A stretch of 64,000 nt of DNA from positions 485,001 through 549,000 of the forward strand of contig JAPJBO010000038.1 in assembly GCA_030068145.1 (NCBI GenBank), in the 5' to 3' direction. The position numbers and the translations under genes are program-made. The notes under the pieces were generated by a model that was given only the letters and a program-made list of their open reading frames with translations, ran no database searches and had not been told where the DNA came from. The stretch is from Diplonema papillatum (Eukaryota; Euglenozoa; Diplonemea; Diplonemida; Diplonemidae). Below, piece after piece: positions 1-64,000 of the stretch (position 1 is its first letter; each line of letters begins with the position of its first letter).

Positions 1-1
1 G

Positions 2-646
2 AACAAAGCAACGCCGGAAGAACAACGCAAGGTGGAACAACACCACGAGGCGACGAAGGCACAGCAACGCGTCGAGTACGCGCAGGCAGCGCACCAAGAG
101 AACAAAGAACACAAGAAGGGAATGATGGACAAGGCAAAGAGCGCGGCTCACCTCGCGGGAGCCAAGACAGCCGCCGCACTGTCCAACACGCAGCACTCGA
201 TGACAGACAGGTTCCACAAGAAGGCAAGCGACGCAGAACAGAAGTGGTTCATGCAATGCTTCCCTGAGCTGCACAAGACCGAGACTGTGATCGAGGTGTA
301 CCAATGCTTGTACGTCGACGGCAAGGCACACGAGCACCTTGGGAAGCTGGCAATCACGAACTGTGGTGTTCACTTCGCTGATGGCAACAAAGACAAGAAG
401 CTGAGCTTGAAGGAGTCTGCTCCGTACAAGTTGATTGCCAGCCTGCACATCACAGAGACGACGCCGAAGCGACTCGATGTGTACACGACTGACAGCAGAG
501 TGTTCCACTTCAAGAACCTGCGGTCGGAGAACATCGAGCACACGAGTGTCGAGGAGACAATCTACGAGGCACACAACTGGATGGACTTCCACTGGAGAAA
601 GGCCTCCGCAGTGCCACACCCAGCGGCGACGTACCACTCTTCGTGA
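2..646 (+). CDS. GRAM-domain-like protein, copy A (5' end outside window)
   Basis: Last 214 codons of the protein present complete at 1178-1915; the start lies about 91 bases upstream of the window. By alignment to the complete copies it holds part of the charged, Gln/Lys/Glu-rich helical N-terminal stretch and the whole C-terminal domain. That domain (full-length residues about 115-225) has the alternating strand pattern and final Trp-containing helix of GRAM/PH-like folds, which in other eukaryotes bind membrane lipids; the lipid role is an inference. It ends with TGA, like copies C and D and unlike the cluster-terminal copies B and E. It carries Arg at full-length residue 101, where B and C have Lys. 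Family assignment is by eye; intronless. Confidence 0.75.
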   Translation, partial: NKATPEEQRKVEQHHEATKAQQRVEYAQAAHQENKEHKKGMMDKAKSAAHLAGAKTAAALSNTQHSMTDRFHKKASDAEQKWFMQCFPELHKTETVIEVYQCLYVDGKAHEHLGKLAITNCGVHFADGNKDKKLSLKESAPYKLIASLHITETTPKRLDVYTTDSRVFHFKNLRSENIEHTSVEETIYEAHNWMDFHWRKASAVPHPAATYHSS

Positions 647-1177
647 ATGGAGCCAAGCACCAAGTTCCAGCTCTGCACACTTTATGCAGTCAGGACAACG
701 TTCTAATCTGCTTCTAACCTTCGGGGGTCAGTTTGACCAACACCAGGCACCGACCCTCCAACCATTGCCCACCTTACTTTCCCCTCCCTAGTTGCACCGC
801 AGGTACGTCACACGACGTCACTGGCTAGTTGCGTTAAAGCCACATTAGCCGTTCCCACCTCGCACGTTACCAACCCTTTTTTTTCAACGCTTTTCCTACC
901 CAGTACGCCGAGCTACCTCAGTGCCGTACGGCGCCAGTGGTACAGTGCCAGCAAGGCACGCGTTCAAGGGTGGCAATTTCGCTCACGAGAAATCGGTAGG
1001 ATGTGGTGCAACGTCAGTGCGCCGAAGCTCGGGGACCGAGAATCGAATTGTTGAGAGCCTGCACGCTGCTTGTCATTCTTGAGGACACGACCAGTGTGCC
1101 TTCCGTGTATCGCTTGCAAAAGTTAATTCTTCAGTCTTCAGGTTCACACCCTCGCCCCACACTAAAGCCGAAGAACC
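647..1177 (+). promoter_or_regulatory. 531-bp spacer between GRAM gene copies
   Basis: Near-identical spacers of the same length lie at 8656-9186 and 9925-10455, so the repeating unit is 1269 bp. All contain an acgtcac/gacgtcac pair (about 802-820), a long pyrimidine tract ending in cccag (about 881-903) and a second cttcag site shortly before the ATG. These could be a promoter plus splice-acceptor-like signals for cis- or trans-splicing. The promoter role is inferred from position and conservation only. Confidence 0.4.
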
Positions 1178-1915
1178 ATGCCGAACACGTCCGAGAGAGC
1201 CACTTTCCAGCCCACGACGTGCGGGCCTGCAAAGTACACTGGTGGCGCGCCGATGCCGACACAAGTTGTGAACAAAGCAACGCCGGAAGAACAGCGCAAG
1301 GTGGAACAACACCACGAGGCGACGAAGGCACAGCAACGCGTCGAGTACGCGCAGGCAGCGCACCAAGAGAACAAAGAACACAAGAAGGGAATGATGGACA
1401 AGGCAAAGAGTGCGGCTCACCTCGCGGGAGCCAAGACAGCCGCCGCACTGTCCAACACGCAGCACTCGATGACAGACAAGTTCCACAAGAAGGCAAGCGA
1501 CGCAGAACAGAAGTGGTTCATGCAATGCTTCCCTGAGCTGCACAAGACCGAGACTGTGATCGAGGTGTACCAATGCTTGTACGTCGACGGCAAGGCACAC
1601 GAGCACCTTGGGAAGCTGGCAATCACGAACTGTGGTGTTCACTTCGCTGATGGCAACAAAGACAAGAAGCTGAGCTTGAAGGAGTCTGCTCCGTACAAGT
1701 TGATTGCCAGCCTGCACATCACAGAGACGACGCCGAAGCGACTCGATGTGTACACGACTGACAGCAGAGTGTTCCACTTCAAGAACCTGCGGTCGGAGAA
1801 CATCGAGCACACGAGTGTCGAGGAGACAATCTACGAGGCACACAACTGGATGGACTTCCACTGGAGAAAGGCCTCCGCAGTGCCACACCCAGCGGCGACG
1901 TACCACTCTTCGTAA
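1178..1915 (+). CDS. GRAM-domain-like protein, copy B (last gene of first cluster)
   Basis: A complete 245-residue intronless gene. Residues 1-35 are Pro/Thr-rich; 35-75 are a Gln/Glu/Lys-rich predicted helix; 75-105 are Ala/Lys-rich; about 115-225 resemble a GRAM/PH-like domain with the Trp-x8-Trp-type helical end. There is no signal peptide or membrane segment, so a cytosolic, possibly membrane-surface protein is inferred. The start is fixed because all five copies share identity from this ATG and the preceding bases. It ends in TAA and has its own 3' flank, shared only with copy E, marking the last position of a cluster. A long open frame on the opposite strand is a shadow. Confidence 0.8.
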   Translation: MPNTSERATFQPTTCGPAKYTGGAPMPTQVVNKATPEEQRKVEQHHEATKAQQRVEYAQAAHQENKEHKKGMMDKAKSAAHLAGAKTAAALSNTQHSMTDKFHKKASDAEQKWFMQCFPELHKTETVIEVYQCLYVDGKAHEHLGKLAITNCGVHFADGNKDKKLSLKESAPYKLIASLHITETTPKRLDVYTTDSRVFHFKNLRSENIEHTSVEETIYEAHNWMDFHWRKASAVPHPAATYHSS

Positions 1916-2889
1916 ATAGAGCCAAGCACCAAGTTCCAGCTCTGTACACTTTATGCAGCCAGGACAACGTTCTAGTCTACTTCTAACCTTCGGGGGTCAG
2001 TTTGACCAACACAAGTCGCACTGACCCTCCAACCATTGCCCACCTTACTTTCCCCTCCCTTGTTGCACCGCAGGTACGTCAGCCGACGTCACTGGCTAGT
2101 CGCGTCAAGCCACATTAGCCGTTCCCACCTCGCACGTTACCAACCCTTCTTTTCAACGCGTTTCTTATGCCGTAAGACGAGCTGCCTCAGCGCCGTACTA
2201 GCTAGGCACGCGTTCAATCAAGGGTTTCGCGTATGAGAAATCGTGTGACGCAGAGTCAGTGAGCCGAAGCTCGGGACTGTGAATCGAATTGTTGAGAGCC
2301 CGCACGAGTCGTAGCTGCTTGTCATTCTTGAGGACATGAACAGAACAGATGCGTCATTTAGCTACAAAACATCGCGGGCGTGATGGATAAGAGAAATGGA
2401 TCGCTGTGTCTCGTCCTCGATGCAGTACGGGACGGATCCATGTTGCCTTGTTCTGCCCATTGAACAAGACCGTCAGCAACGGCCAATTTGCACAGACCCC
2501 GTTTTTAGGTTTTCCTTCCTGGGGAGGTGCATCGCCGGTCCAATCTCTGAAACTTGGAGAGGGCGCGCGCCCTATGGGACGGCGCCCGTCGTAAAAACTC
2601 TTGGTTGCAATATTTCCTCTCCCCACCCCACACCAACCATGAGCACCTACCCCGACCCATCGTGAAAGGGGCGGAGAAAGACCGCAGAGCATGCGTGTAC
2701 CCTTTAGGTCCCTGATGTCGTGAGAACCTAACACTACTCCTCGTGCAAGTGATACTGCGCTACCTTCCGCATGGGGGCGGTACCTGTACAGTTCGGGATA
2801 ACGCAGCTAATGCAAAAAACCCGCGCAGCACGGAGTGGAGACGTCGTGAGATCGCGAAGCAACCAGCCTGGCCGCAACCAGCGAGATTC
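1916..2889. other. cluster tail block downstream of copy B
   Basis: No gene recognised. It starts as a degenerate copy of the intergenic spacer, then continues into unique sequence. The whole block recurs at 11194-12167 after copy E with scattered substitutions and one small indel in a GGCGC-rich stretch near 2560 (11840). It therefore belongs to the duplicated cluster end rather than to a separate element. Confidence 0.6.
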
Positions 2890-3722
2890 TAGCACACCGA
2901 GGGTCCTTGCAGACCAGGCTTTCGCCGTCTGGCGTGTAGTCTACCTTCCTTCGGCAACCCATGTAAATGGGTGCCCATCCCACCGAGGGTTCTTACAGAC
3001 CAGGCTTTCGCCGTCTGGCTTGTAGTCTCGGCAACCCATGTAAATGGGTGCCCATCCCACCGAGGGTTCTTGCAAACCAGGCTTTCGCCGTCTGGCGTGT
3101 AGTCTACCTTCCTTCGGCAACCCATGTAAATGGGTGCCCATCCCACCGAGGGTTCTTGCAGACCAGGCTTTCGCCGTCTGGCGTGTAGTCTACCTTCCTT
3201 CGGCAACCCATGTAAATGGGTGCCCATCCCACCGAGGGTTCTTGCAGACCAGGCTTTCGCCGTCTGGCGTGTAGTCTACCTTCCTTCGGCAACCCATGTA
3301 AATGGGTGCCCATCCCACCGAGGGTTCTTGCAGACCAGGCTTTCGCCGTCTGGCGTGTAGTCTACCTTCCTTCGGCAACCCATGTAAATGGGTGCCCATC
3401 CCACCTAGGGTTCTTACAGACCAGGCTTTCGCCGTCTGGCTTGTAGTCTCGGCAACCCATGTAAATGGGTGCCCATCCCACCGAGGGTTCTTGCAGACCA
3501 GGCTTTCGCCGTCTGGCGTGTAGTCTACCTTCCTTCGGCAACCCATGTAAATGGGTGCCCATCCCACCGAGGGTTCTTGCAGACCAGGCTTTCGCCGTCT
3601 GGCTTGTAGTCTCGGCAACCCATGTAAATGGGTGCCCATCCCACCGAGGGTTCTTGCAGACCAGGCTTTCGCCGTCTGGCTTGTAGTCTACCTTCCTTCG
3701 GCAACCCATGTAAATGGGTGCC
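2890..3722. repeat. 77/86-bp hairpin tandem repeat, ten units
   Basis: Ten units at spacings of 86 or 77 bp; the short form lacks about 9 bases. Each unit holds two self-complementary segments: one around ccaggctttcgccgtctgg and one around ggcaacccat...atgggtgcc. Units are nearly identical. A three-unit version lies at 12168-12415 in the matching position of the second cluster. Open frames across it result from repetition and are not counted as genes. Confidence 0.9.
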
Positions 3723-3821
3723 CCCCTGACGGGAACATTTCGGGAACAACGGTTGCTCATGAAAGAGAAAACGAAGCCAAAGAAAAAAGTGCTAATCCAG
3801 GAAAACCCCCCCCAGAGAGGT

Positions 3822-4836
3822 TTATACCCTGTACACGCGAAGAACAAAATGATCGTCCGTTGCTTCGTTTATCAGTGCAAGCCCCAACTCCGGAAATGTT
3901 CTTCCCGTCCAACGACACCCCCCCCCCAACCACCTGGTTCTTGGGTGGCTTGACGACTGCGCAGCAGCATTCCCGCAGTGAGACTGTAAGAAATGGCCGA
4001 GCTTGCCGCACGTGGCGACCGAGGCGAATGGCATGCGCTTGGCGGCTGCCCTGAGCTTCAACGAGGGCTTCCACAGCCGTTTAGCGTCTGCCCACATCTC
4101 ACCAGACCTGATTTTCGCCTCGTCCAAGTCGCGTTTATCCGGCTCCTGCTCAACGAAAGCCGCCAGCGTCGCTCTGCCTAAAGCCTTTGGTATATGCAAG
4201 AAAAATCAAGACCTCTCTTCGACAGCTCGAGTGCGTCTTCGAAAGCCTCGTTCTGCAGAGCGCGAGCGAACAGCCACTCGTCCTCAGTAGATGTAGCCAG
4301 CTGGCCCAGCGATCGTTCGAGTCCGTCGAACAGCCGGAATGAGCAAATAGCCGTCACGGTTCTTTCTGCCATCTTCACGTGCTCTTCAGACATTACGCAG
4401 AGGGCAGCTCCCGCTGCTATGAACGACACTTTTGTTGGCTCTGATGGCGCTTTCAACGGTCGCGTCTAACGGGTTTTGCCTCTTGTGAACGACTCGGTTA
4501 GGCAACTCCCGAACATGCTTGAACATCTTGAGCGCGGATCGCAGCTTAGAAACCTCTCGTTTCCAACCATCGTCGGCGCGATCGATCAGCTCCCTGAACT
4601 CTCCGTAGTCGGCTAGAGAGCCGTCCAGGAGAGATGCAACGTCCAGCAAACCGTTCAAGTCGCAAGTCCTTCGACATCGGCACCGTCAGCCAAATGTGGT
4701 GTGCCAATGCGACAGCCGCTGACGATCCCGTGAGGACATTCTGAGACTGCCGAGCAAGCCTGATAACTTCTGCCTGCAGATTGTTGTTGAGCAAGCACTT
4801 GTAGCCTTTTGCGTCTGCAGCCAGTTCTCTAGCCAT
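3822..4836 (-). pseudogene. 5' half of an unrecognised gene, frameshifted
   Basis: Read on the minus strand from an ATG at 4836, coding-like segments continue in changing frames. The first (4836-about 4660) has an amphipathic helical start. A segment at about 4658-4470 is followed by one at about 4430-4200 and then one ending near 3990. No known domain is visible. The last 120 bases (about 3985-4125) recur at about 18000-18125, where the gene continues as the 3' half (16130-18108). The two loci therefore look like pieces of one family, of perhaps 800-900 residues. Multiple frame changes without clean GT-AG borders suggest a relic, though sequencing errors or introns cannot be excluded. Confidence 0.45.
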
Positions 4837-4949
4837 CGTTGATGATTACCGCCATGGCCGCGCCTGTTTGCTCACTTTCCCCCTGAGTTGAAATCCTGCC
4901 AATGAAGCTCCAGCTTGGGGCTGGGGGCGAGGAATGGAAGCAGGTGGTC

Positions 4950-5978
4950 AAGTTCGGGGAACGAACTAAGTTCGTTTCCGTTGGTACTAAAAAAAAGTTC
5001 GGGGAACGAACGAAGTTCTATTCCGTTGATACTAAAAAAAGTTCGGGGAACGAGCTAAGCTCATTCCGTTGGTACCAAAAGAAAAGTTCGGGGAACGAGC
5101 TAAGCTCATTCCGTTGGTACTAAAAAAAAGTTCGGGGAACGAGCTAAGCTCATTCCGTTGGTACTAAAAAAAAGTTCGGGGAGCGAGCTAAGCTCATTCC
5201 GTTGGTACTAAAAAAAAGTTCGGGGAACGAGCTAAGCTCATTCCGTTGGTACTAAAAAAAAGTTCGGGGAACGAGCTAAGCTCATTCCGTTGGTACTAAA
5301 AAAAAGTTCGGGGAACGACCTGAGTTCTATTCCGTTGGTACTAAAAAAAAGTTCTATTTCGTTGGTACTAAAAAAAAGTTCGGGGAACGAGCTAAGCTCA
5401 TTCCGTTGGTACTAAAAAAAAGTTCGGGGAACGAGCTAAGCTCATTCCGTTGGTACTAAAAAAAAGTTCGGGGAACGAGCTAAGCTCATTCCGTTGGTAC
5501 TAAAAAAAAGTTCGGGGAACGAGCTAAGCTCATTCCGTTGGTACTAAAAAAAAGTTCGGGGAACGAGCTAAGCTCATTCCGTTGGTACTAAAAAAAAGTT
5601 CGGGGAACGAGCTAAGCTCATTCCGTTGGTACTAAAAAAAAGTTCGGGGAACGAGCTAAGCTCATTCCGTTGGTACTAAAAAAAGTTCTATTTCGTTGGT
5701 ACTAAAAAAAAGTTCGGGGAACGAGCTAAGCTCATTCCGTTGGTACTAAAAAAAAGTTCGGGGAACGAGCTAAGCTCATTCCGTTGGTACTAAAAAAAAG
5801 TTCGGGGAACGAGCTAAGCTCATTCCGTTGGTACTAAAAAAAAGTTCGGGGAGCGAGCTAAGCTCATTCCGTTGGTACTAAAAAAAAGTTCGGGGAACGA
5901 GCTAAGCTCATTCCGTTGGTACTAAAAAAAAGTTCGGGGAACGAGCTAAGCTCATTCCGTTGGTACTAAAAAAAAGTC
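4950..5978. repeat. about 46-bp palindromic tandem array
   Basis: Roughly 22 units of the form gttcggggaac, then gagctaagctc, then attccgttggtact plus an A-run. The first two blocks are each perfect inverted repeats. A few units are shortened. The same family recurs with more divergence at 20418-20885. Each array is followed by a GC-rich inverted repeat and a tRNA-like sequence. Confidence 0.9.
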
Positions 5979-5984
5979 CGGGTG

Positions 5985-6455
5985 AAGCTAAGTTCTGCGC
6001 TCGTACCAGCCCCTTCGGGGCGCCCCTTCGGGCGCCCCCCCCTCGGCTCCCCTCCTGGGATCCCCTCCCGGGCCCCCGTCCGGAGGCCCCCGTCCGGGCC
6101 CCGCCCCACCCTTCGGGCCCCCTTCGGGGCCCCTCGGGTGGGGCGGGGCCCGGACGGGGGCCTCCGGACGGGGGCCCGGGAGGGGATCCCAGGAGGGGGC
6201 CCGCCGAGGGGGGGGCGCCCTCCGGGGCATCTATCGACCCATCGAATGTGGTGAAGTTCGGCAAGTGAAGCTAAGTTCTGCGCTCGTACCCGGGGGGGGC
6301 CGCCCCCCCCGGACCCCCCCCGCCGCCCCTCTGGGGCGGCCTTTCCCCTCCCCCTCCCGGGGCCCCCCCCCCGCCCCCCCCCCCTCCGCCCCCCCCCCCC
6401 CCCCCCCCCCCCCAACCGGCCCCCTCCGGGGGCCGGCGCCCCTTCGGGGCGCCGA
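5985..6455. repeat. giant GC-rich inverted repeat and C/G homopolymers
   Basis: Arms of about 80-85 bases at about 6016-6110 and 6136-6222 are complementary, with a loop of about 25 bases. A short motif, gaagctaagttctgcgctcg, stands before the inverted repeat (about 5984) and again after it (about 6267). The rest (about 6290-6455) is long runs of C and G. Overlapping open frames are low-complexity artefacts. Confidence 0.85.
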
Positions 6456-6511
6456 GTGACCCACCGAGCACAGCAAAAGTTCGAAAAAACTTCAAACCCG
6501 AAAAAACACTT

Positions 6512-6574
6512 CGGGTGGGAACCGAACCGCGGCCTTCCAGGTCCGGAGACCGCCGCTCTAACGAAGCGGACCAT
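6512..6574 (-). repeat. tRNA-like sequence (SINE-head type)
   Basis: On the minus strand a D-arm-like gttagagcgg and a box-B-like ggttcggttcc (6518-6528) occur at tRNA-like spacing. The anticodon and T stems do not pair properly, so this is not a functional tRNA gene. It is followed by a T-rich tail (about 6481-6511) similar to the one after the tRNA-like sequence at 21266-21330. It is probably a tRNA-derived retroposon head. Confidence 0.45.
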
Positions 6575-6639
6575 AAAGTGGACCAATCCACGAAACGAAA
6601 AAACCGTTCACCGGTCCGCCAAAAACGCACCACTCGGGG

Positions 6640-7780
6640 AATGAAAAAAACAGTACAGAAACATGCTGTGAGGGTATACCCTGGATTCTCAGAAACATGG
6701 GGTAGCTCGGCTAGAAGGGGCTGACCAGTACTTTCGTTAACTTGGTCAGGCAAACCCTTCCATTCCTCGGATAAAGTACAGATACTGTAGGTTTTAAATC
6801 GTTGGTAGGGGGGGCCTCCCCACTAGTTCCAGGCTACTTAGCCCGGGTCTCTGGGTCGCGTCCCCCTCCTTCTCTTGGTCGCCTGGTCTTGCGTCTTGCT
6901 GGTCCGTCCGGGCTGGTCGCTTCGCGCTTCCCCTTGCATCACTTTGTCTCCACTCCCTGCCGCACGGGCTTCTTCGGTTTGTGCCACCTGCGACGCGGGC
7001 CACTTTACTGCTCGTCTGCGTGTCGACTGCTCTGTACTCGTTGCCTCATCCGCGATTGCCGCTTCTCGTACCGACCGCGCCCGCCTTTCCTGTTCTGCCT
7101 TTCGCCTCTGTGATCTTTCGGCGGCCTCGGCTCGGGCGTCCCGTGTGGTTGTAGTGGCTGGTACGCAAGCTGCGGGAAGGCTGCTCGTGCGGAATCGACA
7201 ACTGGACCCGGTCTGTGCTTCGGGGGCTGCAGATTCTGAGTTTATTCCTATTGGAAGGCATCTCCACCAACAGGGTGCAGCATGCCTGCAAGCGGCTGGA
7301 TTATCGTTTGCGAATCAAGTACCTGTCAGCCGCATCTGTAGGAACCTCACTGGTTTGAAGCGTCAGTTTCTTGGTTTGTCATTGACTGAAAGCCTGACAA
7401 AGCGAAGGTGTTCGCTAGTACTTCGCTCTAGCCGTATTCGTATAGGCAGGTATTCCACGTCACCTTCTGCTAGGGTTCTGGTTGAACGTTGTTTTGAAGT
7501 TTGGGGAAGTTTGCTCCGAAGATATCTGTATTGTTGCTTGATTTCCGCAGCGACCTCATCGGCGCTTTCGATATCCAGTATCTGGAAATCTCTTTTTCTC
7601 CACTCAGATTGTCGTCTTTAGCTTGTTGGAACTGCATTTTTTTAAAGCTGTGAAGGTAAGGTGTTTGCTTCCGTGGCTTTCCAGCTAGAAACGGGGAACA
7701 ACGATTCTGCCACCGGAAGTCCCGTAGGAGCAAACCAATTGGTAGGCTTCCCGCACTACTGTGGGATCAGCTCGTACCCA
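6640..7780. other. region without recognised gene
   Basis: Open frames exist on both strands. The minus strand around 6990-7140 encodes an Arg/Glu/Ala-rich helical stretch resembling retrotransposon ORF1 coiled coils. Nothing here has recognisable motifs, and no gene is called. The last part of the interval leads into the promoter side of GRAM copy C and differs from the 531-bp internal spacers. Confidence 0.4.
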
Positions 7781-7917
7781 ACGCGATGTATCCTGTTGCT
7801 CCCCGTCTTCTCTGGTACAATAATGTTCGCTCTGAGAGTGTGTTTTCAGCATCGCTTGAAAAAGTTGACTCTCTCATTCTTCAGGTCCCCCTCGCCCGAC
7901 ACAAAAACCGAATAACC

Positions 7918-8655
7918 ATGCCGAACACGTCCGAGAGAGCCACTTTCCAGCCCACGACGTGCGGGCCTGCAAAGTACACTGGTGGCGCGCCGATGCCGAC
8001 ACAAGTTGTGAACAAAGCAACGCCGGAAGAACAGCGCAAGGTGGAACAACACCACGAGGCGACGAAGGCACAGCAACGCGTCGAGTACGCGCAGGCAGCG
8101 CACCAAGAGAACAAAGAACACAAGAAGGGAATGATGGACAAGGCAAAGAGTGCGGCTCACCTCGCGGGAGCCAAGACAGCCGCCGCACTGTCCAACACGC
8201 AGCACTCGATGACAGACAAGTTCCACAAGAAGGCAAGCGACGCAGAACAGAAGTGGTTCATGCAATGCTTCCCTGAGCTGCACAAGACCGAGACTGTGAT
8301 CGAGGTGTACCAATGCTTGTACGTCGACGGCAAGGCACACGAGCACCTTGGGAAGCTGGCAATCACGAACTGTGGTGTTCACTTCGCTGATGGCAACAAA
8401 GACAAGAAGCTGAGCTTGAAGGAGTCTGCTCCGTACAAGTTGATTGCCAGCCTGCACATCACAGAGACGACGCCGAAGCGACTCGATGTGTACACGACTG
8501 ACAGCAGAGTGTTCCACTTCAAGAACCTGCGGTCGGAGAACATCGAGCACACGAGTGTCGAGGAGACAATCTACGAGGCACACAACTGGATGGACTTCCA
8601 CTGGAGAAAGGCCTCCGCAGTGCCACACCCAGCGGCGACGTACCACTCTTCGTGA
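7918..8655 (+). CDS. GRAM-domain-like protein, copy C (first gene of second cluster)
   Basis: Same 245-residue protein as copy B, with Lys at residue 101 and a TGA stop. The frame is open further upstream to about 7786, but the start is placed at 7918 because all copies share identity from that ATG. The last 60 or so bases before the ATG resemble the other copies only partly, and further upstream the sequence is unrelated. That marks this as the first member of a cluster, possibly with its own promoter. It is followed by a 531-bp spacer and copy D. Confidence 0.8.
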   Translation: MPNTSERATFQPTTCGPAKYTGGAPMPTQVVNKATPEEQRKVEQHHEATKAQQRVEYAQAAHQENKEHKKGMMDKAKSAAHLAGAKTAAALSNTQHSMTDKFHKKASDAEQKWFMQCFPELHKTETVIEVYQCLYVDGKAHEHLGKLAITNCGVHFADGNKDKKLSLKESAPYKLIASLHITETTPKRLDVYTTDSRVFHFKNLRSENIEHTSVEETIYEAHNWMDFHWRKASAVPHPAATYHSS

Positions 8656-9186
8656 ATGGAGCCAAGCACCAAGTTCCAGCTCTGGACACTTTATGCAGTC
8701 AGGACAACGTTCTAATCTGCTTCTAACCTTCGGGGGTCAGTTTGACCAACACCAGGCACCGACCCTCCAACCATTGCCCACCTTACTTTCCCCTCCCTAG
8801 TTGCACCGCAGGTACGTCACACGACGTCACTGGCTAGTTGCGTTAAAGCCACATTAGCCGTTCCCACCTCGCACGTTACCAACCCTTTTTTTTCAACGCT
8901 TTTCCTACCCAGTACGCCGAGCTACCTCAGTGCCGTACGGCGCCAGTGGTACAGTGCCAGCAAGGCACGCGTTCAAGGGTGGCAATTTCGCTCATGAGAA
9001 ATCGGTAGGATGTGGCGCAACATCAGTGAGCCGAAGCTCGGGGACCGAGAATCGAATTGTTGAGAGCCTGCACGCTGCTTGTCATTCTTGAGGACACGAC
9101 CAGTGTGCCTTCCGTGTATCGCTTGCAAAAGTTAATTCTTCAGTCTTCAGGTTCACACCCTCGCCCCACACTAAAGCCGAAGAACC

Positions 9187-9924
9187 ATGCCGAACACGTC
9201 CGAGAGAGCCACTTTCCAGCCCACGACGTGCGGGCCTGCAAAGTACACTGGTGGCGCGCCGATGCCGACACAAGTTGTGAACAAAGCAACGCCGGAAGAA
9301 CAGCGCAAGGTGGAACAACACCACGAGGCGACGAAGGCACAGCAACGCGTCGAGTACGCGCAGGCAGCGCACCAAGAGAACAAAGAACACAAGAAGGGAA
9401 TGATGGACAAGGCAAAGAGCGCGGCTCACCTCGCGGGAGCCAAGACAGCCGCCGCACTGTCCAACACGCAGCACTCGATGACAGACAGGTTCCACAAGAA
9501 GGCAAGCGACGCAGAACAGAAGTGGTTCATGCAATGCTTCCCTGAGCTGCACAAGACCGAGACTGTGATCGAGGTGTACCAATGCTTGTACGTCGACGGC
9601 AAGGCACACGAGCACCTTGGGAAGCTGGCAATCACGAACTGTGGTGTTCACTTCGCTGATGGCAACAAAGACAAGAAGCTGAGCTTGAAGGAGTCTGCTC
9701 CGTACAAGTTGATTGCCAGCCTGCACATCACAGAGACGACGCCGAAGCGACTCGATGTGTACACGACTGACAGCAGAGTGTTCCACTTCAAGAACCTGCG
9801 GTCGGAGAACATCGAGCACACGAGTGTCGAGGAGACAATCTACGAGGCACACAACTGGATGGACTTCCACTGGAGAAAGGCCTCCGCAGTGCCACACCCA
9901 GCGGCGACGTACCACTCTTCGTGA
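9187..9924 (+). CDS. GRAM-domain-like protein, copy D (internal gene)
   Basis: Complete 245-codon copy with Arg at residue 101 and a TGA stop. It is flanked on both sides by the standard 531-bp spacers. At this resolution its protein is the same as that of copy E. The DNA differs from copy C at a few positions, including agc/agt in the alanine-rich segment, so conversion among copies is recent but incomplete. Confidence 0.8.
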   Translation: MPNTSERATFQPTTCGPAKYTGGAPMPTQVVNKATPEEQRKVEQHHEATKAQQRVEYAQAAHQENKEHKKGMMDKAKSAAHLAGAKTAAALSNTQHSMTDRFHKKASDAEQKWFMQCFPELHKTETVIEVYQCLYVDGKAHEHLGKLAITNCGVHFADGNKDKKLSLKESAPYKLIASLHITETTPKRLDVYTTDSRVFHFKNLRSENIEHTSVEETIYEAHNWMDFHWRKASAVPHPAATYHSS

Positions 9925-10455
9925 ATGGAGCCAAGCACCAAGTTCCAGCTCTGCACACTTTATGCGGTCAGGACAACGTTCTAATCTGCTTCTAACCTTC
10001 GGGGGTCAGTTTGACCAACACCAGGCACCGACCCTTCAACCATTGCCCACCTTACTTTCCTCTCCCTAGTTGCACCGCAGGTACGTCACACGACGTCACT
10101 GGCTAGTTGCGTTAAAGCCACATTAGCCGTTCCCACCTCGCACGTTACCAACCCTTTTTTTTCAACGCTTTTCCTACCCAGTACGCCGAGCTACCTCAGT
10201 GCCGTACGGCGCCAGTGGTACAGTGCCAGCAAGGCACGCGTTCAAGGGTGGCAATTTCGCTCATGAGAAATCGGTAGGATGTGGCGCAACATCAGTGAGC
10301 CGAAGCTCGGGGACCGAGAATCGAATTGTTGAGAGCCTGCACGCTGCTTGTCATTCTTGAGGACACGACCAGTGTGCCTTCCGTGTATCGCTTGCAAAAG
10401 TTAATTCTTCAGTCTTCAGGTTCACACCCTCGCCCCACACTAAAGCCGAAGAACC

Positions 10456-11193
10456 ATGCCGAACACGTCCGAGAGAGCCACTTTCCAGCCCACGACGTGC
10501 GGGCCTGCAAAGTACACTGGTGGCGCGCCGATGCCGACACAAGTTGTGAACAAAGCAACGCCGGAAGAACAGCGCAAGGTGGAACAACACCACGAGGCGA
10601 CGAAGGCACAGCAACGCGTCGAGTACGCGCAGGCAGCGCACCAAGAGAACAAAGAACACAAGAAGGGAATGATGGACAAGGCAAAGAGCGCGGCTCACCT
10701 CGCGGGAGCCAAGACAGCCGCCGCACTGTCCAACACGCAGCACTCGATGACAGACAGGTTCCACAAGAAGGCAAGCGACGCAGAACAGAAGTGGTTCATG
10801 CAATGCTTCCCTGAGCTGCACAAGACCGAGACTGTGATCGAGGTGTACCAATGCTTGTACGTCGACGGCAAGGCACACGAGCACCTTGGGAAGCTGGCAA
10901 TCACGAACTGTGGTGTTCACTTCGCTGATGGCAACAAAGACAAGAAGCTGAGCTTGAAGGAGTCTGCTCCGTACAAGTTGATTGCCAGCCTGCACATCAC
11001 AGAGACGACGCCGAAGCGACTCGATGTGTACACGACTGACAGCAGAGTGTTCCACTTCAAGAACCTGCGGTCGGAGAACATCGAGCACACGAGTGTCGAG
11101 GAGACAATCTACGAGGCACACAACTGGATGGACTTCCACTGGAGAAAGGCCTCCGCAGTGCCACACCCAGCGGCGACGTACCACTCTTCGTAA
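10456..11193 (+). CDS. GRAM-domain-like protein, copy E (last gene of second cluster)
   Basis: Complete 245-codon copy with Arg at residue 101. Its TAA stop and 3' flank match copy B rather than D. The coding part groups with D while the 3' flank groups with B, as expected if coding regions are homogenised by conversion and the cluster end is kept. The tail block and hairpin repeats follow. Confidence 0.8.
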   Translation: MPNTSERATFQPTTCGPAKYTGGAPMPTQVVNKATPEEQRKVEQHHEATKAQQRVEYAQAAHQENKEHKKGMMDKAKSAAHLAGAKTAAALSNTQHSMTDRFHKKASDAEQKWFMQCFPELHKTETVIEVYQCLYVDGKAHEHLGKLAITNCGVHFADGNKDKKLSLKESAPYKLIASLHITETTPKRLDVYTTDSRVFHFKNLRSENIEHTSVEETIYEAHNWMDFHWRKASAVPHPAATYHSS

Positions 11194-12167
11194 ATAGAGC
11201 CAAGCACCAAGTTCCAGCTCTGTACACTTTATGCAGCCAGGACAACGTTCTAATCTACTTCTATCCTACGCGGGTCAGTTTGTCCAACACCAGTCGCACT
11301 GACCCTCCAACCATTGCCCACCTTACTTTCCTCTCCCTTGTTGCACCGCAGGTACGTCAGCCGACGTCACTGGCTAGTCGCGTCAAGCCACATTAGCCGT
11401 TCCCACCTCACGTTACCAACCCTTCTTTTCAACGCGTTTCTTATGCCGTAAGACGAGCTGCCTCAGCGCCGTACTAGCTAGGCACGCGTTCAATCAAGGG
11501 TTTCGCGTATGAGAAATCGTGTGACGCAGAGTCAGTGAGCCGAAGCTCGGGACTGTGAATCGAATTGTTGAGAGCCCGCACGAGTCGTAGCTGCTTGTCA
11601 TTCTTGAGGACATGAACAGAACAGATGCGTCATTTAGCTACAAAACATCGCGGGCGTGATGGATAAGAGAAATGGATCGCTGTGTCTCGTCCTCGATGCA
11701 GTACGGGACGGATCCATGTTGCCTTGTTCTGCCCATTGACCAAGACCGTCAGCAACGGCCAATTTGCACAGACCCCGTTTTTAGGTTTTCCTTCCTGGGG
11801 AGGTGCATCGCCGGTCCAATCTCTGAAACTTGGAGAGGGCGCCGGGACGGCGCCCATCGTAAAAACTCTTGGTTGCAATATTTCCTCTCCCCACCCCACA
11901 CCAACCCTGAGCACCTACCCCGACCCATCGTGAAAGGGGCGGAGAAAGACCGCAGAGCATGCGTGTACCCTTTAGGTCCCTGATGTCGTGAGAACCTAAC
12001 ACTACTCCTCGTGCAAGTGATACTGCGCTACCTTCCGCATGGAGGCGGTACCTGTACAGTTCGGGATAACGCAGCTAATGCAAAAAACCCGCGCAGCACG
12101 GAGTGGAGACGTCGTGAGATCGCGAAGCAACCAGCCTGGCCGCAACCAGCGAGATTCTAGCACACCG
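11194..12167. other. cluster tail block downstream of copy E
   Basis: Second copy of the block at 1916-2889. It lacks a few bases of the GGCGC-rich segment near 11840 and has scattered substitutions. No gene seen. Confidence 0.6.
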
Positions 12168-12415
12168 AGGGTCCTTGCATACCAGGCTTTCGCCGTCTGG
12201 CGTGTAGTCTACCTTCCTTCGGCAACCCATGTAAATGGGTGCCCATCCCACCGAGGGTTCTTGCAGACCAGGCTTTCGCCGTCTGGCTTGTAGTCTACCT
12301 TCCTTCGGCAACCCATGTAAATGGGTGCCCATCCCACCGAGGGTTCTTGCAAACCAGGCTTTCGCCGTCTGGCGTGTAGTCTACCTTCCTTCGGCAACCC
12401 ATGTTAATGGGTGCC
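12168..12415. repeat. 86-bp hairpin tandem repeat, three units
   Basis: Same repeat as 2890-3722 but with only three units, all of the 86-bp form. The last ends at a C-run, as in the first array. The copy-number difference between otherwise duplicated blocks shows that the array expands or contracts. Confidence 0.9.
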
Positions 12416-12639
12416 CCCCCCTCTCGCCATCCCGCTTGCTGCTGAAACTACTCGTTGCACACTGAAAGTGTCCCCTTCGCCGAGAGGTTTCCGAATTATT
12501 AGGTTTTTGCCTTTCACGCCACGCCGTACACAACAGCGCCTCCACGAGTTTCTTGATTTCGGCGATGGAGGAGCATTTCTTGTTCGGGTCTGTCCGTGTG
12601 TGCCAACGCCAAAGACTTCTGTTTTTTGTTGTTGTTTTT

Positions 12640-12932
12640 GTCGTATAAGATCGCAGATCTTAGAAGATTAATATATCCGACGAATACCTAACACTCGTTA
12701 CAGGTTGAATAACCCCGTCGCTATCCCGAAAACATCGTAACTTCACCCCTTGCTTGCCCACCCACCCTTGCCCCCCCTTTTTCTGAAGCCGTGTCCTGAG
12801 GCGTCATGACGATTGTGACAAACACACCGAATCACTGCTTGACCTTTCTACTTTCGATTTCTGCATCACCCGCGACGGTGAAGACGAAGCAGCAGACGGA
12901 GCCAGTATACGCAGTAGGAGGAGGATGTATTA
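12640..12932 (+). mobile_element. solo A-B terminal repeat of the tyrosine-recombinase retrotransposon
   Basis: Diverged match to the A2-B2 unit at 37135-37445. It begins with gtcgtataagatcg after a T-rich run, continues through the cccacccacccttgccc and gtcctgaggcgtca spacer, and ends at gtatta in the B part. There is no coding sequence between. It is the split-direct-repeat equivalent of a solo LTR. Divergence is clearly higher than between the two full elements, so it is older. Confidence 0.75.
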
Positions 12933-12983
12933 TTCTATGAAAGTATGCCGATACTGCAGGAAGTAGTTGACTAAACCTCTTGA

Positions 12984-13048
12984 GTTTGTAAACACGAAAG
13001 AGAACGCTGGCAGCGTGTTTGGGAGAAGATTAGCCTAACGATCATACG
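12984..13048. repeat. short hairpin-containing repeat
   Basis: About 64 bases that recur at about 21369-21432. It can fold with aaacacg/cgtgttt outside and acgct/agcgt inside. At the second locus a 9-bp inverted repeat (gattagcct/aggctaatc) follows. It is probably part of a small transposon end; no product assigned. Confidence 0.5.
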
Positions 13049-13584
13049 CACTCATTATCAATCACTAAGCGCTCAAGGTCAGGTGTCATGGGGGGCCCTC
13101 TCGTGGCGACTCTGTTGACCGCACCTTAATTATCGAGGGGCTCTGCCCCCTGGCGAACGGTACGGTACATCCAGGTGGAGAAGACCGTTTGTCGCAATAA
13201 ATATATTGACCAGCATACTGGTGGCACTGCTAACCAGCTGCCCACTACGCCGAGCAGAGAGTAGACCGTGGTGAAGTGCTTTGGCTGCACGATGCCACCA
13301 ACGGAAAAAACGTGAGGAATTCCTCACCCTCATTTTGGCTGTGCGCACAAATAGAGCCACGACACTTTTTCCAGCCTCTTTTTTGTTGAGGAATTCCTGG
13401 CACTTTTTTGTTAGCGGGAGCACTGCAAGTGCTGCTCAGGGGATTGCACAAGACGAAGTTCTACGCTTTCGCCCGGGTTTTTGCGGAATCACACAGCATT
13501 CAGCAGAGAGTCGCTCCAACCCCTACGGTAGCCCCGACCCGCCTGTGAGCAACCTTTTGGTTGGCAGTTCAGGACCATACCTGA

Positions 13585-14469
13585 CTAGGCGCCTTCCCTC
13601 TCGAGCAGGGCAACCCAGTTTGCCAGGGCCTGCCAGCTTCCTGCCATTGCCCCATCATCCAGGTAGAAGAACCTGCCTTCCAACCACCAGCCCCCTCCTG
13701 CCCCCATCCCTCGTTCCAGTCGTTCGAGTACTTTCTTCAGCACGAAGCTGAAGAACAGCGGCCCTAGGCACACATCCGATCCGACTCGTATTGCGGGGTC
13801 GCGGTCCCGACTCTCGCAAAGTTCTTGCATATTCTCGCCCGTGCGAGAATATGCGAGAATGGGATAGCTCACAGTACGGGAGGGGCAAATGAGCTAGGCT
13901 AGGGGGTCCCCCTGCCGCACCCCGCTTTCCGACCACGCCCGAAGGTCAGCTGCAACCTGGCCCCACAAGCCGCCTCCGCGGATCGAGCGCGAGCCGGGTC
14001 TTCCTCCGCTGCCAGATTGCCGGTCCACAAGGTTGACCGCGTTCTTGAGGTCCAGCATTATCACCCCTTGCCCGGCCCCTCGGACATGTAAAGTGCCCCT
14101 GTCCTTCTCACAGAGGTCAGCATTGCGTCCGCTCCCGCTTTTCTCCCCACCCCTGTCTTCGTCGCCGCAGCCAGGGCTTTCTCGATGGCCTTTGTCCGCC
14201 GTCAGGACCTCTGCCGCTAGCCGTCTCAGGATCTCCCCGCAGGCAATCGGTCGGTTTCCAGTGCTCTGCGCCGTTCCAAAACGGCCTGGCGCTCTCTGCC
14301 ATCTTCCCGGCGGCCGACCGCCACGGCCGTGCGCAGGCCAGGCCACGTCCAAGTGAAGGGCTCGGATCGCCTGCTCGCCTGTCTGCGGGTTGCGGTGGAA
14401 GTTCGTGTTGTTGCTGTTCCTGAGAGGAAGGCGGATCCCGCTGCAGGGCCCGGGTGTGCTGCTACACAC
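13585..14469 (-). pseudogene. LINE reverse transcriptase relic
   Basis: The minus strand carries recognisable RT blocks in order. An RPIxxGEILRRL-type block (near 14250) is followed by LDLKNAVNLV (motif A region, near 14040), then SGVRQGDPLA (motif B, near 13900). After a frame change come LGPLFFSFVLKKVL and FFYLDDGAMAG, the catalytic YxDD, near 13670. The motif-A segment has mutated residues and the frame breaks between motifs B and C, so it is not functional as it stands. It belongs to non-LTR RTs and is unrelated in detail to the intact LINE at 24.6-32.4 kb. Confidence 0.7.
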
Positions 14470-14649
14470 CCGGCCACTGTCAGGTCGGCCCTCCCCCCAG
14501 TTGCCCCCCTTGCTCAGACACGGTTGTAGGGGCCTTCTCCCTGTGACGGATTCGCCTGTGCTCTCGTAGCACGGGTGGTCCTGGCTGTGACGAGCTACGA
14601 ACAGCCGCCTGACAAACCAGACTCACACCGCTGTCCTGTCTGCAGACAC

Positions 14650-15090
14650 TCAGGTTCCGCGCTGATGATGGTCCGCCTTATGTGTCCGCGGCTTAAAGGA
14701 CCGAAACACGGCGCAGACGGGACCAGTGCGGTGTTGAGCACATACCCATTCCAAACACGTCCTTGCAATCCCCCCAGTTGCCCCCCAGTTGTGTGCTGTC
14801 GGGGCGGGCTCCGGGGTTGTCCGCCTGCGGCGTCGCGTCCTCTTCCATCGGCACGCAGTTTGCCATCGCACCCGTGTCCTCGTCTTGCCCTTCTGCCTCT
14901 GCACCTGCGGCGAGTGCGCGTACGCGCAGCTTCCATCCCGGCAGCCGTCGATGCGGCACGGGGCGACGTGCCGCATCGGTTCTTTTTCGCGAGTGCGCAC
15001 AAAACCGAACCTGTGCCGCCGGAAGGCGTAACAACAACGTCTGTAGAGATACGGTGCGATTCTCTTACTCAAGTGTCTTGTCACGACCAT
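14650..15090 (-). pseudogene. upstream part of LINE relic with CCCH finger
   Basis: Minus-strand frame containing a Cys-x5-Cys-x4-Cys-x3-His zinc-finger-like motif (near 14960) in a His/Arg-rich context, upstream of the RT relic. CCCH and CCHC fingers are common in retrotransposon nucleic-acid-binding segments. The stretch 15003-15068 recurs, diverged, at about 15797-15865, so part of this relic is duplicated. No complete frame survives. Confidence 0.35.
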
Positions 15091-15094
15091 TCTT

Positions 15095-16125
15095 CAAGGA
15101 GGTCGACCACTGTCAAACACTGACGACAACCGCTGATATTGTTTTCTTTTTGAAGTATGCTAACATCTTGCTGCTGCATATCAAGTTCAAACCACTACTA
15201 CTACTGTGTAACCGCGATCATTGCTAATGCTGCAGGGAATAGTTGACTAGAGTTGCTCGTGTGGCGCTTTCACCAGTCAGGTATACAATCGTGCTGCAAC
15301 GCTCTTGTCGGGGGACGGCGGCTTCGCTGAACTACATCCATCACTGTTGCTGGGCGCATCCGCATTGCAGTTGCGTTTCCGGTACCCAATATGGACCCAC
15401 TTATGAGCAGACTACGTGCACGGTGTGTACACACACCCCACACCGTATACCACCTTATCTATGTGGTGGTGGTGGTATGTAGCGCACCATCGCCCGGTTC
15501 AGCATTGGCTTTAGCTGCTCCGAGCAAGTCGTCCGCCGGGAAAAGAGCGGCGGGCTGCAGTGATGTCCAGCCTCTGAAGCCGGAGTAAAAGAGCGCGTGC
15601 CCGAGTCACACCCGAAAAACGGGTGCGCTGCAACCAAAACGCGTGGAAATGCACACCCCGAAAAGCGGGTGTGACGCCGCTGGCATTTGTGGTTTCCTGT
15701 TTTTGGCCTAGCTAGCGAAAAGGGGCCTCCAGGCCAGCACCGATGGGGAGATTTCTTACTTCCCTTTGCAAGAGAATGGGGGACAACAATTTAAGAACCC
15801 GAAGACGAACCTGTGCCGCCGGAAGCCGGAAAAACAACGTCATGTAGACATATGGTGCGATTTTTCTCTTACAATCTCCATCTTTATCTCCAGCTTCGGA
15901 GGCTGGACTCCTGGCCCCCTGCGATCGCCGCGGACTACGCATCGCTCACCCTGCTCCACGCTTGCGTGCTGGAGGAGTCCTAGGCTCCATGATTCCCTCG
16001 TACTCTTCTCCCACTCCCAAGCGAAATTGTACTTGTATTGTCGGGAACGTTGTTTGTTTGCACGTTTGGCAAGGGCAGCATCATTTCTACCGCCTTGCCA
16101 TTGCGGAACAGCCCGCCCCTGCCCC
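15095..16125. other. intergenic region
   Basis: No gene recognised. It contains two similar imperfect hairpins built on acccgaaaaacgggt and caccccgaaaagcgggtg (about 15615-15672), a gtggtggtggt stretch near 15462, and the diverged 15.8-kb copy of sequence from the preceding LINE relic. Confidence 0.4.
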
Positions 16126-16129
16126 CCCG

Positions 16130-16770
16130 TTACTGCAAGCGCGGTGTCGGCTCCTCGTGCCCATCCGGCAAAATACACTGCGATTTCGTACTCGGTGTCC
16201 TCTTCCGGCAGCGTGTCCCGTGCGTATAAGTAGAACTTTGAGTGCGTGAGCCCCTCCGAAGAAAGGTTGCGCCGGTGTACGCAAGGGAGAGAGCAATTTG
16301 GGCGACGAACCCCACAAACGCGGCGCCTCCGTTGAAGACGTAGGCTGTTGCAACCGCGCTCGCCCTTTCGACCTTGTCGATGGTCGCCAGAACCTGCTCA
16401 TCGCCGTCTTGTCGGGCCTTGAACGCCACCTTCAGAGGGACCTGAATGAGGACGTACTGGGATAGGAACACTGCCCTGTCGTGCGCCATGAGCGTCTTCA
16501 GAGGGTCCAACGGTGGTACGTCAACTCCCCGTAAGTCCTGTAGAGGACCCTCTTGAACAAACGGCTGTCTTCGGTTGACAGCCCGGGAGAGGCGTCGGCT
16601 TGGCAAAGGGCTCCCACGATGTCAACCCCGCCTGCGATGAGCTTCCCGTCGCTTTCAGCGTGCTCGAACAAGAAGATGCAATAAAAAACTATCAGCTCAA
16701 TAAGTCCCTTTAGCACACAACTACGTAATAGAAGACACAGATAACAATCAGATTGCCGCCAAGGCAACAA
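16130..16770 (-). pseudogene. 3' part of an unrecognised gene, with one membrane segment
   Basis: Two minus-strand coding-like frames (16770-about 16520 and about 16530-16230) join after a one-base shift near 16525. The first has an acidic, Gly-rich segment. The second has a helical stretch followed by about 24 mostly hydrophobic residues (near 16330-16260) that could span a membrane. It is probably the continuation of the gene at 17061-18108. Function unknown. Confidence 0.35.
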
Positions 16771-17060
16771 CTACCAGGACACTAGACCGATACGGGCTAC
16801 ATAGCAACCCCTGCTAAACATGATGGCACTTGCACCTTAAAGAACTCAATGCTAAACATGTATGCACGTGGGGGGCCTGAGATCGTTTTCATCGCGAACG
16901 TGAACTCGGTGTCGGTCACAAGAGCCATGGACTTGGCAAAGCACATAGGTAAAAAGAGCGCGCGCTAAAGTAAGTCGAATAAGCGGCAATAGGCAGCAAA
17001 TATATACACACAAACATACTATACCTTAAAGGAACCTTTATGACTACGGTCACCCGGAGA

Positions 17061-18108
17061 CTATAAAACCCCGGATCCCAAAGCGAACTTGCACTCTAAA
17101 AATGCTGAAGGCTGCAGAACCCTTGCACTCCCCCGGTCAGTGGCTCTTGACCGTCGCCTCCCTTTCCTGTGACCAAGCACAAGACCTTCTGCCACACCTG
17201 CAGGGCCTTTCGCAAAAGCTTCTCCTTCACACCCTGGAGGGCGATGCTCATGAAGGAGAGCTTGGCCTCTCTGTTCTCGAACTCGCTCCAACGAGACGTC
17301 GTGAGACAAGAGGAGCTGGCTGGAGGAGGCTGTCAGGGTCAGCAGCTTGCTGGTGAAATCCTGCATCTCCTCTGGACCAGCGTGCTGCGAAAACCCGCTT
17401 TTGGCAGGCATGCACCCGCGGATGAAGCTGTCGAAGCAGAAGAGCACGGGAGTGGGTGTCTGCGGAAGCCGTCATCCGGAGCGCCGCCTTCGTGTTCTCA
17501 GCCTTGGCGGCCATGAGAAGGTGCATCGACGAGCCACCAGAGGCAACGCGGTCTGCGTGCTCGATGCTCGACTCGTTCGTGCACATGTCGGGCCCGTCCC
17601 GCCAGGCTGTCTGCGTCTCCATCTCCACGCGGACTTTTCCTTCCTCCTGAATCGACACTGAAGCTACGTTTTCAGCTCCTAAAAACCAAAGCGATGGTTC
17701 ACGGAGGGTGTCCACAGGAGCCTCCAGCTTCAAAGAGGTGATGAAGTCCAAATCAGCCTGGGGCAAAGTTGCCCACTCAACATGAGGCCGGGAAGAGATC
17801 AACTTTGCGCGTGATCGATCTTCTTCCCCTTCCATTTGGTCCAGCATTCCCGGATTCCCCTTCAGATAGAACAACGGAACCAGAGCACTCAACAAGGCCA
17901 GAAACTCTCTCAACGTGCGTGGGTCGGGCTTTCGTTCCGAACGATTCTGTTCGCGAACGCGACCGAGAATTGCCGCGCAATTATAATCGGCACAAGGCAG
18001 GAAATGGCCGAGTTTGCCGCACGTGGCGACCGAGGCGAATGGCATGCGCTTGGCGGCTGCCCTGAGCTTCAACGAGGGCTTCCACAGCCGTTTAGCATCT
18101 GCCCACAT
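17061..18108 (-). pseudogene. middle part of the same unrecognised gene, frameshifted
   Basis: From 18108 the minus strand reads about 210 coding-like codons: a basic start shared with the fragment at 3985-4125, a Leu-rich segment, then a mixed charged region. It changes frame near 17460 (continuing with a Phe/Cys-rich segment) and again near 17280. The last stretch, to a stop near 17100, is a Lys/Leu-rich amphipathic helix. No family recognised. Repeated single-base frame changes indicate a decayed gene, or a gene whose introns I cannot resolve. Confidence 0.4.
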
Positions 18109-18129
18109 CTCACCAGACCTGATTTCCGC

Positions 18130-18708
18130 CTGCGTTGTTCTGGCGCTAATCTAAGTTCGACGCCCGTCTCAGAAAAGGGCCCGAAAGGGCCCGAAGTGGC
18201 CCGAGACAGGGTCCCGAACGACCCGCATGGATCCGAAAGGACCCGAAAAAGCTGTATGGGCCCGAATGGGCCCCGCAGCGTGATGCTGCAGTTTGTTGGG
18301 TTTAGCAGTTTGTTTTGTGTGGCAGTGTTGCTGTAGCTTACAGTGTGGTTCCAGTCAGGTGGCGATGCTAAGTCGGTGAGCGCTGTGCTTCATCACGTTT
18401 GCAGGTCCGTGACGCGTTTTCCGCCAGTGAGAGAGAGAGAGAAGGGTGCTGAAAAACGACCGGGTGACCTTCTTGCACACTTTGTTGCAACACCTCCTTC
18501 TAACACCTTTTTGCAAGAACAAGGTGTTAGAAAAGGAGAAAAAACTGCTCGCAACAACGTCCAAAAACCTTCTTGGGCGGGGGTTTGCGGGTGTTCTTGG
18601 GCGGGGGTTTGCGGGTTGGCGGCGGGGGCTTCTGCCGCTTCCGCGCCCTCGTGGGCGCTGGAGTCGATGGCCATCGCCACCTCCTCGTCCGCCTCTGCCT
18701 AAAGTTAT
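18130..18708. other. low-complexity intergenic region
   Basis: Near 18165-18260 there are several cccgaaagggcccgaa-type short repeats. Near 18565-18625 there is a duplicated ttgggcgggggtttgcgggt stretch. No gene seen. Confidence 0.4.
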
Positions 18709-18816
18709 GCAAGAAAAATCAAGACCTCTCTTCGACAGCTCGAGTGCGTCTTCGATAGCCATCGTTGATGATTACCGCCATGGCCGCGCCTGTTCACTTT
18801 CCCCCTGAGTTGAAAC
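18709..18816 (-). pseudogene. internally deleted fragment of the 4-kb gene relic
   Basis: This joins sequence equivalent to 4190-4240 directly to sequence equivalent to 4829-4890, losing about 590 bases. On the minus strand the initiator Met-Ala is joined in frame to a Glu-Asp-Ala-Leu-Glu segment. The missing interval lacks GT-AG ends on that strand, so this is a deletion and not a spliced copy. Confidence 0.5.
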
Positions 18817-18829
18817 ATAGTTCTTTTCT

Positions 18830-20151
18830 CTTTCAGAAGAAGAGGACAAATTTTCGGGGGAAAAAAAGACTTTTTTTTATGTAAAGTTTGCCGTCTGCTT
18901 TCTAGACCAAGCTTGTGCACGCGGACTACGGTAGGGACACCGCGCGCAGTTCGAGGGCATTGTGACCAGTCGCTGTATCCATGCATCTGCAGAAGACCAA
19001 AACCTGCCAGGCACCTTGCTTACTATGAAAGACAAGCATGCCAAAGAGACTAAGATGCGACTCTTCTTAAGAGACGTCCACTGCAAGTGAGGTAGAAGAA
19101 GCAGAAGAGGACGAAGAGAGCGACTTCGAACCCGGACCTACGACGTGCCAAGTGACAAAGAAGACGAAGACAAGCCTGTCGCCGACATGTCTGAAAACGC
19201 TCAGGCGTATAACAAGTATTGACATGGAAGAAAGAAGCATGCGGGAAAGGAGGCTCTGGAGCAGGTTGCGCGAGAGGTTGGGTTTCTGACAAACCGTACC
19301 CTGGGACGACCGATGGGCTGGTGACCGTTTGATTCGGCATGAAATCAAGCAGCAGCACAGGATCAGTGGCTTTCTCGTAGTTCCAGAAACGAAGAAAAGG
19401 AAGAAGCTGGAACAGAGCCTGCCACCAAGAAAAAGGTGATCCGGCTCTGTTCCAGCTTTCGCAGGCTCCTCGCCTACCGACGCGGTAGACAGCAATCCGG
19501 GGCGGACCGGCCAAGCTGTACCCAGCATATCTGCACCGGACGCCATTGCAACGAAGCGCTTCCAGTAGCCGTCTCGACTGAGGAATGGGAGGAGTACGAA
19601 CATTTGCCTTCGCTGCGACAGCTTTTTCAGCGTTGCAAAAGAGGCGGCCCAACACATGCCACCGTTCGAACTTGCGAGGTCGCCTGCTTTCACTGAGCCA
19701 ACAGGGCCGTCAAGAATTCATTGGTGTTTCGGGGCTTCCCCACATTGTTCACGAGGAAGACGCTGACTTTGACGATAACTGTGACAAGCTCAACGTCAAA
19801 ATCAACACGTTCGACGCAATGAAATTCAGCTCGTTCATCCTAAAACCATCGGCGCACAAATAGCGTAAGTTTTGCTGCTCACTTTTTTACCTCGATTTAT
19901 CATTTTAGGGCGGGTTATTGCCAAAAGGAGGAGAGCCCGCGAAACAACGTGTCAACACACGCCTGCCAGGCGGTCTCGTCCGCCAGTCAGAACGCCCCCG
20001 GCTGCGCCACCATCGGTGCAACAATCATCTTTGACAGGGCCACGGCTCGCTCCGCGCCCACGGCGCAACGACTTGCGCCCGCCGTAGTAGTACGGGATAG
20101 TAGTGGGGCGACCGGATACTCCTCGGAGAGATGGTCCCTGCACTCTAACTC

Positions 20152-20191
<40 letters not shown>

Positions 20192-20340
20192 ATGAGCTTT
20201 TATTCACATCTATGCAGTCACCAAAAAAATAGAAAAAAAGGCTATGTTTCACAAAAGAAAAAGTCTTTCTATTTTCGAAAGCGAAAAGAAGGAGATTATT
20301 CCCAGCAGCTCAATTTTACATATCTTGAAGAATCTTTCGT
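18830..20340. other. insertion relative to the 4-kb block, no recognised gene
   Basis: Absent from the otherwise similar block near 4.89 kb. It includes an acidic Glu/Asp-rich stretch near 19085-19130 (+), other weak frames on both strands, a (CT)n microsatellite at about 20153-20186, and A-rich sequence to 20300. Nothing identifiable. Confidence 0.4.
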
Positions 20341-20417
20341 AACTATGTTGAAATCCTGCCAATAAATGAAGCTCCAGCATGGTGAGAAGCTGGGGGCGAG
20401 GAATGGAAGCAGGTGGT

Positions 20418-20885
20418 CAAGTTCGGGGAACGAACTAAGTTCGATTCCGTTGGTGCTAAAAAAAAGTTTTATTCCGTTGGTACTAAAAAAAGTTTTATTC
20501 CGTTGGTACTTAAAAAAAGTTCGGGGAACGAGCTATGCTCATTCCGTTGGTACTAAAAAAAAGTTCTATTCCGTTGGTGCTAAAAAAAAGTTCTATTCCG
20601 TTGGTACTAAAAGAAAGTTCCATTTCGTTGGTACTAAAAAAAAATGCGGGGAACGAGCTAAGCTCATTCCGTTGGTACTAAAAAAAAGTTCTATTCCGTT
20701 GGTGCTAAAAAAAAGTTCTATTCCGTTGGTACTAAAAGAAAGTTCCATTTCGTTGGTGCTAAAAAAAAGTTCGGGGAACGAACTAAGTTCTATTCCGTTG
20801 GTACTAAAAAAGAGTTCGGGGAACGAACTAAGCTCGATTCCGTTGGTGCAAAAAAAAGTTCGGGGAACGAGCTAAGTTCGATTCC
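20418..20885. repeat. second 46-bp palindromic array, diverged
   Basis: Shorter and more variable version of the array at 4950-5978, with many truncated units of the form gttctattccgttggtact plus A-run. The flanking 60 bases upstream (aatcctgccaat...gaagctccagc) are also shared with the first locus. Confidence 0.85.
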
Positions 20886-20924
20886 GTTGGGCAAAGTTCT
20901 GGGTGAAGCTAAGTTCTGCGCTCG

Positions 20925-21185
20925 TACCAGCCCCTTCGGGCGCCCCCCCCTCGGCTCCCCTCCTGGGATCCCCTCCCGGGCCCCCGTCCGGAGGCCCCCG
21001 TCCGGGCCCCGCCCCACCCGAGACGGGGGCCCGGGAGGGGATCCCAGGAGGGGAGCCGAGGGGGGGGCGCCCTCCGGGGCATCTATTGACCCATCGAATG
21101 TGGGAAAGTTCGGCAAGTGAAGCTAAGTTCTGCGCTCGTACCCGGGGGGGGCCGCCCCCCCCGGACCCCCCCCGCCGCCCCTCTC
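20925..21185. repeat. GC-rich inverted repeat, second copy
   Basis: Arms of about 50 bases (about 20938-20990 and 21022-21072) are near-perfect complements. The spacing arm is shorter than in the 6-kb copy because part of the second arm is deleted. The same gaagctaagttctgcgctcg motif brackets it. Confidence 0.85.
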
Positions 21186-21265
21186 GGACTACTGAGAAAC
21201 TCCGCAAAAAACGCAAATTTCGGAACGCAACAAACGTCGAAAACAATCTTCGACCAAAAAAGTGT

Positions 21266-21330
21266 CATGGGCGGGGATCGAATCCGGGCGCACCGGCCTG
21301 AAGGCCACCGCCCGCTCACTGTGCCACCCA
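21266..21330 (-). repeat. tRNA-like sequence with A and B boxes
   Basis: On the minus strand, box A tggcacagtgag (21315-21326) and box B gattcgatccc (21274-21284) are 42 bases apart, close to Pol III consensus. Stems pair only in part. It is followed by a gacacttttttgg tail, matching the tail after the tRNA-like sequence at 54831-54893. It is a candidate SINE head, not a true tRNA gene. Confidence 0.55.
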
Positions 21331-21653
21331 TTTTCATTTGGGCAGTTTTTTTTCGTAGTAACAATTATTTGTAAACACGAAAGAGAACGCTGGCAGCGTG
21401 TTTGGGAGAAGATTAGCCTACCGATCATATTCACTCACTATCACTCACTATCAGGCTAATCCTCCCCCGGCACGTACAAACAAGCACACGCCTATTCTTT
21501 TTTTCGTTTTCGTTTTCATACGTCGGAACGTACGGCAGGAGGGGAAAAAGTTAGCTCCGCACTAATTCCAGTCAAAAACAATACACTTTTAAACTCGTTT
21601 ACAGAAAAGTGGGGTTGTGAGCCAATTCACCTAGCCCCCCTGAAAGTGACTTT

Positions 21654-21723
21654 AGCTCGATTACGCGTCGATTACACTCGATTACACTCGATTACGCTCG
21701 ATTACGCTCGATTACGCTCGCGA
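21654..21723. repeat. decanucleotide repeat (attacactcg/attacgctcg), left of truncated LINE
   Basis: About six to seven units of a 10-bp repeat immediately before the truncated LINE copy. It is the same repeat that flanks the full-length LINE. Confidence 0.9.
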
Positions 21724-22513
21724 GAAGTGGGGTGAGCGGGTGTGCCCCGGGCACCAAAAGGTGAAGTGCGACGTGTGTAAGCGCCGGGGCAAGTCGGTGG
21801 CGTGGTGCTGCCAGGCCCATCACAGGGAGGGTGATGGCCTAGCCGTAAAAATGTGTGCCGAGCACCGGATGACGCAGTGCGCCACGTGTAAGACGACAGC
21901 GGAGTGCTGTCGCAACCATCACCACCGATGCCTCGATCATGGCATGCCGACGTGCGACGGCTGTAAGAAACACGCCGACCTGAGGAGTAGGAGACCCGGG
22001 CACTGCTGCAGGAAAGGGCACCACCGGGCGGCCGTGGCGAGAGGTGAAGAAACAACGGCGAAGAAGAGGAAGGCGGAGCCGGAGGGTCCCGCGCCAGCGC
22101 CGAGACAGGCGAAACGTGAGAACGTGGTGCTCGTTCTGCCGGAAGCAGAGGAAGACGAGCGAGAACCCGCAACATCAACGCCGACATCAGCAGCGAAGGT
22201 CGGGAAGACGGCGCCAACGCCAGCGAAGAAGCGGCAATCGGACTCCGCGGCGGAGCCGGTACCGAAAAGACGCAAAGGACGCGTCGATGCGCCACGACCA
22301 TCGCCCAGGCGCTGGGAAAAAGCAGAAATCGACGCGCAACCGATGAACCTCGACGAGCAATCGAAGGAGAAGCGAAGCACCAAACGCGCGCCTGAGCGCG
22401 ACGATCAAGACGAGCTAAAGAGGCGAAAGCATGACACATCACGTGCGAAGAGATAACCGCGCCGTCGGCGATGCAGATTATCGCCACAGATTCTTTGCAT
22501 TCTAATCCAAACG
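21724..22513 (+). mobile_element. 5'-truncated copy of the OTU-APE LINE
   Basis: Essentially identical to 31564-32353, containing the last part of ORF2 and the 3' UTR, with decanucleotide repeats at both ends. 5' truncation is typical of target-primed reverse transcription. The near-complete identity shows a recent insertion. The retained frame encodes the whole triple Cys/His-repeat domain and the basic tail. Confidence 0.9.
21740..22456 (+). pseudogene. ORF2 C-terminal fragment
   Basis: Open frame for the last 238 codons of LINE ORF2, starting inside the Cys/His-rich region and sharing the TAA stop. No promoter or natural start is evident, so it is treated as a fragment. It contains the three Cys-x2-His-x4-Cys-x2-Cys...CysCys...HisHis units and the Lys/Arg/Glu-rich tail. 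Confidence 0.7.
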
Positions 22514-22915
22514 ATTACGCTCGATTACACTCGATCAACATTTGGGTGAATTGGGGGGGTACTGCAGTAATTGATTAAAGGCGTGACACTCAGCCAATCT
22601 TGATAGGCCGGTTCAACGGGCCCACTAACGCACCTTCTTCCGGGGCTAAAAAGGTGCTGATGACAGGATATTGAAATTGGAATAAAAACAAGAATATTAG
22701 TCTGAAAAAATGACCGCGACAGGCAGTGTAGCTGGAGACCAGGAAGCTCGGGCTGACTCACGGAAGCAGGTTGTCGAGTGCGTACGGGCTCGGGTACCAC
22801 TATCTCGCATTAGCTCGTCTTCTTGTTGCGTTAGTATAGTCCTTTGACAGAGTGAGCCGGTGCCTCTCATCTCACCTTTAAAACACGGCTGAGTCACGCA
22901 TGCTCTTGACAGACG

Positions 22916-23626
22916 CTAGCGTCCGACATTTCGCACGCGCGTCGCAGTCGTTGGGTGGTATTGACAAGGGGTTTCATCGGACACTCGGATGAGCTTCGTT
23001 ACTTCACTGGAGGCCCGCTTGGCTGCCTTCGAGTTGCGTTTCCGCGTTGGTGTTGTTGCTTCGCTTTTGGACTCCTTCTTCGACTTCGCACGGTCCCAAC
23101 GTCCTGGTCTGCCCTTGGTGCACGTCTTGCGCTCAGTCTGCGCAGTTCGTCTCTCCTGCTTGACTTCGTGATTCCATCGAGCCTGCTTGCGCTCCCATCC
23201 CGACGGGTAATGCGTCTGCGGTCGAAAACTGCCATTCAGTGTTGCAGCTTTGCGGAGCCCAGCCTGCGGTACGGCTCGCACCTTGTCGCCGGCCTACTTC
23301 GCCGTCTGCTCTCGTGCGGCGGCTTCGTAGGCGCGCATCACAGCTTCAAACGCCTGCTGGTTTGCTATTTGTGGTCTCTTGTTGAGTCCGGCCATGTTCC
23401 CGCCTCCGAGAGACGTCAGGACGTTGACTTGCATCTCAAGCGCCGGGTGAATCGGCGTCTGCACGATACTCGTCAGCCGTCGCATCGCGCTCTTCATCGC
23501 GTACGATTTCGCGGTCGCCGAGTCCCGATACTCGGCTGTCGCTCGTCTCTGAACCTCATCCATCGCGTGATTCGATAGAGCATCGGCGTCTTCTTGTTGC
23601 GTCAGTGGGGAGTCATTTGCATGCAA
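22916..23626 (-). CDS. hypothetical basic protein, possibly frameshifted
   Basis: On the minus strand an ATG at 23626 opens a 110-codon frame of Ala/Gln/Met-rich helices, ending near 23294. A second frame (23281-22916) continues as a very basic Lys/Arg/Ser/Thr-rich tail. The join requires a shift or a tiny intron near 23285. The composition suggests a nucleic-acid-binding gag/ORF1-like protein; no motif confirms this. A short motif near 22820 (tcttcttgttgcgt) recurs near 23590. Confidence 0.3.
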
Positions 23627-23769
23627 ATGAGTACCACACTATCTCGCAATAGCTCGCATATATTAAATTTAGCGCAGTTAGTACTTGAGCCTTTAGGCAT
23701 TCCGTGCGGGCCAGTTCCAGGCGATAGGGTGTTCGCCGAGCGCTCGGTAGGCACCTTGTCCTCGGTGAC

Positions 23770-24243
23770 ATGGAGTTTCTGCTCCGGCTTGGGGGTGGTG
23801 ACTTCGTCATTGCCGGGGATGCAGGAGAGCTTCCGGGGAGCAAAGATATCCTCTGCCTGACGTTCTCGTACCTGGACACGATGGAGCAGAGATGGAGGAT
23901 GCGGCTTGTGTTTGCAGCACTTGTGCGGCAGAAGGATCCAGCAACGACAACCAAGTATCTCCAGTACGTGCTGGATTACTTTCAGAAGCTGCAAGAGTCG
24001 CTCCTTGCCTTGGGGTTCGATCTCCCTGGCGATGCACTGCTCCCAAGGATGAAAAAGGTGGTTACAGACAGAGGCCTCTTCACGACGGCTAGTGAGTGTA
24101 CGCCTGTGGGGCCGTTGACGAGGTCATCATGGAGCCCGTGCATCGCCTGCACCTTGCTGACAAAGCCGTCCAAAAATGTCTGGCTACCGACCTTCCTTTC
24201 AAGGAAGGTCGGTCGCCAGACAAGGACCTTTGCGATCACTTAG
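23770..24243 (+). CDS. hypothetical protein fragment
   Basis: A 157-codon frame with natural amino-acid composition over the first 100 or so residues, including a Tyr/Leu/Gln-rich helix, and no recognised domain. The last 30 residues cross a 13-bp perfect palindrome (24186-24213), so the true end is doubtful. It could be an exon or a transposon remnant. Confidence 0.3.
   Translation: MEFLLRLGGGDFVIAGDAGELPGSKDILCLTFSYLDTMEQRWRMRLVFAALVRQKDPATTTKYLQYVLDYFQKLQESLLALGFDLPGDALLPRMKKVVTDRGLFTTASECTPVGPLTRSSWSPCIACTLLTKPSKNVWLPTFLSRKVGRQTRTFAIT
24186..24213. repeat. perfect 13-bp hairpin
   Basis: accgaccttcctt and its exact complement are separated by two bases. No T-run follows, and no role is assigned. 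Confidence 0.8.
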
Positions 24244-24547
24244 CGCTTCTTCATCATTCATCATCCCGTCTTGCTAGGCTGCTCACAGTCGCTCGAAGAT
24301 CTTTCTGTCCCTTTTCGCCACCAACCCGCCTGCAGTCCCCGTGCTTGCTGCCATGATTTAGAACATCTTCATCTCGAGAGCTTCCGGTCTCATATGCACA
24401 TCGCCCACTTGCCTGCGGTTTCCGTCCCTCGTATGCTTATGCTTGGCACGTCTTGGGCCAGACAGTGGTCAACATGGTCGCCCATGGGCCAGTCAGGGGT
24501 CCACCAGTGGTCGAACCCAAAATACTAGTGTCAATCTCGATCACACT

Positions 24548-24613
24548 CTACAACGCTCTACTACACTCTACTACACTCTATTACGCTCGATTACACTCGA
24601 TTACACTCGATTA
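24548..24613. repeat. decanucleotide repeat, left of full-length LINE
   Basis: About six units of ctacactcta grading into attacactcg/attacgctcg, ending exactly where the LINE 5' leader starts. Confidence 0.9.
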
Positions 24614-24638
24614 AAAGCTACAGTTTCTGTACTTTATT

Positions 24639-24705
24639 GGTGTCTTGCCGTGGACACTCTCGAAGGAGAGCGGCACCGGGATCCGTCCCGGTAAAAGGAA
24701 GCACC
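24639..24705 (+). ncRNA. structured RNA motif in LINE 5' leader
   Basis: Predicted stems: P1 24639-24646 with 24699-24705 (one bulge), P2 gccg 24647-24650 with cggc 24671-24674, P3 ctctc/gagag 24657-24670 with loop gaag, and P4 accggga/tcccggt 24675-24692. P1 and P2, and P2 and P4, abut. The related leader at 63054-63135 keeps the same layout with P2 changed to accg/cggt. Function unknown; a self-cleaving ribozyme or a translation element are possibilities. Confidence 0.55.
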
Positions 24706-24805
24706 AAGAAAGTATCAAGAGGACGAAGACAAAGAGAGAAGACCGACGACACACACACACACACACACGCGTACACATCAAGCGGTACAACCCCGAGAGC
24801 GCGCA

Positions 24806-26758
24806 ATGACGGATCCGGGGTTCAAGGAACTCGCCGCCCAGGTGCAGGCTCAGGGAAAGCAGATGGCTGATCTGATGGCCGCAGTCAGCGGGCTGGTAAG
24901 GCAGGCTCAGACGGATGGCGCGAAGAAGCAGAGTACGACGAACGCTCCCAGCTGGGCGGATGACGAGGGGGATGAGCGCGAGCTCTGCTGGGACGACGGC
25001 GGTGACGGTGTCGCGGGTTCAGATGCAGAGAAAGCGGGCGGTAAAGGCGGAAAAGGCAAGGCGAGTGCAGGTGAGAACGACGAAACCAGCGGCGGCGGGG
25101 ACGGCGTGGCGAAGCAAGAGGCGTCGGGTGGAAAACAGGGGAAAAAGAAAAAGAAGCGCAACGGAGGGTGGAAAGAGGTGCCGGGCAAGAAGCCGACGGC
25201 CGCGCGCGCGATGGAAGAGGACGGACAGAAGAAGGCACAAGAAGGCGAGAAGGCAGTCGGAGGGGCGGGGAAGGCGAGGATAGAGCTGAGGCAGGAAGAC
25301 TGGGGAGTGCCGGTGGTTGACCACACCGAGCTGGCGGAAGCGACGGTGGCGTTCGCGCCCATGGCGAGCGCGCGCAGGATACGGCGTGAAGGGATGCCGG
25401 AGGGCTCGGCGGTGGTCACGGTGGCGGCTCTGGAGGGCAGCAGGCGGACGGACGTGGTGTGCCGAGTTGACGGCGCGGAGAAAGTGCTGCCGGGGTACGT
25501 GACGAGGTCCCCGGAGGGAGACGTGGTGTACGCGCCCGCGGACGTGAAGAAGGTTGACCGCCCGCCGACATCGACGGTGCTGATTTGCGCCGAGATAGAT
25601 GCACGATGGTGCGGGGCAGAGACGTTGGCGGCCCTGCAGGAGCCATCGGGGGGGCGGGTGCTGAAGGCGGAGTGCAGGCGGCTCGCGGGAGAGGCGAAGG
25701 TGGACCTGAGTCCGCACAGCATGTTCAACGTGCGGCGGGTAAACCGCGTATTTCAGATGATGGTGCGCGTCGAAGAGGAGCAGGTCGGGAGGTTGCTGAG
25801 AATTTCGGGCAGGAGGGGTCTCTTTCTACGCATACCGCGCTGGAAGGAGGGGTCGGAGACGAACGACGTCGTGTGGCTAGCTGACGAGGAAGCATCGCTG
25901 AAGAGCGCTCTCGTGCTCGCGCAGGGGAAAGGCTGCCTGGGCCTTGCTCGTAGTCGCGCGCGGCTGGGGGTGAGGGTCGAAGACGGCATGTCCGAGCGGG
26001 TGCGGGAATCGCTGGGCGAAGCGGCGGCGAAGCAGGGTCCGCCCGCGATGCATTACCTGGTGAGGGGGGCACAGGCGCGCGATGCCGCTTCGGATCTTGA
26101 GGCGACCATGAAGGCGGCGGGATGGACATGTCGCCAAGTCGCGTCCTACCGGAGCAAGACGCATGGGGACACGCGCGTCGTCGCCAGCGAGGAGCCGCCC
26201 CCGCATCGACTGATAAGCGCGGGAGGAGCGCTGATGAAGGTCGATGACGAGACCGAGGAAGACAGGTCCGGACGGCGGCCGAAATCGCAGGTGTGGGATG
26301 CAAGGGCGGAGAGGACGCCGAAGGTCTCGTCGTACCTCGAGGCGTTGCGACGGCAGGGTCAGGAAAAGACGAGCACACCCGAGCAACCGAAGGGCGCGGG
26401 CGACAACAATGGCGCGGTGCGACAGCTCCGGGCGGAGAACGCGGAGCTACGCGCGAAGAACGACGCGCTGCGAGGTGACATCGCAGCACTCAGTGCTCAG
26501 ATGGCGAAGCTGACGGAGATGGTCGCGACGATGAGGCCGAAGACACCCCCGGCGATGCCCGTAGACCGGACCCCGGTCAAGAAGAAGGCGCCGAAGACGC
26601 CCGTCGCCACACCGACGAAGCAGAAGATGGGACGGGCCGAGGCTCCGTCTCAAGACGTCCACATGACGCAACCGAAGCGTCCGCTGGGAACGCCGGGGAA
26701 GTCACCGTTAGCGAAGACGAAGAAGGCACACCAACCAGCAGCGGCGAAGCGTTCGTGA
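24806..26758 (+). CDS. LINE ORF1 protein
   Basis: 650 residues. Residues about 1-30 are helical; 30-150 are Gly/Lys/Asp/Glu-rich low complexity. About 155-480 is a folded-looking region of alternating strands and helices without a recognised motif. About 540-585 form a leucine-zipper-like coiled coil (Leu/Ala/Asn heptads), followed by a Lys/Pro/Thr-rich basic tail. There is no CCHC knuckle or RRM visible. By position it should be the RNA-binding chaperone of the element's RNP. The ATG follows a leader of about 190 bases. ORF2 begins 15 bases after its stop, suggesting reinitiation or coupled translation. Confidence 0.75.
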   Translation: MTDPGFKELAAQVQAQGKQMADLMAAVSGLVRQAQTDGAKKQSTTNAPSWADDEGDERELCWDDGGDGVAGSDAEKAGGKGGKGKASAGENDETSGGGDGVAKQEASGGKQGKKKKKRNGGWKEVPGKKPTAARAMEEDGQKKAQEGEKAVGGAGKARIELRQEDWGVPVVDHTELAEATVAFAPMASARRIRREGMPEGSAVVTVAALEGSRRTDVVCRVDGAEKVLPGYVTRSPEGDVVYAPADVKKVDRPPTSTVLICAEIDARWCGAETLAALQEPSGGRVLKAECRRLAGEAKVDLSPHSMFNVRRVNRVFQMMVRVEEEQVGRLLRISGRRGLFLRIPRWKEGSETNDVVWLADEEASLKSALVLAQGKGCLGLARSRARLGVRVEDGMSERVRESLGEAAAKQGPPAMHYLVRGAQARDAASDLEATMKAAGWTCRQVASYRSKTHGDTRVVASEEPPPHRLISAGGALMKVDDETEEDRSGRRPKSQVWDARAERTPKVSSYLEALRRQGQEKTSTPEQPKGAGDNNGAVRQLRAENAELRAKNDALRGDIAALSAQMAKLTEMVATMRPKTPPAMPVDRTPVKKKAPKTPVATPTKQKMGRAEAPSQDVHMTQPKRPLGTPGKSPLAKTKKAHQPAAAKRS

Positions 26759-26773
26759 CTGGGGAACGACGGG

Positions 26774-29700
26774 ATGCGTGGCGGTGGAGAGACGCACGAA
26801 ACGCTGGGGTTAAGGTTGAGAGAAGCCGCGGACGCGATGGGAGCGAGTGTGCAAGAAGTCCCTGGGGACGGGGCCTGCCAGTTCGCAGCGGTCGCAGCCG
26901 GACTGCCGGGGTGGTCGGTAAGGAGACTTCGTGCACGGGTTGTGGACGCGATGTTAAAAGACCCGACATTCGAAGCACACTTCGCGCCGTCCGAAAGGTA
27001 CGGCAGCTGGTTTGCTTACGTGGAGGCAATGCGGGGGCCGTACGAGTACGGGGACGAGATGACGTTGACGGCAGCCGCGACGGTCACCGGAGCGGTACTC
27101 TGGGTGCTGGACAGCAGGAGGCCGCACATCCTGCGACGATACGCACCTCGCGTGGGCGCCACGGGGCAGCAGACGGCGGTCACGTACGTTCCGGAGCACT
27201 ACGACCGGCTCCTGCTCCCGGGTACCACATTGGCGGAGCTGGCGCTACATGCAGACACGGTGGAAACTGTGGAGTTGAGCCGGGTCGAGCACGCGGTGAG
27301 GGTCGCAGCACATGAAGGAACGGACGCCAGGTCGCAGCAGGTGCCGCCGAAGCGGGACGGGGGCGTGTTACAAGGAGGAAGGGAGACGCTGAAGTTCGGG
27401 ACGATAAACATGACATCTCTCGGGGGGAGGGCACACTTTTTGGATTGTGCCGCTGTCGACATTCTGGCGGTACAGGAGACGCTTTTGACCGACTGGGGTC
27501 AGAGGGAGTTCGAGGACGGCGTCAGGCGAGACTGGAAGTCGCTGTGGGGGGAACCGTGTCGGGAGCGACTTGACCGGCAGGGCAAAGCATCACCGTGGAT
27601 AGCGGAAGCCGGCGGAGCGGGTGTTGCAGTCTTCGCGAAGAAACCGGCGCCGGCCTTCGTGGTCGGGAAGCCGTCACCGAGCCGGAGGTGGGTGCACGTG
27701 GCCGTCGGACTTGGAAGAGGAAACCAATTTTTGCATGTCTTCACACTGTATGCGAACTCGGGGGACAAGGCGGCGCCGGAGAGGGAGAAGATTATTGCGG
27801 AGGTGCACCGAGAAGCAGCAAGTCTCGGACGAGTACCGGTCATTGTGGCCGGCGATTTTAATGCGGAGCCCTCGTCGTCGGCGGCGATGTCGTGCATGCT
27901 GCGATCGGGATGGTACGACGCCGCAGAGATCTGCACCGATGGCGGTGCCCCGAAGACGTACGAGAAGACGGGGACGCGAGGCACACGCATCGATCACGTC
28001 TTGCTGAACGACGTCGCGATACACTCACTGGTAGCGAGCGAAACCACCGTCGTCGTAGACGCGGAAGGGCAGCGGGTGCCCAGCCACAAGATGGTGACGG
28101 TAGAGCTGGACATCACCGCGTTTGCAGACACATGTGAGAGGTACCGCATGCCAAGGTCCATGAGCCAGGTAGACGTGACGCACGAAGGACGGGCAGCAGC
28201 GCGGGCGGAAGAGTTGTTAGTGAAGCACCGGTTCGAAGATGCAGCACCAGATGACGTGGAAGCGCTCTGGGTGTCGGCGACTAAGGCGTGCGAGGGGTAT
28301 CTGGTCGAGCTGGCGGAGAAACAGGGGTTGCTCGACGGGCCCGTTGCCGCCTATCAAGGACGGGGTGAGACAAGAAAGCCTAAGAGAGAACATTTTGCGT
28401 CCGTGACAGACACCGGGACGGGCGCGGGTACGTATGCCTCAAGCAGATTCCGGAAGATATTGAACGGCCTCGACGCCTACATCCGAGGGCTGCAAACACT
28501 GAGTGGGGAAGGACCCGGGTGCATGCCGAGATCGCTGGAGAAGACGTGGGAGAACGTAGTATCGGGACTGGAATCAATGGCCGGACGAGTACCAAAGGTG
28601 CGCGATTTGCCGCGACGCCCGCCGGACTTGAGCGTCGCCCAGACCTTGAGGCAGAAGCTGGAAGCGAGGAGCCGGTCACTGACAGCACAGGCGCGAAAGG
28701 GGAGAATAGCTCAGCTGGAGAGCAAGATGCAGAACTTCCACTGTGCAAACAGGGCGCAACTGCTTCCGTGGTGCAGAAGGAAGAAGGCGGACGGTCTGGT
28801 GGCGCTGAAAGTGGATGGCCGCTACACGGCAAATCTACGGGAGATCGACGCGACGTTGCAGAAAGAATGGGCGCCCATCAACCGGATGTACGCGAGTAGA
28901 CCGGAACCGTGCTATGAAGCCTTCAAGGCGGAGTATGCGGAATACATCCGATGTCGACCGATGGTGTGCCGAGATTTGACGGGCGATGATCTGAGGAGCG
29001 TTCTTGGAAAGAAGCAGCGTGCCGGAGTCCCGGGCGTGGACGGATGGAGCACAGCAGAGTTAAAGAAGCTGCCACTGCCGTTGCTGAACGCCCTGGCGGA
29101 GGTGTTCAACGCGATAGAAGCGACCGGAACGTGGCCGAACGCGTTGTTGGAAGCCGCGGTCACGCTGATCCCGAAAGACGAAACCCTCGACCCGCTGGCA
29201 TTGCGGCCCATCACCGTCACAAGCGCGGTCTATCGCTTGTGGGCGAGCACGAGGCTCAGGGACGTCGTCCAGTGGCAAGAAGGCTGGATAGCAGATAGCC
29301 AGCACGGGTTCAGGCCCAAACACGGAACCGTGGACGTGGTGTTTGAAATCGCCTCGCAGATTGAAGAGGCTCTCTTGACGGGAAAGGAGCTGTACGGCGT
29401 GGCCCTAGACTTTGCCAAGTGCTTCGACAAAGTGCCACGAGACGTCGTGCTGAAGCTGGTGGGGGATCTTGGCCTCCATGAGAGAATTCTCGGGCCGCTG
29501 CGCGATGTTTACGCGCGACTACGAAGGCGGTACAAGTTGCACATGGGGCTGGGAGACATCTTTTACACCACCAACGGGATACTGCAGGGCTGCCCCCTGA
29601 GCGTGATCCTCATCAACGCGCTGCTGTCCATCGTGGTGCGCAGAGTGGACGACGTGGGGGGGGTGACGAGCGAGTCCTTCGCGGACGACCTCACCCTCCT

Positions 29701-32296
29701 GACGCGTCTCAGAGAAGCATGCTTGCAGGACGCCTTGGTGGAAGTCGACAGGTTTTGTGCGAACACCGGCATGTCGATCGGGATACCGAAGACGTTCGCT
29801 TTCGGGACGCCGAAGGGGTACGAAGCGAAGTTGAAGATAGGTGGCACCGACATCGTGACGAAGGAAGAGCTTACAATCGTAGGATGTCTGGTCGGCACGA
29901 AGCGGACACGCAGAACAACGGACCTGCGCTACGACCAGCGTGCAGAGGAGGCCGAACGGTTGGGTGCCTTACCGATCTCGAGGGCGCAGAGGTCGGGGCT
30001 AGCGGCGATGGCGGTTCTACCGGCGGCGACATACGGCTCGGAGTTCGCGCTTCCGACGGTGCGGGGGCTGGGGAAGTTCACCGCAGCATTGCTCAGAGGC
30101 GTCTGGGACCCGGTGAGGCTGCATCGGGCACAGGAGGCCGTGTTGGGCATTCTAAACAAGGCCCACATGCTCGACCCCTACACAGTGCTGCCATATCGGT
30201 CGCTCGGCATGATCGCAGAAGTGTGCCGAAAGAGGCCGGTATGGAGGGCCCGCGTCGCAACAGTTCGAAGGGCGTATGGCAGCAGAATCCGCGCATGGGG
30301 ACCGATCGGTATTGCGGCCGAGCATGCAAAGAAGCTCGGTATACGATGGACAGAAGATCTCGACGACGCCGAGGACGAGGCAGGGAATGTGCTGAGGCTG
30401 GTGCGACAGAGTAAGGGGGAGCGAGGGCACACCCTGAGAAAGGCGATTCACGGCTGGCGACTAGGGGAGCTCGAGAAGAGGCGCACAAACTTCGGAGGGG
30501 TACGGGCGGGTGTCGACTACACCGCGACGAATGCCTACGGGCTGAAGGCGTCGACAACGCTGACGGCCGCGCGGGACGTTGCCGAGGTCGTAGCAGGGTC
30601 GGTGATGACGGAATCACATGCTGCCAAGCTGTGGGGAGGTGACGGGCTGTGCAGACGCTGTGACGAGGCGACGGAAGAAACTCTGGGCCACATTTGGTGG
30701 CAGTGCCGGGCGTATGAACGAATCCGAATGCAACAGCAGTATGCCGAAATTGTTGACGCAGATCGCTCGACTTGGCCTCCGTGCCTGCAAGAACACGGGA
30801 TTCTGCCGAAGGGAAGTCGGATCAACATCGAAGTGCTGCACACATTCATGGCGGAAGTCATGCAAGAGAGACGACGGCTGGAGAGAGAAGGAAGAGACCG
30901 GGCAGTCGGCCACCCCTGGAGACAACTGCACCCTGACGACTGCCCCCCGCGCCGGCTGAATTTCGAAGCGATCGCTGGACCGGGGACCTTCACGGCGGTA
31001 GCAGGAGAGAGGTGGTTCCGGGCGCTGCAGTATTGGCTGGATGGGATGTGCTGGTCGGTAGCGGGTGACGTCTCGACGGCAGAGCTCGCAGTAGACTTCG
31101 AAGTGTACACCGGGCTCGATCTACCGGGCAGTTTAGTGGCGACGACAGGTGGGACGCCGCTGTGTATCCGTGCGAGAATGTTGGCGCGGATGCTGAAAAC
31201 GATCGGGGAAGCGCTTGAGCGGAAAGGGGTGGGGCCGCTTCTGCCGGGTAGAAAGCTGGAGAAGATAGGTTCATTGAGAACGGTAGGGGCCCCCCCATGC
31301 CTCACGGGCTACGAGATGAGGCCAATTTTCCGCGGCGGCGAGGAGACGATGGGAATCTTGGAGACGCAGCTGAAGGCGAGCCGGCATGCGTTCACCGGCG
31401 AGGCGTGGGGGATGGACCTTTTCCCGACGTACGGAAGAGAAAGGGCGGAGCGTGCGGCGAGATGGGCGGCCTTCGATGACGCTACGGAGAAGAGGAAAGG
31501 GAAGAAGTCGGCTGTCGTCGGAGGGGATCCGTGGCTCGTGCCGGAAGGGATTCCCCGACACGAAAAGTGGGGTGAGCGGGTGTGCCCCGGGCACCAAAAG
31601 GTGAAGTGCGACGTGTGTAAGCGCCGGGGCAAGTCGGTGGCGTGGTGCTGCCAGGCCCATCACAGGGAGGGTGATGGCCTAGCCGTAAAAATGTGTGCCG
31701 AGCACCGGATGACGCAGTGCGCCACGTGTAAGACGACAGCGGAGTGCTGTCGCAACCATCACCACCGATGCCTCGATCATGGCATGCCGACGTGCGACGG
31801 CTGTAAGAAACACGCCGACCTGAGGAGTAGGAGACCCGGGCACTGCTGCAGGAAAGGGCACCACCGGGCGGCCGTGGCGAGAGGTGAAGAAACAACGGCG
31901 AAGAAGAGGAAGGCGGAGCCGGAGGGTCCCGCGCCAGCGCCGAGACAGGCGAAACGTGAGAACGTGGTGCTCGTTCTGCCGGAAGCAGAGGAAGACGAGC
32001 GAGAACCCGCAACATCAACGCCGACATCAGCAGCGAAGGTCGGGAAGACGGCGCCAACGCCAGCGAAGAAGCGGCAATCGGACTCCGCGGCGGAGCCGGT
32101 ACCGAAAAGACGCAAAGGACGCGTCGATGCGCCACGACCATCGCCCAGGCGCTGGGAAAAAGCAGAAATCGACGCGCAACCGATGAACCTCGACGAGCAA
32201 TCGAAGGAGAAGCGAAGCACCAAACGCGCGCCTGAGCGCGACGATCAAGACGAGCTAAAGAGGCGAAAGCATGACACATCACGTGCGAAGAGATAA
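26774..32296 (+). CDS. LINE ORF2: OTU protease, APE endonuclease, reverse transcriptase, zinc fingers
   Basis: 1840 residues. About 25-150: OTU cysteine-protease-like domain with DGAC (Asp32, Cys35) and His142 in EHYD. About 205-445: APE/EEP endonuclease with Asn212, Glu235 (QET), Tyr326, GDFN (Asp361, Asn363), IDH (near 407) and final SHK (His438). About 745-1010: RT with GVDG, LRPI, LDFAKCFD (motif A, Asp879), LQGCPLS (motif B) and FADD (motif C, 969-972). About 1290-1310: CxxC...H...C zinc finger of the zf-RVT type. About 1602-1700: three tandem Cys/His units. The tail is Lys/Arg/Glu-rich. It nicks target DNA and copies the element RNA by target-primed reverse transcription. No RNase H or restriction-like endonuclease motif was found. 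Confidence 0.9.
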   Translation: MRGGGETHETLGLRLREAADAMGASVQEVPGDGACQFAAVAAGLPGWSVRRLRARVVDAMLKDPTFEAHFAPSERYGSWFAYVEAMRGPYEYGDEMTLTAAATVTGAVLWVLDSRRPHILRRYAPRVGATGQQTAVTYVPEHYDRLLLPGTTLAELALHADTVETVELSRVEHAVRVAAHEGTDARSQQVPPKRDGGVLQGGRETLKFGTINMTSLGGRAHFLDCAAVDILAVQETLLTDWGQREFEDGVRRDWKSLWGEPCRERLDRQGKASPWIAEAGGAGVAVFAKKPAPAFVVGKPSPSRRWVHVAVGLGRGNQFLHVFTLYANSGDKAAPEREKIIAEVHREAASLGRVPVIVAGDFNAEPSSSAAMSCMLRSGWYDAAEICTDGGAPKTYEKTGTRGTRIDHVLLNDVAIHSLVASETTVVVDAEGQRVPSHKMVTVELDITAFADTCERYRMPRSMSQVDVTHEGRAAARAEELLVKHRFEDAAPDDVEALWVSATKACEGYLVELAEKQGLLDGPVAAYQGRGETRKPKREHFASVTDTGTGAGTYASSRFRKILNGLDAYIRGLQTLSGEGPGCMPRSLEKTWENVVSGLESMAGRVPKVRDLPRRPPDLSVAQTLRQKLEARSRSLTAQARKGRIAQLESKMQNFHCANRAQLLPWCRRKKADGLVALKVDGRYTANLREIDATLQKEWAPINRMYASRPEPCYEAFKAEYAEYIRCRPMVCRDLTGDDLRSVLGKKQRAGVPGVDGWSTAELKKLPLPLLNALAEVFNAIEATGTWPNALLEAAVTLIPKDETLDPLALRPITVTSAVYRLWASTRLRDVVQWQEGWIADSQHGFRPKHGTVDVVFEIASQIEEALLTGKELYGVALDFAKCFDKVPRDVVLKLVGDLGLHERILGPLRDVYARLRRRYKLHMGLGDIFYTTNGILQGCPLSVILINALLSIVVRRVDDVGGVTSESFADDLTLLTRLREACLQDALVEVDRFCANTGMSIGIPKTFAFGTPKGYEAKLKIGGTDIVTKEELTIVGCLVGTKRTRRTTDLRYDQRAEEAERLGALPISRAQRSGLAAMAVLPAATYGSEFALPTVRGLGKFTAALLRGVWDPVRLHRAQEAVLGILNKAHMLDPYTVLPYRSLGMIAEVCRKRPVWRARVATVRRAYGSRIRAWGPIGIAAEHAKKLGIRWTEDLDDAEDEAGNVLRLVRQSKGERGHTLRKAIHGWRLGELEKRRTNFGGVRAGVDYTATNAYGLKASTTLTAARDVAEVVAGSVMTESHAAKLWGGDGLCRRCDEATEETLGHIWWQCRAYERIRMQQQYAEIVDADRSTWPPCLQEHGILPKGSRINIEVLHTFMAEVMQERRRLEREGRDRAVGHPWRQLHPDDCPPRRLNFEAIAGPGTFTAVAGERWFRALQYWLDGMCWSVAGDVSTAELAVDFEVYTGLDLPGSLVATTGGTPLCIRARMLARMLKTIGEALERKGVGPLLPGRKLEKIGSLRTVGAPPCLTGYEMRPIFRGGEETMGILETQLKASRHAFTGEAWGMDLFPTYGRERAERAARWAAFDDATEKRKGKKSAVVGGDPWLVPEGIPRHEKWGERVCPGHQKVKCDVCKRRGKSVAWCCQAHHREGDGLAVKMCAEHRMTQCATCKTTAECCRNHHHRCLDHGMPTCDGCKKHADLRSRRPGHCCRKGHHRAAVARGEETTAKKRKAEPEGPAPAPRQAKRENVVLVLPEAEEDEREPATSTPTSAAKVGKTAPTPAKKRQSDSAAEPVPKRRKGRVDAPRPSPRRWEKAEIDAQPMNLDEQSKEKRSTKRAPERDDQDELKRRKHDTSRAKR

Positions 32297-32352
32297 CCGC
32301 GCCGTCGGCGATGCAGATTATCGCCACAGATTCTTTGCATTCTAATCCAAAC

Positions 32353-32396
32353 GATTACACTCGATTACACTCGATTACGCTCGATTACACTCGATC
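32353..32396. repeat. decanucleotide repeat, right of full-length LINE
   Basis: Four to five units of attacactcg/attacgctcg directly after the LINE 3' UTR. The right-hand copy beside the truncated LINE is 22513-22536. Confidence 0.9.
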
Positions 32397-32624
32397 AGGG
32401 GGTAGGTGAATTGGCTCAGGTTGGCTCGAATAGAGGCTATTCACATTGCATGTTCATAGGACCTCCAGTCTCGAAAGAAGTTCCGGGTAGCCGAACAGTA
32501 GCAGGATCAAGTAGTGGTAATGTTTTTAGGCAACCAGACGTGTGTCAAGTAACTGTTATTATTCGACCCGCCCCCCCTTTATTAAGCTGAATAAATATTA
32601 CGCAAACATCGCCTCAAGCCGCGT

Positions 32625-32725
32625 AAAAAAGCAGCTGTCGACGCGCCCTTGATGAAGCCGACCGGGCAGACGAAGGAAAAGCGAAGCGCCAAGCGCGCGC
32701 GCCTGAACGCGACGCTCCACTGATG
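32625..32725 (+). pseudogene. diverged relic of a LINE 3' end
   Basis: About 90 bases align to the region coding the ORF2 basic tail (about 32165-32255): the same gtcgacgcgc, gaagcgaagcgccaa and cgcgcgcctga blocks occur with many substitutions and small gaps. It shows an older member of the same LINE lineage next to the young copy. Confidence 0.55.
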
Positions 32726-32957
32726 TTTTACCCATCAGATGCCAGCTGAGGGACTCCCACTTCGGAGGATGCGCTCTTCTCAGGCAGCGTCTTTTCCGCA
32801 GGCACTCGCGCGAGCCTAGCAGGCATATCTTTCTCCTCCTTTTGCGACGAAGCCCGTCTTGCACCCGTTAGGCTGCCAATTTCATTGTGTACTTTTGTTT
32901 ATTCTGTCTAGGACTGTTCTTTCTGACACTGTAGGCCATCCAACTGGTCACATCACG

Positions 32958-33389
32958 TTACCCTCGCTGTACAAACGTTTGCGTTTGCAAAATCCATGTC
33001 AAAAGTGGATGAGGCGCTGGCTGCGCATGGCAGTGGGATCCACGGAAGTTACCGCGGGAGGTCTGCCTTTTCCGATCTGAATGAATGGTTGGCGGCCAAC
33101 TTAGCGGCCAGCGGTGCCGCTGTTTGAATCCAACACCATCAAGGTTCACACAGACACCACCTTTCTCGAGATGCTTCACCAGACCGATGCGCGTCAACAA
33201 GGAACCAGCAGCGCTGTGCCCCAAATCAACGCCAGGCGTCAAACTCATCAACGACTCACCGATGTGCGAAATCTGTAAGCCGGCCACAATCCAGTCAAAA
33301 CTGGCCGGGAACAGCCAGCGCTGTTTGCCCACCTCCCATTTGAGGAAGGCCATCGTCTTGAAGGAGTGAAGAAGTGGGCGGTCTGACAA
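32958..33389 (-). CDS. hypothetical protein fragment
   Basis: The minus-strand frame has natural composition over about 85 residues after an internal Met near 33350, with hydrophobic and Gly-rich segments. The remaining residues are less convincing. No domain recognised. It abuts the retrotransposon at 33427 and may be an exon of a disrupted gene. Confidence 0.25.
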   Translation of the reverse strand: MSDRPLLHSFKTMAFLKWEVGKQRWLFPASFDWIVAGLQISHIGESLMSLTPGVDLGHSAAGSLLTRIGLVKHLEKGGVCVNLDGVGFKQRHRWPLSWPPTIHSDRKRQTSRGNFRGSHCHAQPAPHPLLTWILQTQTFVQRG

Positions 33390-33556
33390 ACCAGACTCAC
33401 ACCGCAGAAAATCCTTTTTTTTTTTTGTCGTATAAGATCGAAGATCTTAGAAGATTAATACTATTCCGACGAGAACTAACACTTGTACAAAGGTTATTAC
33501 CCCGTCGCTCTCGAGAAGAACACCGTAATTTTACCCCTCGCTTGCCTCAAGTAAAG

Positions 33557-34372
33557 ATGCCGAAAAAGGTCACAGCGGAATATCTGGCAACCCTCAAGCT
33601 CGTCGAGTTGCGCGCTATCGCGGCCGAACTCGGGGTCGACGTTAAGGGCCTGCGTTCGAAGGCCGACGTCGCCGCTCGCATCGTCGAGAAGAAAGACGGC
33701 GCCCCGCTAGAGGAGAGTGACGACGAGACAGACGGAGACGAAGATTCGGACGACGCAGCCGGGCAAGCCGACGATCAGGCAGAGGCAAGGGCGCGCGTTG
33801 CGCACGCAGAAGCGAGCCAGGCGCAGGCCCCCCTACCCTTTCACCCTGAGCCGCAGTGGCATACGAGACCCCCGTTCTCGGAAGGGGAACTGGCCGACCC
33901 CGCTGAGTGGCTCCGTGATCCCTGGCGCGCGTTCGAAGAGGCGAAGCGGACCTGGGGTCCGTCCACGCTGAGAGCGGCGAGCGCCAAACGCGAGGTGGCG
34001 CGTGCGTTTGAAGTCATTCGTCAGCTCGTCCCCGGTATGCGCGACCCCGCCATTCAGGACGTCATAGGCGGCCTGATACGCGATGCCATCACAAGGAGAT
34101 GGAACCCAAGGGCGTTGGCGGCGGCAGAACAGCGGGCGAAGTGGGCGGAGTTCCCGTCCGAGATTTCGGAGCTCAAGGACGCCTACGACAAGGAGATGAA
34201 GAAGATGCCGTCCCGCTTCCGGTCCAGGGGCGCAGAACACCGTCTACGGCACGGCGGAAAGGGGTACAGGGGGCACAGCGCGCCCCGCGAGTCGTCGTTT
34301 AAGGGCGACGGACGAAAAAACGGAAAGGGCGGAAAAGGCGGATGGAACTCGGGGAGGGGTAATCGTTGGTGA
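33557..34372 (+). CDS. gag-like protein of YR retrotransposon
   Basis: 271 residues from the first ATG after repeat A1. Residues about 8-50 form a SAP/Rho-N-like helix-turn-helix (Leu/Glu/Ala spacing with Gly-Leu-Arg-Ser-Lys). About 55-100 are an acidic Asp/Glu stretch, and about 100-220 are helical with several Trp. The last 50 residues are Gly/Lys/Arg-rich and probably bind nucleic acid. There is no CCHC finger. The frame is open upstream to 33374, but that part crosses the repeat boundary. The stop lies 13 bases before the recombinase ATG. Confidence 0.75.
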   Translation: MPKKVTAEYLATLKLVELRAIAAELGVDVKGLRSKADVAARIVEKKDGAPLEESDDETDGDEDSDDAAGQADDQAEARARVAHAEASQAQAPLPFHPEPQWHTRPPFSEGELADPAEWLRDPWRAFEEAKRTWGPSTLRAASAKREVARAFEVIRQLVPGMRDPAIQDVIGGLIRDAITRRWNPRALAAAEQRAKWAEFPSEISELKDAYDKEMKKMPSRFRSRGAEHRLRHGGKGYRGHSAPRESSFKGDGRKNGKGGKGGWNSGRGNRW

Positions 34373-34385
34373 AGGCTACCCCTTC

Positions 34386-35294
34386 ATGAGCGTCGTTCCA
34401 CTGGGGCCAAGAAGCCGCAGCACGCGTCCGGGACGACCGCTAAAGACGTTTCGAAACGCGACGCAAGAGCGGATCACACACGCCCTCCACCGCGTGTACA
34501 GCGCCTCCTACGCCGAGGCTACGTGGCGAAACATGGGGTACTCCGCCGCGAAGTGGACGAGGTTTGTGGTCCAAGCCCGACTCCAGAGCCACCCGCCGGC
34601 AGACCAGTTGCTGGCGTTCATCGGGTGGTGCCACGCCGAGGGGCTAAAGCCCACTTCGATACTCACCGAGGTCGCCAACATCCGCGCGACACTGCGCATG
34701 GAAGGCGTTGTCCTCAACGACTATCGGATCACGATGGCTCAGAGAGGCCTCGCGAAGCTGAAAGCTGGCGTGCCCCGACAGGCGGCGCCGATATCGAAAG
34801 ACGTGTTGTATCGGACGGTGGACCGGCTGGTCAAGAGCGATCCTCAGGCGGCGGTGATCTTCGCGGTCGCATGGTTGACAGCGTCGAGAGTCGGAGACGT
34901 GAGGAGACAGCGCGTGGGAGCGGTGAAGTGCTCTTCAGACGGCGTGCTCGAGATAGAGTGGACGGAGAGGAAGGACTGGCGGAACGTCGGGATCGTGACG
35001 CAAGTCTGGTCCGGAAAGCTGCGGCACATGATCACGACGTACCTGTCCCGGAAGCTGCCGGACGAAACACTCGGGGGCGACAGGACGACAGCGCAGTACG
35101 CAGCACTTCTGCCGAAGGGACTCACGGCTCACTCCATCCGGAGAGGAGCCGCACAACACGCCCTCACAGCTGCCGATCCCGAGGCTGTCAGGACCCTGAC
35201 CCTCCACGCCACCCTCAACGGACTCATCCGCTACGCCCCCAGGTGTCACGTGCGGACACAGCTCGGCGCCTCCCGAGCCCTGACGGAAAATTAA
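34386..35294 (+). CDS. tyrosine recombinase of YR retrotransposon
   Basis: 302 residues. An N-terminal SAM-like DNA-binding region (about 25-130) is followed by the catalytic domain. The first catalytic Arg is in TASRVGD (Arg168), then HSIRR (His249, Arg252), His274 and the nucleophile Tyr283 in LIRYAP. This is the full R...HxxR...H...Y set of phage-integrase-type enzymes. It should join the circular DNA intermediate to the target. The RT frame overlaps its 3' end in the -1 frame. It lies before RT, whereas in classical DIRS and Ngaro elements it follows RT-RNase H. Confidence 0.9.
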   Translation: MSVVPLGPRSRSTRPGRPLKTFRNATQERITHALHRVYSASYAEATWRNMGYSAAKWTRFVVQARLQSHPPADQLLAFIGWCHAEGLKPTSILTEVANIRATLRMEGVVLNDYRITMAQRGLAKLKAGVPRQAAPISKDVLYRTVDRLVKSDPQAAVIFAVAWLTASRVGDVRRQRVGAVKCSSDGVLEIEWTERKDWRNVGIVTQVWSGKLRHMITTYLSRKLPDETLGGDRTTAQYAALLPKGLTAHSIRRGAAQHALTAADPEAVRTLTLHATLNGLIRYAPRCHVRTQLGASRALTEN

Positions 35295-36913
35295 AAGGAG
35301 ATGAACTTGCCTCCTTTCTTCACGATGATGCTGCCGTGAAGCCATCGGTGAGCAACGCGGTCCTGCTATGGGACTCAAACGCGAGCAAGGCGTGTAAGAC
35401 TCACCCTCCCGCACTTCCGACTGCTAGAATCGCTCAGTCATCACCACCTCTGCTAAATTTTGTTCGGGCAGATGTTCTAGCGCACAGCGTCGGCGGCCAC
35501 GCATGGATCGAGGCGTCGAGGTGGATCCGCGACCCGGACTTCTTTTATGCTAACTATCAGCGTTTCTGGGGGCGACGGCTGCTCGAGCCGCTCTCAAGGC
35601 TCCACCCAAACCACGCTGCCGACGTGGCAATGTCGTCGATCACCGGACGAGTGCCGAAGGCCACCCCCATCACCGAGATGAGGCTGTTCACCGTCGCGAA
35701 GAAAACACCGGACGAGGGGCGCCTCATATGTTGGCCGAAGGCGCTCAACGAGCACGCCACACCGGACCCCGGACCCCCCACGGTCCTACCCTCAAGGGAA
35801 GAGGTGTGGGACACAATACGTGCATCGGTGATGGGCCTCGAGGTGGACGCCGTGAGCTACTTCCACGCTTTTCCTTTGCACCCGTCCATTTCTCTAGCTT
35901 TTGGGATGCGACTTCCGATACATGGGAAGAGGGTCCTCAAAGTGATGCCCATGGGTTGGGACAAGTCGATGGGTGTCGCGACAAACTTGGCCGATTTGTT
36001 AGCGCGAGTGGTTAGGCAGAAATGCCCCGCCGGACGCGTCACTCCCTGGGTGGACAATTTCTTCCTTTCAGCCCCCGATTCACGCACGATGCTGAGTGTG
36101 TGGAAAACTTGGAAAGCGGTGTCCAGTTTTGTTGGCCTGAAGACGAAAGACGAGGAGTATGCTCCGCGTTCGCGTGTGACGTGGCTGGGACTCGACGTCG
36201 ATCTCGCCAAGAACCTTCTTCGAGCCCCTTCGAAGGTAGTAAACGCCCTCACGGACGCCGTCGCCGCGGCGGAGCGCGCTTGCACGTTCAGAGAGGCCTA
36301 CCGGGTGTTGGGCACGGTAAATTTCCACATGTATTTCTTAGGCATTGATGCGTGGGACTACCCGACACTGTCTCGTTTCCAGTCGCGCTTCGGCAGGCTC
36401 CTAGCTGACCAACCGCGGCTCTGGGACACGGCTTGTCCGATATGGCCTTCCTTTGCTTCGGCGCTCCGGGCGGTCACACGGGAAATTGGCCAGTGGCACA
36501 GCGTGCCAGAGAAGACCCGGGGGCGCGTCTTCCTCCTTTACACGGATGCCTCCCTCTCCGGTTGGGGCATTCTAGCTTCTGGTTTCTTCGCTGAAGGGGG
36601 CACATGGGATGCTTGTGAGTCGGGCGAGCCAATACACAGGCTGGAGGCCCGCGCTTTGTTGAAAGGCGTAGTGCGGATCTCACCCCTCCTTCCACGAAGG
36701 GCGACTATAAGGGCGATGGTGGACAACACCGTATGCGTTCATTCCGCGGCGCGCGGGCGATGCCGCGATTTCCTCACGGCTGAGGTGCTCAGGTCGGCGA
36801 AGAGGACTGCCGCCCTCAGAGAACAGCGGCTGGAATTGGCGTATGTTTCCACGAAGGAGCAGCTCGCCGACCCGCTATCGCGCGGTCTACCAACGCCGCA
36901 ATCATGGTTTTGA
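35291..36913 (+). CDS. reverse transcriptase-RNase H of YR retrotransposon
   Basis: About 540 codons in the -1 frame relative to the recombinase, with no ATG near the beginning; the first in-frame ATG is at about 35629. RT motifs: EVDAVSYF (motif A, near 35845), MPMGW (near 35945) and WVDNFF (motif C, near 36050, with Asn where the second catalytic Asp is usual), then WLGLDVD. RNase H: LYTDASLSGWG (near 36537), HRLEARAL (Glu), MVDNTVC (Asp) and a final QLADPLSRG (Asp), so all four acidic residues are present. The frame is open back to 34523 across the recombinase gene, but that part is a shadow. Expression probably needs frameshifting or reinitiation. Confidence 0.85.
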   Translation, partial: LKGDELASFLHDDAAVKPSVSNAVLLWDSNASKACKTHPPALPTARIAQSSPPLLNFVRADVLAHSVGGHAWIEASRWIRDPDFFYANYQRFWGRRLLEPLSRLHPNHAADVAMSSITGRVPKATPITEMRLFTVAKKTPDEGRLICWPKALNEHATPDPGPPTVLPSREEVWDTIRASVMGLEVDAVSYFHAFPLHPSISLAFGMRLPIHGKRVLKVMPMGWDKSMGVATNLADLLARVVRQKCPAGRVTPWVDNFFLSAPDSRTMLSVWKTWKAVSSFVGLKTKDEEYAPRSRVTWLGLDVDLAKNLLRAPSKVVNALTDAVAAAERACTFREAYRVLGTVNFHMYFLGIDAWDYPTLSRFQSRFGRLLADQPRLWDTACPIWPSFASALRAVTREIGQWHSVPEKTRGRVFLLYTDASLSGWGILASGFFAEGGTWDACESGEPIHRLEARALLKGVVRISPLLPRRATIRAMVDNTVCVHSAARGRCRDFLTAEVLRSAKRTAALREQRLELAYVSTKEQLADPLSRGLPTPQSWF

Positions 36914-36994
36914 AATGGATTTTTAGCCCAGGACACTTCTCTGAAAGTTTACATCTTGATCATTGTTATGTCAACGCAGCGACTCCGCGCACGT

Positions 36995-37445
36995 GAAGAA
37001 GTTCGTGGCATACACACGAGAATCTCTGCATGACCTTTCTACGTTTGTTACGCACCATCAATCTGACATCACGCAGCAGCAAGGACGAGAGCAGCGAGTA
37101 CGGAGCAGCGAGACGGGCGAGGAGGAGAGTATTAGTCGTATAAGATCGAAGATCTTAGAAGATTAATACTATTCCGACGAGAACTAACACTTGTACAAAG
37201 GTTATTACCCCGTCGCTCTCGAGAAGAACACCGTAATTTTACCCCTCGCTTGCCCACCCACCCTTGCCCATTTTTATCTTCTAGTCCAGTGTCCTGAGGC
37301 GTCACGAAGAAGTTCGTGGCATACACACGAGAATCTCTGCATGACCTTTCTACGTTTGTTACGCACCATCAATCTGACATCACGCAGCAGCAAGGACGAG
37401 AGCAGCGAGTACGGAGCAGCGAGACGGGCGAGGAGGAGAGTATTA
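36995..37445 (+). repeat. B1-A2-B2 terminal repeat block, intact copy
   Basis: B1 36995-37134 is directly followed by A2 37135-37254, a 51-bp spacer and B2 37306-37445. B1 and B2 match over 140 bases. A2 repeats A1 at the 5' end of the element. Confidence 0.9.
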
Positions 37446-37884
37446 TTTGTATAAGCACCTGCTTTGTAGGAAATACTTGAGGCTGCCAGCTGCAAAAGAT
37501 CAAAGGAGGGAAATGTGCTGTAGCCCAACACGAAACACAGGTGAATCTGGGTTCAGTGGCGGGCGTAATCGTTCAACAAAAGACCCTGTATTGTTTCTCC
37601 CCCTCTAGCCAAAGCACAAGGCAGCCCCTCGAGTACTACTGCCGCTGTGCTGGGTTGCCTTTCTGCCGCCCGCCTCTCGGTTGCGACTTGTTCGGTGATT
37701 CCCTCGACTTGACGGCAAGGCTCTTTTTTGTTGTTTTGACGTTTCGCAGGATGTTTCCCCCCGGGCTTCTCCGGTCACCTTCTGGCAGTAGTCCAATTTG
37801 TCGCAGGAGAGATACAATAAGCACTAGAGAATAATGATGGCTTCGAGAAGGTCTCATTCTGCCACTTTTGGGGAGGCGTCGTTT
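37446..37884. other. intergenic region
   Basis: No recognised gene. The right part joins the truncated RNase H duplicate at about 37885. Confidence 0.4.
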
Positions 37885-38641
37885 CCGCCAGTTCGGTCTC
37901 TGTGCTCGAGGTCACGGTTCCGCTTAGCAGGCAGCCGAAGGACATCGTTCCGAAATTGACTCCGGCGGACCCGCGCGATTCGTCCTCGAGAAAACCCCCA
38001 TCGCTCGCCACCACAACATCATGCGTCAACAAGAATTCCCGGCCCAGCATCACGTCGATCTGCGAGAGTATGTCCTCTCCCACGGCTGTTTGTCGGGGGG
38101 GCCTTCGACGGAAGCCTGCTACAGGGAGGGCGTCCCTTTCTTCGTTGGGTCGGTGAGCCAGGTACGCCCGCGTTCGTTGAAGTGCCGCGTAATGTTCCAC
38201 GTTCGGGCACGCGAAGCCGTCCTTGCACCATGCAAATTCCTTAATCCCTCTACTGTGGCGATGCTTCGGGAAGAGACTTGCGTGAGAAGCTACGCTGGGG
38301 CCGAAAAAGAGCAGAGTAGGACGCTGGAAGCAAGCATTGTGAGTTAGCGTGATGCAGACGTGTGTGCCGCCTGGCTGTACGTCCATCGTGCATGAATGCT
38401 CACAGCCTTGCGCATTCTGACTCTGCGTCTTTGCAAGTCTGTGCGATGCTGCCGCCCTTTGAAGTGCCCTTGTTGTGCTTCTTTTTGGTGCGTCGCTGAC
38501 CTGCTGTGTCCGCGCGGTCCGGCGAATGGGTCGGTGCCGCCTTCCGTGTTGTGTTGACGAGGCCTTGGGCCTGCTGGACTCCTGCGGTTCGCGCGCTGAC
38601 CGCTCTCGTCTGCCTCTCGAAGGCTCTCTTGGCGCGCTCAT
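37885..38641 (-). pseudogene. truncated RNase H gene, duplicate 1
   Basis: Matches the RNase H gene at 44934-46229 up to the catalytic Glu of the TETELA block, then breaks into unrelated sequence at about 37885. It therefore lacks the last two acidic catalytic residues. In the upstream overlapping frame the start codon of the other copy (ATG at 46313-46315) is ATA here. It cannot encode an active enzyme. Confidence 0.75.
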
Positions 38642-38902
38642 TCAGCAGCAAGCTGCTGAACGTTCTCCCTTCCACCGTCAACTGCACAGATAGTGCAAAC
38701 AGGAGGAGCGCGAAACGAGTAGGTATGGTGCTTGGTGTTGTTAGGTGCAGAAACTGCGGCTTTTCGTTGGTTAGCGATCGCAGGCACACTTGCCTACCGT
38801 ACCCACTCTTTCCGCCCCGCCCTGTTCGACTCTGTCACTGGACGGGTGGTTTGTTGCCCCAGCGTTGCTGGGGACAACCGCGCTTTGCAAAAGAAAATAA
38901 AA

Positions 38903-39165
38903 GTGTCGGTTTAGACGCTCACCGAAAACGCTAAAGTAAAAACTCGGTTGAGACGCTCACCGAAAACGCTACTTTAAAAGAAAGTAGAAGTCTCGGTTTA
39001 GACGCTCACCGAAAACGAAAACACGGTTTATCGGTCACCGGAAACGCAAGTGTCGGTTTAGACGCTGACCGAAAACGAAAAGTGTCGGTTTAGACGCTAA
39101 TCGAAAACGCTGCTTTAAAAGAAAGTAGAAGTCTCGGTTTAGACGCTCACCGAAAACGCTCGCTG
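38903..39165. repeat. palindromic tandem repeat, cggtttagacgctcaccg type
   Basis: About seven to eight units; cggt and accg bracket each unit. Some units are separated by A-rich or taaaagaaagtaga spacers. The same array lies at 46494-46755 in the duplicate. Confidence 0.85.
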
Positions 39166-39304
39166 TGCTGTAATCAGCCGGGTTTGCATGTTTGAAGGTG
39201 CGGCCACAGCCGTGCTGTTCTCTGCAGTAATGTTTATGCCCCAGCTTCTTGGACCTGACTGTTTGGCACCACGGTGCCGCGCAATTTATGTTCAAAAGAA
39301 AACA

Positions 39305-39736
39305 TTACTTCAATCTTCTGGCGGCGCTTGCCACGCATGCGGGCTCGTCGGGCCCGCTGCGCTTCGGTCTTTTGGGAGACGGGCGCGTCTGGCTTCTCCC
39401 CTTGACGAAAATATCAAACCCGTCACGGGTTGGCAGGCAGTAGCCCTGCGGGACCACACGCCAAATACTACAGAAGTCTTCTTCTGAGTAGTTGGTGAAG
39501 TCCCGCAAAATTTCGATTAGCATCGAAATATGGGCATGCACCCTCTCCATCTCTACGTGGTTCCCTTCCTCCATGTACCGATGGTACTGTGCAAGCGCAT
39601 TCACCTCAATCACCTGTTCGATTCCGAGCACTTCGATCATATTGACGTAACTGGTCACGGACATCAATGACTCACGGAAGTGACCGTAATCTCGGTACCG
39701 CGCACAGAGAAGCTTTTCGTGTCGTTTTTTTTTTTT
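39305..39736 (-). CDS. hypothetical protein, duplicate 1
   Basis: A minus-strand frame whose last 130 or so residues have natural composition: helical Met/Glu/Val-rich, a segment with Asn-Tyr-Ser-Glu-Glu-Asp-Phe-Cys, then a basic Lys/Arg/Pro tail. The frame formally runs to 39856 but crosses a T18 run (39727-39744), so the true start is uncertain and the 5' end was probably lost. The second copy has an 11-bp deletion. No family recognised. Confidence 0.4.
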   Translation of the reverse strand, partial: KKKKRHEKLLCARYRDYGHFRESLMSVTSYVNMIEVLGIEQVIEVNALAQYHRYMEEGNHVEMERVHAHISMLIEILRDFTNYSEEDFCSIWRVVPQGYCLPTRDGFDIFVKGRSQTRPSPKRPKRSGPDEPACVASAARRLK

Positions 39737-39889
39737 TTTTTTGCTGGGTGTGGGCAGGTCATTATGCAGACATGCGTTCTTTGCGCCACGCTTGTTCAAC
39801 GGGAGAACCCCCCCGTTTGGGGTTCCACCAAGAGCCTGCCTGGGGGGCGCGAGCACCGACGCAGATTTACGTCACTAGTCCGTTTTGAG

Positions 39890-40010
39890 CCGTGCAGTGA
39901 CAGATGCCTGTATCTGCGGAGCACTACGACACGCCTCAATGCAGGCGAAGTTGAGTTTGTGCCCCAAGCACCAAATCCAAATGGCAAATGGTACCAACTG
40001 GTCGCGCAGG
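39890..40010 (-). pseudogene. duplicated fragment of the hAT transposase
   Basis: About 115 bases nearly identical to 40688-40800, which code for the CLGHKLNLACIEAC segment of the adjacent transposase, in the same orientation. It lies just beyond the transposase 3' end. Confidence 0.75.
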
Positions 40011-40092
40011 CGCTAAAAGAAAATTACTCAAAACAAAATCGAAAACAAGAAATAAATGAAAGCACAAGTATTTCTGAACACTCAAAGAACGC

Positions 40093-42548
40093 TCATCGAA
40101 CACGCTGGCGCACGTTGCGTGCGCTTGTCACGTGTTCTTGGGCCTCCGTCGGATTGAAGTAGAGAGAAGGATTGGAGGAAAAAGCCCTTCGCCAAGACGA
40201 AATGATGTCTTTGGCCTCTGTGTAAAAAGGATAGGACGCGTACTTCAGCTTGCGATTGTCAGAGTGAAGTAGAACGGAACGCTCGTCTTCAGACCCCGTA
40301 CTTGAATCGGTGTCACTGGAAGCTTTTGCATCTTCAAACTCACCAGCAAGGCCAGCCGAGTCGTCATCAGAGTCGCGCAAACCCGTAGTAAGCAAACAGT
40401 GTGATTCAGTTTCTCGCGAAGATGCAGGGCTTGTGGTATGTCTTTCTCTTCGCAAAGCCGGGCAATCGCAAGCAGAATGGGCTTGATGCACTCTGCTATT
40501 GTTTGAGCGGCGCGTTCATGGGAAACCCATCTTGTGTCGCCAGGTTCCACAAGTTCCAAATCTCGGAAGACAAAGAAGTTGTCGGTCACAGAACAGGCTT
40601 CCTTACACTCTTTAAACTTTCGTGTCTTGTACGAAATATCACCCTGTCCTTTCCGAAACAACGAAAAGATTTCTTCAGTTGCAGTGACTGATGCCTGTAT
40701 CTGCGGAGCACTACGACACGCCTCAATGCAGGCGAGGTTGAGTTTGTGCCCCAAGCACCAAATCCAAATGGCAAATGGTACCAACTGTTCGCGCAGGCGT
40801 GTCTGTACACCCTTGTAGTCGCCTTTCATTGTACTGCAGCCATCAGTTGCGATGCCCATAGTTGTTGTCCACGTTTGAACATTATCTGCCATGCCCGCAA
40901 TGTGAGCTGCGACGTTTTCCCCAGTCGCTGATTTGCGCAAAGGAAGTATGTCCCAAAAGACTTCTTCAACCCCCTCTTCCGACAGTATTTTGAAAAACAG
41001 TGCATGTTGTTTTGAGCGCTTTACGTCCTCTGCTTCGTCAAACATGATGCTCGTGAACTCTGACGCTTGAATTTTCTCCAGCACATGGGATTTGCACCAC
41101 GAGTACAAAGAATCCACAATTACTTCTAGGAAGTACGGTGACGACATATTCAAACGCGTCTTGCAGAACGAACGAATTGAATCGTCAAACAGGGATACCA
41201 GACTGAACGTGTCACGAATGCTGGACATGGGCAGGTCGCGCTTGATGGTATCAACAATTGTCTGGATGACGAAGACCAGGTGTTGTGTGTTCATAAGGCG
41301 CTGTTTGAGGTCTTCCAAAGTGGAAGGCAGCTGGCAAGAAGACGGAAGACGCATCTGATCTTCCAACAAGTTCAGAAATGAACTCCAGGCCTTGTTATGA
41401 CCCACGGTCTTCTTCCGGTGCTTTTCGATGTACTGTGGTAGGAGCCCCTTTTTGAAGACTTCAAAAGGAATGCACAGATTAATGAAGGCACGCTTTTTCT
41501 TACCCGCTGTCTGTCTACGACAGCATCGACAATACATTCCTTGACTTGTGCACAGAATCCACGGATTCGCTTTCAAGACCCCTCGGAAACGCTTGTTGGA
41601 GAACAAGTCGGGAGGGATGCACAAAAGCTCGAAGTCAGTGGGAAACATCGAGCCAGTACCACCAAATTGCGGAACACAAGCACCATCGTCTAGTCCGTAC
41701 TTGGACCGTAAGAAGGCGCTTACTTCGTAGTCCAGCAACGACACATATGGCGCAGGACCTGCAATGCGCTTGTACTCCCGGGGCTTCGTTGCCTGCTTGC
41801 GCTTTCCAGCCGACCTGCTCGCCAGTATCTCACGCAGCGCTATCCTCTCTTCCAGGGTTTCACGGGTGAACTGCTCCTTTACCAGAAGCACCAGCTGACG
41901 GAGGTAGGCATCACTCAGGTACAGGTTCTTTGGTTCCTGAGGTCCACTTGTGGGGAAGCTAGGAAGAGCTGCCTGAGTAGATACAGCGTTCGGTGTTTCG
42001 GCTTCGACTTCCATGGCTGTTTGTACCTCTCCCTCTGACAGCCTACGTGCAGTTACTTCTGCGGCCATCTGCTTTTCCAGCTCTTCTTGCGCCGCCTTTG
42101 CTCTTGCTGCAGCTTCAACCGCTTCCTTCTTCTCCGCCGCAATCCTTTTCTCCTCAGCCACCCAGGCTTTCCCCGTCTCTCCCACAAGTTGCACCCATGT
42201 CTTTTTGCCGCCGGTATCACTTGAAGCAAGCTCGTCCGCCTTCTTCAGCAACCACACCTTCTTGGGCTGAGGGAAGTTCTGGGAACTGGAAAACCCACGA
42301 ACTAGAAGTTGAAGGCTCAAGAACTCCTTCACGTCTGCAACTTCAGTGCCGACTTTTGCGGGCTTGACGGAGAAGAGGGTATTCTTTCCAGGCCATGGTT
42401 TGGGGTACGAGCGATGCACCACAGGAATGGTCTTGAAGTCCGCTGCGGTCCATAGCTCATACTCTGTGTGGTAGGCCAGGGATGGAATCTGGCCTCCTGG
42501 ACCTGTAACTCCAGGTTTTCGCGAGCATCCCCCAAAGAGTGCGTTCAT
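40093..42548 (-). pseudogene. hAT-type transposase, N-terminal and catalytic part, frameshifted end
   Basis: The main frame runs for about 740 codons from the ATG at 42548. Residues about 130-175 are a coiled coil. About 330-365 are a TTF/BED-like zinc finger (Cys-x2-Cys...Cys). FDEAED (Asp504), ATDGCSTM (Asp569), CLGHKLNL (598-605) and DTRWVSHE (near 667) are the usual RNase H-like core blocks of hAT enzymes. Near 40395 the frame shifts to one encoding an acidic Ser/Asp linker and a segment ending near 40100. The C-terminal dimerisation domain is missing from this end; a separate one lies upstream at 43766-44965. It is probably an inactive remnant. Confidence 0.75.
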
Positions 42549-42717
42549 TTTTTCATTGCTTGCTCTTTCTTTCGGGTATTCCTGGTTGAGTATGAAAATG
42601 CTGCCAGAGTCCGAAAGCCGATTGTTTTTCCAATGTGTGTGAGGGATTTTCTAGCAAGAATCGGGTTGTCCGGGGGTTTCTCCAAAAGTTGGTTTCTCTT
42701 TTTCGGGGTGTTGGCAA

Positions 42718-42800
42718 AACCCTGCAAAGGCCCATCCTGCGACAAAGGCCTATCCTGCGACAAAGGCCCATCCTGCGACAAAAGCCCATCCTGCGACTAC
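42718..42800. repeat. 17-18-bp tandem repeat (catcctgcgacaaaggcc)
   Basis: Four to five units directly upstream of the transposase remnant; a T-run of about 27 bases follows at about 42919-42945. Confidence 0.8.
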
Positions 42801-43063
42801 GGCTGCCCTGCAGCCACGACAGGCCTCTGTCCGTAGCTCTACTGAGGCAGACCCAGTATAGACCTGCCAAAACCCAATCCGAGGTAGTGTACCCCTCCCC
42901 AAGCCCGCCCCCGATTTCCTTTTTTTTTTTTTTTTTTTTTTTTTTCCCCCACGTGTGGATCAGGGATTTATATAGCTTTTGCTCCTCTGAAGAAAAGTCC
43001 TTTTTCCCCTCGGGGTCCTGTCCCGGATCCAAAATTAATTAGAATTGGTAGTCAACAGGCACC

Positions 43064-43530
43064 GTGCCAGCCCAGCCCAGCCCAGCCCAACAACTCCAGC
43101 CCAATAACCCAGCCCAGCCCAGTCCAACATACCAGCCCAGCCCAGCCCAGCCCAACAACTCAGCCCAGCCCAGCCCAATAACCAGCCCAGCCCAGCCCAA
43201 CAACCAACTCAGCCCAGCCCAGCCCAGCCCAGCCCAACAACTCAGCCCAGCCCAGCCCAGCCCAACAACTCCAGCCCAATAACCCAGCCCAGCCCAGTCC
43301 AACATACCAGCCCAGCCCAGCCCAGCCCAGCCCAGCCCAGCCCAACAACTCAGCCCAGCCCAGCCCAGCCCAGCCCAGCCCAACAGCTCAGCCCAGCCCA
43401 GCCCAGCCCAACAACTCAGCCCAGCCCAGCCCAATAACCAGCCCAGCCCAGTCCAACAGCCCAGCTCAGCCCAGCCCAGCCCAGCCCAGCCCAATAACCC
43501 AGCCCAGCCCAGTCCAACATACCAGCCCAA
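43064..43530. repeat. (CCCAG)n satellite
   Basis: About 465 bases of cccag pentanucleotides interrupted by aacaactcag, aataacc and catacc segments that themselves recur in the same order, giving higher-order repeats. Glycine/tryptophan-rich open frames here are artefacts. Confidence 0.95.
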
Positions 43531-43765
43531 CCTCAGAGCTTCTCTCCCTTCGGGATGAGCGTAACAAAGGCTGTATTTACTGCCTCTAGTACTGCTACTT
43601 CTGATAGCATGCTGTGAGCTTCTGTCGTCATGCTACCTCTGACCGCCCAGCTTGGAGTGAACGACACTGGAAAGAAGGGATGACGGTGTAGAAAAGGAAG
43701 CAACGACGATCAAGGGTCGCTGGGGGGGCGCTTGGTCCGCTTGGAAAAAGAGGTAGGCCGAAAGA

Positions 43766-45000
43766 CTAGACCAAAGACACAGGATTCTGCTCCCTGCGCG
43801 ATCTCCAAGCCAGAATGGCCTTCGCCGCTTCGAAGTAGACCGAAATCTTCGCAAATTGCAGTCGTGTTCTTCGCACATTGGTGTACGAAATATTGTCATC
43901 GTCCTCTTCGCTCTCGTTACCTTCGGGCCTTGGAGGAGTCGCAAGGTACTCCCTCAGAAGCAAATCGAGGAACTCCTCTGTGATCTTCGGGACGTTGTAA
44001 GACACAAACAGGCACATGCGGACAGTTTTGTTTGCAAGCCTGTTCCGAAGGTAGGTTCGGAGGAGCTTGACCTTTGAAAACAAGCGTTCAACAGATGCTG
44101 TTCCGAGGGGCAACACAAGGGCAATGCGAAGTAGGCGGGTAGTGTGGGGGTACTGTAATCGCAATGCCTGGTTGTTCAGGAATTCCTTGCAGTATTCTGT
44201 GAACGAAGTCTTGGGGGCACTTGCCTGTATTCGAGCAAACTCCACAAGGGCAGAAGGAAACTCCGTGCGGGTGTCGCTTATCGTACCCTCGTCAAAAAAC
44301 GCGGGGGTCTCGGTTTCAGCCACCGTTCCTGCAGCGTTTTCAACGGCCATTGTTTTTTCGGTCCCGAAGTGGTCCAGGGCAGCTTCGAGCATTCCCTCGA
44401 GCGCCTCTAGGCTTCCCGGTTGGATGCGGGCAACAACTTCCGGTGTCGTTCCATGAAGGGAAACGTCTTGAAAAGCCCGCTTGAAGTGGCGACCACGGGG
44501 GTCAAATACCCCAAGGCCCTGCAGGACCGGCAACCCGCTCAGCCTCTTGTCCACTGCCTTGATAAGAGAGTCGATGAACGTTTTTCCTATTTGCATGTGA
44601 AACTGCTCCACAAACTCGTGTGTGACGGATGGTGTTCCCCAGTCGGCAGGCTTCGCCCAGTTGATTTGCAAATGGCAGGAGCTGTACTCAGGAAACTTTG
44701 TTGGGCTATCCATTAGGGTCTTGAGCTCGTTCACATAGAACCCCTTTAGGTACCCAACCTCTGCCCAGCACAAGTCCGCACGTTGCAACTGGGCACTGAA
44801 GCGTGACAGGATAGGAGATGCAACTGAAAGAAGAAACAATGCAACGAGAACCGAATTATTAAGTTGAGTGCGCAGTTCACACGCACCTCTGCAGCAACCT
44901 TCTGAGTTGTCTTCAGGCGCCCTTCGTCCAGATTTAGCAAACGGTCTGATTCGTTTGCGCACCATGCCTTTTCATCAAGAGGCCAATTCGGATAATCGCT
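43766..45000 (-). pseudogene. hAT transposase C-terminal half with candidate intron
   Basis: The minus-strand frame contains a helical region and the hAT dimerisation block (LPLGTASVERLFSKVK, near 44100, followed by Arg-Asn-Arg-Leu). Upstream, a coding-like segment (about 45000-44883) joins in phase if 44824-44882 is removed: this 59-base interval has a GTGTGA donor, a pyrimidine-rich 3' end and CAG. It belongs to the same transposase type as the N-terminal part at 40093-42548 but lies in the wrong order for one gene, so two elements or a rearrangement are involved. No start is identified. Confidence 0.65.
44824..44882 (-). other. candidate spliceosomal intron
   Basis: 59 bases with GTGTGA...TTTCTTCTTTCAG borders on the minus strand. 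Removing it joins two coding-like segments in phase (Glu-Val-Leu-Ala-Ser). An alternative donor four bases upstream does not keep phase. Confidence 0.5.
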
Positions 45001-46229
45001 TGCAAGAGGTCCACGGCGCCGGGCAGTGCTTCGAGGGAGCGGAGCGTACTCCCCTTCGTTGTCTCCGCCGACGCAAGTTCCCGTATGCTCCTCGTCGCCG
45101 TCTTTGTCCGGCTGTACTGCCACACGCGCTTCACGTACCGAATGGGGCTCTCCAGCTGCGGGAAGTCCTCTGCGGCGTAACAGCAAACAGCTCTTACCCC
45201 GTTCTTCCGATACAGGAGCTCAACGTCCAGAACCGGAAGTCTCTCCTGGAGGGCCCGCGTCGCCGCCTCATCTGCGCCGTTGATGTCGGTGTTGTCGGCG
45301 TGTCCCTTACCCCATCGGAGGCACTGCTCATACTCGCCGACCACGCCTGCCACGGGGTCACCGGGCTCCTTTCGGCGGATTCGCAGGATGGCCGCTTCGC
45401 TGTCGCTGTACCACGAAACCCTCTCGGGGGCGACATCCCACCGTCTCAGCACGGTTGCCAACAGCATCATTGCCGCCAGTTCGGTCTCCGTGCTCGAGGT
45501 CACGGTTCCGCTTAGCAGGCAGCCGAAGGACATCGTTCCGAAATTGACTCCGGCGGACCCGCGCGATTCGTCCTCGAGAAAACCCCCATCGCTCGCCACC
45601 ACAACATCATGCGTCAACAAGAATTCCCGGCCCAGCATCACGTCGATCTGCGAGAGTATGTCCTCTCCCACGGCTGTTTGTCGGGGGGGCCTTCGACGGA
45701 AGCCTGCTACAGGGAGGGCGTCCCTTTCTTCGTTGGGTCGGTGAGCCAGGTACGCCCGCGTTCGTTGAAGTGCCGCGTAATGTTCCACGTTCGGGCACGC
45801 GAAGCCGTCCTTGCACCATGCAAATTCCTTAATCCCTCTACTGTGGCGATGCTTCGGGAAGAGACTTGCGTGAGAAGCTACGCTGGGGCCGAAAAAGAGC
45901 AGAGTAGGACGCTGGAAGCAAGCATTGTGAGTTAGCGTGATGCAGACGTGTGTGCCGCCTGGCTGTACGTCCATCGTGCATGAATGCTCACAGCCTTGCG
46001 CATTCTGACTCTGCGTCTTTGCAAGTCTGTGCGATGCTGCCGCCCTTTGAAGTGCCCTTGTTGTGCTTCTTTTTGGTGCGTCGCTGACCTGCTGTGTCCG
46101 CGCGGTCCGGCGAATGGGTCGGTGCCGCCTTCCGTGTTGTGTTGACGAGGCCTTGGGCCTGCTGGACTCCTGCGGTTCGCGCGCTGACCGCTCTCGTCTG
46201 CCTCTCGAAGGCTCTCTTGGCGCGCTCAT
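44934..46229 (-). CDS. RNase H-domain protein, duplicate 2
   Basis: 431 codons. The N-terminal 75 residues are Arg/Ser-rich and doubtful. About 78-175 is Cys/His-rich. About 208-325 is an RNase HI domain with Asp214 (ASDGG), Glu250 (TETELAAM), Asp276 (YSDSEAA) and Asp320 (HADNTDINGADEAA), a complete catalytic set. An overlapping frame from the ATG at 46315 to 45988 begins with a signal-peptide-like hydrophobic stretch and may be the true 5' part, joined by an intron or a lost base. It is probably the remnant of a retroelement polyprotein; no RT lies directly upstream. Confidence 0.65.
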   Translation of the reverse strand: MSAPREPSRGRRERSAREPQESSRPKASSTQHGRRHRPIRRTARTQQVSDAPKRSTTRALQRAAASHRLAKTQSQNAQGCEHSCTMDVQPGGTHVCITLTHNACFQRPTLLFFGPSVASHASLFPKHRHSRGIKEFAWCKDGFACPNVEHYAALQRTRAYLAHRPNEERDALPVAGFRRRPPRQTAVGEDILSQIDVMLGREFLLTHDVVVASDGGFLEDESRGSAGVNFGTMSFGCLLSGTVTSSTETELAAMMLLATVLRRWDVAPERVSWYSDSEAAILRIRRKEPGDPVAGVVGEYEQCLRWGKGHADNTDINGADEAATRALQERLPVLDVELLYRKNGVRAVCCYAAEDFPQLESPIRYVKRVWQYSRTKTATRSIRELASAETTKGSTLRSLEALPGAVDLLQAIIRIGLLMKRHGAQTNQTVC

Positions 46230-46315
46230 TCAGCAGCAAGCTGCTGAACGTTCTCCCTTCCACCGTCAACTGCACAGATAGTGCAAACAGGAGGAGCGCG
46301 AAACGAGTAGGCATG
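45988..46315 (-). CDS. small ORF with hydrophobic N-terminus upstream of RNase H
   Basis: 108 codons from the ATG at 46315. The first 20 residues are hydrophobic with a basic second-to-fifth stretch, like a signal peptide; the rest is basic and Ala/Thr-rich. It overlaps the RNase H frame. In duplicate 1 the corresponding codon is ATA, so only this copy keeps the start. It may be the 5' exon of the RNase H gene. Confidence 0.35.
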
Positions 46316-46493
46316 GTGCTTGGTGTTGTTAAGTGCAGAAACTCGGCTTTTAAATCGTTGGTTAGCGATTGCAGGCACACTTGCCTACCGTACCCACTCT
46401 TTCCGCCCCGCCCTGTTCGACTCTGTCACTGGACGGGTGGTTTGTTGCCCCAGCGTTGCTGGGGACAACCGCGCTTTGCAAAAGAAAATAAAA

Positions 46494-46755
46494 GTGTCGG
46501 TTTAGACGCTCACCGAAAACGCTAAAGTAAAAACTCGGTTGAGACGCTCACCGAAAACGCTACTTTAAAAGAAAGTAGAAGTCTCGGTTTAGACGCTCAC
46601 CGAAAACGAAAACACGGTTTATCGGTCACCGGAAACGCAAGTGTCGGTTTAGACGCTGACCGAAAACGAAAAGTGTCGGTTTAGACGCTAATCGAAAACG
46701 CTGCTTTAAAAGAAAGTAGAAGTCTCGGTTTAGACGCTCACCGAAAACGCTCGCT
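46494..46755. repeat. palindromic tandem repeat, second copy
   Basis: Same array as 38903-39165, unit for unit, as part of the 1.85-kb duplication (about 37885-39740 and 45473-47318). Confidence 0.85.
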
Positions 46756-46895
46756 GTGCTGTAATCAGCCGGGTTTGCATGTTTGAAGGTGCGGCCACAG
46801 CCGTGCTGTTCTCTGCAGTAATGTTTATGCCCCAGCTTCTTGGACCTGACTGTTTGGCACCACGGTGCCGCGCAATTTATGTTCAAAAGAAAACA

Positions 46896-47247
46896 TTACT
46901 TCAATCTTCTGGCGGCGCTTGCCACGCATGCGGGCTCGTCGGGCCCGCTGCGCTTCGGTCTTTTGGGAGACGGGCGCGTCTGGCTTCTCCCCTTGACGAA
47001 AATATCAAACCCGTCACGGGTTGGCAGGCAGTAGCCCTGCGGAACCACACGCCAAATACTACAGAAGTCTTCTTCTGAGTAGTTGGTGAAGTCCCGCAAA
47101 ATTTCGATTAGCATCAAAATATGGGCATGCACCCTCTCCATCTCTACGTGATTCCCTTCCTCCATGTTGTGCAAGCGCATTCACCTCAATCACCTGTTCG
47201 ATTCCGAGCACTTCGATCATATTGACGTAACTGGTCACGGACATCAA
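46896..47247 (-). pseudogene. hypothetical protein, duplicate 2, 11-bp deletion
   Basis: Same gene as 39305-39736. An 11-base deletion near 47166 puts the two halves in different frames. It is cut at its 5' side by the T-run and the retrotransposon starting at 47319. Confidence 0.6.
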
Positions 47248-47448
47248 TGACTCACGGAAGTGACCGTAATCTCGGTACCGCGCACAGAGAAGCTTTTCGT
47301 GTCGTTTTTTTTTTTTTTGTCGTATAAGATCGAAGATCTTAGAAGATTAATACTATTCCGACGAGAACTAACACTTGTACAAAGGTTATTACCCCGTCGC
47401 TCTCGAGAAGAACACCGTAATTTTACCCCTCGCTTGCCTCAAGTAAAG

Positions 47449-48264
47449 ATGCCGAAAAAGGTCACAGCAGAATATCTGGCAACCCTCAAGCTCGTCGAGT
47501 TGCGCGCTATCGCGGCCGAACTCGGGGTCGACGTTAAGGGCCTGCGTTCGAAGGCCGACGTCGCCGCTCGCATCGTCGAGAAGAAAGACGGCGCCCCGCT
47601 AGAGGAGAGTGACGACGAGACAGACGGAGACGAAGATTCGGACGACGCAGCCGGGCAAGCCGACGATCAGGCAGAGGCAAGGGCGCGCGTTGCGCACGCA
47701 GAAGCGAGCCAGGCGCAGGCCCCCCTACCCTTTCACCCTGAGCCGCAGTGGCATACGAGACCCCCGTTCTCGGAAGGGGAACTGGCCGACCCCGCTGAGT
47801 GGCTCCGTGATCCCTGGCGCGCGTTCGAAGAGGCGAAGCGGACCTGGGGTCCGTCCACGCTGAGAGCGGCGAGCGCCAAACGCGAGGTGGCGCGTGCGTT
47901 TGAAGTCATTCGTCAGCTCGTCCCCGGTATGCGCGACCCCGCCATTCAGGACGTCATAGGCGGCCTGATACGCGATGCCATCACAAGGAGATGGAACCCA
48001 AGGGCGTTGGCGGCGGCAGAACAGCGGGCGAAGTGGGCGGAGTTCCCGTCCGAGATTTCGGAGCTCAAGGACGCCTACGACAAGGAGATGAAGAAGATGC
48101 CGTCCCGCTTCCGGTCCAGGGGCGCAGAACACCGTCTACGGCACGGCGGAAAGGGGTACAGGGGGCACAGCGCGCCCCGCGAGTCGTCGTTTAAGGGCGA
48201 CGGACGAAAAAACGGAAAGGGCGGAAAAGGCGGATGGAACTCGGGGAGGGGTAATCGTTGGTGA
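47449..48264 (+). CDS. gag-like protein, second copy
   Basis: 271 codons, the same protein as at 33557-34372 with at most silent changes seen; SAP-like start, acidic middle and basic Gly/Lys/Arg tail retained. Confidence 0.75.
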   Translation: MPKKVTAEYLATLKLVELRAIAAELGVDVKGLRSKADVAARIVEKKDGAPLEESDDETDGDEDSDDAAGQADDQAEARARVAHAEASQAQAPLPFHPEPQWHTRPPFSEGELADPAEWLRDPWRAFEEAKRTWGPSTLRAASAKREVARAFEVIRQLVPGMRDPAIQDVIGGLIRDAITRRWNPRALAAAEQRAKWAEFPSEISELKDAYDKEMKKMPSRFRSRGAEHRLRHGGKGYRGHSAPRESSFKGDGRKNGKGGKGGWNSGRGNRW

Positions 48265-48277
48265 AGGCTACCCCTTC

Positions 48278-49186
48278 ATGAGCGTCGTTCCACTGGGGCC
48301 AAGAAGCCGCAGCACGCGTCCGGGACGACCGCTAAAGACGTTTCGAAACGCGACGCAAGAGCGGATCACACACGCCCTCCACCGCGTGTACAGCGCCTCC
48401 TACGCCGAGGCTACGTGGCGAAACATGGGGTACTCCGCCGCGAAGTGGACGAGGTTTGTGGTCCAAGCCCGACTCCAGAGCCACCCGCCGGCAGACCAGT
48501 TGCTGGCGTTCATCGGGTGGTGCCACGCCGAGGGGCTAAAGCCCACTTCGATACTCACCGAGGTCGCCAACATCCGCGCGACACTGCGCATGGAAGGCGT
48601 TGTCCTCAACGACTATCGGATCACGATGGCTCAGAGAGGCCTCGCGAAGCTGAAAGCTGGCGTGCCCCGACAGGCGGCGCCGATATCGAAAGACGTGTTG
48701 TATCGGACGGTGGACCGGCTGGTCAAGAGCGATCCTCAGGCGGCGGTGATCTTCGCGGTCGCATGGTTGACAGCGTCGAGAGTCGGAGACGTGAGGAGAC
48801 AGCGCGTGGGAGCGGTGAAGTGCTCTTCAGACGGCGTGCTCGAGATAGAGTGGACGGAGAGGAAGGACTGGCGGAACGTCGGGATCGTGACGCAAGTCTG
48901 GTCCGGAAAGCTGCGGCACATGATCACGACGTACCTGTCCCGGAAGCTGCCGGACGAAACACTCGGGGGCGACAGGACGACAGCGCAGTACGCAGCACTT
49001 CTGCCGAAGGGACTCACGGCTCACTCCATCCGGAGAGGAGCCGCACAACACGCCCTCACAGCTGCCGATCCCGAGGCTGTCAGGACCCTGACCCTCCACG
49101 CCACCCTCAACGGACTCATCCGCTACGCCCCCAGGTGTCACGTGCGGACACAGCTCGGCGCCTCCCGAGCCCTGACGGAAAATTAA
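48278..49186 (+). CDS. tyrosine recombinase, second copy
   Basis: 302 codons, same sequence as 34386-35294 at the protein level; Arg168, His249/Arg252, His274 and Tyr283 all kept. It could act in trans for other copies even though the RT of this copy is broken. Confidence 0.9.
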   Translation: MSVVPLGPRSRSTRPGRPLKTFRNATQERITHALHRVYSASYAEATWRNMGYSAAKWTRFVVQARLQSHPPADQLLAFIGWCHAEGLKPTSILTEVANIRATLRMEGVVLNDYRITMAQRGLAKLKAGVPRQAAPISKDVLYRTVDRLVKSDPQAAVIFAVAWLTASRVGDVRRQRVGAVKCSSDGVLEIEWTERKDWRNVGIVTQVWSGKLRHMITTYLSRKLPDETLGGDRTTAQYAALLPKGLTAHSIRRGAAQHALTAADPEAVRTLTLHATLNGLIRYAPRCHVRTQLGASRALTEN

Positions 49187-51730
49187 AAGGAGATGAACTT
49201 GCCTCCTTTCTTCACGATGATGCTGCCGTGAAGCCATCGGTGAGCAACGCGGTCCTGCTATGGGACTCAAACGCGAGCAAGGCGTGTAAGACTCACCCTC
49301 CCGCACTTCCGACTGCTAGAATCGCTCAGTCATCACCACCTCTGCTAAATTTTGTTCGGGCAGATGTTCTAGCGCACAGCGTCGGCGGCCACGCATGGAT
49401 CGAGGCGTCGAGGTGGATCCGCGACCCGGACTTCTTTTATGCTAACTATCAGCGTTTCTGGGGGCGACGGCTGCTCGAGCCGCTCTCAAGGCTCCACCCA
49501 AACCACGCTGCCGACGTGGCAATGTCGTCGATCACCGGACGAGTGCCGAAGGCCACCCCCATCACCGAGATGAGGCTGTTCACCGTCGCGAAGAAAACAC
49601 CGGACGAGGGGCGCCTCATATGTTGGCCGAAGGCGCTCAACGAGCACGCCACACCGGACCCCGGACCCCCCACGGTCCTACCCTCAAGGGAAGAGGTGTG
49701 GGACACAATACGTGCATCGGTGATGGGCCTCGAGGTGGACGCCGTGAGCTACTTCCACGCTTTTCCTTTGCACCAGTCCATTTCTCTAGCTTTTGGGATG
49801 CGACTTCCGATACATGGGAAGAGGGTCCTCAAAGTGATGCCCATGGGTTGGGACAAGTCGATGGGTGTCGCGACAAACCTGGCCGATTTGTTAGCGCGAG
49901 TGGTTAGGCAGAAATGCCCCGCCGGACGCGTCACTCCCTGGGTGGACAATTTCTTCCTTTCAGCCCCCGATTCACGCACGATGCTGAGTGTGTGGAAAAC
50001 TTGGAAAGCGGTGTCCAGTTTTGTTGGCCTGAAGACGAAAGACGAGGAGTATGCTCCGCGTTCGCGTGTGACATGGCTGGGACTCGACGTCGATCTCGCC
50101 AAGAACCTTCGCGTGGGGAGACCACTTCGCCCTTGAAGGCTTCTCCCGCCTGCGAGACACCCAACTCTGTATCTTCCAGATCACGGAAGCGGGTGATTAC
50201 AAGTACAGCGAAGTAGGAAACGGCTCTAACCGCCAATTGCTTGGCCACATTGCCCAATGGCATTTCATACCAGTCCAGGGCAACATGAACGATGACACAA
50301 AAACTCGGTTTATCACCCGGTCGTCGAACATGGGTCCCGTTCCCAATCCCACTGGGGACGGGTCAAGCTACTTCAACGAAGTACTTGAAGGCCTATCGCA
50401 GTCGCAACCCGAGTCGCCACCTCGCAGAAAACGCCCACGCATGCCAACAGCCAGTCCAACAGCCAGCCAGTCACCAAGCGGGAAACCGGACACGAAGAAG
50501 ACACGGTCCGACCAGGATGTTGATAAGACATCTCAAGGTAACGCTCAGCCACTGGAATGTTCCCACTGTGGGGCAACCGAAAAACTGAGCGGCGGATCTT
50601 TCGCCAACGCACGGGGTGTCGAAATCCACGAGCGCACCTGTGCAAAAAACCCCGCATGCCACCAAAGTACCTAGCCCAGTCCTATCTGGAGCGCTGGCCC
50701 GGCGAGCTACGAGGGCACAAACCTTTTCCCCCCCTTTTTTTTTTCCCCCGTCTCCTTTCCATTCTTGCATTTCAGGCCTGCATGCCCCATCAAAAGCAAT
50801 CGAAAAGAAAATAAACGAGCGTTCTACCACCTCGCGCGGTGTCACGGGATGTTTGGCAGCCGCTGCTAAACAAACATAACGTGGGCGGCGCCGAAGCTTT
50901 ACCAGCTTCGGCTGACACCATTTGCGCACTTAACCATGGTTAAGAAGACAACTGAAAGCATAGACACAAAGATAGCCCAAAGCATCTGCAGAATAACACG
51001 AAAAGCTTCTAGGCAAAAACCCGTTTTCACACTTCTTCGAGCCCCTTCGAAGGTAGTAAACGCCCTCACGGACGCCGTCGCCGCGGCGGAGCGCGCTTGC
51101 ACGTTCAGAGAGGCCTACCGGGTGTTGGGCACGGTAAATTTCCACATGTATTTCTTAGGAATTGATGCGTGGGACTACCCGACACTGTCTCGTTTCCAGT
51201 CGCGTTTCGGCAGGCTCCTAGCTGACCAACCGCGGCTCTGGGACACGGCTTGTCCGATATGGCCTTCCTTTGCTTCGGCGCTCCGGGCGGTCACACGGGA
51301 AATTGGCCAGTGGCACAGCGTGCCAGAGAAGACCCGGGGGCGCGTCTTCCTCCTTTACACGGATGCCTCCCTCTCCGGTTGGGGCATTCTAGCTTCTGGT
51401 TTCTTCGCTGAAGGGGGCACATGGGATGCTTGTGAGTCGGGCGAGCCAATACACAGGCTGGAGGCCCGCGCTTTGTTGAAAGGCGTAGTGCGGATCTCAC
51501 CCCTCCTTCCACGAAGGGCGACTATAAGGGCGATGGTGGACAACACCGTATGCGTTCATTCCGCGGCGCGCGGGCGATGCCGCGATTTCCTCACGGCTGA
51601 GGTGCTCAGGTCGGCGAAGAGGACTGCCGCCCTCAGAGAACAGCGGCTGGAATTGGCGTATGTTTCCACGAAGGAGCAGCTCGCCGACCCGCTATCGCGC
51701 GGTCTACCAACGCCGCAATCATGGTTTTGA
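49183..51730 (+). pseudogene. reverse transcriptase-RNase H interrupted by insertion
   Basis: RT part 49183-50110 stops nine codons into the insertion (50136). The remaining RT connection and the RNase H resume at 51036-51730 in the original frame. An ATG at 50936 inside the insertion is in frame with the RNase H half, so a short RNase H protein could be made. One substitution changes Pro to Gln just after motif A relative to the first copy. Confidence 0.85.
50111..51031 (+). mobile_element. 921-bp insertion carrying an OTU-like C-terminal fragment
   Basis: Flanked by CTTC on both sides (50107-50110, 51032-51035); the empty site in the first copy has one CTTC. From about 50115 the insert is open in a different frame to 50674. 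It encodes a WGDH...ALE block and a WHFIPV block, the patterns around the last strands and catalytic His of OTU proteases. These are followed by a Ser/Pro/Arg-rich linker and a Cys-x2-Cys...His-x3-Cys zinc finger. The protease Cys segment is absent. The rest (to 51031) has a C/T-rich tract, an aataaa-like site near 50808 and no other gene. The origin is unknown; a captured cellular or element transcript is possible. Confidence 0.65.
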
Positions 51731-52269
51731 AATGGATTTTTAGCCCAGGACACTTCTCTGAAAGTTTACATCTTGATCATTGTTATGTCAACGCAGCGAC
51801 TCCGCGCACGTGAAGAAGTTCGTGGCATACACACGAGAATCTCTGCATGACCTTTCTACGTTTGTTACGCACCATCAATCTGACATCACGCAGCAGCAAG
51901 GACGAGAGCAGCGAGTACGGAGCAGCGAGACGGGCGAGGAGGAGAGTATTAGTCGTATAAGATCGAAGATCTTAGAAGATTAATACTATTCCGACGAGAA
52001 CTAACACTTGTACAAAGGTTATTACCCCGTCGCTCTCGAGAAGAACACCGTAATTTTACCCCTCGCTTGCCCACCCACCCTTGCCCATTTTTATCTTCTA
52101 GTCCAGTGTCCTGAGGCGTCACGAAGAAGTTCGTGGCATACACACGAGAATCTCTGCATGACCTTTCTACGTTTGTTACGCACCATCAATCTGACATCAC
52201 GCAGCAGCAAGGACGAGAGCAGCGAGTACGGAGCAGCGAGACGGGCGAGGAGGAGAGTATTATTCCATC

Positions 52270-53835
52270 AGGCACCCAGGGGTTATTCTCATCCCCGAAA
52301 TTCTGAAAAATCCCGGTTAAAAAATCTTTGATCTGGGGATGACGTTTTTGGAATACCGACGGACATTGTCCGTCGAAAAAGGGGGGGGGGGTGTGGGGCT
52401 ATTTTATTCCGGGGTGGCTTTTTTTCCGACTTTTTTTCCGACTTTTTTATTCCGGGAGGTGAAAATTTGTTCCGGGAGGTGAAAATTTGTTCCGGGAAGT
52501 GAAAATTTGTTCCGGGGTGGGCTTTTTTTCTGACTAATTTGTTCCAGGAACTGAAAATTTGTTCCGGGGTGGACTTTTTTTCTGACTAATTTGTTCCTGG
52601 GTGAGTTTTTTTTCATTTCTGGGCTAAAAATCAGGGGTTTATACGGGGCTTCGAAAAAATCCTGAGTTCCGGTCTGGGCGTGTTTTTTTTTTGCTGCAAC
52701 TGCATGCTGTATGCCATCTTTGTCTCGTTTTGATCAGCTTCATCAGACTGAACAGTCTTTCAACCGATGCCGTTCCGAGAGGTGTCGAAAGGGCCGCGTT
52801 CATGAGGAGGCTTGTGCACGGGTACAGAGAGGTCAGTGTGACATCCATGAGAAACAGCTTTAGGGCTGCGGTATAGCTGTAGCGAGTCAGTGTGTTTGCA
52901 ACAGTTTTGAGCTCCTCGAGAACAGATCTGTGCTCGTCATCGGCTCGGGGAAAAACCTCATTCCTGAAATCTGCAATGAAGCGGGCATTGAGAAAGGGAG
53001 GAGAACGTGCGGATCTGCCTTCCTGGGTTGGTCGGACCTTTTCCTCGCCGTAATGGGCGACAAGAATATCAACAAGTCTGACCGCCTCAGGTTGGTTTCC
53101 AGCCACAGGCCCACTCAGGTCAAAAAGGCTGAATCCCTCCATGACACCCAGGTTGCTCTTCAAACCCGAACGAAGGTCAGAGATTAGCCCGTTAACGTAG
53201 GGCGTGGCCACTTCGGCATGATAGGCCTGGACTGTCTGGGGTGTCACGCGGGTAAAGCCTGCTAAACCTTCAGTTGCGCGGTTTATCACGACATCGCAAA
53301 GGAAGTAGGTCGGGTGATTTTCGTGCAGAAAGTCGTGCAGGGAGTTGGCCTTCTCAACTTCTGAGTACGACTCCTTTGTCCACCGCTCGTACTCCGTGTT
53401 TGTCCCCTCTTTCGGGACGTTGGTCTGCCGTCCTGTTTGCCGAGATGCGAGCCCGAACATGCTTGCGATGTCCCGGGGAATCCCCTCCTTCTTTGGATCC
53501 ACACGCTGTAGCTTCTTTGGTGGCATACTGGCCCTTCCGTTACCGCTCCCACCCGGTAAGCCCCAACCCGAACGCTATGTGGTTTTTTTTTTTTTTTTCC
53601 CCAGACCGGAAGAATTTGAGTTCCGGTCTCTCAGACCGCTAAACTAAGCCCGTATAATCCCCTGCTAAAAATGGCTGACACGATCAGTGAGCCTCCCAGA
53701 AAAAAAACTCACCCCGGAACAAATTTTCACTTCCCGGAACAAATTTTCAGTTTCGGAACAAATTTCACCTAATTTCACGGGACCCGGACCGTACCCAGAA
53801 CTGGGGAGGACTGGGCTGACAACCCAAGGTGACAA
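52270..53835 (-). mobile_element. hAT-type relic with inverted 22-bp end arrays
   Basis: ttccgggaggtgaaaatttg-type repeats at about 52440-52610 are mirrored by ccggaacaaattttcac repeats at about 53705-53775. An inner inverted pair (ttccggtctggg near 52667, ccagaccggaa near 53602) adjoins T-runs. Between them is a short transposase remnant. Exact ends and target duplication were not resolved. Confidence 0.6.
52639..53526 (-). pseudogene. internally deleted hAT transposase
   Basis: 295-codon frame from the ATG at 53526. A short basic N-terminus is joined to a helical C-terminal region and the hAT dimerisation block (STPLGTASVERLFSLMK, near 52770), which ends abruptly. The zinc finger and RNase H-like catalytic core are missing, so this is a non-autonomous remnant. 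The dimerisation block resembles that of 43766-44965 but the rest differs. Confidence 0.7.
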
Positions 53836-54180
53836 CAAACGGAATCTGCACTCCACATTACATCACGCAAGAATGGCTGATTCCTTCCTGAAGTCATCGA
53901 CTGTCTTTGTGCCCACAGGAAGCGCGAACTGAACGCAAGGACCTTCCAGATGTGGAACAGAAAGAAATAATTGCGCTAAACTGAAACAATAGACGCGGTA
54001 AAGCACCCCCCTAGCCTACTACAAGCAACCTAGCCCACCTCAACCTAGCCTGTGCCTTGTGCGGCACATTGTGTCTAACCTGCGTGGCATGTTACTTGAC
54101 AGTAACACGGCCCAGTAAAGCCGTTCCCGCCGAGCGGGCGTCAACAAAAAAAAAAAAAGCCGCCCGGGGGGGGGGGGGGG
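53836..54180. other. intergenic region
   Basis: No gene recognised. It includes several ctagcc(ta/ca)c-type short repeats near 54010-54050 and an A-run followed by a G-run near 54147-54181. Confidence 0.4.
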
Positions 54181-54181
54181 G

Positions 54182-54590
54182 ATTTCGCCCGAACTTTGCT
54201 TCACCTAACTTTGCTCACCCGAACTTAGCTTCGCCCGAACTTTGTTTCGCCCGAACTTTGTTTCGCCCGAACTTAGCTTCACCAGAACTTTGCTTCACCC
54301 GAACTTAGCTTCGCCCGAACTTTGCTTCACCCGAACTTAGCTTCGCCGAACTTTGTTTCGCCCGATCTTAGCTTCACCAGAACGTCCGAACTTTGCTTCA
54401 CCCAGAACTTAGCTTCGCCCGGACTTTGTTTCGCCCGAACTTAGCTTCACCTTCGCCCGAACTTTGCTCACCCGAACTTAGCTTCGCCCGAACTTTGCTT
54501 CGCCCGAACGTAGCTTCACCCGAACTTTGCTTCACCAGAACTTAGCATTCTTAGCTTCGCCCGAACTTTGCTGTTCCCCGAACTTTAACT
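54182..54590. repeat. tandem array of cttcgcccgaacttag / cttcacccgaactttg
   Basis: About 25 units of 16-17 bases alternating between two forms. Its complement contains gggtgaagctaagttc, the motif found beside the GC-rich inverted repeats near 5984 and 20905, so it may be the opposite-orientation member of that repeat family. Confidence 0.85.
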
Positions 54591-54713
54591 GCTGCCTCCA
54601 GTCTCGCCACGCGCCGGCCTTAGCCGAGCGCACGTACTTTTTTTGTGTGAGAATGGTATTTGCCCCAAGTGTACTTCGAGACTGGAGGTCCTATGAACAT
54701 GCAATGTGAATAG

Positions 54714-54830
54714 GGGCTGGTGCCCATTACAGCACGGTTTTGTTAGATTTGCCCATTACAGCACGGTTTTCTTAGATTTGCCCATTCGGTGCCTCAAAAA
54801 GTGTCACTTGCAGGGTTCGTCCCCGAAAAA
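54714..54830 (+). mobile_element. Mutator-like element end with 29-bp subterminal repeats
   Basis: Begins gggctggtgcccattacag, close to the gggctaattcccatt ends at 58915 and 61311. It is followed by about two and a half 29-bp units (gcccattacagcacggtttt...). The 9 bases before it, tgtgaatag, belong to a flank that occurs uninterrupted near 62935, which defines the empty site. The matching right end was not found. Confidence 0.55.
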
Positions 54831-54893
54831 GTGTCACATGCAGGACTCGAACTCACGACCTTCAGACCTTCCGCTGCATTGTGGCTGTGACAC
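54831..54893 (-). repeat. tRNA-like sequence with perfect 7-bp acceptor stem
   Basis: On the minus strand gtgtcac...gtgacac pair completely. The internal agttcgagtcc is a good box B, and a box-A-like cagccacaatgc stands at the start. The 63-base length is short for a tRNA and the other stems are weak. It is followed by cactttttcggg and a second gtgacac copy. Shares its tail with the sequence at 21266-21330. Confidence 0.55.
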
Positions 54894-54899
54894 CCACAT

Positions 54900-55506
54900 T
54901 TTGGACGACGGACAATGGGCTGTCACTGGGCATAGCTGTCAGCCGCATTTTTGGCCATCTAACCACAAAGTAGCCACAAACCTTGGCTCGTTTTGTGGCG
55001 GGCACAAAGTAGCCACAAACCGACTGGCGGACACAACTTCAAATGGGTTTTTGGACGGAGCTGCTACTTTACTAAACCTCTGTAGTAGTAGGCAATCTGT
55101 GACGATGCCTGTGAAGACTGCACGGTCGCTTATTGCCCCGCGTACTGTTTGTCTCCGGTGCGCGCTTCACGTCCCGATGTGCAGTTTGACGACGAGCTCG
55201 AGGAACCACCAGATGATTCGGCGCACTTCCTTTTCTCCCACTGTCCCCGCGGCCGAGATCTCGACTCCCCTGTGTTTTGTTTCACCTGCTCGTCTCCGCG
55301 GCTCCGCTTCGGAGCCGCGGACAGAGCCGCGGCGGAGACGAGCTGGGTAACAGTGGGTTCGTGGGCGGCCACCTGCTTCTCGTTCGCAGGCGGCTGCTGC
55401 GGCCTCGGCTTCTTGCGGGCGCTTCCCCCTGCTTGCTCGTCGTCGCGTCGCGCGTCGCGCTTCCGCTGGGAGCAAGGCGCCGTCCGTCCATGTTGCTTGC
55501 GCGTTC
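54900..55506. other. region without confident gene
   Basis: Includes two cacaaagtagccacaaacc repeats (near 54965 and 55004) and a GC-rich stretch with an inverted repeat, ctccgcggctccgcttcggagccgcggac (near 55296-55324). An open minus-strand frame continues from the minisatellite to 55167, with an Arg/Ala/Glu-rich sequence that may or may not be translated. Confidence 0.35.
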
Positions 55507-56575
55507 ATGATGTTCGGTACACCAGTTGCAGCGGGTGCGATAGTTGATCCATCGATGTTCGGTACACCAGTTGCAGTGGGTGCAGTAGTTGATACATCGA
55601 TGTTTGGTACACCAGTGGCAGTGGGTGCGGTAGTTGATCCATCAATGCTTGGTACACCAGTTGCAGCGGGTGCGGTAGTTGATACATCGATGTTCGGTAC
55701 ACCAGTTGCAGTGGGTGCGGTAGTTGATACATCGATGTTCGGTACACCAGTGGCAGTGGGTGCGGTAGTTGATCCATCAATGCTTGGTACACCAGTTGCA
55801 GCGGGTGCGGTAGTTGATACATCGATGTTCGGTACACCAGTGGCAGTGGGTGCAGTAGTTAATACATCGATGTTCGGCACACCAGTTGCAGCGGGTGCGG
55901 TAGTTGATACATCGATGTTCGGTACACCAGTTGCAGCGGGTGCGATAGTTGATCCATCAATGTTTGGAGCACCAGTTGCAGTGGGTGCGGTAGTTGATAC
56001 ATCGATGTTCGGTACACCAGTTGCAGTGGGTGCGGTAGTTGATACATCAATGCTTGGTACACCAGTTGCAGCGGGTGCGGTAGTTGATACATCGATGTTC
56101 GGTACACCAGTGGCAGTGGGTGCAGTAGTTAATACATCGATGTTCGGCACACCAGTTGCAGCGGGTGCGGTAGTTGATACATCGATGTTCGGTACACCAG
56201 TTGCAGCGGGTGCGATAGTTGATCCATCAATGTTTGGAGCACCAGTTGCAGTGGGTGCGGTAGTTGATACATCGATGTTCGGTACACCAGTTGCAGTGGG
56301 TGCGGTAGTTGATACATCGATGTTCGGTACACCAGTGGCAGTGGGTGCAGTAGTTAATACATCGATGTTCGGTACACCAGTTGCAGTGGGTGCGATGGTT
56401 GATCCATCGATGTTCGGTACACCAGTTGCAGCGGGTGCGATAGTTGATCCATCAATGTTTGGAGCACCAGTTGCAGTGGGTGCGGTAGTTGATACATCGA
56501 TGTTCGGTACACCAGTGGCAGTGGGTGCAGTAGTTAATACATCGATGTTCGGTACACCAGTGGCTGCACTACACA
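55507..56575. repeat. 45-bp coding-type minisatellite
   Basis: About 24 units of a 45-bp repeat (15 codons). Because the unit is a multiple of three, frames stay open on both strands. Plus reads a Met-Phe-Gly-Thr-Pro-Val-Ala type repeat and minus an Ala-Thr-Gly-Val-Pro-Asn-Ile-Asp type repeat. Variation is mostly at a few positions (ttg/tgg, agt/agc, gatac/gatcc). Higher-order blocks of five to eight units recur. Which strand, if any, is translated is unclear. Confidence 0.85.
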
Positions 56576-57030
56576 GGGTTCGGGACGTGGATCCACGTGG
56601 AAATGGAAATCGTGGAAATGGAAATCGTGGAAATTTCCACGGATTTCCACGTTCCACTGCCGCGCCGGTGAAATTATCAATTCCGCCAGTTGGGGTTTTT
56701 TGACGACTTGCCCGACTGTGGAGACACATTTTCAACCACCATTTTGACCTTCTGGGGCTCAACCCAAGGTTCACCTTTTTCTCGGTATCTGCAGGTTCGC
56801 CCTCGGAGAAAAAAAAAAACGGAAGACAAAGAGTCCGGCCGCGGTACCGGGACCCACAGGGTAGAATAACAGCGGAACATGGGTGATAGAAAAAGGTAGA
56901 CTCGACATCATCAAAACGATGGTGGCCAACGGTGCCAAGCAGCACCCCCCAAGCAAGAAGAAGACGAGATGGGGTTGAGAGCGGAAATTGGAAAAGAAAA
57001 TGGAATCATGATGGATTCGCTGAATTAGAA

Positions 57031-58780
57031 TCAGAAAAGACTCCGGATACATTCGTCGTTCTCGCTGTCAGTGTCACTCTCCGGAATACCGGGAATATCC
57101 AACTGCAGCACCTCTGTGAGAGTTGTGCTTCTGGTTTCGGCAACGAGAGCCTCACTTGCTTCAAGGTCGACCTCGTTGAGGCCATCAAGTGTCTCATCCT
57201 GAGACTCAGTATCGAGGGAATCACTACAGGTAGGTCCCGGGCTCGGGATGGAAGGCTCATCAGTCGGGCCTGTTCGCAGCGCAGTTGCAAGCGTAGCCTG
57301 TGCTCGCTGTGTGCGCTTCTCGGCCCGCACCTCTTGGTTAGACTCTGGATAGAGCTCACTGTTCAGCAACCTATGGTTGATGGCAAGTGTGAGGGACGCG
57401 TTCACGTTCTCAACCGAGAGCTTTGCCCTCAGTTTTCCAATAACGGCAGACAGAGTTTTGAAGTGCCGCTCGACAGCGGCTTCGCTGGTCGTTGCTCTTC
57501 CCAGCGTTCTTGCAAACAGACTGAGAAACTCGCTCTCGTCACGCATGGCCAACTCATGATTGGTCCAGAAGTGTACATACCCGTGCTTGATCGGGTGTCC
57601 GTGCTGGTCTCGAGGCCTGTTCCGGAACTCACTGTACGCTGCCTTGGACTGCATTAGGAAAGATCCCAATGCCCGGCTGTCGGGTATTCTTCGGGCAATA
57701 AAAGGTGACAGATGCCGAGAGAGCAGCTTCCATCGCTTTGCTCTCACTGCACTTGTCACCTCGTCGGCCGTCTGATCGACGTTCGGATGCAGTAATTTTA
57801 GCACGTCGAGTGCTGGGAAAGAAAAGTTCCGTTTGACCCTGTAGGACCATTTCTCAATGGCTCTGTTGATTACGCTAAGTTCACTCGGGCACTGTGAGTA
57901 GCGAGCTTTGAGACGTGCCAGGTCCAACGCAATACCGTCGATAATGAAAGCCAGACGGCGAATAGGCTGAGCCCGAGGCCGCAGTTGAGACTTTCGAGCG
58001 AGGAGAATCAGGCCCGTGTAAGGCCAGCCAATGCTTCTTGATGCTGGCTTTGGCAATCTCCTTTTGGCAAGCGTTGCACTTGACAACCTTGGCGCCGCTT
58101 GGCTTGCTGTACACCGGCCCGCATAAGTAGCCGATTCCGTCGCCACTGGCAATAGCGGGACTGTACTCAGTAGTGAACTCAACGACTGCCGGGAGCGGTT
58201 CTGGGCGGCGCAGGGCCGTTGACGGAGGAGGGGTCTGCGGGTCTGTCAGTGGGGGGGTTGGAGGAGGATGCGATGGTTCTGCAGTTCGGGTGCTCGTGTC
58301 GGTGTTTGCGGCTTGAGTCTCGGCCCTTGCCCCAGGCTCACTCCGAGCTGCAGCAGGCGGCTGTGGCTGGGCGAGCAGCTCGCGGATGCGCGAACGCAGT
58401 TTCGACGTCTTGTTTGCAAAGGATTCGGCAGTTTCGTTTACGAAGATGGCGAAGCTGTGGTTCTTCGCAAAGCACGCCCCGCACACGTCCATGCCACAGC
58501 TGTGTCCTCTGCCCTGAGGGCAGGAGAACCGTGGTCCTCTGGCTCTCCCACAGGCGTCGCACTCCCAGGAGGGCTCGTGCCCTCGCTGACTCAGCAGTTC
58601 CTCCTGTGTCAGCTGCTTCATCAGCTTACCGCATAGACACTTCATCGGGACTTCGTCGTCGGATTCCTCACTAGCCTCATCCACCGCCACTTTCCTCCTT
58701 TTCGTGCTCCGTTTGTTGTCGCTGTCGCGCTTGCGCGAGTTGCGGGCTCGCTCATGCTCGCTGGCACTCGTTTTCGTCAT
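57031..58780 (-). pseudogene. hAT-like transposase with zinc cluster, internally deleted
   Basis: The frame from 58780 encodes a basic start, a Cys/His cluster (residues about 48-108, with Cys-x-Cys, CysAspAlaCys, Cys, His-x-Cys and Cys-x2-Cys, ZZ/RING-like), a Pro/Thr-rich linker and a BED-like finger (near 225-245). Near 58030 the reading continues in another frame (57031-58182). That frame has a helical region, a dimerisation block with TTSEAAVERHFK, and an acidic tail. The catalytic core with its Asp residues is missing at the junction. A non-autonomous relic. Confidence 0.65.
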
Positions 58781-58914
58781 TTTATTACGGGTGCAACAGG
58801 AAATGTCGAAACCTTGTGTTGGAAATGCTCCGTGTGTAAAACTAACTCACAACCGAGAAAAAGGTGAACCATGGGTTTTGAGCCCCAGAAGGTCAAAATG
58901 GTGGTTGAAAATGT

Positions 58915-59996
58915 GGGCTAATTCCCATTCTCGAACACAATTTAACTTTTTGCCCATTCTCGAACACTCGCTAACTTTTTGCCCATTCTCGAACACTTTT
59001 TAACTTTTTGCCCATTCTCGAACAGTCGCCTAACTTTTTGCCCATTCTCGAACATTGAAATTTGCCCAGGGTGGGATTCGAACTCACCACCCAACATCCA
59101 AATCCATTTCCGATTCCGATTTCCGTCGGATCCGTTCCTCGAACAAGGTGCCAGCATTGTGGTTGGCTGCTGCGTCCCGGCTCCGTATCCTGGTTGCGCA
59201 CTGGGCATTGACACCGCAGACTACGGGTAAACGGTTTTCTAAACACAGATTCGTGCATAATTCAGGTATGCGCGAGTGACCAGCCCGTTCTACTGTTCAA
59301 CTCTGAAAAAAAATTGACCAAAAAAATTGGACCCCGAATTTTTGACCAAAAAATTTGACCCAAAAAATTTGTCCTAACTTTTTTGACCCAAAATTTTTGA
59401 CCCAAAATTTTTGTCCTAAATTTTTGACCCAAAAAATTTGACCCAAAAATTGACCGAAAATTTTTGAGCCAAAAAATTTCGGTCAAATTTTTTGAATCAC
59501 TTTGCTGCAAAGTTGCAAGCTGCTTCTCCTGGTGTAGGTCAGTGAACTAAGGTCACTCAATGGCCGCCGCGCAATTTGCAAGCAAGACGAGCAAACTCAG
59601 TGAAGTCTGTGCCGGGTTTGTAGCTCGCACACCACCGTCACGTGTAGAAGCTTGAAGCAACCAAGAACCCGAGTTTAGATGCCGAAGAGGCTGCGGCCTG
59701 AAGTTAGCAAGAGTACCGTCTTCGAATCAGTGAACGCAGCTGTTCTCGCGGTGAAACTTGAGGCAAATGTCTCGGGGAAGTGACATTTTCACCACAAAAA
59801 CTGGAATGTTCGAGAATGGGCAAAAAGTTAAATAGTGTTCGAGAATGGGCACAAAGTTACCGAGAATGGGCAAAAAGTTAAAAAGTGTTCGAGAATGGGC
59901 AAAAAGTTAGCGAGTGTTCGAGAATGGGCAAAAAGTTAAATAGTGTTCGAGAATGGGCACAAACATAAGGAAGTGTACTATAATGGGAATTGTCCC
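58915..59996. mobile_element. Mutator-like non-autonomous element A with 9-bp TSD
   Basis: 1082 bp. Ends gggctaattcccatt / aatgggaattgtccc, with target duplication TGAAAATGT at 58906-58914 and 59997-60005. Each end holds about five inverted 29-bp repeats of the cccattctcgaacactcgctaactttttg type (about 58920-59055 and 59807-59965). The middle has a tRNA-like box-B region, a (tttttgacccaaaa)n tract at about 59310-59480 and no gene. Confidence 0.85.
59064..59175 (-). repeat. tRNA-like box-B region inside element A
   Basis: Minus strand: gagttcgaatccc is a consensus box B (its core is the complement of 59073-59083) within a partly paired gggtgg/ccaccc context, with ggcaccttg upstream. It sits just inside the left repeat array. 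Not a functional tRNA. Confidence 0.45.
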
Positions 59997-60017
59997 TGAA
60001 AATGTGTCTCCACAGTG

Positions 60018-60287
60018 GGGTAAACACCATTCTCACACTTTTTCAACAATTCTTACCATTCTCACACGGTTGCAACAAATGCTACCATTCTCACACAGTC
60101 GCAACAAATGCTACCATTCTCACACAGTCGCAACAAATGCTACCATTCTCACACAGTCGCAACAAATGCTACCATTCTCACACAGTCCGAACAATTTCTT
60201 ACCTTTCTCACACAGTCGCAACAAAATGCTACCATTCTCACACAGTCGCAACAAATGCTACCATTCTCACACAGTCGCGTGTACACA
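60018..60287. repeat. array of 29-bp repeats (accattctcacacagtcgcaacaaatgct)
   Basis: About nine units. The complementary array lies at 62783-62905, with one more unit at 61280-61310, so these form the long inverted ends of a further element (about 60017-62905) into which element B inserted. Confidence 0.75.
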
Positions 60288-60729
60288 CAAAATGATTAGA
60301 AAGCTACAGGGCAGTGTGAGGTTTAGCTACAAAAAGCTACAGCTAGCTACAGCGTAGCTTTTTGTAGCCTTTTGTAGCTCTTTTTTTTGGGGGGGGTTCC
60401 CAGCCCATTCAGGATACTTTTCGCCCCAATTTCTTCAGTTTCGAAGTTTTCTGGGCATATTTTGGGTTTTCCTGGCACCTGCTTTGCCCTGTGCACTGGG
60501 GCCCGCTGCAGTCTACCGAGCCTCAGTGAGGGTCGGTCACTCGGTGAGGCTGCAACCACGCAGGCGGCGAGGGTGATGCAGCAGGGAAGCCTGGGGCGCC
60601 AGAGTCACGACGGTTCCATGAAGCGAAGCCAATCAGGACCCCAACCGCAGAGCGAAGAGCGCTCGAGACAGTGTGGGCCCGGAGCCCCGGCTGGAGCTCT
60701 CATTGCACTCCAGAGCCCCGGGCTGAGTC

Positions 60730-61190
60730 AGGTATTTGGCCGGTACCACCACTTACCAACACTTGGGCAGATGCTGCAGTGTGGACTGCCGAAGCCACCG
60801 TTTAGACCAGTCACTCCCCGTCGGACGGGCCCCCCAAAAAGCCCCTCGGGCCTTCTGGGGATTCGCCACAAGAACGCACTCACCCGCCCTTTGGAAGATA
60901 GTGGAGACCATTATCAAAGACCGCCCCACGTTCCTCCATCGATGGACTCCTCAGTCCGGAGGCTTCCGGTAGGGAGAGGCACAGAGAAGCAGCTCTGCAC
61001 CGTGACGGCGGCAATCAAGCGGAAAAAAGGCCGATTCACATGCTGCTCGCCTTCGACCTGGCGCGCGCTTTCGACGGGCAGCACGCTCCCGGCAGGCGGG
61101 ACTCCCGGGAAGAGCACACCGCTCAGCACGAATCAACCCCGACTACTTTACGCGTATTCCCCGGGTGAGAGCGCCCAAACTTGACACATT
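60730..61190 (+). pseudogene. LINE reverse transcriptase fragment, frameshifted
   Basis: Three frames in succession give the usual N-terminal RT blocks. A Leu-Trp-Lys-Ile-Val-Glu segment leads to GGFR (near 60955), then GRGTEKQL (near 60978), then LLAFDLARAFD (motif A, near 61040). Two frame changes and the absence of motifs B and C show a decayed fragment. It lies inside the 60.0-62.9 kb element, as cargo or as an older insertion. Confidence 0.6.
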
Positions 61191-61310
61191 GCAATTCAAG
61201 TCACTTTGGCCCTTTGGAAAGTTTGGGGTCTTATAATCTTAGAATTTGAGTGGCGACGGTTCAAACCCGCCTCTCTGGTCTTTGGTATTTGTTGCGACTG
61301 TGTGAGAATG

Positions 61311-62773
61311 GGGCTAATTCCCATTCTAGAACTGTTTTTAACTTTTTGCCCATTATAGAACAGTCGCTAACTTTGTGCCCATTATAGAACTGTTTTTAAC
61401 TTTTTGCCCATTCTCGATAACTGTGTGCCCATTAAAGAACATTCCGCTAACTTTGTGCCCATTATAGAACATTCCGCTAACTTTTTGCCCATTATAGAAC
61501 ATTGCTAAATCGTCACTTCTGGGACTCGATACCCCAACCTCCAGGCTGCCAAAATCTTGGGTCTAAATTTTGGTTCCCAACTCGGGTCCAAGTTTTGGGT
61601 CAGGTTTTGGGCTCAAGTTTCGGTCCGGTCTGAAGTCTGGGCCTAATTACTGGTAGCGCCAGGCCAGTAACCTGGTAACCAGACTGGACCTGGATTATGT
61701 CATCATGCCACGGAAAAGCCTCGAACAGACCGGGCGGTCTGCTCAGAGTCAGACTGCTGTCAGGCTGCGTGCAGTCTGGTAGTGTTAGTCTGGGCCTCTG
61801 GCAGCTGACGCTTGAAGTTGAACTGGTTGTCGTCTATTGATGACCAACCCAAGTTTGGGGGACCCAAGTTTGGGACCCAAGTTTGGAACCCAACCCAAGT
61901 TTGGAACCCAAGTTTGGAACCCAAGTTTGGAACCCAAGTTTGGGTGGGACCCAAGTTTGGGACCCAAGTTTGGGACCCAAGTCTGGAACCCAAGTTTTGG
62001 GCACAACCTCAGGAAACCGTACTGTTTTGGTATTTCACCCCATTCTTGAATGGATTTCATAGGCTCGTCACTTCCTGCTGCCGTTGTCAACAGCGTTGAT
62101 GCCCAGTTGCAGAACCGACTCCTCCGCGTTGGTTGCAAGCATCTTCCTGCGAAAAACAGCTGATTCGAAGACTTGGCAACTCCTTCAGCCGACTTTCACC
62201 CAGCTTTTCTCGGACCCAAAACTTGGAGTCCAAGTTGGACCCAAAGTCGCGGCCAAGATTTGGACTAAATCCAACCATTGGACCCAAGTTTGGGAACAAT
62301 GCTGGTCGCGACGATCGAGACGTGAAAGCAAACATCAACGCGAAGAGTAATAAACCCGTGTGCAGGTCTCTTCTACCACGCCGGCGATGCAGAGTACCGC
62401 CTGCGTGCTAACACAAACTTGAACTTACTCTTGCCACGAGTCTTGGCAAACTTCCGGGTCCAAAGTTGGAAAAGTAGGCACAAACTCAGGAAACCGTACT
62501 GTTCAAGTTTTGGACCAGATTTAGACCAAAACCCGTCCTGAAGGTTGTGGTATCGAGTCCCCGAAGTGACGATTTTTAGCGAATGTTCTATAATGGGCAA
62601 AAAGTTAGCGAATGTTCTATAATGGGCACAAAGTTATCGAGAATGGGCAAAAAGTTAAAAATAGTTCTATAATGGGCACAAAGTTAAGAACAGTTTTATA
62701 ATGGGCAAAAAGTTAAGAATAGTTCTATAATGGGCACAAAGTTAAGAAAATGTGCTATAATGGGAATTAGCCC
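61311..62773. mobile_element. Mutator-like non-autonomous element B with 9-bp TSD
   Basis: 1463 bp. Ends gggctaattcccatt / aatgggaattagccc, with target duplication GTGAGAATG at 61302-61310 and 62774-62782. TIRs of about 230 bases consist of 29-bp repeats of the cccattatagaacagtcgctaactttgtg type plus a shared cgtcacttc...gactcgatacc segment. The interior is rich in gggacccaagtttggaaccc repeats (about 61845-62000) with no gene. Confidence 0.9.
61843..62005. repeat. cccaagtttgg(ga/aa) short tandem repeats
   Basis: About ten units inside element B; scattered related words occur at about 61565-61620 and 62215-62295. Confidence 0.85.
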
Positions 62774-62944
62774 GTGAGAATGGTAGCATTTGTTGCGACT
62801 GTGTGAGAATGGTAACATTTGTCGGAGCTTGTGTGAGAATGGTAAAATTTGTTGCGACCGTGTGAGAATGGTAAGGTTTGTTGAAACTTGTGTGAGAACG
62901 GTAAAAATTTGTTCGAGACTGGAGGTCCTATGAACATGCAATGT

Positions 62945-63035
62945 GAATAGCCTCTATTCGAGCCAACCCCACTTTTCTCTACACTAAAAAAGTGTATTGT
63001 TTTGTACTAGATAATAGCACGGAGCTGGCTTTTTC
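62945..63035 (-). repeat. interspersed repeat next to LINE ends
   Basis: In reverse complement it matches about 21545-21628 upstream of the truncated LINE (the ggaaaaag...agctccg and caatacactttt blocks and gaaaagtggggtt). The adjoining ctggaggtcctatgaacatgcaatgtgaatag also occurs at 54682-54713 and, inverted, near 32432-32475. Confidence 0.6.
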
Positions 63036-63053
63036 CGTTTTTCGTACTTTATT

Positions 63054-63135
63054 GGTGGCTTACCGTGGTCACCCATAAACCTCCCTCGGGTTTGTGAGGA
63101 AAGCGGTACCGGTCTCCCCGGTGAAAGAAGTCCCC
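63054..63135 (+). ncRNA. structured RNA motif in leader of second LINE family
   Basis: P1 ggtggctt 63054-63061 with aagtcccc 63128-63135 (one mismatch, one wobble), P2 accg 63062-63065 with cggt 63104-63107, P4 accgg/ccggt 63108-63122. Layout and junctions are the same as at 24639-24705, including the purine-rich linker before P1 closes. The arm inside P2 is longer and less certain. Confidence 0.5.
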
Positions 63136-63352
63136 GACAAAAAGAAACAACACAACAACAACACGAACGAAGACGAGTGCACGAGTTTCCTCTGACCGCC
63201 ACAGAGAGAGACAGATCGGAAGCCGCGCCCGACCGCGCAACGTGACACCGACTACCCCTGAGCCGGGGAAGAGCCACCTGACAGCGGCTAGCGCCTTCGT
63301 TCCGGCGCGCGTGAAGGCCCACACCCGGCGGAGGGGTGTGAACAATACGGTC

Positions 63353-64000
63353 ATGAAGGCACACGGCGACACCCCGCCCGGCGTGATGCTCCTGGTCGCA
63401 CTAGCCGCCGCACTGGCAACGCCGCCGCCAAACAGCAACGGCGGCGGCGCAACGAAGACGCTCGACGAGCCCTTGGGGCACGTGCAGGAACCGGGAGGCG
63501 GGCTGACGCAAGGCAACACGACGCACCAGCCGAGACCCCCGGTCCAACCCACGACAAAGGCAGGACACCAACGTGACACGCCTCACAGCACCAGGGAAGT
63601 CTACAATTGGTCACCGCCAATCCGCCCCTCAACCGTCACCTCGGCCGGAACACAAAACACCAACCCGCGACGACCTAGCAGCCTCTCACGCCACGCCGCA
63701 GCCACACCGGTACTCCTGCCTCCCCGGTACATCCTACTCCGCTCCCTCACTCGAAAGCAGCGCCGTCTCCACCGAGACTACGACCGCAGGCTCGCCCGAC
63801 AGCGAACGAAGCAAGAGGAGGACAACCGCAAAAGGGAGCACAGGGCGCAGAGCAGGGAAATGCTCATCTTTGCACAAGAGACCACTCCCGGCGCCACGAC
63901 TCAACACTCCGCCCAACCCGCCGGCCCGCTGTACCTCTCCCTGGACTACTACATAGGGGAAACGACAGCCGACGAGAAAGAGGCAAGAAGCACTGCACCG
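63353..64000 (+). CDS. LINE ORF1-like protein, second family (3' end outside window)
   Basis: Open for 216 codons from the ATG at 63353 to the window edge. Residues 1-35 include an Ala/Leu-rich hydrophobic stretch. About 35-125 are Pro/Thr/Asn/Gly-rich. About 140-180 are a strongly charged Arg/Gln/Glu/Lys helix suited to a coiled coil or RNA binding, followed by a Tyr/Leu segment. It follows a leader of about 310 bases sharing the 5' motif of the LINE at 24.6 kb. ORF1 identity is inferred from that position. Other frames on both strands are also open here. Confidence 0.5.
   Translation, partial: MKAHGDTPPGVMLLVALAAALATPPPNSNGGGATKTLDEPLGHVQEPGGGLTQGNTTHQPRPPVQPTTKAGHQRDTPHSTREVYNWSPPIRPSTVTSAGTQNTNPRRPSSLSRHAAATPVLLPPRYILLRSLTRKQRRLHRDYDRRLARQRTKQEEDNRKREHRAQSREMLIFAQETTPGATTQHSAQPAGPLYLSLDYYIGETTADEKEARSTAP

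Follow-up and report, generated by a model that had tools for sequence, protein, structure and literature searches.

The window, by which we mean the whole stretch of 64,000 nucleotides of Diplonema papillatum DNA that was analysed, carries two copies of LINE retroelements, each with a remnant of the host spliced leader (SL) at its 5' end. The features that bear on these two places are the following.

24536 to 24613, plus strand: 10-bp tandem repeat upstream of LINE copy 1 (the target array), which resumes at 32352-32395.
24611 to 24639, plus strand: SL relic that opens LINE copy 1; its 29 nt agree fully with the 3' part of the 39-nt SL.
24640 to 24653, plus strand: core GTGTCTTGCCGTGG of copy 1, invariant in sequence; CGTG at 24649-24652 is a candidate downstream promoter element, a function suggested by the account of L1Tc in PMC4748587.
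24806 to 26758, plus strand: ORF1 of LINE copy 1, 650 aa, no Pfam match.
26774 to 32296, plus strand: ORF2 of LINE copy 1, 1840 aa, with Exo_endo_phos and RVT_1.
63044 to 63054, plus strand: SL relic of copy 2, 11 nt.
63055 to 63068, plus strand: core GTGGCTTACCGTGG of copy 2, directly after the SL relic.

Copy 2 runs past the end of the window into a long ORF, the later part of which matches ORF1 of copy 1 (26%, 139 aa, E 4e-7). Just upstream of copy 2 lie tandem arrays of related units with a 29-bp period (58924-62921). Elsewhere in the window, ORFs of near-equal length and order (332/334 and 302/302 aa) recur about 13.9 kb apart (33374-36913 and 47260-50136), and part of the window looks duplicated; an overlapping ORF pair (277 aa on the minus strand, 245 aa on the plus strand) occurs three times (1073-1915, 9082-9924 and 10351-11193).

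The genome of D. papillatum, of about 280 Mb, is described as having an SL of 39 nt and an SL intron of 75 nt, SL genes that alternate with those for 5S and U2, an SL on essentially all mRNAs and about 2500 gene models of retroelements (PMC10161547). In the assembly searched here (271,365,524 bases in 2910 contigs), SL RNA genes carry the 39-nt exon AACCAACGATTTAAAAGCTACAGTTTCTGTACTTTATTG (seen in locus L099) and sit in a repeat with 5S rRNA and U2. Behind the exon the SL genes continue with GTACTTTAACACACC (L099), whereas the LINE leader continues with GTGKCTTRCCGTGG, which is not SL intron; an SL RNA gene, or a copy or fusion of one, was therefore rejected as the identity of the leader.

A leader common to positions 24639 and 63054 had been predicted, and it is real: both places share the core CTTTATTGGTGNCTTNCCGTGG (24632-24653 and 63047-63068), and with up to 3 mismatches allowed the pattern is found nowhere else in the window and in 0 of 100 shuffles. 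The original prediction missed that the leader at 24639 begins exactly at an SL junction, position 24639 being the final base of the 29-nt relic and 63054 the final base of the shorter, 11-nt one. The leader is a repeated module fused to the host SL: the 5' UTR of a LINE clade begins with it, and it follows the last base of the SL exon without a gap.

Across the genome, CTTTATTGGTGNCTTNCCGTGG with up to 2 mismatches occurs at 379 places at least (1 in a reversed control), and the core GTGKCTTRCCGTGG preceded by at least 8 SL nt occurs without mismatch at 325 places at least (control 0); all genome-wide counts are lower bounds. The leaders fall into families F1 (window copy 1), F2a, F2b, F2c (window copy 2), F3a and F3b. 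An AP-type endonuclease and a reverse transcriptase in one ORF, as in APE-type LINEs, are found in F1; the other families are known from ORF1 alone. ORF1 proteins match across the F families, mostly with 22-37% identity over longer stretches (63% between F3a and F3b), and the core is unchanged throughout this divergence. Two genome pattern searches for more diverged leaders gave 0 and 1 place.

A sample of 70 copies was selected by the core plus at least 8 SL nt and comprises 68 of the first 100 CTTTATTGGTGNCTTNCCGTGG places together with the two window copies, themselves included in those 100; the removal of three copies whose flanks were duplicates left 67. These have the character of SL-tagged retrocopies, with the SL exon fused to the 5' end of an mRNA at unrelated sites, since the 67 copies have differing flanks and 5 of them retain 38 SL nt. 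When an exact 13-nt SL tail was sought and the core was not demanded, 29 of 30 loci belonged to the F group and 26 of 30 had the exact core in place; in the others the core follows after 2 extra nt (L128), has one mismatch (L130) or is lacking (L111), or the sequence is unrelated (L124). The 27-nt 3' part of the SL, at up to 1 mismatch, occurs at 629 or more places in the genome (control 0). The 30 loci of this kind that were read (L009-L038) include 4 with the F core, 8 with an intact G leader (see below) and 18 others, among them a shortened G (L037) and an SL-gene-like copy (L030), which suggests that many SL-tagged retrocopies exist beyond the F and G LINEs. Judged by eye, L034, in which SL is followed by target-repeat sequence and a shortened LINE, and L037, in which the SL meets an internal AG of G, have the appearance of products of ordinary trans-splicing. 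At one further locus, an F2c leader with 11 SL nt (L067, contig C97 near 4017-4088) faces an inverted SL relic of full length, head to head.

The most striking property of the leader is that the SL in front of it ends at a preferred place. Among the 67 copies, 9 SL nt are kept in 2, 10 in 2, 11 in 5, 12 in 3, 13 in 35, 14 in 3, 15 in 6, 16 in 5, 29 in 1 and 38 in 5, so that 61 of the 67 keep 9-16 nt and none ends at 17-28 nt. The mode is 13 nt in F1 (12/17), F2ab (6/9) and F3 (17/36), whose folds differ; F2c copies keep 10, 11, 11, 38 and 38 nt. Genome-wide, in the lower-bound counts, exactly 13 SL nt (13, then a base other than T) stand before 135 of the 325 cores, and 39 of the 325 keep at least 18 nt. 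Full SLs are found in every F family, in 1/9 to 2/5 of the copies, and the tails are identical to the present SL at 13 of 13 positions even in diverged families. Of the 14 copies in which SL nt 26 is matched, 11 have a match at nt 25 as well (P 2.5e-4 at 0.3 per base), a hint that the start of some RNAs truly lies higher up in the SL.

A natural control is provided by the sister family G, whose leader GCTGCTCRCGCGGCCGG is without CGTG, whose ORF1 is related, which partly uses the same target repeat and which carries full SLs. At least 18 SL nt are kept in 67 of 70 G copies (lower-bound counts) as against 39 of 325 F copies (Fisher P 9e-44, in a test that treats copies as independent). Within a set of 8 proteins, the ORF1 of G is related to those of F2a and F3, with best E values of 7e-9 (F2a-G2) and 2e-8 (F3b-G), the best for F1 being 0.004. 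The repeat ACTCAATGCTTAA or a near form of it lies at the junction in 5 of 9 F2ab copies and 5 of 11 G copies that were read; the SL part at these junctions is 11-13 nt in the five F2ab copies and 39, 36, 39 and 26 nt in four of the G copies, the fifth having a deletion. The short SL is thus tied to the leader or to its element, and not to SL copying or to the target in general.

Trans-splicing alone does not suffice for these tails. It requires an AG before the leader, and copies with such an acceptor are almost absent, so new copies must mostly inherit or regenerate their SL tail; long and short SLs within each family indicate that renewal of the SL occurs too. A pattern search for acceptors gave 6 places (9 in the reversed control), of which three are leaders without an SL tail, two after AG (L131 and L132, both F3) and one after AGC (L135, F2c), the remaining three being unrelated sequence. 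No acceptor copy of family G was seen in the assembly, which may miss copies, and full SLs on G thus need another source. L111 is an F2a copy that has 13 SL nt and from which precisely GTGGC to TTAG is missing, as if a 5' splice site had been provided by the SL tail plus GT, or an acceptor by an inner AG.

Behind the SL junction the leader can be folded as an RNA. The predicted elements are the following.

24640 to 24657, plus strand: local P1, GTGTC 24640-24644 with GACAC 24653-24657, from the alignment of nine leaders; C24657 is shared with the first P3 pair.
24647 to 24674, plus strand: P2, GCCG 24647-24650 with CGGC 24671-24674, a pseudoknot if local P1 forms.
24657 to 24670, plus strand: P3 hairpin, CTCTC with GAGAG, from folding and the letters.
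24675 to 24692, plus strand: P4 hairpin of 7 bp, ACCGGGA 24675-24681 with TCCCGGT 24686-24692.
24629 to 24715, plus strand: alternative closing helix P0, SL tail GTACTTT 24629-24635 with AAAGTAT 24709-24715 and TTGGTG 24637-24642 with CACCAA 24702-24707.
63055 to 63122, plus strand: folded leader of copy 2, with P1 GTGGC/GTCAC, P2 ACCG/CGGT, P3 CATAAACC/GGTTTGTG and P4 ACCGG/CCGGT.

Several claims of the original prediction about this structure stand. The compensatory change in P2 is present (GCCG/CGGC in copy 1, ACCG 63062-63065 with CGGT 63104-63107 in copy 2), P4 differs in length while staying paired (7 bp against 5 bp, 63108-63112 with 63118-63122), and nine distinct leaders support a leader common to different LINE families whose paired segments change together. 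The proposed outer P1 (GGTG 24639-24642 with CACC 24702-24705) did not hold, as it uses a base of the SL relic and is lost in copy 2 (CCCC 63132-63135). The structural signal does exceed that of shuffled sequence, though not strongly (z -2.3 with 4/200 shuffles as good for copy 1, z -2.0 with 5/200 for copy 2); with 12 nt more upstream and 15 downstream, the values are z -4.2 (0/200) and z -1.95 (7/200).

Local P1 (GTGKC and its partner) and P2 pair in all nine leaders and together would form a pseudoknot, with the hairpin P3 and an A-rich linker between them. In the nine-leader alignment, in which MAFFT set P4 of F3 one column off, 3 of 14 pairs are changed on both sides. The covariation score and the percentage paired were reached by 0 of 500 shuffles, as many pairs changed on both sides by 16 and the pair types by 119, while slid partners pair in 19-47% of cells as against 94%; as the families are few, the support from covariation is moderate. 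When 13 SL nt are included, energy folding yields z -3.5 for F1, -3.6 for F2a, -3.3 for F2b, -1.5 for F2c and -1.0 for F3, the last two being little better than shuffles (15/200 and 31/200 as good). The structure favoured for F1 and F2 is nested: the SL tail and GGTG pair with bases downstream to close it, and this excludes local P1. Only in F1, F2a and F2b does the closing helix do better than shuffles, and even there not when the SL part is taken by itself; for P0 of copy 1, 17 of 500 shuffles are as good with the leader part and 166 of 500 for the SL part alone. An RNA fold, be it the pseudoknot of local P1 and P2 with P3 and P4 or the closing helix with the SL tail, probably exists.

A general rule that the leaders are built to pair with the SL tail was not borne out. 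In duplexes of the 13 SL nt plus the first leader bases with the 3' leader, the number of shuffles out of 500 that are as good is 17 and 14 for F1, 1 for F2a, 2 for F2b, 50 and 178 for F2c, and 266 and 139 for F3; with the 13 SL nt alone, none of eight leaders is significant (69 to 432 of 500). Partition functions of the full SL with 90-nt leaders, a length that cuts off the 3' strand of F2, give 3 of 200 shuffles for F1, 1 and 0 for G, 55 for F2a, 33 for F2b, 70 for F2c, and 74 and 24 for F3; among 15 other SL-tagged leaders, the lowest values are 6 (L020), 10 (L035) and 14 (L014). With 112 nt plus 13 SL nt, the counts out of 150 are 16 for F1, 6 for F2a, 4 for F2b, 20 and 13 for F2c, and 20 and 46 for F3. 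The SL tail of G lies in a 17-pair hairpin (in a listing of hand-chosen helices, which pair by construction), yet G keeps its SL, which argues against a simple link between pairing and loss of the SL.

The original prediction could not fit the leader to the HDV or hammerhead cores, and a ribozyme is not supported here either. At the gathering score, Rfam gives no match of any kind in the 64,000-nt window, HDV type included, and at E up to 5 six leader loci yield one sub-threshold snoRNA match only and no HDV type; the HDV, hammerhead, twister and other Rfam ribozyme models were accordingly rejected. To speak of a new class of leader RNA goes too far. The leader starts at the SL junction and is best conserved in a linear core of 14 nt, the fixed distance of which to the 5' end makes a DNA promoter element equally possible.

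What sets the preferred end inside the SL? One answer, which we consider unlikely, is that the folded leader blocks a 5'-3' exonuclease or undergoes self-cleavage; regardless of the upstream sequence, the RNA would then begin about 13 nt before the fold and be copied in this trimmed form. The better-than-shuffled folds of F1, F2a and F2b, the pairing of local P1 and P2 in 9/9 leaders, a predicted closing helix that reaches SL nt 27 in F2a and F2b, and the scatter of ends over 9-16 nt, which suits a stalling nuclease, are consistent with this. However, F3 folds little better than shuffles, as does F2c, and yet has the 13-nt mode; the hairpin with the SL tail has not cost G its SL; no known ribozyme family matches; and L111 also speaks against it. 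It is rather unlikely, likewise, that the leader is an RNA device on the host SL whose pseudoknot or SL-tail helix ends trans-spliced or read-through RNA inside the SL. If it were, an exonuclease stop or a new kind of self-cleavage would rid the LINE of the host's cap and of the greater part of the SL ahead of copying.

Doubtful to the same degree as such a device is a stop during copying, in which the mRNAs carry the full SL and the reverse transcriptase of the F group tends to halt near SL nt 24-30, perhaps at the hairpin TACAG-TTT-CTGTA or at a modified base; the trypanosome SL bears a pseudouridine at position 28. The full SLs in each family would fit, as would ends that fall in the loop and 3' arm of the hairpin and spare 17-28 nt. 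But G, with a related ORF1, copies the whole SL, the making of further full-SL RNAs depends on an AG in front of the leader, which only L131 and L132 have, and a hairpin should halt the enzyme before its 3' arm and not behind it. Least probable is that core and fold serve a later step (ORF protein binding, export or translation) and that the 13-nt tail was captured long ago and passed on by a few source elements, for although the core is conserved across families with diverged ORF1, long and short SLs coexist within each family and the tails of diverged families show no difference from the present SL.

An internal promoter is the best, if unproven, explanation, and we favour it tentatively, at somewhat short of even chances: the 14-nt core may be a downstream core promoter like that of Pr77, which sets the RNA start inside the SL relic, with the fold present besides. 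In this scheme, CGTG of the core, about 23-25 nt inside the RNA start, would act as the promoter element. RNA polymerase would start within the SL relic, so that the RNA and each new copy begin with the same 13 nt and no splice acceptor is needed to keep this end. Occasionally, a LINE RNA would gain a full SL, possibly by trans-splicing or by template switching to the SL of an mRNA over the 13-nt homology; this would renew the tail and leave a minority of full-SL copies.

We prefer a promoter because the fixed 5' end (13 nt in 35 of 67 copies) recurs in families with differing folds, because G, without CGTG in its leader, keeps at least 18 SL nt so much more often, because a splice acceptor at the leader is almost absent, because L111, without the core as if it had been spliced out, still ends at 13 nt, and because the core is unchanged across diverged ORF1s. 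Counted from the first base that matches the SL, CGTG starts at +23 in 35 of the 67 copies and at +19 to +26 in 61. Against a promoter, CGTG is only 4 nt long and lies 1-2 nt off its place in L1Tc, F2c ends at 10-11 nt in 3 of 5 copies, G, too, is without acceptor copies seen, and L111 was possibly trimmed before splicing. A fixed inherited tail also fails to account for the full agreement of tails in diverged families with the present SL, for the 39 of 325 copies that keep 18 SL nt or more and for the co-matching of SL nt 25 and 26. What can be read from the copies themselves is that LINEs of this diplonemid have host SL sequence at the 5' end, which breaks off at a preferred place, and that hundreds of genomic 5' ends may document the point at which LINE RNA had its start.

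Exonuclease-resistant RNAs and the 5' pseudoknot of insect R2 are compact pseudoknots near a defined 5' end. The likeness of the Diplonema leader to them lies in a predicted pseudoknot near the 5' end; the topology differs. SLACS, CZAR and CRE are LINEs of Euglenozoa that adjoin SL sequence and insert into SL genes, whereas the SL relics of Diplonema lie at many sites with unrelated flanks; SLACS-like insertion into SL RNA genes was rejected, as the flanks of the 70 copies are unrelated to these genes. SLACS is named in the D. papillatum genome paper (PMC10161547). SL-tagged retrogenes are known from dinoflagellates and are alike in that a trans-spliced mRNA is copied back with its SL; as described there, full SL relics sit on host genes, while in Diplonema it is LINEs that carry a remnant with a preferred length of 13 nt (PMC6050394, PMC12014239). 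Among the best literature matches, judged by title and the opening of the abstract and with subscription papers mostly outside, no description of SL relics in LINEs of diplonemids or euglenozoans was found.

The closest comparison is Pr77 of the L1Tc and ingi elements of trypanosomatids, the sister group of diplonemids (PMC4748587, PMC4035085, PMC8190864). As presented in these papers, it too is a short, conserved and highly structured module at the extreme 5' end of a LINE, common to diverged elements, and its CGTG near +25 has a possible counterpart in that of the Diplonema core; the likeness is one of features. For L1Tc of T. cruzi, an internal promoter is reported in which CGTG at +25 to +28 is essential and from which unspliced RNAs that begin at +1 are made and translated (PMC4748587, PMC8190864). 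Pr77 differs in that it holds an HDV-like ribozyme, of which the window and six leader loci of Diplonema give no match, and in that the papers call its transcripts unspliced, while SL sequence is present on the Diplonema copies. If the core does act as a promoter, a downstream LINE promoter of the CGTG type would span from trypanosomatids to diplonemids.
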